34,917 bases of DNA from IMG/VR virus record IMGVR_UViG_3300028025_002147, positions 1-34,917 of that record; one strand, written 5' to 3'. This DNA comes from a virus. The position numbers and the translations under genes are program-made. Shown here piece after piece: positions 1-34,917 of the stretch. Position 1 is the first letter of the stretch. Every line of letters starts with the position of its first letter. The notes under the pieces are model-generated. The model saw only the letters and a program-made list of their open reading frames with translations. It searched no databases and was not told the origin of the DNA.

Positions 1-3000
1 CCAACTTTGCTCCACCAGCACAACCACTGACTGCTGTTACCAATACTCGACTGCTGACACTTCAGACAGATCAGCCTGTAGCAAACAAACAGTTCATTGA
101 CAACAGCACAAACAATTTCCCAATCACGCAATTCGGCAATACAACCCAAGGCACATTCAGTCCTTACGGTTCAAACTGGTCAAATTACTTTGATGGTACT
201 GGTGATTATTTAACTGCGCCAGTAAATGCCGCAATCCAATTAGGTAGCAATAATTTTACTTTTGAATTTTGGTTATATATTCCAACTTTACCTTCAGTTA
301 GAAATCAAATATTTTATTGGAATGGTAATGGAAGTGGCTATAACGCATTAGGAATATATACTACAGCTACAAATAAAATTGGAATAAATTTTTCAGAGAC
401 TGGTAGTTCTTGGAGGGTTGAAGATATTACTGGTGTAGGCGCGCTTACTGCTGGTACATGGCAACATATTGCAGTTGTTCGTAATGGTCAAAATATTCAA
501 ATTTATCAAAATGGTACGGCACAAGGTTCTGCGTATACAACTACAACCGCAGGAACTTCTTTGATGACAACATACACAATGAATCATATTGGTATGTATG
601 GTACAGGTAGTCATCCTCTAACTGGATATGTTTCAAATTTTCGTTTAGTTAATGGCACAGCTCTTTACACAACTACATTTACGCCTAGCACAACCCCATT
701 AACAGCAATAGCCAACACATCACTCCTGACTTGCCAAGACAACAGGCTAATCGACAACAGCCCTAACGCTTTCACCATTACAAAAGCTGGTGATGTCAGC
801 GTTCAAGAATTCAGCCCATTTGGTAACGTTACCCAAACGCCACAAACGTATAGCGGGTTCTTTGATGGTACTGGTGATTATTTAACATCACCCACGGGGA
901 ACGCGACTTTAAACACTGCGATGGATATTTTGGGCGGAGACTACACGGTCGAGTTTTGGATGTACAAGACTCTAAACACTAATCAATGCGTTTTGACTAA
1001 TTTCACTGCTTCTGGGGTAAATGGCTGGGAAATTCGCAGCAGAGAAGATGGTGCCGTGGAGGTCGATCATTGGGTCAGTAATAGCTCAACAGGTAGAGCG
1101 AGTACTTTTTTTAACTACTCAATAAATACATGGGTGCATATTGCCGTTGTAAAACTTTCTGGCAATTATTATTTTTACATCAACGGTACTGAAGTGGGTA
1201 TATTTCAGGGTGGTACTAGAGCAGCCCCTGCAAATGGCGGAGCAGGCACTGGACTGGGTATTGGTACGTACATTCAGAATTTGTCTTACCCCTCACACTT
1301 TACCGGCTACTTGTCCAATCTTCGTGTTGTTAAAGGAACGGCTGTTTACACAGCCAACTTCACACCTTCAACTACACCTTTGACCGCAATCAGCGGCACA
1401 TCACTTTTAGTCTGCCAATCGCCTACATTCATTGACAATAGCGCAAACGCATTCCCGCTTACATCATTTGGCAATGTAACGCCTCGAGCGTTCAACCCAT
1501 TTGGGTTTACAAACACAACAGGTCAGTCTTACACCCCTGCGCTGTATGGTGGGTCTGCGTACTTTGATGGCACGGGTGACTACTTAGCTACCCCAGCTAC
1601 TAATCAGTTTGTTGCCACTGGTGATTTCACAATTCAGTTTTCGTTCTACCTTACATCATTAGCTGCGACAAACCATTTGATTGGAAACTATACAGCTGCA
1701 GTAGCAACCGATTGGATTATTGAGGTCATTAACACAGGCGTAATGCAAGTGTTCTTAGATGGGTCTACGCAACGATTAGGTCACTCAGGTATAACTACCG
1801 GCCAGTGGTATCACGTATCCATAACAAGGTCTGGCACAACAGTAACTGGTCGAATCAATGGCGTGCCTATGAGCACTACATCGACATACACAATGTCAGG
1901 CACGTTTGGTACAGCGACCAAAGCAATCTACATGGGCATGCGTGGCGGCTCCACTAACCCATTGTTTGGTTACCTTTCTGACATTAGTCTGATTAACGGA
2001 ACTGCGGTTTACAAATCAAACTTTGTACCACCACTTGCACCACTAACAGCTACAGCAGGTACTTCACTTTTGCTCAACATGGACAAAGGCGGCGTGGCAG
2101 ACAGCAGCCGTTCAGTTGACTTAGAAACTGTTGGTGATGCAAAGATTCGCGACGAGACCCCATACGCTGGGTCTTATTACAGTAATTACTTTGATGGTAC
2201 TGGTGATTATTTTAATATTTCCGGCGCCCCCGCTAGTTTAAATTTGGGTTCGGGCAGTTTTACTGCGGAGTTTTGGATTAACCCAACATCTATATCTGCC
2301 GACCATACAATTTTAAGTCTTTGCGATACCGGATCATTAGGCTATGCAGCAGTGCGTATTGATTTAACTTCGCCTAATTCAGTTAGGTGGTTAATGGGTG
2401 ATGGCGGTAGTTGGCCGGTTAATCAAATTGTCGGTACCGTTGTTATTGGTGCATGGACTCATTTGGCTATATGTAGATCAGGAACATCCGTTTATTTCTT
2501 TATTAACGGCATTCAAGTAGGAACAACTACCACAAACTCCACTACGTTAGCTTCGGGGGGCACAACTCACATTGGCTTAAATTCATACGGTTTTCATTAT
2601 GCTGGGTATATAAGTAATTTACGTGTACTCAAAGGCACAGCTCTTTACACAGCTAACTTTACGCCTTCAATAACACCTTTAACAGCAGTTGCAAACACAT
2701 CTCTACTAACCTGCCAGTCTAAGTCGTTTGTAGATAACAGTGCAAGTCCACTAACACTCACACGCAACGGTGACGTAGCAGTCAGGTCACAAAACCCATT
2801 CCAGAAGAATACGTACAGCAGTATGTTCTTTGACGGTACTGGTGACTACTTAACATTACCAAGCAATCCTGCCTATGTACTAAATGCTAACTCTGATTTC
2901 ACCATTGAATTTTGGTGTTATCCAACGGTACTTAATTCGGCAAATATGGTGCTTGGTTCAAATAACGGCGCTAACTCTGATTATTTTAGTATTAACCCGG

Positions 3001-3332
3001 GTTCTATTGGTTTAGGAATTAGCACTAATGCTACAGGAAATTTTCCCGGATGGAACTTTACATTTTCAACCAATACTTGGCGTTACATTACTTTAACTAG
3101 AACCAGTGGGTTGTTAAAATGTTACGTAGACGGCAACGTACTAACTTTATCAACAGGAAGTGCTAGCGAAACTAGACAGTATTTTCAAAGCAATGTGGCG
3201 TTTCTTGTTGGTATATATGGTGCAACAAATCCATTGCCCTTTACTGGATACATAGCCGATCTTCGTATCACCAAATCCGCTCGTTACACCGCCAACTTCA
3301 CACCGCCAACAGCACCACTGCCTACAGCATAA
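1..3332 (+). CDS. Tail fibre/adhesin with five LamG-like modules (5' partial)
   Basis: The frame is open to the left edge (codons from base 3), so the gene starts outside the window. The ATG at 561 is internal: the upstream codons carry the same repeat as the rest. About 1110 residues are visible. Each module of roughly 210-230 residues begins near FDGTGDYL (DNA about 188, 860, 1561, 2189 and 2828). It continues with a LamG/concanavalin-A-like beta sandwich (FTxEFW, TWxHIAVVR, YxNG). It ends with a linker of the type GYLSNLRVVKGTAxY, NFTPSTxPLTA, SLLxCQ, DNS. LamG domains commonly bind carbohydrate, so the inferred role is receptor binding on the host surface at the tail. The next gene follows after 9 bases with an AAAGG ribosome site. 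The module cores look more A+T-rich than the linkers. An appended virion surface protein rather than a true fibre is possible. Confidence 0.85.
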   Translation, partial: NFAPPAQPLTAVTNTRLLTLQTDQPVANKQFIDNSTNNFPITQFGNTTQGTFSPYGSNWSNYFDGTGDYLTAPVNAAIQLGSNNFTFEFWLYIPTLPSVRNQIFYWNGNGSGYNALGIYTTATNKIGINFSETGSSWRVEDITGVGALTAGTWQHIAVVRNGQNIQIYQNGTAQGSAYTTTTAGTSLMTTYTMNHIGMYGTGSHPLTGYVSNFRLVNGTALYTTTFTPSTTPLTAIANTSLLTCQDNRLIDNSPNAFTITKAGDVSVQEFSPFGNVTQTPQTYSGFFDGTGDYLTSPTGNATLNTAMDILGGDYTVEFWMYKTLNTNQCVLTNFTASGVNGWEIRSREDGAVEVDHWVSNSSTGRASTFFNYSINTWVHIAVVKLSGNYYFYINGTEVGIFQGGTRAAPANGGAGTGLGIGTYIQNLSYPSHFTGYLSNLRVVKGTAVYTANFTPSTTPLTAISGTSLLVCQSPTFIDNSANAFPLTSFGNVTPRAFNPFGFTNTTGQSYTPALYGGSAYFDGTGDYLATPATNQFVATGDFTIQFSFYLTSLAATNHLIGNYTAAVATDWIIEVINTGVMQVFLDGSTQRLGHSGITTGQWYHVSITRSGTTVTGRINGVPMSTTSTYTMSGTFGTATKAIYMGMRGGSTNPLFGYLSDISLINGTAVYKSNFVPPLAPLTATAGTSLLLNMDKGGVADSSRSVDLETVGDAKIRDETPYAGSYYSNYFDGTGDYFNISGAPASLNLGSGSFTAEFWINPTSISADHTILSLCDTGSLGYAAVRIDLTSPNSVRWLMGDGGSWPVNQIVGTVVIGAWTHLAICRSGTSVYFFINGIQVGTTTTNSTTLASGGTTHIGLNSYGFHYAGYISNLRVLKGTALYTANFTPSITPLTAVANTSLLTCQSKSFVDNSASPLTLTRNGDVAVRSQNPFQKNTYSSMFFDGTGDYLTLPSNPAYVLNANSDFTIEFWCYPTVLNSANMVLGSNNGANSDYFSINPGSIGLGISTNATGNFPGWNFTFSTNTWRYITLTRTSGLLKCYVDGNVLTLSTGSASETRQYFQSNVAFLVGIYGATNPLPFTGYIADLRITKSARYTANFTPPTAPLPTA
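188..2212 (+). repeat. Exact 24-base repeat at LamG module starts (three copies)
   Basis: The same 24 bases encoding the FDGTGDY motif occur at 188-211, 860-883 and 2189-2212. Diverged copies start near 1560 and 2828. A second exact match of 18 bases in the linker, starting ggcacagctc, lies at 654-671 and 2634-2651. These are coding repeats at module borders inside the fibre gene and could serve as recombination points between modules. Confidence 0.85.
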
Positions 3333-3341
3333 AGGTATAGC

Positions 3342-3824
3342 ATGACTACGCAAATTATTCAGCCAAACGTAGACGCCACATTCTTGGCCACGCTGGCCAC
3401 GCTGACTGGTAACCAAACGCTAGCCAATAAAACACTGCAGTCTCCGTTTGAGACCGTAACAGTCTCGCCTTCGGCACCTGCGGCCACGATGCAGTTCGAT
3501 GCGCTAACCCAGAGCATCCTGTACTACACAGGCAATGCAACGACAAACTTCACATGGAATATGCGGGGCAACAGCGGCACAACGCTGGACTCTTTGCTGC
3601 AAACCGGTCAGTCCGTCACAGCAATTCTGATTGTTACCAACAGCACCACGGCCTATTACCCCACAGCCTTTACTGTGGACACGGTAACCGTTACGCCTAA
3701 GTATCCCGGTGGTTCGCCCATCACAGGCGGTAGCGCCAGTGCCTTGGATATTTACACTTTGACGCTGATTAAAACAGCCGCTGCTACCTACACAGCTCTT
3801 GTGTCTCAGATCAAATACGCTTAA
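3342..3824 (+). CDS. Small fibre-associated virion protein
   Basis: This 160-residue protein is rich in Thr, Ala and Ser. Residues about 20-34 contain the TGNQTLANKTLQSP pattern seen in many phage fibre proteins (usually LTNKTLTSP). The middle (NFTWNMRGNSGTTLDSLL, then TAYYPTAFTVD and TPKYPGG) resembles a protein found beside tail fibres in aquatic phages. I know the pattern but not a proven function. It starts at ATG 3342 after an AAAGG site and lies between two fibre genes, which supports a structural role such as a fibre base, trimerisation part or decoration. There is no signal peptide or membrane segment. Confidence 0.7.
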   Translation: MTTQIIQPNVDATFLATLATLTGNQTLANKTLQSPFETVTVSPSAPAATMQFDALTQSILYYTGNATTNFTWNMRGNSGTTLDSLLQTGQSVTAILIVTNSTTAYYPTAFTVDTVTVTPKYPGGSPITGGSASALDIYTLTLIKTAAATYTALVSQIKYA

Positions 3825-3826
3825 AT

Positions 3827-4951
3827 ATGTTAACCGTCAAAAGTTCACTCGGCGGGTTTACTTCACCTTACGTCTATAAGATTCCTGCTGATACTGTTAT
3901 TTTCTACAACGGCACTTATTCTGCCCCCGTGGACGGCTGGGATATCTACACAGACGCAGTCGGTAAGTTTATTTCCGGCACGGCAACTCAAGGCGAGGTT
4001 GCCACCACAGCAGCGGCCAGTGGAAGTACTGTTTTGACCGCTGGTAGTTTAAGCACAGCTGGAGACCATCTCGGGTCTACTGTTAGTTCCACAGGCGGCG
4101 CTGGCTCGCTTGATACTAACTTTTTTACAGCTGGCGGTCATACGCATACTGTTACGCCTGCATCTCAAACTCTTACAACCGAGTTAAAACCAATTAACAC
4201 GGCTATCACTGTACTGCGCACAACTACAGAACAACGGTTTTTTCCAGCCAATACTATCCACATCAACAGCACAAACTTAGTTGGTGGGACGCAAAAGATA
4301 GCGGCTACCCTTCCGCGCTATATCTGTGGTGGAACTTCCGTTGCCGATGCTGCTGCAACAACGCACGATGCTACTTTTTCTGTGTCTCTACACAATTCTG
4401 GTACGCATTCGCACACGGGGGGTGGCACTACTTACAGAACTGGAGCTACCTCGGGTTCTTCTAATCCAAGATATACCTCTGCCAGTACTTCTACACATAG
4501 CCACGCCTTGACTTCATCTACGTCAATTAGTCGCCTTAGAGGAAAACTTTTAAAACTGTGGATTGCTGCGTCGCAACAACTGCCAAAAAGCGCTACCGTG
4601 GTTATGTACTGCGGAAACTTATCCTTACTGCCGCCTTACTGGAAAGTCTGTGACGGAACCAACGGCACAATTGACATGCAAGGATACTTTGTTGGGTACG
4701 CCTCGTCATCAGCTACGGCGCACGATACAGTTTATGGCACGGCAACTTCGTACAATATGTCCGGGCCAACGCTTGCAACAGATAACTATACTCATGCGCA
4801 CTACGCGCTATCAGAGTCTATTTATTCATTCTTATTCCGCCCACACGGATTAGAGAGCTTTCCACATACGCATGCTTTGTCAGGCGCGTCTTTAACAACT
4901 GATGCTTTCCCTGCAAACATCAAACTTGCTTTTATCCAACTGGTTATATAA
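3827..4951 (+). CDS. Collar-domain tail fibre with HxH motifs
   Basis: The product has 374 residues. The segment around residues 260-292 (YCGNLSLLPPYWKVCDGTNG, then DMQGYFVGYAS) matches the phage tail collar pattern of Pro-Pro-x-Trp, CDG and a Gly-rich turn. A weaker version near residues 25-55 (YNGTYSAPVDGWDIY) suggests an internal duplication. Five HxH motifs are visible: HTH, HSH, HSH, HAH and HTH. In T4 gp37-type fibres such motifs bind iron and hold the fibre needle together, so a metal-bound trimeric fibre is inferred. ATG 3827 lies two bases after the previous stop with no clear Shine-Dalgarno, so translation probably depends on coupling. Confidence 0.8.
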   Translation: MLTVKSSLGGFTSPYVYKIPADTVIFYNGTYSAPVDGWDIYTDAVGKFISGTATQGEVATTAAASGSTVLTAGSLSTAGDHLGSTVSSTGGAGSLDTNFFTAGGHTHTVTPASQTLTTELKPINTAITVLRTTTEQRFFPANTIHINSTNLVGGTQKIAATLPRYICGGTSVADAAATTHDATFSVSLHNSGTHSHTGGGTTYRTGATSGSSNPRYTSASTSTHSHALTSSTSISRLRGKLLKLWIAASQQLPKSATVVMYCGNLSLLPPYWKVCDGTNGTIDMQGYFVGYASSSATAHDTVYGTATSYNMSGPTLATDNYTHAHYALSESIYSFLFRPHGLESFPHTHALSGASLTTDAFPANIKLAFIQLVI

Positions 4952-4960
4952 GGGTTTACC

Positions 4961-5467
4961 ATGAACCAATATGTATTTATAGACTTTTACAACAACAGCG
5001 CATCGTGCCGGATTGACGACGTAGTTCATGCGTTTTCATCAACAGACGCTTTTAAGTATGGTGCGGGTTTTCCCTACTCCGAGACCATGCAGCTTGTATC
5101 GTATGAGCCGGGTCGCGGCATTTATGTTGTAGAGTTTGTTGGTGGGCGTAACGAGGCTGGGCCTGACTTGCATGTTATGGTTTGGATTAAAGAGCATTTG
5201 GCTGAGATCAAAGCTGCAGCTATTCAGGACTTGGCAGAGCATCCCCCTTATCCCCCCGCAACTCTTGAAGAAGTACGTAATGCCAAGCTGACTGACACAG
5301 ATTGGGTTCTGCAGCGCAAGCAGGAAGAAGACTTACAGAACTTACCCAACACAATGACAGCAGACAAGTTTGCAGCAGTACTTGCATATCGCCAAGCCTT
5401 ACGTGACATAACTAAAACGTATTCTGATATAAAGACGGTGGTGTGGCCAACCGACCCACTCTTATAA
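4961..5467 (+). CDS. Tail fibre assembly chaperone-like protein (first copy)
   Basis: This 168-residue protein has a C-terminal third with the tail-assembly-chaperone pattern: RNAKLTDTDW, then YRQALRDI, then a VVWPTDP end. Such proteins often follow phage fibre genes and help fold or attach the fibre. The N-terminal part (residues 1-90) is unrelated to the second copy at 13001-13423 and contains a mixed alpha/beta segment ending VMVWIKEHLAEIKAAAI. ATG 4961 follows an AGGG sequence 9 bases after the previous stop. Its place directly after the collar fibre suggests that this fibre is its partner. Confidence 0.7.
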   Translation: MNQYVFIDFYNNSASCRIDDVVHAFSSTDAFKYGAGFPYSETMQLVSYEPGRGIYVVEFVGGRNEAGPDLHVMVWIKEHLAEIKAAAIQDLAEHPPYPPATLEEVRNAKLTDTDWVLQRKQEEDLQNLPNTMTADKFAAVLAYRQALRDITKTYSDIKTVVWPTDPLL

Positions 5468-5476
5468 AGGAAATAC

Positions 5477-6541
5477 ATGAAAATTGCCATTTACGCCATT
5501 AGCAAAAATGAAGAAGAATTTGTAAAACGTTTCTACGAGTCTGCCAAGAATGCCGACCTTGTTCTTATTGCTGATACTGGTTCTACCGATAACACTGTCA
5601 GTCTTGCCCGGTCTTTGGGCATTACAGTGCATGATATCTCCGTTAAACCTTGGCGTTTTGACAAAGCCCGTGACACTGCACTTAACTTGATCCCCGGAGA
5701 CTACGATGTCTGCATCTCCCTCGACTTGGACGAAGTCATGGAACCCGGCTGGCGTGAAGAGATTGAGCGCGTGTGGCAAGAGAACACTACGCGACTACGC
5801 TACAAATTTGATTGGGGTTGTGGCATCAGTTTCTTCTACGAAAAGATTCATCACCGCACCGGCTACCACTGGCACCACCCAGTTCATGAATACCCCCGAG
5901 CTGACAACCGTACTAAGGAAGTTTACGCCCACACGGATATGCTGTTAGTCAGCCACCACCCTGATCCTACAAAATCTCGTGGTCAGTACATGCCGCTTTT
6001 GGAATTGGCTGTAGCAGAAGACCCCCGCTGCCCCCGCAATGCGTTCTACCATGCCCGTGAGTTGACGTTCTATTACCGCTGGCAAGATGCGATTGTTGCG
6101 CTTGACAGATACCTAGACATGCCTGAAGCCAACTGGCAGAACGAGCGATGCTACGCCATGCGCCTTTTAGCTAAATCTCATGACGAACTGGGTCACTCAG
6201 AAGAAGCCTTGAAGTGGGCACGCCTTGCTGTTGCTGAAGCCCCCGGAACCCGTGAGCCATGGGTTGAATTGTCCATGCAGTGCTACCGCAGATCGATGTG
6301 GGCTGAGTCCTACGCTGCCGCGTTATCTGCTCTAAACATCAAAGATAAACAATTGGTGTATACGATGGACCCATCGGTGTGGACTGAAAAGCCGTATGAC
6401 CTTGCCAGCATTGCTGCATGGAACCTTGGCCTCAAAGATTCTGCTATTGAATTTTGCAAAAAAGCTTTAGAATTCAACCCAACGGACAGCAGGCTTGTAT
6501 CTAATCTTGCGTCTATGGTTCCTACCGTGGAGTTGACATGA
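5477..6541 (+). CDS. Family 2 glycosyltransferase with TPR-like C-terminus
   Basis: The 354-residue protein starts with a GT-A fold: IAIYAISKNEEEFVKRFYES, then DTGSTDNT at residues 33-40 (nucleotide-sugar binding), then LDLDE at 82-86 with the D83-x-D85 metal motif. Residues about 160-350 are alpha-helical with TPR-like pairs (NAFYHARELTFYYRWQDAI, AKSHDELGHSEEALKWARLA). The family transfers a sugar from an activated donor; donor and acceptor cannot be read here. It is cytoplasmic with no membrane segment. It has a strong AAAGGA site and its stop overlaps the next start (ATGA). Between fibre and lysis genes, it may glycosylate virion fibres or alter the host surface polysaccharide. Confidence 0.85.
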   Translation: MKIAIYAISKNEEEFVKRFYESAKNADLVLIADTGSTDNTVSLARSLGITVHDISVKPWRFDKARDTALNLIPGDYDVCISLDLDEVMEPGWREEIERVWQENTTRLRYKFDWGCGISFFYEKIHHRTGYHWHHPVHEYPRADNRTKEVYAHTDMLLVSHHPDPTKSRGQYMPLLELAVAEDPRCPRNAFYHARELTFYYRWQDAIVALDRYLDMPEANWQNERCYAMRLLAKSHDELGHSEEALKWARLAVAEAPGTREPWVELSMQCYRRSMWAESYAAALSALNIKDKQLVYTMDPSVWTEKPYDLASIAAWNLGLKDSAIEFCKKALEFNPTDSRLVSNLASMVPTVELT

Positions 6542-6897
6542 TTGGACGATTGATTGCACTGCTGTTCTTAAGCCGCGAATACGCGCATAGGGCACACCTG
6601 CGCACAACAAGTTACGCTCAGCACGTGGCGTTGGGAGAGTTCTATCCCAGCATTATAGACATTGCTGATTCTTTGACCGAAGCCTACCAAGGGCGACATG
6701 GCATCATTGATGACATCCCCATGCTGGAAGAAACAGACACTGGTGAGCCAGCTGATGTATTGGCTCGTCATTTGGATTCAGTAGAAAAGTTACGCTATAC
6801 AGCAGTCAATAAAACAGATACTGCGCTTCAGAACATTCTTGACGAAGCCGTTGCTCAGTATTTGAGCACGCTGTACAAACTTAGGAATTTGAAGTGA
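6538..6897 (+). CDS. Ferritin/Dps-like small protein (DUF5856-like)
   Basis: This 119-residue, all-helical protein carries the pattern H20..TTSYAQH29..LGEFY...ID.AD.L.EAYQG (residues 20-52). It resembles a phage family known to me as DUF5856, which is distantly like Dps/ferritin four-helix proteins. His and acidic residues (H20, H29, E34, D41, E48) sit where such folds often have metal ligands, but metal binding is not shown. Its ATG overlaps the glycosyltransferase stop, and its TGA is directly followed by the next ATG, so it is co-translated with both neighbours. Its role in the phage is unknown. Confidence 0.6.
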   Translation: MIGRLIALLFLSREYAHRAHLRTTSYAQHVALGEFYPSIIDIADSLTEAYQGRHGIIDDIPMLEETDTGEPADVLARHLDSVEKLRYTAVNKTDTALQNILDEAVAQYLSTLYKLRNLK

Positions 6898-7092
6898 ATG
6901 GACATCGTAGAAACAAAACTTGCCGTGCATGAAGCTGTCTGCGCTGAACGCTACCGATCCATAGAAGATAAATTGGATCGTAACAAAGACCGAATGAAAC
7001 ATGTTGAATACATGCTCTATGCAGTCATGATTGCTGTGCTATTTGGGCCAGGCGTTGCAGCCAGCTTTATTCAAAAGTTCTTAGGCTTATAG
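6898..7092 (+). CDS. XhlA-like single-pass membrane protein (possible holin partner)
   Basis: The 64-residue protein has a charged helical N-terminus (KLAVHEAVCAERYRSIEDKL) and one C-terminal membrane segment (about residues 40-60, LYAVMIAVLFGPGVAASFI). This is the layout of haemolysin XhlA-like proteins, which help phage holins breach the inner membrane. It begins directly at the preceding stop (TGA then ATG) and opens the lysis segment, which fits. It could also be only a membrane-tethered accessory, since there is a separate holin at 8285. Confidence 0.6.
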   Translation: MDIVETKLAVHEAVCAERYRSIEDKLDRNKDRMKHVEYMLYAVMIAVLFGPGVAASFIQKFLGL

Positions 7093-7105
7093 AGACACAA
7101 ATGAC

Positions 7106-7390
7106 ATGCGTTGGTTGCTCCTACCATGGTTGCTGTTACTGGCAGGGGCTACTGCAAACGAGAGATGCGTTGTTACGGATTTTTACGCAGTAAGTTGGAT
7201 CAGTGAACCAACGCTGCGCCACATGCAGTTGTCTCGGTGGTTGACTACAAATGGTGATGCTTGTAATACTAAACAACTTGCAGGTATTTGGAACAATTTA
7301 GCAATGTGGGCAGGTGTTGCGGACAGCGCAGAGTTACGTGGCAAGGTTCTTTACTACTACGCCAGAGCGGCAGAAAGGGAGAAGAAATGA
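7106..7390 (+). CDS. Small exported protein in lysis segment, function unknown
   Basis: The 94-residue product starts with a signal-like segment (MRWLLLPWLLLLAGATA), and cleavage near A17-N18 is plausible. The mature part has Cys21 and Cys53, which could form a disulphide, and a helical Trp-rich segment (LAGIWNNLAMWAGV). There is no lipobox cysteine at the cleavage site, so it is not an obvious outer spanin lipoprotein. I recognise no family. Its TGA overlaps the next ATG (ATGA at 7387-7390). The location suggests a role in lysis or in the periplasm. Confidence 0.6.
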   Translation: MRWLLLPWLLLLAGATANERCVVTDFYAVSWISEPTLRHMQLSRWLTTNGDACNTKQLAGIWNNLAMWAGVADSAELRGKVLYYYARAAEREKK

Positions 7391-7626
7391 CGATTGATAC
7401 AATCAGACTTTTCCCAATGATCAAGCCCTCTGGCTACCCACAGGAATATGATTTGGTTGAGCGCAAGATGCTCAAGCAGCAAGAAATGCAACGCGCAGCA
7501 CTGGAGCAAAAGAAGGTCCAGATCGCCATCGAAGATTTAGCCTTTGAGATTTACGCAAAGCATGCCGAGCAGACTAGATTAAGAATTGAAATATTTCAAA
7601 ACAGAAAGCTGGACATTTATGTTTAG
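7387..7626 (+). CDS. Short coiled-coil protein, function unknown
   Basis: The start is ATG 7387, which overlaps the preceding stop as ATGA. The same frame is open further left, but that part only shadows the previous gene. The 79-residue product is mostly one charged helix (LVERKMLKQQEMQRAALEQK, then IAIEDLAFEIYAKHAEQTRL) and probably a coiled coil. It has no signal or membrane segment. Its last 8 bases overlap the nuclease start at 7619. No family is recognised. Confidence 0.55.
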   Translation: MTIDTIRLFPMIKPSGYPQEYDLVERKMLKQQEMQRAALEQKKVQIAIEDLAFEIYAKHAEQTRLRIEIFQNRKLDIYV

Positions 7627-8038
7627 ATTGCTTTTATTGTTTCCAGTTATAGCCATGGCTGCGGAACCAGCACCGCCTATTAAAGCTGTAGTGGCCCGTG
7701 TCATTGACGGCGATACTGTATCAATAGTGGCCCACTGGGTTCCAGACCCTATGAAAAAAGAAATTGCAGTAAGAGTTTATGGGGTAGATACACCAGAAAA
7801 ATCCTTTCGGGCTCAGTGCGCAAAAGAAGCAGAATTAGGTGCTAAGGCTACCGAATTTACCAAAGCACAAATTGCCAAGGCAAAGAAAATTGAAGTAGCT
7901 TATTTTAGTTGGGACAAGTATGGTGGCCGTGTTTTGGGTGACATCTTGTTAGACAAACAAAGCCTCAGAGCGTCTTTAATAAACAATGGTTTTGCCAGAG
8001 AGTATTTTGGCGATGCCAAACAATCATGGTGTGAGTAA
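7619..8038 (+). CDS. Secreted thermonuclease (SNase-like)
   Basis: The chosen start is ATG 7619 because it opens a clean signal peptide (MFRLLLLFPVIAMAA); an ATG at 7586 in the same frame would add 11 residues in front of it. The 139-residue protein has the staphylococcal nuclease fold motifs: VIDGDT (D30, D32, T33), VRVYGVDTPE (R52, D57, T58, E60) and DKYGGRVLG (R104). These match the known Ca2+-binding and catalytic residues. The enzyme cuts DNA and RNA phosphodiester bonds. With its signal peptide it should act in the periplasm or after lysis. It overlaps the genes on both sides (8 bases and 1 base) within the lysis segment. Confidence 0.85.
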   Translation: MFRLLLLFPVIAMAAEPAPPIKAVVARVIDGDTVSIVAHWVPDPMKKEIAVRVYGVDTPEKSFRAQCAKEAELGAKATEFTKAQIAKAKKIEVAYFSWDKYGGRVLGDILLDKQSLRASLINNGFAREYFGDAKQSWCE

Positions 8039-8346
8039 TGCAGAACACAAAAGACAAGCTGGTCTATACAGTCACCATTTGCGTGACTCTCACCCTGTGT
8101 TTCTCCGTGTTAGCCATGGTGGTCGCCTTTATGTTGGGGCTATGGGCCAAGGAAGTGGACAATGCGGAAATTTTCAAAATGATTTCACCAGCATTCAGTA
8201 CCCTAATTGGCGGGATGATTGGGTTCCTGAGTGGTATCAAACTGAACCAAGACGACACGATAGATAAACCAAAGGAGAGTAAAGATGATGGGATTAGATG
8301 CGTTGCTGCAGGTGGGCGGGAAACTGATCGACAAACTGATACCTGA
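8038..8346 (+). CDS. Two-helix membrane protein (possible holin-like)
   Basis: The start lies in a TAATG overlap with the nuclease stop. The 102-residue product has two hydrophobic segments: about residues 10-36 (TVTICVTLTLCFSVLAMVVAF) and 50-68 (FSTLIGGMIGFLSGIKL). This is the two-pass layout of class II holins or holin antagonists. The last 20 residues are hydrophilic and end RETDRQTDT. They are encoded over the first 62 bases of the next gene, an unusually long overlap, so this tail may have arisen by loss of an earlier stop. Function is inferred only from topology and position. Confidence 0.6.
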   Translation: MQNTKDKLVYTVTICVTLTLCFSVLAMVVAFMLGLWAKEVDNAEIFKMISPAFSTLIGGMIGFLSGIKLNQDDTIDKPKESKDDGIRCVAAGGRETDRQTDT

Positions 8347-8692
8347 CCCGGAGGCTAAAGCAAAGGCCCAGTTTGAACTGGCCAAGATGGTTCAAGATGG
8401 TGAGTTAGCAAAACTGGCTAACGAAACTAAGCTGTTTGAAGTTGAGCAGGAAAACGTTACTCGGCGTGCTGAAGCCGATATGGCCAGTGACTCATGGCTG
8501 TCTAAAAACATTCGCCCCATGACTCTCATATTTCTTTTGGCTGCATATTCTGGCTTTGCTATTGCATCCATCTTTGAACTTGAAACCCGTGGTGCTTACG
8601 TTGAACTTCTGGGGCAATGGGGTATGCTGGTTATGAGTTTTTATTTTGGCGGACGTACTATGGAAAAAATTGCTGACAGGGTGAAGAAATGA
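8285..8692 (+). CDS. 3TM-family holin
   Basis: The 135-residue protein resembles phage and gene-transfer-agent holins of the 3TM family. It has an amphipathic N-terminus (LLQVGGKLIDKLIPDPEAKA), a charged helix, then hydrophobic segments near residues 80-101 (RPMTLIFLLAAYSGFAIASI) and 110-124, ending in FGGRTMEKI. Holins form lesions in the inner membrane that let the endolysin reach the wall. A strong AAAGGAG site precedes ATG 8285 (ATG 8288 is the alternative). Its stop overlaps the endolysin start (ATGA), the usual holin-endolysin coupling. Confidence 0.8.
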   Translation: MMGLDALLQVGGKLIDKLIPDPEAKAKAQFELAKMVQDGELAKLANETKLFEVEQENVTRRAEADMASDSWLSKNIRPMTLIFLLAAYSGFAIASIFELETRGAYVELLGQWGMLVMSFYFGGRTMEKIADRVKK

Positions 8693-9117
8693 ATTTGACT
8701 GAACACTTTACACTTGAAGAACTTACGCACACAGACCACAGAGAGTTTGACAATATTCCAAATGAAAACGAATTGGAAAACCTCAAACGGCTTGCATCCT
8801 TCCTCGAAGAAGTTAAAACCGCACTTGGTGGAAAACCCGTCATGGTCAACTCAGCTTTTAGAAATAAGCAAGTCAATGATGCTGTGGGCTCTAAAGATAC
8901 TAGCCAGCATCGTATTGGTTGTGCTGTGGACATCAGGGTTCCTGGATTGACACCTGATCAAGTAGTCAAAACAATTATTGCTTCTGGTTTACCCTACGAT
9001 CAAATCATTCGCGAGTTTGACCGATGGACACATCTAAGCATTCCAAACACTCCAGATACCAAGCCTCGCAAACAAGCTTTAATTATTGATAAAGCTGGTA
9101 CTAGAATTTATGCTTGA
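8689..9117 (+). CDS. Endolysin, peptidase M15A-type
   Basis: The 142-residue protein matches D-Ala-D-Ala carboxypeptidase-like M15A enzymes. SAFRN (residues 55-59) is followed by SQHRIGCAVD with zinc ligands H74 and D81, and by RWTHLSI with H115. It would cut peptide cross-links in the host cell wall. No signal peptide is present, so access through the holin encoded just upstream is expected. The C-terminus ends shortly after the catalytic domain with no added binding domain. Confidence 0.88.
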   Translation: MNLTEHFTLEELTHTDHREFDNIPNENELENLKRLASFLEEVKTALGGKPVMVNSAFRNKQVNDAVGSKDTSQHRIGCAVDIRVPGLTPDQVVKTIIASGLPYDQIIREFDRWTHLSIPNTPDTKPRKQALIIDKAGTRIYA

Positions 9118-9142
9118 TACACACCCAATTTAATGGGAAAAT
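9114..9142 (+). promoter_or_regulatory. Candidate sigma70-type promoter
   Basis: TTGATA (9114-9119, five of six to consensus) and GAAAAT (9137-9142, four of six) are 17 bases apart. They lie in the 60-base gap between the endolysin and the next gene, one of the few gaps in the rightward block. It would drive the virion genes downstream. The match is moderate and made by eye. Confidence 0.35.
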
Positions 9143-9177
9143 ACTCAGGTGTTTTTTAACAATGTAAAGGAGCCAAT

Positions 9178-9408
9178 ATGGCAATCGGTTTTGATCAATT
9201 TATGGAAGCAACAGGCGCTGAACTAGTCGCTGGCAACATCATCGTAGGCATTATGGCTGCTCGCAAAAAAGTAGGTAGCTTGGACGATGACGGTGTTTTT
9301 AACCTGAACGACGATGGCAAAGCTTTGGCAGATGAAATTGAAGCTGGTGGTAAAAAAGCAACAAAGGCTAAAAAAGCTGATGCTGCTGAAGCCGCTCCTG
9401 AAGCTTAA
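9178..9408 (+). CDS. Small Lys/Ala-tailed protein, function unknown
   Basis: The 76-residue product starts at ATG 9178 after a strong AAAGGAG site. Residues 1-50 are a compact acidic segment, and residues 55-76 are a low-complexity Lys/Ala/Glu tail (KKATKAKKADAAEAAPEA). I recognise no family. It comes first after a candidate promoter and directly before virion genes, which suggests a virion-associated or assembly protein, but nothing in the sequence proves this. Confidence 0.65.
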   Translation: MAIGFDQFMEATGAELVAGNIIVGIMAARKKVGSLDDDGVFNLNDDGKALADEIEAGGKKATKAKKADAAEAAPEA

Positions 9409-9423
9409 TTAAAAGGTGGGATC

Positions 9424-11094
9424 ATGCCCGGTTTACGTATTGATAATTTTTCCGGTATCGTACCGAGGACTGGTCCCACTGCGCTTGAGGGAAACCAAGC
9501 GCAAATTGCTAATAATGCCAAGCTGACGTCTCTTGAGATTCGTCCTTGGAGAACTCCGACCTTAGAGTACACGCCCAATGGCGGCGCTAGTGTTCAGTCT
9601 ATATTTAAGTTTAGTGGGCCCTCCGGCTCATCGCCTGTATGGCTTGAGTGGAACTATGACGTAGACGTTGTCCCTGGCCCAGTGGCTGACTTGTCTGAGT
9701 TTCGTTTGTATTTCACAAGTTCAGGGTTTACCCCTAGAAAAACTAACTGGGCGCTCGCTACCAGTTCAGCAACAGCCCCCTACCCCAATTCCTATTATGA
9801 GATGGGTGTTCCCGTTCCTGCGGGTGCACCAGCAGTAACCAAGGCTGGTACAGGCACTGCGCCTACAGAAGACCGCTCTTACATATACACATACGTTACT
9901 ACGTTTGGTAGCGTGGCAGAAGAGTCTGCCCCTAGCCCAGCAACTATTATCTCAGGGGTCAATACATCAGGCGACTCTGTAACAATTACAAGTTTCTCCA
10001 CGCCTCCCGCTGGCAACTACAACTTTACCCATCGCCGTATTTATCGGTCAGTGATTGGAGCTACGACAGCTTCATATTTGTTTGTGGCTGAAATTCCAAT
10101 TGCCACGGCGACTTATGTAGACACTAAGACAATTGCCCAGCTTGGCGCGGCCTTGCAGTCACTGTATTACACACCCCCACCTTCCACGCTGCAGGGTATT
10201 GTGTCAATGCCTAATGGCTTGCTAGCTGGGTTTACAGGTAATCAAATCTGGTTCTGTGAGCCGTACCTTCCCCATGCTTGGCCTGCTATATACATGCTGA
10301 CCACGGACTACCCCATTGTGGGCCTTGGCGTATTTGGCAACTCTTTGTTTGTGGGGACCACGCGCAACCCTTACATGGTAACTGGCACGACACCGTCCAG
10401 CATGATGCAAGAGAAGCTGTCGCTTGTGCAACCGTGCGTGGCTAAGAAATCTATTGTTTCTGACCAGTACGGTGTCCTGTACGCCAGCCCTAACGGTTTG
10501 GTGTCTATCTCCCCAGGTTCTCAGGAAGTAATGTCTAATGCCTTGTACACCCGTGAGGAATGGCAACTACTGAACCCGTCGAGCATGATAGGTGCCGTGT
10601 ACAACAACATGTACTTTGGTTTTTACCAAACAATAGCTGGGGCTCGTAAGTCCATCATCATTCTGCGTGGGGATAACCCTCCACTGGCTACGTTTGATTC
10701 CAACGCCAAGGCCAAGTTTGTTGAACCAGTTACTGGCACAGTGTACTTCTTGTCTGCCGCAGATAACAAGATTTATTCATTAGACACCAACACAGCCGCC
10801 AACACTGTATTTACATGGCGGTCTAAGAAGTTTATTCACAACCGGCCTACAACTTATGCTGCACTGCAACTACACGCAGATTACGTATACATGGCGGCTA
10901 ATGCTGGTTCGTACCTTACAGTCAATCTGTATGCCGAAGGCCAAGGGGTGCTGACTATTAATATGACCAGTGATGAGCCTGTACGTATTCCTAACGTGAC
11001 TCGTTCGTACTACTGGGAAATTGAGGTGGTTGGAAACGTTCCAGTTCGCCGAATTACTGTGGCTACTTCTGTTGATGAGTTGGAGATGGCTTAA
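9424..11094 (+). CDS. Virion structural protein, probable beta-rich tail component
   Basis: The 556-residue protein opens with a pattern seen in many phage tail proteins: NFSGIVPR, then ALEGNQAQIANNA, then LEIRPWRTP, which loosely recalls T7 gp12-like tail tube proteins. Residues about 140-225 (YTYVTTFGSVAEESAPSPAT, then FTHRRIYRS) look like an Ig/FN3-type insert common in virion proteins. The rest is beta-rich with repeated short turns (LGVFGNSLFVGTTRNPYMVT), compatible with a propeller. It is preceded by an AAGGTGG site, and its TAA overlaps the next ATG (TAATG). A tail nozzle or DNA-stabilising role, as for P22 gp10, is possible but not shown. Confidence 0.65.
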   Translation: MPGLRIDNFSGIVPRTGPTALEGNQAQIANNAKLTSLEIRPWRTPTLEYTPNGGASVQSIFKFSGPSGSSPVWLEWNYDVDVVPGPVADLSEFRLYFTSSGFTPRKTNWALATSSATAPYPNSYYEMGVPVPAGAPAVTKAGTGTAPTEDRSYIYTYVTTFGSVAEESAPSPATIISGVNTSGDSVTITSFSTPPAGNYNFTHRRIYRSVIGATTASYLFVAEIPIATATYVDTKTIAQLGAALQSLYYTPPPSTLQGIVSMPNGLLAGFTGNQIWFCEPYLPHAWPAIYMLTTDYPIVGLGVFGNSLFVGTTRNPYMVTGTTPSSMMQEKLSLVQPCVAKKSIVSDQYGVLYASPNGLVSISPGSQEVMSNALYTREEWQLLNPSSMIGAVYNNMYFGFYQTIAGARKSIIILRGDNPPLATFDSNAKAKFVEPVTGTVYFLSAADNKIYSLDTNTAANTVFTWRSKKFIHNRPTTYAALQLHADYVYMAANAGSYLTVNLYAEGQGVLTINMTSDEPVRIPNVTRSYYWEIEVVGNVPVRRITVATSVDELEMA

Positions 11095-13004
11095 TGTCTG
11101 CTCTGCCAAGACTACCGGGTATACCCTCAATCTCTCCGGTCCAAGACACAACCGTAGCGGCTATCCTTCGCCCAATGAAGGAAAGCATAGAGATTCTTAG
11201 CGGGGCTATATCGGGTAATCCCTTACCTAATGGCACAACTATTAGCAGTGGTCTTAACCCTGCCATTTCTCTTACAACGATTACCAACACTTATAACGGG
11301 ACTACGGATACAACAGTTCCGCCTACTGCCTCAGGGTTAACCATTAGTGCTGGTTTTACTAACATCCTGTTGAGCTGGGACGACCCTAATACCTCAGGCA
11401 CGTTTCTTAACTATGCTTATACAGAAGTCTGGCGTTCAGTAGATAACGTTTTAGCTAATGCTGTATTGCAAGGTTTTGCCCCAGGCGCGGTCTATTCTGA
11501 CCCTGTAGGAACCAACAAAAGTTTCTATTACTGGATTCGATTTGTATCTCAAGCAGACATTGCTGGCCCCTATAACAGCTCTGTAGGTACGCTTGGTGGT
11601 ACCGGCCTTGTAGGCGGTGTGGACCTTGGCCCTTTGATTGTTGATGCTACTAAGCTGGCAGCTGATGCGGTTGAGTCCGGCAAAATCAAAGACGCTGCAA
11701 TTACGACAACTAAGATTGCTAACCTTGCCGTGGGTAATGCGGCTATTGCCAACTTGGCTGTCAGTAATGCGAAGATTGCCAACCTTGCCGTTGATGATGC
11801 AAAAATCTCTGATTTATCAGTAAACAAGCTCACTGCTGGCTCTGTATCCGTAGGGCAGTACATTCAGTCAACTGGCTTTTCCTCTGGCACAAATGGCTGG
11901 AAAATTGATGGTAATGGCTCTGCCGAGTTTGGTTCAGCTTCTATTCGTGGGCAAATTACTGCGGCTCAGATTGACTCTCGTGGGCTGTCTATTAAGAACA
12001 GTTCTGGCACGGTTATCTTTGCAGCAGGTACAAACCTTGAGGCTCAGTTCATTAACCCAGCAGCTGGCTGGTTAAATTCAGCACTTGTACCCAGCATAAC
12101 GACAGCTCAAAGCACGGCTGACACAGCAAACTCAAATGCTAGTACAGCACTCTCTACAGCAAATACGGCTAACACAAACGCTTCTACTGCACTTAGTAGC
12201 GTAGCTGGTAAGTTGTCCAAAGCAGGCGACACGATTACTGGGCGAATTACATTCTCCGTAGCTGATGGCATGTTTGCTGGCACCAACACCAACAATGGTG
12301 TGTACTTTGGTAGCTCAGGCATCATTGGCCGTAAAAACTCGGTTAACACTTTCTATATAGATACTGCTGGTACTGCAGTGTTTGGTGGTGAATTGACAGC
12401 TGCCACGGGTAATTTTGTTGGTTCTATGGTTGTGGGGTCTAGCCCTACTCTGATATCTGGGCCTAACATGACTGGGTCTGGTGCCAATATTTACAATAAC
12501 GGCAGCTTTGTCCTTGGTAACGCCGCTACCAATATCTCGTTTAATGGCACGACAATGAAGCTTAACGGCGACATTGTTAATACCAACAGTATCCCGCTGG
12601 GGGCTATTTCTACTACGGTCAGTGCCACGGGCGCTATTAACTTTACTTTTACAGGCAGTACATCAACCTCGGTTACGACTGCTGCTACAACCTTCCCAGT
12701 CGGTACAGTAATTAATTGTTTTTTTACAGCCGTTAAAGTTGATTTTGGTGCTGGAGATATTAATTTACTACTAAACCTTCGGACGTCTAGCGGCACTTTA
12801 GTAGCTACGTTTCTTGGCCAGTCTGGCTTAGAGGCTGTGCAAACTATGGGCCCCGGCGGGGATAAAGTGACTGCTACCTTTACTGGAACCTACGTTATTC
12901 CTTTTGATGGGTCGTTTACAGTTGAGGCTTATATCTACAACGGGTACGGCGGTAGCTGGACTTGTAAACACGCAGATTTAATTGTACTAGCGAGCAAACG
13001 ATGA
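11094..13004 (+). CDS. Tail-tip/fibre protein with FN3 and J-like C-terminal features
   Basis: In this 636-residue protein, residues about 75-170 form an FN3-like domain (LLSWDDPN, then YTEVWRS, then FYYWIRFVS). Residues 205-247 carry decapeptide repeats (IANLAVxNAx). They are followed by GWKIDGNGSAEFGSASIRG and an AAQIDSRGL segment like the C-terminal part of lambda host-specificity protein J relatives. Residues about 340-375 are an Ala/Ser/Thr/Asn helical repeat (STADTANSNASTALSTANTA), then a Gly/Ser/Thr-rich beta tip. It probably joins the tail to the receptor-binding tip. Its start overlaps the previous stop and its stop overlaps the chaperone-like gene's start (ATGA). Confidence 0.75.
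   Translation: MSALPRLPGIPSISPVQDTTVAAILRPMKESIEILSGAISGNPLPNGTTISSGLNPAISLTTITNTYNGTTDTTVPPTASGLTISAGFTNILLSWDDPNTSGTFLNYAYTEVWRSVDNVLANAVLQGFAPGAVYSDPVGTNKSFYYWIRFVSQADIAGPYNSSVGTLGGTGLVGGVDLGPLIVDATKLAADAVESGKIKDAAITTTKIANLAVGNAAIANLAVSNAKIANLAVDDAKISDLSVNKLTAGSVSVGQYIQSTGFSSGTNGWKIDGNGSAEFGSASIRGQITAAQIDSRGLSIKNSSGTVIFAAGTNLEAQFINPAAGWLNSALVPSITTAQSTADTANSNASTALSTANTANTNASTALSSVAGKLSKAGDTITGRITFSVADGMFAGTNTNNGVYFGSSGIIGRKNSVNTFYIDTAGTAVFGGELTAATGNFVGSMVVGSSPTLISGPNMTGSGANIYNNGSFVLGNAATNISFNGTTMKLNGDIVNTNSIPLGAISTTVSATGAINFTFTGSTSTSVTTAATTFPVGTVINCFFTAVKVDFGAGDINLLLNLRTSSGTLVATFLGQSGLEAVQTMGPGGDKVTATFTGTYVIPFDGSFTVEAYIYNGYGGSWTCKHADLIVLASKR
11715..11834 (+). repeat. 30-base tandem coding repeat (four units)
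   Basis: Units at 11715-11744, 11745-11774 and 11775-11804 encode IANLAVGNAA, IANLAVSNAK and IANLAVDDAK. A fourth, diverged unit (ISDLSVNKLT) follows at 11805-11834. The pattern gives a regular helical or beta-turn connector between the FN3 domain and the tip region of the fibre protein. Confidence 0.85.
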
Positions 13005-13423
13005 TTCACTACGCTTACTACACCAACACAGGCCGGTACGTCCAGTCAGGGACTGCCACGTCTGAGGTCTCCGAATACGACATTCCTAGCGGATGCTACG
13101 TTTACTATGGTGAAGTAGACGTTGGGTCCCAGTACCATAACTTGGCAACAGACGAGCCTGCTGATAAAGGTACACCCCCTGCAGATGGATACATGTTTGA
13201 CTACACCACTAAGTCGTGGGTGCCAAATACCAGCTACCTTGACGCTAAAGCACGGTACGAAAGAGGCCAATTACTCCAAGCCAGCGACTGGACTCAAATT
13301 CCAAACAGCCCATTAACTACAACCCAGCAGACCGCATGGGCTACATACCGACAAGCACTGCGAGATATTCCTGCTCAGTCAGGGTATCCAGTAAATATTA
13401 CGTGGCCCACTGCACCTGCATAA
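13001..13423 (+). CDS. Tail fibre assembly chaperone-like protein (second copy)
   Basis: The 140-residue protein ends with the same domain as the protein at 4961-5467: LLQASDWTQIPNSPLT, YRQALRDI and NITWPTAP. The N-terminal 80 residues are unrelated between the two (here IPSGCYVYYGEVDVGSQY and a YMFDYTTKSW strand), so they probably recognise different partners. The gene starts in an ATGA overlap with the tail-tip gene, which points to that protein as its client. This pattern is typical of phage tail assembly chaperones (Phage_tail_APC type). Confidence 0.75.
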   Translation: MIHYAYYTNTGRYVQSGTATSEVSEYDIPSGCYVYYGEVDVGSQYHNLATDEPADKGTPPADGYMFDYTTKSWVPNTSYLDAKARYERGQLLQASDWTQIPNSPLTTTQQTAWATYRQALRDIPAQSGYPVNITWPTAPA

Positions 13424-13426
13424 AAT

Positions 13427-13455
13427 TTACCTTTTTTGAATAAACAATGTAAGAT
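13427..13455 (+). promoter_or_regulatory. Weak candidate promoter, possibly giving a leaderless mRNA
   Basis: TTACCT (13427-13432) and TAAGAT (13450-13455) lie 17 bases apart. The start codon at 13464 is only 8 bases after the -10 box, and no Shine-Dalgarno is visible. If used, the transcript would begin at or next to the ATG. The -35 match is poor. Confidence 0.25.
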
Positions 13456-13463
13456 ACAGCCCC

Positions 13464-13916
13464 ATGAGTAACCATACACTTCAGCCGTTAGCCGCATGGA
13501 TAACTGAGTCCGTAGAAGACCCAGAAGTATTAGAGTTTTTGACGATGGTGTATCACGCTATTGAAACTTGGGATGACATTGTTGACAAAGACAATCAGGT
13601 GACTGTGGATGATATGCACGATGTGTTTACTCAACTGCTTATAAAGTTACCAGCCAACGAATTTTATAGAGCCAACTACGCTGCACTGGCGGGTATGTTG
13701 ATTGTGGTGATTACTGCTTGGCATACGTCAAATGAGATTGATGGGTCTGCAGAAGGCAAAGCGCACGGCTACACGTTGCGCAAAGAGTTTATTAACTTGG
13801 TCGTGCTGTGTGTTGCCATGACTGGCAGTGTTGCAGATGCACGCAAAGCGTCGTTGTTGGGGTGGACATGCTCTGCTGCCAATGATTCCTTTGACGAATT
13901 TATAAGGGGCGAATAA
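13464..13916 (+). CDS. Unknown helical protein with DDIVDKD motif
   Basis: The 150-residue product is probably all-helical. Near residues 37-44 lies an acidic WDDIVDKD motif, and near 73-82 a hydrophobic stretch (LAGMLIVVITAW), too polar around it to be a sure membrane segment. A second hydrophobic stretch (FINLVVLCVAMTGSVADA) follows at about 110-127. The DDxxD-like motif recalls isoprenoid synthases, but length and context do not support that. No ribosome site precedes the ATG. Its TAA overlaps the next start (TAATG), tying it to the internal virion genes. Confidence 0.6.
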   Translation: MSNHTLQPLAAWITESVEDPEVLEFLTMVYHAIETWDDIVDKDNQVTVDDMHDVFTQLLIKLPANEFYRANYAALAGMLIVVITAWHTSNEIDGSAEGKAHGYTLRKEFINLVVLCVAMTGSVADARKASLLGWTCSAANDSFDEFIRGE

Positions 13917-14749
13917 TGGGATGGCTTGGCGGAGGTACAGCACCTGCACCTGATCCTGCGATTGGGCAGGCTCAAAAACAATTAGCGGACTTGTCTACTG
14001 AACAGTGGAACACGTTCAAGACCGATATTTACCCAACGCTTCTCAAACAACAAGAGAAAGCGGATAAACGGGCTGATGAGATATGGGCTCAAGATAAAGA
14101 AATTAGTTCATTCAATCTTGAACAAGCTAAGAAGTCTACTGAGCGTTACGAAAAGACGGCTATTCCAGCCATGGAAGCGCTTAAGAAAGACGCTGATCTT
14201 TACAACACTGCTGGTTACCAGGAACAAATGGCAGGTCAAGCCGTTGGCGATATTGCCGCAGCGGAAGAAATAGCTCGTCAAACTGGAATTCAACGTGACC
14301 GTTCTTATGGTATTGATCCAACGTCAGGTCGTTCTGGTTTGGGTTTCAACGCAAACAATGTGACTGCTGCGCTTGCTAAAGCACAGGCTGGCACTCAAAC
14401 ACGCGAAGCTGCTAAAGCTCTTGGTTTACAAAAACAAGCCAACGTGTACAGCATGGCCGCAGGACTACCAATGCAATCATTACAGCAGACTGGAAGCGCA
14501 GTTAACGCAGGCGGTGCGGGCATTGCCGCTGGTGAATCTGGTATGAACGCTACGATGAAAACCAGTGGTGCATCTAATGCTGCCTCTGGAACCGCTATGC
14601 AGGGTTGGGGCCAAGTGGGTAACTTGGGCGTTAATAAATATCAAGCTGATATCAGCCGTTACAACTCTGAGTCTGCAAACAACCCATGGAACATGGTGCT
14701 TGGTGCTGCTGCTGGTGTTGGTACTAAATTCGCTTTAGGTAAGATTTAA
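13916..14749 (+). CDS. Internal virion protein, small helical type
   Basis: The 277-residue protein starts with a Gly-rich MGWLGGGTAPAP, then a long charged helix (residues 20-85). The second half is Ala/Gly/Asn-rich (SAVNAGGAGIAAGESGMNAT) and ends with a hydrophobic NPWNMVLGAAAGVGTKFALG. This layout is like T7 gp14 or P22 ejection proteins, which leave the virion and enter the host envelope with the DNA. It is the first of three consecutive genes of rising size (277, 485 and 2668 residues), as in T7 gp14-gp15-gp16. The assignment rests on layout, not on a diagnostic motif. Confidence 0.6.
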   Translation: MGWLGGGTAPAPDPAIGQAQKQLADLSTEQWNTFKTDIYPTLLKQQEKADKRADEIWAQDKEISSFNLEQAKKSTERYEKTAIPAMEALKKDADLYNTAGYQEQMAGQAVGDIAAAEEIARQTGIQRDRSYGIDPTSGRSGLGFNANNVTAALAKAQAGTQTREAAKALGLQKQANVYSMAAGLPMQSLQQTGSAVNAGGAGIAAGESGMNATMKTSGASNAASGTAMQGWGQVGNLGVNKYQADISRYNSESANNPWNMVLGAAAGVGTKFALGKI

Positions 14750-14759
14750 GAGGCAAATT

Positions 14760-16217
14760 ATGGCAAGTTCATTTGCTCAAGGTTTTCAGATGGGTGGCAG
14801 CATGTACGACTCTGCGGAGCGTATGAAACTTGCCAAGGAACAACAAGATTGGGCTCGTGAAGAGGCTTTAGCCAAACGTGCTGAGCGTCAGCGTGAAGCG
14901 GATATTCGTACCGCTGGTGCAGAAACTATTAGCATGGAAGGTAAGCCTGTCGAATATTTAGGCGGTACTGGTATTGATAGAGGTCCACAACCTGCTGAAG
15001 CGCAAACCGCTTTGCGTTCTGACATTGCTACTGCGCCTGCCAAAATATATTCAGCCGAACAAGCACAGCAAGATTATTTGCGTCGTTTACGCGCACTTGA
15101 CGTAAACAAAGCGCAACAATATGAAAAGGGTGCATTAGAGCTTGGCGAACTTAATCGCGCTGCACGCTACTCAAAAAACCAAGAGCTTGCCCTTGGGTTT
15201 AACAATTCAGTGATTCAAGATTTAACTGAAGCCAATGGTGACGCTGCGTCTGTTATTGAAAAACGGTTTATCCCTTTGTACAACGCCGATAAGCTAGATG
15301 GTTTTAAAGACGGTGGTCGAGCAAAGATTGTCCCTAGTGCTGTAGGCGGCGATAAAAGTATTGTTATCACGTACAAAGACGGTAAGCAAGAAACAATGCC
15401 TGCCGACATGAAGACTCTGCAAGAGTTGACTAATTACACGCAAGATAAAATGATGCGGTCTTCGACTCCAGAGAACTACTGGAAAGCCAAGACACAGGCA
15501 CTTGAAGAACGCAAAACAGCGGCTACTGAATCATCTGCTGCATCGTCTGCTATTTCTGCTGGTGCCACTGCGCAAAATGCCGCTACAAACGCTAAACAAT
15601 TAGATGCACAAATTAAAGCTGGTTTGTTTGAAGCCCAAGCTGGTCAAGCCCGTGCAAGTGCTGCTTCATCTACGGCGCATGCGGCTGTGTATCGAAACAT
15701 GGCTGAGTTGTACAAATCAAACAAAGAAGCTGGTGAAGCAGTTAAGCCGTACTTGACTAAGTATGAAGCATTAACTGACAAAGAAAGAGACGGTCCTGAA
15801 GGCCAACGTATCTTGGAAGAAGGCGCTTTAGCTGCTGCTAAAAAATCAACTGATGTCACAGCCCTTATTAACAGCTTAAAGAAAGCTGATAAGTCTAAGC
15901 CGCCTGAAGTTAGCCCAGAAGCATTTAAAAACGCATATCAAGATTTGCGCGAAGCCGGTAATGACACTGAAGCTATTAAAGCAGTCAAAAAGAAATGGCC
16001 CATGGTATTTGGAGAATCCAAATTGGATAAAGCTATGGGGGGCACTTCAGACAAATCGGTTGAGCCTGTTGTAGAAGGTCGTCCTCTCTACAATAAAACA
16101 AATGCTGAACTATTAAAAATGGCCAAGCGTGCAATTGGGACAAGTACCTCTGATGCACGGGATGCCCAAGCTGAGTTAGATGCTCGCAAAGGTGAGCCTC
16201 GTATGAAAGCATTTTAA
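14760..16217 (+). CDS. Internal virion protein, long helical type
   Basis: The 485-residue protein begins FAQGFQMGGSMYDSAERMKL, then has a Gln/Arg-rich coiled coil (EQQDWAREEALAKRAERQRE) and a small beta segment near residues 185-215 (IVITYKDGKQETMPADM). A long Ala/Gln-rich coiled-coil region follows (about 235-340). The last 60 residues (NKTNAELLKMAKRA) look like a short helical tail domain. ATG 14760 follows an AAGAGG site. Its size, composition and place before the giant protein fit a T7 gp15-like ejection protein. Confidence 0.6.
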   Translation: MASSFAQGFQMGGSMYDSAERMKLAKEQQDWAREEALAKRAERQREADIRTAGAETISMEGKPVEYLGGTGIDRGPQPAEAQTALRSDIATAPAKIYSAEQAQQDYLRRLRALDVNKAQQYEKGALELGELNRAARYSKNQELALGFNNSVIQDLTEANGDAASVIEKRFIPLYNADKLDGFKDGGRAKIVPSAVGGDKSIVITYKDGKQETMPADMKTLQELTNYTQDKMMRSSTPENYWKAKTQALEERKTAATESSAASSAISAGATAQNAATNAKQLDAQIKAGLFEAQAGQARASAASSTAHAAVYRNMAELYKSNKEAGEAVKPYLTKYEALTDKERDGPEGQRILEEGALAAAKKSTDVTALINSLKKADKSKPPEVSPEAFKNAYQDLREAGNDTEAIKAVKKKWPMVFGESKLDKAMGGTSDKSVEPVVEGRPLYNKTNAELLKMAKRAIGTSTSDARDAQAELDARKGEPRMKAF

Positions 16218-16228
16218 GGTAGTACAAC

Positions 16229-19200
16229 ATGGCGACACTTGAACAGCTTCGGGCATATTTCCCTACTGCTGAGTCTGACTCAGATGCCATTAAAATGGCG
16301 GCTAAACGCTTTGGTATTGATCCAACTGAGATTGCCGATGAAGTTGGGTTTAAGTTTAATAAACCTGGGTTTTTCTCTGACATCAAGCGTGGAACTGGCC
16401 AAGCGATTGGTGCGATTGGTTCAACTGCGCGTGATTTTGGATTGCCTAATGTTGGTAAAGCTGTAGAAGGCTATGGTGAAGATGTTGCGTATCGCAACCC
16501 CTCGCAGATCAATACTGTTGGTGAGGCAATCCGTAACCCTTTAACTACCATTCGTGAGTCTGTTGGTGAAATTATTCCGCAAATTGGTGTGGCTACTGCG
16601 TTTGGTTTGGGTGGCCGCGCATTAGGCGCTCTTACGCCCGTCCCCGGAGGTTCCGCAATTGGTGCTGCTGCAGGTACATACGTTGGTAACCTACTCCAAT
16701 CGTATGGCGGTATTCGTGCTGAACAGCGTGAACAAGGTATTGAAGACAAAGGCCGCGCAGGCGTTACCGGTGCTGGTTCTGCTTTCTTAGATACCCGGTT
16801 TGGTGCTGAACGCATTGTCAATAAATTTTTATCCAATGGTTCTGACATTTTGGCTCGCGAAGCCGGTACAAGTTTAGCCAAGCAAGTTGGTAAACAAACT
16901 GCCATTGGCGTTACAACTGAATCACTTACCGAAGGTGCGCAGACTGGAATAGAACGTTACGGCGCGTACAAACCATTGACTAGTGACGAAGCCTACAATG
17001 AGTATGGCTTGTCCATGATTAAAGGCGGTATTGGCGGTGGTGTAATTCGTGGCGGTTTAGCTTCTATTTCTGGTGAGCGCCCAGTCCAAAGTGGTAACGA
17101 TATCCAACAGGCATTCAGCCAGCCTGAAGTCAGTAGTACTCCCATCAACAACATAGCCCCGCCTGTTGACCCACTCGTGGCAACCCCAGCACAGCCTGCT
17201 GCACCTTCTTCTGTGGAGACGAGCGTCCCTGTACCCCCTGCTGTAACAGGGGGTACAACAGATATTGCACAGCAGACTCAAGCTGCTGCCGCTGAAAACC
17301 AGCAAGTGCAAGAAGCGCAACAAAATTTAGCCAAGCGGGAAGAAGTGTTTGGCAAAGTAGCCACACTGTACGATCCAGAGAATCCAACATCATTAAACAT
17401 CTTTGGCCAGAACATTGAAGGCCCACGTGTCGCACCTTTTGGTGATCGCTTTGCTGCAGTATTTAATACGTTGCCACCGCACGTTCAGCAAATTGCTCAG
17501 GCCATTACACAAGCAAACAATGCATTTGCTACGCCTGAAAAGCCAAGCCCACTGGTAAGTTTTAATTTCAATGCCAACAACCCTGTGCCTTCAGCAGATA
17601 AAGCTGTTGCAGCCCTTGGCAAAGTGATGACCAAGTTCCAGATTGACCACGTTCAGTCATTGGATGAAGCTACTCAGATTCTCAACAAACTCTCGACGAC
17701 TACCAAAGGTAATCAACTGGAGCAACTCAACGCCATCTACGAAGCCCTGACAGGCCAAGATACAGATGGATTTACAGCAGCACAAACCGCAAAAGCGGAA
17801 AAAGGAGCTAAAGATGGAAAATTGCCTGTGCAAACAACTACCGGGCTGGGAGCAGTATCAGTCGAAGGCGGAGCAGGAGAAGCAAATGCAGCAGTCGATG
17901 GGAATGTACAACCCAGCGGAATTCAATCCGTCGGGACAGGAAGTCTCCCTGCAGGATCGCTTGGCCTCCAAGTTGGACAGTCACCAGCAGAAGGAATACG
18001 GGATGGCACCGGTGCAGTATCCAATGTTGTCGGTAGTAACGCGCCGTCGCAAGTAACAGGAGCTGCAAATGAACAAGCCAGCCAAGGCGCTTTGGGTGGC
18101 GGGCAAGCACCCGGTCAATCCCAGCAAGCCGGTCAACCCCTCGTGGATCAGCAATCTGTACAAAATGGCCCTCGCCAATACGACCCCCGCATCGGCTTCT
18201 ACTCAACCGACCTCAGCCACATCTCGAGTGAACGGCGTGTCGAATTAATTTCCGACTTACTACTGCGTGTACTAGCACCACTGCAAAACCGTAAGAACAC
18301 TGTACCCGCTGAGAAGCGAGCAGAGATTCTTCGCTTGGCTTTGCTTGAGCAATTCCGTCATGCAGACATTGCAGAGTACACCGGTCTTAAGGTAGACACT
18401 GTTGAAAAACAACTTGAGCGCATGGGCGTTAAGTTAGTTGATGGTGAATTCCAAGTCATCGACCCTGAATTTGCTGTACGGATTGTGGAAACAGCCACAG
18501 CGTACAGATCACCTGAGTTCCCTGATGGCATTGGTCAAGGCGAGCTGGCTGGTTTGTACAACACCCGTTACGAAGGTGACGAGCAATCTGCTGCATCATT
18601 AGCGGAAGAACTTGAAGCTGGAGAACAAGAAGGTAAACCTGGGGCCAAACTACAAGAAGAACTTGGTGGTAAGGAAGACAAAGAAGGTCAGACCATGGGC
18701 ACGGTCGCCACTGCTGGTGGTAGTCAAGGTGCTGTTGATAGTGAAGGTACTGCCGCACTAGCCAAAATAGAAAAGCTGCAGGCTGCTGTAGACAAGAATC
18801 CGCAAGATAAAAAAGCAGTAACCGCCTTGGCAAATGCTTGGACAGCTTACGCAAAAAGCCAAAAAGAACGAGCAAATAAAGGCGAGAAGACTGTCAAACA
18901 AGAGTCTGAAGAAGAGGCAGACTTGACGGGCGAAGTTGTAGCTGAAGAACCAAAAGAAGAAACCGTCAACGAAGTTGAAGTAGCCAAGCGTAACAAAGTT
19001 GTGGACGAGGCACGTGCCAAAGCTGCAGCCGATCGCAAAGGGCTAGACGTTGGTGACACAGTCATAAACCCCAAATTGGGTACCGGTAAAGTTTTAAGCT
19101 TTGCCGGTAATGGTGACGACACCAGAGTAACTGTCGAATTTCAAAGCGGGCAGACCAAAGAACTGCTTGTTAAATCTGCCAAACTGGAGAAAACGAATGC

Positions 19201-22200
19201 CGTTCAAAAGCCAAGCACAACGGAAGTTTCTGTTCGCGAAGGAGCCGGAGGTGGCAAAGCGGTGGGCCAAGGAAACGCCCAAGGGGGCAAAACTGCCGGA
19301 AAAGCTGAAGTCAAACCAGAGCCCAAGCAAGAAGCCAAGCCCGAAGAAATAAAGACACCTACTGAACAGTGGGCAGTCGTTTCAACACTAGCACCGGAGT
19401 TGCCCCCATATGACGTTCTTACAAATTCTGAAAAGACTCGGTGGGATGATCTCGTCCGCCGTGGACAAGCTAACCTTGCTGCTGCTGTCAAAATTGTCGG
19501 TGAGAGTACTCAACCTGCTGGCACAGCATTGGCCAACCAAGGACCTCAGGCAACGGGCGTTGATGGAACTACTCAGGCGGTAACCAACGAAGCCAACGTT
19601 ATTGACGTTGAAGCTCGTGTCATTGATGAGACAGTTGGACCGCAGGTTGCTGCATTGCCAGCACCACAAGTTGATCGTTTAGAGAAGCACTATGGTGTCA
19701 AGCGTGACAGTGCTGAGTTCCTTGCCAAGATTAAAGAAGACGTAGTCAAGTACGCAACCAAAGGTGCAGAGGCTGTCTCTGCTGCCGTGCGTGACATTAT
19801 CAAAGCAATCCATACCGGCGTGTTGGCTGCCGCAATGGTCTTTAACCCCACAGCAATTTCTAAAGTTGAATCCTTTATTGTGATTCCGCAAGAGACTCAG
19901 ACTACACAGCAACAAGTATTGGCTACAGTGCCTGCTGAAGCTTCCATGATGTCTGATGCTGGTAAACAAGCCTACGAGCGTTTGATCCCTGCCCTGAAAG
20001 GCAAGCTCGGTAACAAGTTCATTACCATTGCTGACAAGCCTAGTGGACGTATTTTTGTATTTAAATCTGATGGAAGTTTTGTTCTCCAAAAGAAATCATT
20101 ATTTGGTCTGGCCAAGGGTGATTTATACAAAGGCAATAACGATTTGCCACAGAACCGTGTTACTCCCGCTGGTTTGTTTGGCATAAAAATCATTGATGCA
20201 GCCAAGGGCGGTAGTGCCGCTAAAACCGCTGGAGAATATGACTTCGGTAAAGTGTTTGCCTTAGAAGACCCAGATGCGGTCGTTACATTCATGCACTCGG
20301 TTTGGCTCAAAGAAAAAGATGCCCCCCAACGTGCTGCTGCTTTGAAAAGCGAGTCCGCTGCTGATTCCCGCTATTCGTTTGGTTGCATTAACGTAGACAA
20401 AGAAACCTACCGTGAGTTGATTACCAAGTACGGTGACAACATGGATGGTTCTAAACTGTTTGTTGTTCCTGACGTACAAAGCACAGTCAATGACTTCATT
20501 ACTGGAAACGTTGCTGATGACAGATTAGTACGTGAGGGTGTGCAACCAGTTACTAGAACAGTAACTACGCCAGTAAGGTCTGCTACTCAAGTGGCTGGTG
20601 CTGACCGCAGCGTTGTGGGCAAAGAAGAACAAACCCCATCATTTAATAGTAAGAGCGCCAAGTTCATGGAGTTCTCTGACCTTGAGGATGAGGTTAAAGG
20701 TATCAGCGACGTTCGTGAACAGTTTGCTGACATGGACATAGAAGGTGCTTTGGATTTTGTATCTGATTGGCAAGTTATTAATGACCGTTCCAAAGACGCA
20801 TTCCATGGGCAGCTTAAGACCGAGAACGGTAGATACATTGGTGTATTAAACCTTGCCAAGATGTCAAGCCCAGCGTATGCCGCTGAAACAGTCCGCCACG
20901 AGGTTGCTCACGCAGTTGATATGGCCCCACATGGCGGTGTGTATTCACATCAGCTTGAAATGAATGTGGAAATTAAAAATGGTAAAGTTGTCCCCTTTGG
21001 TGAAGTTGCCAAAGAAATGTTTGCGTTGTATGAAAACAACAAAGCGTTTACGACTTTTCTCGATTACCCATTTAACATCAAGGTTCATACCGACTTAGAC
21101 ACCAATGGCAAGATTGAAAGCGAACTGTTTGCCCAAATCTTCTCAATCTATACAAACCCGAAGTACACAGACTACATTGCATCAGTCGCACCCAAGACTG
21201 CTACTTTCTTGGAAGAGGTAATAAATGACATTCGCACAACGACAGCGCTTCAAATCCAGAAGAGCACAACTGCAGCAACAAGAGCCATCGACTTCCGTAA
21301 TCGATATACCGCCCGCCGCGATCAACGGGAGGCTGGAGTTTATGGCGGAAATAGACAAACAGATGAAGGACCGTTCAACAGCCGAGGCCAAGGGCGAGAG
21401 TTCACAGCCGACCAAGTAATTGGTGCGCTACCCAAGCCGTTGCAGAAGTCGGCTCGCAGTCAGTGGACTAACATCAAGACTCTTGCCAAACGCGGCATGT
21501 ATGCCTCTGCAATTACAGAAGACGTTATTGGTATGGCTAAGAAGTACATGCCTTCTGCCGCCAAATATCTGCAAGCTCAATACGCCCGTCAAGGCACACG
21601 CTTAGAGTTTGAGAAACGTATTGAAAACATCCTGTCTAGATTTGATAAACTGCCCACCAACTTAAAAGGTGAAGGTAAAGGTAGCGTCAACGAATACATC
21701 CATGATTCCACTCGTGAGAAGAAGTGGGGCTACTATCCTGGTGAACAACAAGTAGGCACTAAGCTGTTTGAAGTTGACCCAGACTTTAAAGAACGCTTTG
21801 ATAAAATTCAGGCGCAAAGTCCTGCAGCTGCTCAGCTTATTAAAGATGTGTTCCGTCATGGCCATGAAGCCCTAAAGCTTAAGCAGAAGGCTGCTGAGGA
21901 CGCAGTAAACCGTGAGTTTGATTCGCGTATTAAAGCTGCTGGTAGCGATGCAGACTTGTTACAAAGCCTGAACAAAGAAAAGCGTCAGATGCTCAAGCGT
22001 ATGTCTAGCTTGCGTAACGTGAATGTGTCTGACCCATATGCGTACCTTGGTCGCTATGGTGACTACGTTGTAATTGCTAAGTCAAAAGAGTTCACCGCTT
22101 ATGAAAAAGCTGCCACCGGCACAGAGTCTAGTGTACGGGGCGACTCTATTATTGGTGACCCGCAGCAAGCCAAGAACTGGTTGCAAGAGAATGTGTCCAA

Positions 22201-24235
22201 TCCGCTCCACTACGTAGTCCAGTTTGCTGAGACGCAAGGTGAGGCTGATGATATTGCCGCTGAACTTGAGGCTACTGGTAACTACGATATACAGCCTGAG
22301 GATGCTGGCATTAAAGAAGTGAATGCTTCCTACATGGGTGACTCCGATGTTCATATGGCTGTTGCTCGTTTGCGCAACTTAGTTGGTAGGCAGTATGGTC
22401 AATCGAAGTCCACCGATGGTAGATTAGATAAAGCCATTTCTGACCTGTATCTGATGACAATGGCTGAGGCCAGTGCACGTCGTTCTGAACTCCAGCGTAA
22501 GAATGTTTCTGGTGCAGATAAGAACATGATGCGCAACTTGGCTACCAGTGGTCGTGCTGATGCACACTTCTTGGCTACGATGGAACGCAGTGACGAACTA
22601 AATGACGCACTAGAAGCCATGCGCGCTGAAGCTCGTAGAAACCATAAAGACGCCATGCCTTTGTACAATGAACTGTACACCCGCTATGCCGACAGCATGG
22701 AGTATGAACAACCCGGCGTGTTGACGCAGAACCTGTTACGTATGTCAACGCTGTGGAACTTATCAACCAGTCCAGCGTACTATCTTCAGCAGGTGCTTCA
22801 GACTTCTGTGTTGTCTTTGCCTTACATGGCAGGCCGTCTTGGCTACTTCCGTTCAGCTCGTGCTATCAAGCGGGCTTACAACGACATGTCTGGGCTTATA
22901 GCGGGTCTGGGTATTAATGATCCCATTGACTTTGACAAAGCTCCAGCTGATGTACGGTTTATGCTCAAGGAACTTGTCCGCATGGGTAAGATCGACATTG
23001 GTATTGATGCAGAAGCCAGAGCACGTACAGATGAGCAAGGTGTGCTTGGCAAAGTTATGTTTAAGCTACAAGGTGTTAATACACGTATTGAAGCAATCAA
23101 CCGCGCCACAGCTGCCATTGCTGCCTACCGTGGGTACACAGACCGATACAAAGGTGCCACTGGTGCTGACGGTGTTCGTTTTGCTGCCGAAGTAGTATCC
23201 AACACGCATGGTAACTACGATGGGTTTAATACGCCTCGTATCATGCAGAGCGGCGGTGCTAAGGTTTTGCTGCAATTCAAACGCTTCCAAATCATTCAGC
23301 TGTCCATGCTTGCCAAGCTGATACACACTTCGTTTAAGGGTGCTAGTGCGGAAGAAAGAACAATTGCCCGTGCATCGTTGAAGTACATTACTGCGCATAT
23401 GGCTGTACTTGGTGGTGCTTTGGGTGTGCCGTTTGTGTCTCAAGCCGCAAGTATCTTGTCTAGCATATTCGGTGATGAAGATGAGCCCGATGATTATGAA
23501 TATAAGTTACGACGCATGATAGGTAATGATGCCGTGGCTGATCTGTTGCTTCGTGGTGTTCCTGCCGCACTTGGACTTGAGTCCATTGGTAAGCGTTTGT
23601 CCATGGAGAACGTTGCGTCTCCGTTTGGTCCGTTCGTGGATTTCAACTTAACGTCTCGCGCAGATGCAGCTCAGATGATTGTGGGGATGATGGGCCCTGC
23701 AGCCGGTTTAGGACTGAAGTTCGTTGACGCGCTTGGTATGATGTCCAAGGGCAACTACTATAAGGGCTTAGAGATGGCGTTACCTAATGGTATAGGTAAC
23801 GTAATGAAGTCGTACCGCTTTGCCACTGAAGGCATTACGATGCGAAATGGGGACTTGGTGATGAAGCCTGAAGAGATCAGCATGATTGATGCTGCTTTCC
23901 AAGCTGTTGGCCTCCCCACTACGACCATTACTGACAGACAATACACTCAGAAAGTGGTTGCCGAATTTGATAAGTTTTATGCCTCACGTGCAGGCGAAAT
24001 TAAAGCGAGTTATGTTGAAGGCTCTCGAGCAAGTGACCCAGCAGCAATGGCTGAGGCTCGCGATGACTGGCAGAAGTTGCAAGAGTCGAGAGTTAGGAAC
24101 GGGTACAAGCGTCAGTCAATGTCTGAGTTGTTCCGTGCACCAGCTGAAGCGCGTAAGCGTGAGCGTGGTGTTGTTGGTGGCGTAGAAACCACTAAATCAA
24201 ATCGTAGGTTTGTTGAAGCACAAGTTAACCAGTAA
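16229..24235 (+). CDS. Giant multidomain internal virion/ejection protein
   Basis: The product has 2668 residues. From the N-terminus: a Gly/Ala-rich, possibly membrane-active region (about 100-280); Pro/Gln linkers; a helix-turn-helix-like segment (about 680-745, FRHADIAEYTGLKVDTVEKQ); acidic coils; a DUF3553/UvrD-tail-like domain (937-989, LDVGDTVINPKLGTGKVLSF); an L,D-transpeptidase-like domain (about 1261-1414, TPAGLFGI, H1356, SFGC with C1386); and a zincin-like domain (HEVAH at 1557-1561, ELFAQ with E1632). A long helical C-terminal region contains RIEAINRATAAIAAYRGY (about 2285) and LLQFKRFQIIQLSMLAKL (about 2347). That end resembles T7 gp16-type and other giant phage ejection proteins. 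Inferred role: leaving the virion with the DNA, opening peptidoglycan and bridging the envelope. No frameshift is seen. Confidence 0.8.
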   Translation: MATLEQLRAYFPTAESDSDAIKMAAKRFGIDPTEIADEVGFKFNKPGFFSDIKRGTGQAIGAIGSTARDFGLPNVGKAVEGYGEDVAYRNPSQINTVGEAIRNPLTTIRESVGEIIPQIGVATAFGLGGRALGALTPVPGGSAIGAAAGTYVGNLLQSYGGIRAEQREQGIEDKGRAGVTGAGSAFLDTRFGAERIVNKFLSNGSDILAREAGTSLAKQVGKQTAIGVTTESLTEGAQTGIERYGAYKPLTSDEAYNEYGLSMIKGGIGGGVIRGGLASISGERPVQSGNDIQQAFSQPEVSSTPINNIAPPVDPLVATPAQPAAPSSVETSVPVPPAVTGGTTDIAQQTQAAAAENQQVQEAQQNLAKREEVFGKVATLYDPENPTSLNIFGQNIEGPRVAPFGDRFAAVFNTLPPHVQQIAQAITQANNAFATPEKPSPLVSFNFNANNPVPSADKAVAALGKVMTKFQIDHVQSLDEATQILNKLSTTTKGNQLEQLNAIYEALTGQDTDGFTAAQTAKAEKGAKDGKLPVQTTTGLGAVSVEGGAGEANAAVDGNVQPSGIQSVGTGSLPAGSLGLQVGQSPAEGIRDGTGAVSNVVGSNAPSQVTGAANEQASQGALGGGQAPGQSQQAGQPLVDQQSVQNGPRQYDPRIGFYSTDLSHISSERRVELISDLLLRVLAPLQNRKNTVPAEKRAEILRLALLEQFRHADIAEYTGLKVDTVEKQLERMGVKLVDGEFQVIDPEFAVRIVETATAYRSPEFPDGIGQGELAGLYNTRYEGDEQSAASLAEELEAGEQEGKPGAKLQEELGGKEDKEGQTMGTVATAGGSQGAVDSEGTAALAKIEKLQAAVDKNPQDKKAVTALANAWTAYAKSQKERANKGEKTVKQESEEEADLTGEVVAEEPKEETVNEVEVAKRNKVVDEARAKAAADRKGLDVGDTVINPKLGTGKVLSFAGNGDDTRVTVEFQSGQTKELLVKSAKLEKTNAVQKPSTTEVSVREGAGGGKAVGQGNAQGGKTAGKAEVKPEPKQEAKPEEIKTPTEQWAVVSTLAPELPPYDVLTNSEKTRWDDLVRRGQANLAAAVKIVGESTQPAGTALANQGPQATGVDGTTQAVTNEANVIDVEARVIDETVGPQVAALPAPQVDRLEKHYGVKRDSAEFLAKIKEDVVKYATKGAEAVSAAVRDIIKAIHTGVLAAAMVFNPTAISKVESFIVIPQETQTTQQQVLATVPAEASMMSDAGKQAYERLIPALKGKLGNKFITIADKPSGRIFVFKSDGSFVLQKKSLFGLAKGDLYKGNNDLPQNRVTPAGLFGIKIIDAAKGGSAAKTAGEYDFGKVFALEDPDAVVTFMHSVWLKEKDAPQRAAALKSESAADSRYSFGCINVDKETYRELITKYGDNMDGSKLFVVPDVQSTVNDFITGNVADDRLVREGVQPVTRTVTTPVRSATQVAGADRSVVGKEEQTPSFNSKSAKFMEFSDLEDEVKGISDVREQFADMDIEGALDFVSDWQVINDRSKDAFHGQLKTENGRYIGVLNLAKMSSPAYAAETVRHEVAHAVDMAPHGGVYSHQLEMNVEIKNGKVVPFGEVAKEMFALYENNKAFTTFLDYPFNIKVHTDLDTNGKIESELFAQIFSIYTNPKYTDYIASVAPKTATFLEEVINDIRTTTALQIQKSTTAATRAIDFRNRYTARRDQREAGVYGGNRQTDEGPFNSRGQGREFTADQVIGALPKPLQKSARSQWTNIKTLAKRGMYASAITEDVIGMAKKYMPSAAKYLQAQYARQGTRLEFEKRIENILSRFDKLPTNLKGEGKGSVNEYIHDSTREKKWGYYPGEQQVGTKLFEVDPDFKERFDKIQAQSPAAAQLIKDVFRHGHEALKLKQKAAEDAVNREFDSRIKAAGSDADLLQSLNKEKRQMLKRMSSLRNVNVSDPYAYLGRYGDYVVIAKSKEFTAYEKAATGTESSVRGDSIIGDPQQAKNWLQENVSNPLHYVVQFAETQGEADDIAAELEATGNYDIQPEDAGIKEVNASYMGDSDVHMAVARLRNLVGRQYGQSKSTDGRLDKAISDLYLMTMAEASARRSELQRKNVSGADKNMMRNLATSGRADAHFLATMERSDELNDALEAMRAEARRNHKDAMPLYNELYTRYADSMEYEQPGVLTQNLLRMSTLWNLSTSPAYYLQQVLQTSVLSLPYMAGRLGYFRSARAIKRAYNDMSGLIAGLGINDPIDFDKAPADVRFMLKELVRMGKIDIGIDAEARARTDEQGVLGKVMFKLQGVNTRIEAINRATAAIAAYRGYTDRYKGATGADGVRFAAEVVSNTHGNYDGFNTPRIMQSGGAKVLLQFKRFQIIQLSMLAKLIHTSFKGASAEERTIARASLKYITAHMAVLGGALGVPFVSQAASILSSIFGDEDEPDDYEYKLRRMIGNDAVADLLLRGVPAALGLESIGKRLSMENVASPFGPFVDFNLTSRADAAQMIVGMMGPAAGLGLKFVDALGMMSKGNYYKGLEMALPNGIGNVMKSYRFATEGITMRNGDLVMKPEEISMIDAAFQAVGLPTTTITDRQYTQKVVAEFDKFYASRAGEIKASYVEGSRASDPAAMAEARDDWQKLQESRVRNGYKRQSMSELFRAPAEARKRERGVVGGVETTKSNRRFVEAQVNQ

Positions 24236-24244
24236 GGAAAAGTT

Positions 24245-24499
24245 ATGGCAAAGTCACCAGCTTGGCAACGCAAAGAAGGCAAGAACCCTGAAGGCGGATT
24301 GAACGCCAAGGGTCGTGCATCTTACAACAAAGCAAACCCCGGCAAGCCCGGGCTTAAAGCACCACAACCTGAAGGCGGTTCACGCAAAGATTCTTTCTGT
24401 GCACGCATGGAAGGAATGAAGAAAAAGTTAACCAGTGATAAAACGGCTAACGATCCTAACTCACGTATTAACAAATCACTGCGCGCTTGGAAGTGTTAA
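24245..24499 (+). CDS. DUF6321-like small basic phage protein
   Basis: The 84-residue Lys/Arg/Gly-rich protein has a strongly patterned sequence known from many phages: SPAWQRKEGKNPEGGLNAKG, then LKAPQPEGG, then DSFCARMEGMKKKL, then NDPNSRINKSLRAWKC at the C-terminus. Two cysteines (in FCARM and the final WKC) are conserved parts of the pattern. It has no known function. The basic charge suggests nucleic-acid binding or packaging in the capsid. It follows the giant gene by 9 bases with an AAGGA site, and its stop lies in the A tract of the convergent terminator. Confidence 0.8.
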   Translation: MAKSPAWQRKEGKNPEGGLNAKGRASYNKANPGKPGLKAPQPEGGSRKDSFCARMEGMKKKLTSDKTANDPNSRINKSLRAWKC

Positions 24500-24533
24500 A
24501 AAAAAAACCCCCTAGTTTTTAAGGCTAGGGGGT
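24498..24533 (-). terminator. Strong intrinsic terminator for the leftward operon
   Basis: Nine perfect base pairs (24507-24515 with 24525-24533, five of them C-G in a row) enclose a 9-base loop. The run of ten A at 24498-24507 on the + strand is the U tract when read leftward. It is 44 bases beyond the stop of the primase-helicase. In the rightward direction the hairpin is followed by taaatcc, so it is not a classical terminator for the virion genes. Confidence 0.9.
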
Positions 24534-24577
24534 AAATCCAACTTAGGAGACAAAACACACTAACGAGGGCAACCACA

Positions 24578-27541
24578 TTAGTGCGCAGATGATACTGCAC
24601 TTTCCTCAGTTTGCACAAGTGATACTGGACCACTGGTGTTTTCTACAGTACCTTCCATGGCTGAGAAGTCAAACGCAAAGCATGTGCAGCTACCAGTTGA
24701 GTAGGCTGTACCCCTTCCCATATTGAACTTTTCCTGCCAAGGAATAATCCATCCGTTGTCGGTGGCGTACTTAATCATCTCCTTGGGCTCCATGCGGTTC
24801 TTGGAACACCAGTCGCCAAATTCCTTCTTGGCTAGGAACAGCTTACCGATGTACTTGTCCTTACCCTTGGTGGTCTGATTGCCAATGATGCGACGACCCG
24901 CAGGGGTTCCCATAATTCTAGAGATTGAATCTTCAGGTCCACGAGAGTCGGTACGCAGATCGCGATACTCAGTTGTCACTATGATGCGGTTGGACAAGTC
25001 GCGAATCATGCGGTTCAAGGCATCAGAAGGTGAAGTCATATTGCCTGCCACGATAGCCTCAGTCAGGTCACCCATCAGCAAGGTCGTGAACTCAACAAGT
25101 TTATCGTAGTCAAATGAGATAACCTGCAAGTCAAGCAGAATCCTGGCAGCCGTTAGAGTTGCAGTCGCATGGCTTCGAAAGAACCTGTATTCACTCTGAG
25201 GTAGGATGACAGCCAACTTCGCTTCAGTCGTGGCCCACAGTTTAGCCACGGCATCTTGGTTTGTAACCACGTACTTGATAAACGCATCGCCTGCACACCC
25301 CATGTTGTCCCGCATCTTGTCAAGCGCATCGGATACTTCAATGGCGTTCTTGAAGATAGGTACGTTGTACTTGGAGAAGTTGATGGCGATCATACGCACC
25401 GCTTCTGCCTGAGTATTGGCATTGTGTGAGGCTAGTTTGGCGTGCATGTCCTCGTTGGCTGTGATACCAACAACGGCTTTCCAAGTGTGCTGTTCAGCGA
25501 ATCCAACCTTACCACCACTGGATGTCAGTCGGGCTCGGTCAGTTCCTTGGGAGACTGTATACGCAAAACTACTTACTTCAGCCGCATCCATGTCGGTCAG
25601 CTCGTCAAAGACAACAGGCATGTTTTGGTGTGCACCCACGATAGCCCAGCGAGCATTACGTGTCGCACCATCCTTACCGGGGATGACTAACTTATTGGCA
25701 TCAGCAAGGCCGTACAGTGCGGCTTTCCATACAGTGGTCTTACCCTTACCGGACGTACCAGAGTTAACTGCAACCAATGCACCGTTGTAACTGTCTTCAC
25801 CAAATGGTGTCAGGATAGAACCGAACACATTGCAAAACACATATTGAGCAGCTTCACTGTTCTCTCTGTTATACACAAAGTTGACAGCTTCAGCGTAACC
25901 TTCAATTGTTCCACGTGGAACAGGGTATGTATTTTTATAGGTAGCAGCCGCACCACCAACATAGACCCTACGAATAGAGCCATCGGTATGGTACAAGCGG
26001 TCACCTAGTAGAAACCCTGACATGTTCTCACGCCACCCAAATGAGGTCAGAGTATCAACTTCCCTCTGCTCAGTCATCAGCTTGGTAATGGAATCACGGA
26101 TATACGCAGTCAGGTGCATAGTTGCGTCCTTATTATTAGAAGGCATCAATTCATACTTAGACATAGCCTTGAGCAAATCGGCTGACGAAGCAATAGCGGC
26201 TGTGTCAACTTCAAATTCTCTAATGCGTTTGTCCGGCAGGTGCATCCGAATCGTGAATGCAAACGCCCCATCAGCCTTCTTGATGCGTTGAATAGGGTAG
26301 AACAGTTGGTAGCAGAATGTAAAGGGTTGGTTTACACCATCCTTGTCCTTGATGAATCGAATCATCCGATTGTTCTGATACTCGTAAGTCTCAGGCAACG
26401 CAGGGACTACAGTCTCAACGACAACTTCCTCTTCCACAACTTCGACAACCTTTTCCTCAGGCTCAGGGATGACGCGCCCTAGTTGTAGCGGTGTGGTAAT
26501 CTTGCCTTTATGTGGGCACCCAGCACAGCCAGCTTCATTGTCTCGCTCAATCCTAGCGCAACTGGTCGGGTCAGCGTTCCAAGTTTCAAAACGTGTTACC
26601 ACATCCGTATTGGAATGTTTATCAGCGCGGTTTTCGCTCCATTCATGGGCAAGATCAATACCTTCGGTGCAGAAAGTTATGAGTCCAATAAGATTGAACC
26701 ACGTGTGGTATTCCACATCGCCCTTGGTATCCCGCATCACCCGCATTTGTTGGCAATGGTTAGCGACCAGTCGAGCAGATGTTTCGTACTGTGGTCCATC
26801 GTATGGTGTGATCAAGTCATCATTTAAACCAGGCGCTGATGAATAGTTTGGTACGTGAGCTTGGAGTGTTTTTACTATGCGTGAGACTGCGGCTGCAAAT
26901 TCTTGTGGTTCAACAAATGTAGGTTCGTTCTTAACCTTGACTTCACGGACTTCACGTCCAGCTTTACGATTATGAGTGCCTGCGGGTCGCAGGATAGAAG
27001 ACAAGTCAGCAGTGCGGGTCGGATCAACCAGCAGTCCAGCGGCATTAAGTGCGGCTTTAAATTCATTAGCAATTGCTCGCCAACTGTTAGGGCCTATGGT
27101 TTTAGTCAAAGGCCAGTAGCAATGTAGTCCACCGCCTGAATCAACAAGCATGGGTTTAGGAAACTGGTGCGTCTTACAGAATCCAAGGATTGCTTTGGCC
27201 GCTTCTGTTTTATTTAAGTAGCCTTTACCTTCAGCGGCTTTGTCTTCACCGCAGTCGATATCAATCCAAAAGGACTTGGCTTTATCCCAGTTTTGTGCGC
27301 CTCGGAATTTGGTTTTGGTTACACCATTAACTTCAGCTTCATAGCTTGCCGCCTTATAGGAACAGCACGCGTGGTAGACAATCAGGTTGTTTTGCGCATC
27401 ATAAGATTCAATAGCTTGCGCCATGAGCTCGAGAGACTCATAGGCTTTGTGTGCAATGCCATCGCGTCCAACACGTCCCAACCCTACGAACTTAAACCCC
27501 TCCTCAGGAAGGATTGTTTGCAGGAATTTGAGCGTGTTCAT
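24578..27541 (-). CDS. Primase-polymerase fused to AAA-type helicase
   Basis: The 987-residue protein has an N-terminal archaeo-eukaryotic-type primase domain: FWIDID (D94, D96), SGGGLH (S135-H140) and LRPAGTHNRK (residues 184-193). A cysteine cluster at about 328-345 (CARIERDNEAGCAGCPHKG) may bind zinc. The C-terminal half has Walker A NSGTSGKGKTT (about 590-600) and Walker B MPVVFDELTD (about 640-650), as in DUF927-like superfamily 3/AAA helicases. It should unwind DNA and make primers for the phage polymerase. It is the last gene of the leftward operon, starting 3 bases after the previous stop, with the terminator just beyond. Confidence 0.88.
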   Translation of the reverse strand: MNTLKFLQTILPEEGFKFVGLGRVGRDGIAHKAYESLELMAQAIESYDAQNNLIVYHACCSYKAASYEAEVNGVTKTKFRGAQNWDKAKSFWIDIDCGEDKAAEGKGYLNKTEAAKAILGFCKTHQFPKPMLVDSGGGLHCYWPLTKTIGPNSWRAIANEFKAALNAAGLLVDPTRTADLSSILRPAGTHNRKAGREVREVKVKNEPTFVEPQEFAAAVSRIVKTLQAHVPNYSSAPGLNDDLITPYDGPQYETSARLVANHCQQMRVMRDTKGDVEYHTWFNLIGLITFCTEGIDLAHEWSENRADKHSNTDVVTRFETWNADPTSCARIERDNEAGCAGCPHKGKITTPLQLGRVIPEPEEKVVEVVEEEVVVETVVPALPETYEYQNNRMIRFIKDKDGVNQPFTFCYQLFYPIQRIKKADGAFAFTIRMHLPDKRIREFEVDTAAIASSADLLKAMSKYELMPSNNKDATMHLTAYIRDSITKLMTEQREVDTLTSFGWRENMSGFLLGDRLYHTDGSIRRVYVGGAAATYKNTYPVPRGTIEGYAEAVNFVYNRENSEAAQYVFCNVFGSILTPFGEDSYNGALVAVNSGTSGKGKTTVWKAALYGLADANKLVIPGKDGATRNARWAIVGAHQNMPVVFDELTDMDAAEVSSFAYTVSQGTDRARLTSSGGKVGFAEQHTWKAVVGITANEDMHAKLASHNANTQAEAVRMIAINFSKYNVPIFKNAIEVSDALDKMRDNMGCAGDAFIKYVVTNQDAVAKLWATTEAKLAVILPQSEYRFFRSHATATLTAARILLDLQVISFDYDKLVEFTTLLMGDLTEAIVAGNMTSPSDALNRMIRDLSNRIIVTTEYRDLRTDSRGPEDSISRIMGTPAGRRIIGNQTTKGKDKYIGKLFLAKKEFGDWCSKNRMEPKEMIKYATDNGWIIPWQEKFNMGRGTAYSTGSCTCFAFDFSAMEGTVENTSGPVSLVQTEESAVSSAH

Positions 27542-27544
27542 GGA

Positions 27545-27796
27545 CTACACCCCTGTGATGATTCGCTTGTCCTGTGCCTCGGCTCCGATCTTGAGGGTTT
27601 TCCCTATATGGGCAACCGCTACATTCAGAAGCTCACTGGCTTGAAGCTGAGTTTCAGCAGACTCCACAATGACGCGTCCAATTAGCTCGGCAAGTCCCAA
27701 GATAACTTCACCATGGTTGAATCCTTTATCGTTCAAGGCACCGTTGGCCTCCAACACGACACCGACAACTTTTCTCTGATCTATTTCATATGACAT
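27545..27796 (-). CDS. Small unknown protein upstream of primase-helicase
   Basis: The 83-residue product begins MSYEIDQRKVVGVVLEANGA and is mainly helical (GEVILGLAELIGRVIVESAE, then LQASELLNVAVAHIGKTLKI). ATG 27796 follows a TTGGAG site. I recognise no family. The tight spacing to the primase-helicase suggests they are translated together. The preceding gap (27797-27879) holds runs of G and C and a short AAGCTT palindrome, but no convincing signal. Confidence 0.6.
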   Translation of the reverse strand: MSYEIDQRKVVGVVLEANGALNDKGFNHGEVILGLAELIGRVIVESAETQLQASELLNVAVAHIGKTLKIGAEAQDKRIITGV

Positions 27797-27879
27797 ATGT
27801 ACTCCAAAAACAAAGGGTGGGGGTACTAACTGCTCGTCCGCAAGCTTAAAAGCCTTTGCACAGCGTTCCCCCCGTTAAA

Positions 27880-28764
27880 TTAGTCGTCGAAGTTCAAGTC
27901 ATCTAGGTTCAGATCGACAGTAACCTCAGGTTCAACCACTTTGGGTTCAGGCTTGGGCTCAGCTTTAGCTTTTGGTTTAGGTTCAGCTTTTGGCTTCTCT
28001 ACCACAGCAATAGGCTTGTCCAAGGCGGCAACAGTATCGTCAACTGCAACGACACCAGTACCAAGAATAGACGCAACTACCTCAGTATCTACCACTGCCC
28101 TGACCTCATTGTAGGCGGCTTCGGGCAAATAACCCATAGCCTTGAACGTCAGTTTTGGCGTAGCGGCTTCGGCTTCAAAAGCAATCTTAGTAACCACTTG
28201 CGAATAGTGTAAGTTGCGTTTCTGCAACGCTGCGGCATACTCACTCAGTGCCTTAATAGAGGCAGGCGGAACCCGTAATAAGTACGGGTCGTTGATTAAC
28301 CCAGCGGCTGCAATAGCCAAACGCTTGGAGTCTTGGCAAGCTTTACCCTTACCGCCATTGTCGCCAATCTTGCTACCCCACTGATTGTGAGCGCAAGTAG
28401 AACACTGCTTGGACTGCGGGTTCTTGGAGTTGTCTTCGGGCTTAACGCCTTCATTACTGTAGCAGTCAGGCTTCTGATCTTCGCCACCCTCTTGGTAGCC
28501 CTTGGCGTAGTACACCTTAGACACACCTTTGTTGCCTTTGAGCAACACAACCTCAATAGCCGTTGCGGGGCTATCAGGGTCTTTAGGGTTCATCATGGTT
28601 GTGCGGTCGCCACCACGCACAATGGCAAATATCTTGCCTTTGATGGAGACTACGGGAAAACCCGTACTAACGGTTGATATCAAATCACCGTTTAAGTTCT
28701 CCACATTTTGGTTCTTTAAATACGCAGGCAGATTGCCAGATTCAAATGGAATGATTTCGCTCAT
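27880..28764 (-). CDS. Candidate single-strand DNA-binding protein with zinc site
   Basis: The 294-residue protein has a beta-rich core (residues about 30-90, FPVVSIKGKIFAIVRGG). Four cysteines (C101, C121, C124, C143) could bind zinc as in T4 gp32. A Lys/Pro/Ala-rich linker (about 252-278) leads to an acidic tail (VDLNLDDLNFDD). Acidic tails are typical of phage and bacterial single-strand binding proteins (T7 gp2.5, T4 gp32, SSB) and recruit replication partners. It lies among replication genes and has a strong AGGAG site. No direct family match is certain. Confidence 0.65.
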   Translation of the reverse strand: MSEIIPFESGNLPAYLKNQNVENLNGDLISTVSTGFPVVSIKGKIFAIVRGGDRTTMMNPKDPDSPATAIEVVLLKGNKGVSKVYYAKGYQEGGEDQKPDCYSNEGVKPEDNSKNPQSKQCSTCAHNQWGSKIGDNGGKGKACQDSKRLAIAAAGLINDPYLLRVPPASIKALSEYAAALQKRNLHYSQVVTKIAFEAEAATPKLTFKAMGYLPEAAYNEVRAVVDTEVVASILGTGVVAVDDTVAALDKPIAVVEKPKAEPKPKAKAEPKPEPKVVEPEVTVDLNLDDLNFDD

Positions 28765-28784
28765 GTGTTTTCTCCTGTTAAAAA

Positions 28785-29165
28785 TTATGATCTACGAATG
28801 CCAATAGTTCGTTCTACACGCCAGTCAATACCTGGGGGTACGACTTCATGTTCGTCTTTATATTGCTCAATGGCGGACTGAGCCGCACGCTTTTGCAACA
28901 TATGCCATGCGTTGTTCTCTTTACAGAACGTCATGAACGCATCGGGGTCTGCAATGGATGCAGTAGTTCTTGAGGACGCATATGCGGTACCAAATTCTGT
29001 GCGTACAGAATCCATACCTGCCGCGTCAAATGTCTTGAGCAGTGCCGCCTCAATCTTGTCTAGTACTTCGTCGACCTTGGCTATCTTGCCGTCGTACTCA
29101 GCTTTCATCTGAGCTTTCTTGTCGCGTACCTCAATGTATTTTGCTACTAACTCTGATATTTTCAT
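28785..29165 (-). CDS. Conserved phage protein, N-terminal coiled coil
   Basis: The 126-residue protein has a charged helical first half (ISELVAKYIEVRDKKAQMKA, then KIAKVDEVLDKIEAALLKT). A compact second half follows: TEFGTAYASS, then DPDAFMTFCKENNAWHMLQK, ending VPPGIDWRVERTIGIRRS. I know this pattern (TExGTAY, PPG, C-terminal IRR) from many phage replication regions, where it has no assigned function. It lies between the unknown 227-residue gene and the candidate SSB, so a replication accessory role is plausible. Confidence 0.7.
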   Translation of the reverse strand: MKISELVAKYIEVRDKKAQMKAEYDGKIAKVDEVLDKIEAALLKTFDAAGMDSVRTEFGTAYASSRTTASIADPDAFMTFCKENNAWHMLQKRAAQSAIEQYKDEHEVVPPGIDWRVERTIGIRRS

Positions 29166-29222
29166 GTTTGTCCTAAGGGGGTGTTAGCTTACTCTTATTT
29201 GGTGTGTCTGTACTAAGTGTTT

Positions 29223-29906
29223 TCACTCATATGATTCAATTCCTTTCTGATATGTTTGAAATGCTATGCCGTTCTTAGCGCTTCCTACTTTTGCGTCTTT
29301 ACGCCAAAAACGTTTGCCCAATTTACTAATTACCCAATGACCGCGTCTGTCATGCAGTCGAGGTGAAGCATGTGTTCCGCCTTTGGGTTCGCTTATATAT
29401 CGTGGCGCGTCTAAGTTCACAGTTGTCCAAGTAAATAGTGGACGTTTACCTTTAGCTTTCCTGCGTGCATTAGCTGGGTTTGGGGTTGAAACGTATGCAA
29501 CCCCACCATGTGCGTTTATTTTGTTGAGTGTGTCAAATATAAACGTTGCATAAGATGCTGCTATCTCAAGCGTTATAGCTTTGTCAATTGGCTTGACTTC
29601 AAATGATGTGTCTGGCATTACGGTCATATTAAACTGACCGGCTACATACAATTCCTGAAAATTAAATGTTGCCCCCGAAATCAGAACCCCTCCATGTTCA
29701 CGAGGTGCAATTGCAAAAACAGCGTGATTATTATTGGGAGTAACAAATACAAGCGCGGTATTAGAGAATGGAAGTTTACAGCCATTTGCAATGAACTCTT
29801 CTGCATGCTTCGTATCAGGTGCGATATCATTACCGTTAAGCACGAACACCTTTGCGTCGCCAACATCTATGAATCGAAGCGCTAACGCTACATCAGGGCT
29901 CATCAT
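29223..29906 (-). CDS. Unknown protein with RRGHW motif
   Basis: ATG 29906 is chosen because AAGGA lies 7 bases upstream. A TTG at 29912 is in frame but sits next to that site. The 227-residue product has a beta-rich N-terminal domain (FVLNGNDI, then ALVFVTPNN, then VFAIAPREHGGVLIS). The basic C-terminal part contains SPRLHDRRGHWVISKLGKRF and ends with GIAFQTYQKG. The C-terminal pattern (HxRRGHW, aromatic, Gly, Tyr) occurs in several phage proteins of unknown function. The gene overlaps the helicase stop by 14 bases. Confidence 0.65.
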   Translation of the reverse strand: MMSPDVALALRFIDVGDAKVFVLNGNDIAPDTKHAEEFIANGCKLPFSNTALVFVTPNNNHAVFAIAPREHGGVLISGATFNFQELYVAGQFNMTVMPDTSFEVKPIDKAITLEIAASYATFIFDTLNKINAHGGVAYVSTPNPANARRKAKGKRPLFTWTTVNLDAPRYISEPKGGTHASPRLHDRRGHWVISKLGKRFWRKDAKVGSAKNGIAFQTYQKGIESYE

Positions 29907-31461
29907 TTTCAATTCCTTTCATTATTTCAAGTAGTGCACCTTGCAGTTTTTGCTTGGTACGTAGGCGGGTATAAATGCGTCTTTCAATATCTGAACACGC
30001 AATGTGAGCGATCACTGTCGTCCTAGTCTGCCCAGGTCTTCGCACTCGTGCGCAAGCCTGTTCATAGATATCGTTGCTGTGGATAGGAGCAAACCAAATG
30101 ATGTTGGTTGCCGCTGTAAGTGTCAGTCCATGAGACATGGTCGCAGGGTTCGCCACCAGTACTCTAAGGTTTGAACCGTTTTGAAATTCACCAAATATTT
30201 GATCTCGCTCGGCTTTGCTTGTACCGCCATGAACTGCCGCCACTGTCCAATCAGTTGACAGCTCTCGCATCAGATGTTCTAGAACTCCAGTCAACGGAAC
30301 AAACACAATGACCTTGCCTTCTGAACCCTCGATTAACTCTTTAAGTACATCGATGCGTGGCTTGTTTGGTATGAAGATGTGTTCGCCGTCTTTACCGTAG
30401 GCAACTCCGCAAGCAATCTGAACAAGCTTGTTGGCTTTAACTGCTTCGTTGACAGCAAGGACCTCACCGCCTTCGTATTCAGTTATCAGCTTCTCAAGCA
30501 TGCTTTTGTAGGCTACCTTCTGCTCATCCGTCATCTCCACATCTCGGTTGATGAACGTCTGCTCGGGCAAATCAATACAGTCGTCCAAAGCAAACCGAAC
30601 TGCGGGTTGCATGATCTTCTTAACTGTATCTACTGCGTCCACACGTGGCACCCATTTGAACTGCGTGATCTGCTTCATGACTGAGTCGCGGAACTGACCA
30701 AAGTACTTGGGTACATCGGGGTTGGTTGGACATACGATTCGGCATTGAGCCCATGCGTCTGTAGGTTCGTGTGGTGTGGGTGCACCAGTCAAAGCCCATA
30801 TACGTCTGTGCGTCTGCTTATTACATATGCTGTTTAGAATCTTCCAGCGCTCTGTACTGGCGTTTCGGAACATCGCAATCTCATCAACAATAATTAAATT
30901 AATGTCAGGTCTCTCGGCTAACTCGTCCTGAATCGTTCTAATACCATCGGTATTAATAATGTAGATATCAGAGGGTTGAGCCAACAGTTTCTTGCGACGC
31001 TCGCGTGAGCCATACACAACAGTGGTATCTAAATGAGGGAACGTCTTGAATATTTCGTCCGCCCATGTGCGCTCCATTGTGGAGAGTGGGCAGATAACCA
31101 ATGCTCTGTTGATGAGCTTAGCATCACGCATGTAGTCATACGCCCATAATGACGTAACTGTTTTACCCAAGCCCATGCTGTTCAAACAGAACGCACGTTC
31201 ATTCATGGATAGAAAGTTTGCAGTCTCGATCTGTGCCGCAAAAGGTTTGAAACGGCCCGGCCACTTATAGTAATAAGTCATCGGGTCAGGCGGATTAAAG
31301 CCTAAGTTTCTCAGCACCTTAACTTCATCAGGTCTGTGTGGAACAGCCACTAATGTCTGCCCATTGTGCGTTACCAACTTTGCTGTCGGTATCGGTATTG
31401 TCACTCTCGTTGGATGTTTTAGTTTGAGGATCAGCGCCCTCTTATCTTGTCTAACTAGCAT
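29893..31461 (-). CDS. SNF2-type DNA helicase/translocase
   Basis: The 522-residue protein has both superfamily 2 lobes. Motif I is SMGLGKT (residues 95-101), motif Ia is near ALVICPLSTMERTW (120-133), motif II is VDEIA (192-196), motif III is ALTGAPTPHEP, motif V is near MSHGLTLTAA, and motif VI is CARVRRPGQTR. The DEIA in place of DEAH is normal variation for phage SNF2 proteins. It moves along duplex DNA using ATP and probably works with the VRR-NUC and RecB-like nucleases encoded just before it in replication, recombination or branch processing. Its start is next to the HNH-like stop. Confidence 0.9.
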   Translation of the reverse strand: MLVRQDKRALILKLKHPTRVTIPIPTAKLVTHNGQTLVAVPHRPDEVKVLRNLGFNPPDPMTYYYKWPGRFKPFAAQIETANFLSMNERAFCLNSMGLGKTVTSLWAYDYMRDAKLINRALVICPLSTMERTWADEIFKTFPHLDTTVVYGSRERRKKLLAQPSDIYIINTDGIRTIQDELAERPDINLIIVDEIAMFRNASTERWKILNSICNKQTHRRIWALTGAPTPHEPTDAWAQCRIVCPTNPDVPKYFGQFRDSVMKQITQFKWVPRVDAVDTVKKIMQPAVRFALDDCIDLPEQTFINRDVEMTDEQKVAYKSMLEKLITEYEGGEVLAVNEAVKANKLVQIACGVAYGKDGEHIFIPNKPRIDVLKELIEGSEGKVIVFVPLTGVLEHLMRELSTDWTVAAVHGGTSKAERDQIFGEFQNGSNLRVLVANPATMSHGLTLTAATNIIWFAPIHSNDIYEQACARVRRPGQTRTTVIAHIACSDIERRIYTRLRTKQKLQGALLEIMKGIENDEP

Positions 31462-31725
31462 TTATTTTCCATATGCACTTCCATTGCTTCCTCTCCAGCC
31501 ACGGTTCTTTTCTTTATCAACCACACGCAAGTTTGACTTGTCGTTTGTGCCTTTACCATCAAGCATCTTCTTGTGATCTACGTCTTTACCATCGCCCTTT
31601 TTTACCTTGCCATCACGTGCCATTTCAGCACGTGCTTTGTTACGCATCTCGCGTTTGTCTACTTGCTCGGGACGTGCGTTGTACGCCTTGTCATAGGCCG
31701 CTTTAGTTGGTCCGCCTTTGTTCAT
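31462..31725 (-). CDS. Small basic HNH-like protein
   Basis: The 87-residue Lys-rich protein contains GKDVDHKKMLDGKGTNDKSN, then LRVVDKEKNRGW. This follows the DH...N...N spacing of the HNH nuclease core, with Asn in place of the last His. There are no zinc-binding cysteines. It may be a nicking enzyme or a non-catalytic DNA-binding relative. ATG 31725 has a very strong GGAGGTGA site and lies 23 bases inside the VRR-NUC gene. Confidence 0.65.
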   Translation of the reverse strand: MNKGGPTKAAYDKAYNARPEQVDKREMRNKARAEMARDGKVKKGDGKDVDHKKMLDGKGTNDKSNLRVVDKEKNRGWRGSNGSAYGK

Positions 31726-32008
31726 CTTTCACCTCCAAAAAATCAATAAGTTGTTGAACATCATCTACCACGATAGACCATCCACCGTGGGCAAAGATAG
31801 CTTCTAATGTACGATCTTGGTTTGCAGTTGTACATCCCCTCTTCCCAGGGGCCTTGGTCTCTACACCAATAAACTGGCCACGATCGCAGCAGATAAAGTC
31901 AGGGATGCCGACAACACCCATACCGTTCTGCATGGGCATAAAGAACCAAATGTTTCGGTTCTTCAGTTCTTTCTTTACGGCTTCTTTAACTTTACCTTCG
32001 GGAGTCAT
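31703..32008 (-). CDS. VRR-NUC domain nuclease
   Basis: This 101-residue single-domain protein has the VRR-NUC/PD-(D/E)XK core: TPEGKVKEAVKKEL at the N-terminus, GIPDF (catalytic Asp), VETKAP (the E-x-K motif) and NQDRTLE (Gln on the following helix). The family includes structure-specific nucleases such as the FAN1 domain and phage relatives encoded beside SNF2 helicases, as here. Probable substrates are branched or flapped DNA, with Mg2+. Its ATG overlaps the previous gene's stop (ATGA). Confidence 0.88.
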   Translation of the reverse strand: MTPEGKVKEAVKKELKNRNIWFFMPMQNGMGVVGIPDFICCDRGQFIGVETKAPGKRGCTTANQDRTLEAIFAHGGWSIVVDDVQQLIDFLEVKDEQRRTN

Positions 32009-32658
32009 CGTTTATCCTTGTAGAATTCACACGTTCTAACTGGACACCACCCTTTACATAACCCTGAAGGTCGTGCAGGCCAAGCATCCCGTTCATAAGC
32101 TGATTCCAACTTACGCACCTTCGGAATGAATGTCTGCCAAATCATCGGTACTTGGTCACGCGTAAACGTTTCCTTGTCAATCTTCTTGTCACGCATCCAC
32201 ACAAAGCCAGTCACCACTGTATTCACTTGAGGGTATATAGCGAATGTATATCCGGCATACAGCATCAGTTGATGGGTCAGCTTACGCTTGCCTGTTTTGT
32301 AATCAAGATTGATAGCCTTGTCACCGTTGACGATGAGTAGGTCAGCGATACCTCGAGTCCAAGCATTGCCCCATGGTGCAGGTTGAAAGTTTTCATCCAA
32401 CGCCATTTCAACTTCACAAAACTTCTGACCCGCCATGTTGGAAATTTTTGTAGCCAAGCCTTCCCACTGGGTCATACCCTCTGGTAAAGCCGTACCATCT
32501 TTGATACGATATTCCATAGCTTCATGCACCCGCCCACCCCATAGCGTGGCTTCCGTGGGAGGCTCTACTATGTCTCGTTTGACACGCACATGGTAAAACT
32601 GCCTAGGGCATGTTTCGAATTTCTCAAGCTGACTGTATGTCCAAGCAGGTATTGTCAT
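32005..32658 (-). CDS. Cas4/RecB-like PD-(D/E)XK nuclease, probable Fe-S cluster
   Basis: The 217-residue protein starts TYSQLEKFETCPRQFYHVRV. Catalytic residues are H45 (GRVHEAMEY), D106 (GIADLL), D119 and K121 (LDYKTGK), and the QxxxY motif Q130-Y134. Cysteines C17, C201, C205 and C210 match the one-plus-three arrangement that binds a 4Fe-4S cluster in Cas4, AddB and related exonucleases. It should degrade or trim DNA ends. No clear Shine-Dalgarno precedes ATG 32658. Instead the upstream 77 bases hold a candidate promoter and a hairpin. Confidence 0.87.
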   Translation of the reverse strand: MTIPAWTYSQLEKFETCPRQFYHVRVKRDIVEPPTEATLWGGRVHEAMEYRIKDGTALPEGMTQWEGLATKISNMAGQKFCEVEMALDENFQPAPWGNAWTRGIADLLIVNGDKAINLDYKTGKRKLTHQLMLYAGYTFAIYPQVNTVVTGFVWMRDKKIDKETFTRDQVPMIWQTFIPKVRKLESAYERDAWPARPSGLCKGWCPVRTCEFYKDKR

Positions 32659-32668
32659 AGGAGTTGCG

Positions 32669-32690
32669 CCCGAGGGGTAAAAACCTCAGG
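32669..32690 (-). promoter_or_regulatory. Leader hairpin before the nuclease gene
   Basis: Bases 32684-32690 pair with 32669-32675 (seven pairs in the leftward RNA, one of them G-U) around an 8-base loop. It ends 10 bases before the ATG and lies within the short predicted leader. No T run follows, so it is not an intrinsic terminator. It could be a translational control site or a transcript-stabilising end. Confidence 0.4.
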
Positions 32691-32701
32691 TGATGGTGTG
32701 T

Positions 32702-32729
32702 ATGTTAGGGCATCCATAGCAGATGTCAA
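32702..32729 (-). promoter_or_regulatory. Candidate sigma70-type promoter for nuclease-helicase-primase genes
   Basis: On the - strand a perfect TTGACA (32729-32724) is followed after 16 bases by TAACAT (32707-32702, four of six). It sits in the 77-base gap just after the DNA polymerase stop. The predicted start is about 36 bases before the nuclease ATG. It would drive the downstream replication genes separately from the polymerase. Confidence 0.5.
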
Positions 32730-32735
32730 GTGCTT

Positions 32736-34586
32736 TTATTTAGCATCCGCATAATTATTTCCAATGTCTCCTTCACACGACACTGGCAAGTTGGAACACC
32801 ACTTCGGAGGCACTGACATTGTGGTTGTCATGAACTCCAACGCCCACTGCGCGGCACTGTGTGGAACTACACACACTACCTCGTCATGTACAGTCAGAGC
32901 AACCTTGTAGCGACAGTCAGCCAGTGGGTTATCGTTCTTACGCATCTCAATGTCTATCTTCGCCATTTGGTCAAACACAACAATCCTGGCAAGTGCTTGG
33001 ACTACGTTCTCAACTACCTTACCACCGTATATCTTGACTGGACCATAGCGACCTTTGTACTCGTAGCCATCACCGTTCTTACATAGTTCAGGGTAACGAA
33101 TCATTGTGCCGTTAGGTAAGTGAATGCCATCAGGTGTACAGCGTAGTTCGATGCCAATACCGAACGTGGTCTCATAGCCCTGTGCCATTTTGTCCAATGC
33201 TTTCTGAGCGCCTTTCCATAACTCGGCAATCATGGCGTACTTAGTGCGGTACGTGGTTACTGTCTGCTTGGCTTCACCCGCATCCATCTCAACAGAGATG
33301 CCACCTTGACCAATCTTCAAAGTACCTTGGAACTTATCAGGTCCCATGCCGTAGCCTAGGCCCAAGATGCAAGTCTTGCCAACAAACCGTTCAACCTTGT
33401 CTGCTTTAGTAACAGGCTTGCCGTACACGATGGATGCAAACTTAGAATAGATATCTACGCTATTGCGAAAGTCAACAAGCAAGTCTTCTTGCCCAGCCAG
33501 CCAAGCAACAACTCGAGCTTCAATCTGTGCAGAGTCAACTGCGACAAGTACATGGTTGTCAGGTACTTTGATTGACCTACGTAATGCCCCGCCCCTTGGT
33601 AAGTTTTGCAAGTTCATCTTGTCACCACCACTGGCACGACCAGTATGTGCGCCCCAGTAATTTAAAAGGATTGGTAACGCACCACGCTCAGAGATACCCA
33701 AGAACGATTCGGTTCTCGTTTCTTCCAGTGTGGATTTGATACCAAGCCTTGCCGCAACTACAGCTTGTACTGCAACGTTGGGGTGCTCAAGTAACGCTTT
33801 GAACTCGTAGTCCGTTTTGCTAAACGCATACGCTTCTTTATTAGTGCGTAGACTAATCTTCACAGGGGGCTCAACGCCTAGCTTCTTCAGCACCTCAGCA
33901 AACTGTGGGTTAGACATGAGTGCGTCTCTACCAATGGACAAGTCAATACGTTCCATCAGCTTGGCTTTCTTGTCTTGCACAGTGTTCAGGTGAGCAATTA
34001 AGACATCTCTGTCTAGCTTAAGTACTGGGTCAGTGAACATGCGGATCATCAAATCCTGAATGTAAAGTTCCTTGGGAGGGTTGTCTTTCTTCAGAATATG
34101 GAACAGAGTCCAAGTAAGTTCTACGTCGTTGTTGCAGTAGTCACCGTACTTGTCAAGGTCCCCAGGGGTAAAATCACTTCGCTTTTTACCAAGCGCATTC
34201 ACTACCTCAGTACCTTTGTGCCCATCGGTAAACTTCTCAGCCAGTGCTTTGAGTGAACCACCGACAGTCAAGCCCGTGATAGGTCTAGACATTGACAGCG
34301 TATCTAGATAGTACTTGGGTATGATGCCAAACCGCCAAGCAAGGATGGCTCCGTCAAATGCCATGTTATGACAGATCAAGTAGTGGTTAGGGATATCCAG
34401 TTCTTCCAGTGCCATTGCTATTTCACCATTGGAACCAGTTACCCATTGTGCAGGCGCATCGTCAACCTTGTATGAGAAGCCAATGACTTCAAACTGCGGG
34501 TCTCGGATGTACGCCTCAGTTGTCATCTTGGACAGACTAAACTCTTTTGAGTAATAAGTCTCAAAGTCCAGAGTGATGTATTTCAT
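32736..34586 (-). CDS. DNA polymerase, family A, with 3'-5' exonuclease
   Basis: The 616-residue enzyme starts with the exonuclease motif LDFET (D7, E9) and exonuclease motifs such as CHNMAFDGAIL. The polymerase domain has GRASGGDKMNLQNLPRG, motif A VAVDSAQIEAR (D351), motif B KTCILGLGYGMG and motif C LTVHDEVV (H567, D568, E569). Motif A has Ala where many relatives have Ser in DxSQIE; the catalytic Asp is kept. There is no 5'-3' exonuclease domain. It would replicate the phage genome. Its ATG overlaps the preceding stop (ATGA), so it is translationally coupled to the zinc-ribbon protein. Confidence 0.95.
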   Translation of the reverse strand: MKYITLDFETYYSKEFSLSKMTTEAYIRDPQFEVIGFSYKVDDAPAQWVTGSNGEIAMALEELDIPNHYLICHNMAFDGAILAWRFGIIPKYYLDTLSMSRPITGLTVGGSLKALAEKFTDGHKGTEVVNALGKKRSDFTPGDLDKYGDYCNNDVELTWTLFHILKKDNPPKELYIQDLMIRMFTDPVLKLDRDVLIAHLNTVQDKKAKLMERIDLSIGRDALMSNPQFAEVLKKLGVEPPVKISLRTNKEAYAFSKTDYEFKALLEHPNVAVQAVVAARLGIKSTLEETRTESFLGISERGALPILLNYWGAHTGRASGGDKMNLQNLPRGGALRRSIKVPDNHVLVAVDSAQIEARVVAWLAGQEDLLVDFRNSVDIYSKFASIVYGKPVTKADKVERFVGKTCILGLGYGMGPDKFQGTLKIGQGGISVEMDAGEAKQTVTTYRTKYAMIAELWKGAQKALDKMAQGYETTFGIGIELRCTPDGIHLPNGTMIRYPELCKNGDGYEYKGRYGPVKIYGGKVVENVVQALARIVVFDQMAKIDIEMRKNDNPLADCRYKVALTVHDEVVCVVPHSAAQWALEFMTTTMSVPPKWCSNLPVSCEGDIGNNYADAK

Positions 34587-34762
34587 TTTAAGTTCCTAAC
34601 TGTTACGCGCTTTGCCCAACAATACGCGCAGTGCCATTTGGTTTGGCTCATGTGTATTCCTCCTTCAGGTGGTTTTTCTTGTTGGCATTTATCACAATGC
34701 CTTAGTTGGTGTATTGGTTGCTTGCTCCCAAGATCAATCTTCTTCAGTACGAATCCGCTCAC
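34583..34762 (-). CDS. Small zinc-ribbon protein (GTG start)
   Basis: GTG 34762 is preferred because GGGAGGAG ends 5 bases upstream. The same frame is open to an ATG at 34816, but that one has no such site and would lie deeper inside the upstream gene. The 59-residue product has two CxxC pairs (CDKCQQEK, then WHCAYCWAK) about 21 residues apart, the layout of a zinc ribbon. It could bind nucleic acid or a protein partner. It is coupled to the DNA polymerase start (ATGA) and overlaps the upstream partial gene by 29 bases. Confidence 0.65.
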   Translation of the reverse strand: MSGFVLKKIDLGSKQPIHQLRHCDKCQQEKPPEGGIHMSQTKWHCAYCWAKRVTVRNLK

Positions 34763-34917
34763 GCGATCTCCTCCCAGTGTTATTGGGCTTAGGGCAGTTC
34801 TCGGGTACGTCCACAACTACCCAAATAGCGGCCAAGTTATTCCTGTATGTTGACTTCTCCCATCTGTCGATGTAAACGCCAAACACACTCTCCAGTGATT
34901 TGTTTACCGAACGGTTA
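34734..34917 (-). CDS. Partial unknown gene at right edge (C-terminal 60 residues)
   Basis: A leftward frame enters at the edge and ends at TGA 34736-34734. The visible residues include NRSVNKSLESVFGVYIDRWE, then YRNNLAAIWVVVDVPENCPK and a basic end RRSRERIRTEED. Mixed helix and strand composition, and a stop placed just inside the next gene's strong ribosome site, favour a real gene. No family is recognised from this fragment. Confidence 0.55.
   Translation of the reverse strand, partial: NRSVNKSLESVFGVYIDRWEKSTYRNNLAAIWVVVDVPENCPKPNNTGRRSRERIRTEED

Follow-up and report, generated by a model that had tools for sequence, protein, structure and literature searches.

The 8-kb open reading frame at positions 16229 to 24235 of the window (the whole stretch of DNA analysed, an IMG/VR record of 34,917 bases) is best read as the gene of a virion-packaged polyvalent protein and not of a relative of T7 gp16. 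Our main reading, to which we assign a probability of roughly 0.7, is that the product is a packaged protein of the ejection block with exchangeable cassettes in its middle, and that its gene carries three nested small genes, here called A, C and B. Directly supporting this reading are the intact frame, the homologies of its domains, the conservation of a catalytic motif, the variation of the cassettes among relatives, and selection on the nested frames, with its onset at the start codon of A.

The giant frame and its genomic setting

The genes of the block around the giant frame are as follows.

9424-11094: gene with a profile match to PHROG 511 'internal virion protein', upstream of the giant
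13916-14749, plus strand: preceding virion protein, PHROG 8003 'virion structural'; in a complete relative, its homologue has a PHROG 4287 match
14760-16217, plus strand: 485-aa gene without a match in the family searches, second in the three-gene block
16229-24235, plus strand: giant polyvalent protein in the ejection slot, 2668 aa (open frame, PLxRFG domain, relatives, dN/dS)
24245-24499, plus strand: small DUF6321 protein directly 3' of the giant (E 5.3e-20)

The giant frame is open over its whole length, with no internal stops. A counterpart of 2661 aa with matching domain order was found on an independent contig, L003 (IMGVR 3300004240_000026, 36 kb), and one contig scan returned 22 loci related to the giant gene, some contigs having been fetched twice in the locus counts given here. 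The counterpart and the further relatives show that the 2668-aa frame is not an assembly artefact. The whole-gene dN/dS was 0.13 in comparison to L003 and 0.09 in comparison to L004, which indicates that purifying selection keeps the entire giant frame. The single 8-kb open frame reported by the first-pass annotation was therefore confirmed as intact and under selection, its estimate of about twice the length of T7 gp16 was accurate (2.02 times, T7 gp16 being 1318 aa), and the search that it had proposed for full-length relatives, with assembly error as the competing possibility, found one with equal domain order and ruled that error out. Absences reported below are valid for the collections and papers searched.

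A tail fibre gene also lies upstream of the giant. The setting is seen best in a complete relative of 57.7 kb with 127-bp terminal repeats, which carries TerL, a portal (PHROG 332), a major capsid protein (PHROG 267) and an endolysin. In this genome the homologue of the gene at 13916-14749 (PHROG 4287 'DNA ejection protein', E 4.8e-15) is followed by a 579-aa gene and then by the giant, and this order places the giant where podoviruses keep their large ejection protein. Judged from gene order and homology, the giant is the third gene of a podovirus late module, after a homologue of 'DNA ejection' proteins.

Two other parts of the window were inspected by eye. A predicted 354-aa protein among the tail genes (5477-6541) is glycosyltransferase-like with TPR-like repeats, and the minus strand at 24578-34586 resembles a replication module, with a primase-like 987-aa protein, an SNF2-like helicase, a VRR-NUC-like nuclease, a PD-(D/E)XK-like nuclease and a family A DNA polymerase.

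Constant ends and exchanged middle

The regions of the giant protein, all encoded on the plus strand, are listed below.

16229-17098: Gly/Ala-rich N-terminal region, aa 1-290 (PHROG 6958 'virion structural protein'; divergent types in relatives)
17324-17773: conserved region, aa 366-515, function unassigned (conservation among relatives)
18311-18421: Sigma70 region-4-type helix-turn-helix (HTH), aa 695-731 (E 5.4e-5, below the Pfam cut-off)
19040-19192: UvrD/PcrA-type Tudor domain, aa 938-988 (E 7.3e-8 to the C-terminus of the helicase II model)
19571-19933: helical module paired with the transpeptidase, with a conserved hydrophobic segment at its end, aa 1115-1235 (alignment of relatives)
19934-20503: L,D-transpeptidase (LDT) domain of YkuD fold, aa 1236-1425 (catalytic H1356 and S1383-F-G-C1386-I-N1388; dN/dS 0.01)
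20654-21328: zincin metallopeptidase domain, HEVAH at aa 1557-1561 (Z 12.5 to an M34-type peptidase fold)
21386-22195: helical region before PLxRFG, aa 1720-1989 (alignment of relatives, model)
22217-24166: PLxRFG domain NF032893, aa 1997-2646 (282.6 bits, curated cut-off 100)

At the N-terminus, residues 107-281 match PHROG 6958 with an E value of 9e-7, and a crude hydropathy scan detected no strong transmembrane helix there; the 'membrane-active-like' part described previously corresponds to this Gly/Ala-rich region with its virion-protein match. At the other end, the PLxRFG match (E 6.6e-84) covers the last ~650 residues. The end that had been called 'gp16-like' is indeed helical, but it is a PLxRFG domain and is not detectably related to T7 gp16: homology was rejected on hhalign probabilities of 2.6% (C-terminus) and 0.3% (N-terminus), and homology to T7 gp14 was likewise rejected by profile comparison. 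A fold search with the C-terminal model, which has low confidence (pLDDT 60), returned nothing significant.

The N-terminal and PLxRFG ends are a constant scaffold, and the middle is a cassette zone. Among the relatives, the middle holds ParB (L004, L012), LPD23 (L008, L011, L015), ART-PolyVal (L033) or other HExxH-type regions, and it occurs with or without the LDT. At the end of the zincin region, codons 1666-1710 (about 21224-21358) showed low synonymous divergence in three comparisons without the +1 pattern described below for the nested genes, possibly reflecting recent recombination or another constraint.

The L,D-transpeptidase domain

The part that had been termed 'wall-active-like' proved to be an L,D-transpeptidase (YkuD-type) domain, as indicated by YkuD hits in relatives, the match in fold and a conserved catalytic motif. 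Taken alone, the window domain matched Pfam YkuD (PF03734) weakly, with E 0.052 and 14.6 bits against a cut-off of 23.4. The same family was matched by 36 of 51 LDT relatives at E < 0.1, with a best value of 2.1e-7, and the cut-off was passed by the homologous domains of L045 (27.9 bits) and P0002 (27.2 bits), whose giants also carry LPD38. An AlphaFold2 model of the LDT part, with a pLDDT of ~81-97 over the block, superimposed on LdtMt1/2, YkuD, Csd6 and Pgp2 with Z of ~11 and an rmsd of 2.1-3.3 A over 112-139 residues. In addition, the phage-LDT profile found open frames of Variovorax/Comamonas at E values of 1e-18 to 1e-22, which carry the same S-Y-G-C-I/V-N motif and two of which are annotated as L,D-transpeptidase. 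H1356 was present in 50 of 51 aligned rows, and each of the 50 rows extending to the motif has S1383, G1385, C1386 and N1388; the second His of the canonical SHGC is Phe or Tyr in the phage domain. The LDT also had the lowest dN/dS of the whole protein, 0.01, in two pairwise comparisons (L004 and L006). No match to lysozyme or SLT (lytic transglycosylase) was obtained for the giant in Pfam and PHROGs.

All 55 LDT loci found have the domain within a larger frame, which is a giant wherever it is complete, and the helical module with its hydrophobic segment precedes the LDT in nearly all cases. Neither the LDT nor the helical module is present in L005 and L007, although their N-terminal and PLxRFG parts share 84-91% identity with the window protein. 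The LDT is thus an accessory and not an essential core of ejection, and its role may not be entry. The domain also appears to have been exchanged. In L023 it is 93% identical in amino acids, with flanks beyond the helical module and linker mostly at 20-36%, and the resulting tree conflict points to exchange of the LDT; a recent transfer of the cassette into L023 was rejected, since synonymous sites are saturated, which makes the exchange old, and the tree conflict stands.

This distribution bears on what the whole protein is and on what its LDT does. According to the earlier reading, the giant is a plain gp16-type ejection protein whose wall domain is an obligatory entry lysin. The position after two genes of the ejection block and the fold of a peptidoglycan-type enzyme agree with it, but homology to T7 gp16 or gp14 is lacking, L005 and L007 lack both the LDT and its helical module, as just described, and the middle of the relatives is filled by effector-type domains (ParB, LPD23, ART-type), so that we consider this reading improbable. 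The Tudor domain and the nested genes were also absent from it. A stronger rival, still on the unlikely side, takes the LDT as a post-entry effector modifying the wall, for instance in superinfection exclusion or altered lysis, instead of opening a way for the DNA. Accessory distribution, the strong functional constraint implied by a dN/dS of 0.01 and homology to host proteins annotated as L,D-transpeptidase all fit such a role; a protein ejected together with the DNA, however, is expected in few copies and within a short time window, and the hydrophobic segment ahead of the LDT suits placement in the envelope during ejection. We prefer cutting or re-linking of wall peptides at the entry site as the function of the domain, with the post-entry effector as a live rival.

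The LDT and the N-terminus of the giant gave no tblastn match in isolated phages, and 17 pattern hits to the LDT in GTDB genomes yielded no confirmed case. A literature search for polyvalent protein, transpeptidase and phage found no paper combining them, and the text of the polyvalent-protein survey of Iyer et al. 2017 (PMC5512222) mentions neither transpeptidase nor YkuD; within the literature searched, an LDT cassette in polyvalent proteins appears to be undescribed.

An E. coli record that looks like a phage-plasmid carries a diverged LDT copy within an LPD38 giant of 2318 aa. This record (L088; CP061838.1, pSTEC648_2) is a 60.5-kb 'plasmid' with phage late genes, on which the YkuD + LPD38 giant is annotated as hypothetical and adjoins a GH104 lysozyme gene. 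A search of E. coli genomes with the LDT of pSTEC648_2 gave no match.

Zincin, helix-turn-helix and Tudor domains

The 'protease-like' and 'DNA-binding-like' parts of the first-pass annotation were both recovered, the former as the HExxH zincin with the M34-type fold and the latter as the Sigma70_r4-type HTH, at the below-cut-off score listed above. Zincins have been described in polyvalent proteins (PMC5512222), and the window zincin is in line with this. The literal HExxH motif was found in 31 of 48 giants (0.7 expected by chance), so that the motif is common and not universal, and its presence in all giants was rejected on this count. The Tudor domain matched solved structures of UvrD (E 3.9e-6) and PcrA (5dma, E 2.9e-4), and PF21196 below cut-off; it keeps the equivalents of PcrA F705 and K712, and W684 is replaced by Leu. 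The Tudor domain of PcrA binds RNA polymerase (PMC5397179).

Nested genes A, C and B

Three small frames lie within the giant gene on the same strand, at domain boundaries of the giant.

17814-18056, plus strand: nested gene A, 80 codons, frame +1 in the giant, SD AAGGAG (start, homologues, selection)
18069-18248, plus strand: nested gene C, 59 codons, frame +1, SD AGGAG (clearly supported only over its first ~26 codons)
19197-19352, plus strand: nested gene B, 'MPFKSQAQ' family (PHROG 1375), 51 codons, frame +1, SD GGAGA

In pairwise comparisons, synonymous divergence drops below nonsynonymous divergence in two linkers of the giant, and in a scan of the 2668 codons pS was lower than pN in the giant frame only at codons 526-645 and 991-1035, which lie over A/C and B, respectively. 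In these linkers the third position of the giant codons is the least variable and the first position the most, which is the pattern that conservation of the +1 frame would produce. For A, the pN/pS between the window and L004 was 0.02/0.18 in the +1 frame in comparison to 0.07/0.01 in the giant frame; for C against L016, it was 0.04/0.57 in comparison to 0.18/0.00; and for B against L005, it was 0.01/0.42 in comparison to 0.11/0.03. Control regions of the giant showed the ordinary pN/pS pattern, and the signal was gone where A (L046) or C (L029, L042) is absent. Selection switches at the ATG of A and not in the open +1 stretch upstream, which argues for initiation rather than frameshifting; at the corresponding boundary of B, few relatives have sequence over the stretch ahead of the start.

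An SD of at least 5 nt precedes 19 of 19 A starts, in comparison to 8% of background out-of-frame ATGs, and four SD-led ORFs of at least 45 codons were observed, a number reached in none of 500 synonymous-codon shuffles. No frame-disrupting changes in A or B were seen among the relatives. On these sequence criteria (purifying selection, start, SD and homologues), A and B qualify as protein-coding genes in their own +1 frame. C has a start, an SD and homologues, with selection visible over its first ~26 codons only. No relatives of A and C are known outside these giants. A fourth nested frame (19410-19583, 57 codons) was not accepted, its third codon position not being depleted of change.

Two other explanations of the linker signal were considered. 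Every nested frame is offset by +1 from that of the giant, which is what would be seen if A and B were reached by +1 frameshifting to give truncated giants with alternative tails, but the constraint begins at the ATG of A with none in the open +1 stretch ahead, SD sequences are enriched at the nested starts, and stand-alone B genes share the same start Met, making frameshifting very unlikely. Even less credible is an RNA or DNA element, or a recombination hot spot, without genes; the linkers do flank exchanged cassettes, but the pattern has a codon periodicity that fits the +1 frame, the least variable position being the third of the giant codon, it starts at the ATG of A and tracks the presence or absence of the ORFs, and B is annotated as a stand-alone gene elsewhere.

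B ('MPFKSQAQR...') matched PHROG 1375 with E 4.5e-4, and its family was matched at no fewer than 443 places in viral contigs. Among the best 80 loci, 42 lie within an ORF of at least 300 codons, in its +1 frame, and 38 are stand-alone or form the N-terminus of another protein, the nested share being biased towards the kin of the window. The giants hosting B form two classes that no long BLAST match connects, and the class unrelated to the window shows the same reversal, for example between L125 and L133, where pS/pN is 0.10/0.15 in the giant and 0.46/0.07 in the B frame. In L159 a stand-alone B begins 3 nt past the stop of a giant that shares 40% identity across 1120 aa with the L144 giant, in which B is nested. 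B-family genes with the same start Met are annotated in the isolate phages 023Pt_psg01 and FlowerPower. By these sequence comparisons, other phages carry B as an ordinary gene of its own, and its nested copies occur in giants of two unrelated classes.

Relation to known systems

The arrangement resembles T7 gp14/gp15/gp16 in that two smaller late proteins are followed by a large one with a wall-active domain; it differs in that homology is undetectable and in that the window giant has an LDT fold, with no lytic transglycosylase found. The similarity is greater to the polyvalent proteins from phages and conjugative elements surveyed by Iyer et al. 2017 (PMC5512222), which are giant and multidomain, occur in a late-gene context and combine zincin, wall-active and nucleic-acid domains. 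In the window giant, too, several disparate domains are joined in one polypeptide within a late-gene/virion context, and LPD23, LPD38, ParB and ART-PolyVal occur in its relatives. The survey, in contrast, lists lysozyme, SpoIID-like and DD-peptidase as wall enzymes, has no Tudor domain in its text, and nested genes were not found described in it.

The PLxRFG/DarB-like giants of Bcep22-like and Lastavirus podophages share the late position after smaller late genes and, in Klebsiella phage ZX1, the C-terminal PLxRFG domain; those of JC1 (gp69) and ZX1 differ in their size of 3.9-4.5 kaa, and that of JC1 in a helicase-type match. Searches of the phage collection for the LDT and A/B gave no match except stand-alone B-like genes. 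The gp69 of Burkholderia phage JC1, a DarB-like protein of 4515 aa in a similar late-gene position, was detected in CsCl-purified virions by mass spectrometry with 51 unique peptides (PMC9144972). With the bacterial L,D-transpeptidases (YkuD, LdtMt2; Csd6/Pgp2; DpaA), the phage domain shares the fold, the catalytic His and the S-x-G-C motif, and it differs by the F/Y at the canonical second His and by being embedded in a giant behind a helical module.

Overprinted genes are familiar in phages, as in Rz1 within Rz and in B, E and K of phiX174, where a second gene likewise uses another frame with its own start. The window differs in having three in one host gene, in disordered inter-domain linkers, and in that B, widespread as a gene of its own, is found nested within giants of two unrelated classes. 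Nested genes in such giants appear to be undescribed. The suggestion of a 'little-described system' accordingly holds for the LDT cassette and the nested genes, and not for the polyvalent/DarB-like/PLxRFG class itself, which has been described (JC1, PMC9144972).

Proposed mode of action and implications

In the model that we favor, the locus would be the last gene of a podovirus ejection-protein block, and its polyvalent product would be packaged in the virion and leave with the DNA, which we infer from the late-gene position and the JC1 proteomics. At the entry site the LDT would most likely cut or re-link peptidoglycan peptides, or free a wall-bound lipoprotein, the zincin would most likely process the polypeptide, and the incoming DNA and the host RNA polymerase would probably be the cytoplasmic targets of the HTH and Tudor domains. 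Of the 'whole ejection machine' that had been proposed for the one gene, a single giant frame in the ejection-protein slot with wall, protease and DNA-binding-type parts is supported; a whole machine is not, since two other late genes come before the giant and L005 and L007 do without the wall domain.

The disordered linkers of the giant would double as coding sequence for A, C and B in the +1 frame, with their own ribosome-binding sites, and the three would probably be translated as separate small proteins off the same late mRNA. As the simplest history, we infer that the small genes came first and that the giant came to read through them after neighbouring genes had fused.

A broader reading, which we hold tentatively at somewhat less than even odds, is that giant ejection/polyvalent genes hide an overlooked layer of nested genes, having grown by fusion through out-of-frame small genes that are still expressed, with the disordered linkers as their out-of-frame shadow, and that the giant here also delivers an LDT-type enzyme and a Tudor domain that docks on RNA polymerase. 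Giant polyvalent proteins are known, and their assembly and their role at the envelope are poorly tested; the nested genes offer a concrete and testable route for the growth of giant genes, by fusion across small genes. For annotation, gene finders that forbid large overlaps on the same strand overlook real phage genes, up to three within a single gene in this case. The LDT cassette suggests a virion-carried chemistry of wall remodelling unlike that of lysozyme or endopeptidase, and its presence or absence among close relatives provides a natural comparison for its purpose.

Further occurrences of the B family

In phage C75C1 (L093), positions 5625-6105 hold a cluster of small Lys-rich genes, including by eye a DUF6321-like gene, and a stand-alone B gene at 6001-6105 which is unannotated, the record having another frame there; in the window, the giant is directly followed by DUF6321 and has B within it. 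The B motif also forms the N-terminus of larger phage proteins, namely a 425-aa M48-type peptidase (L113), a 332-aa DUF5661 protein (L106) and a 1517-aa protein (L166), and may thus serve as a targeting or binding tag.
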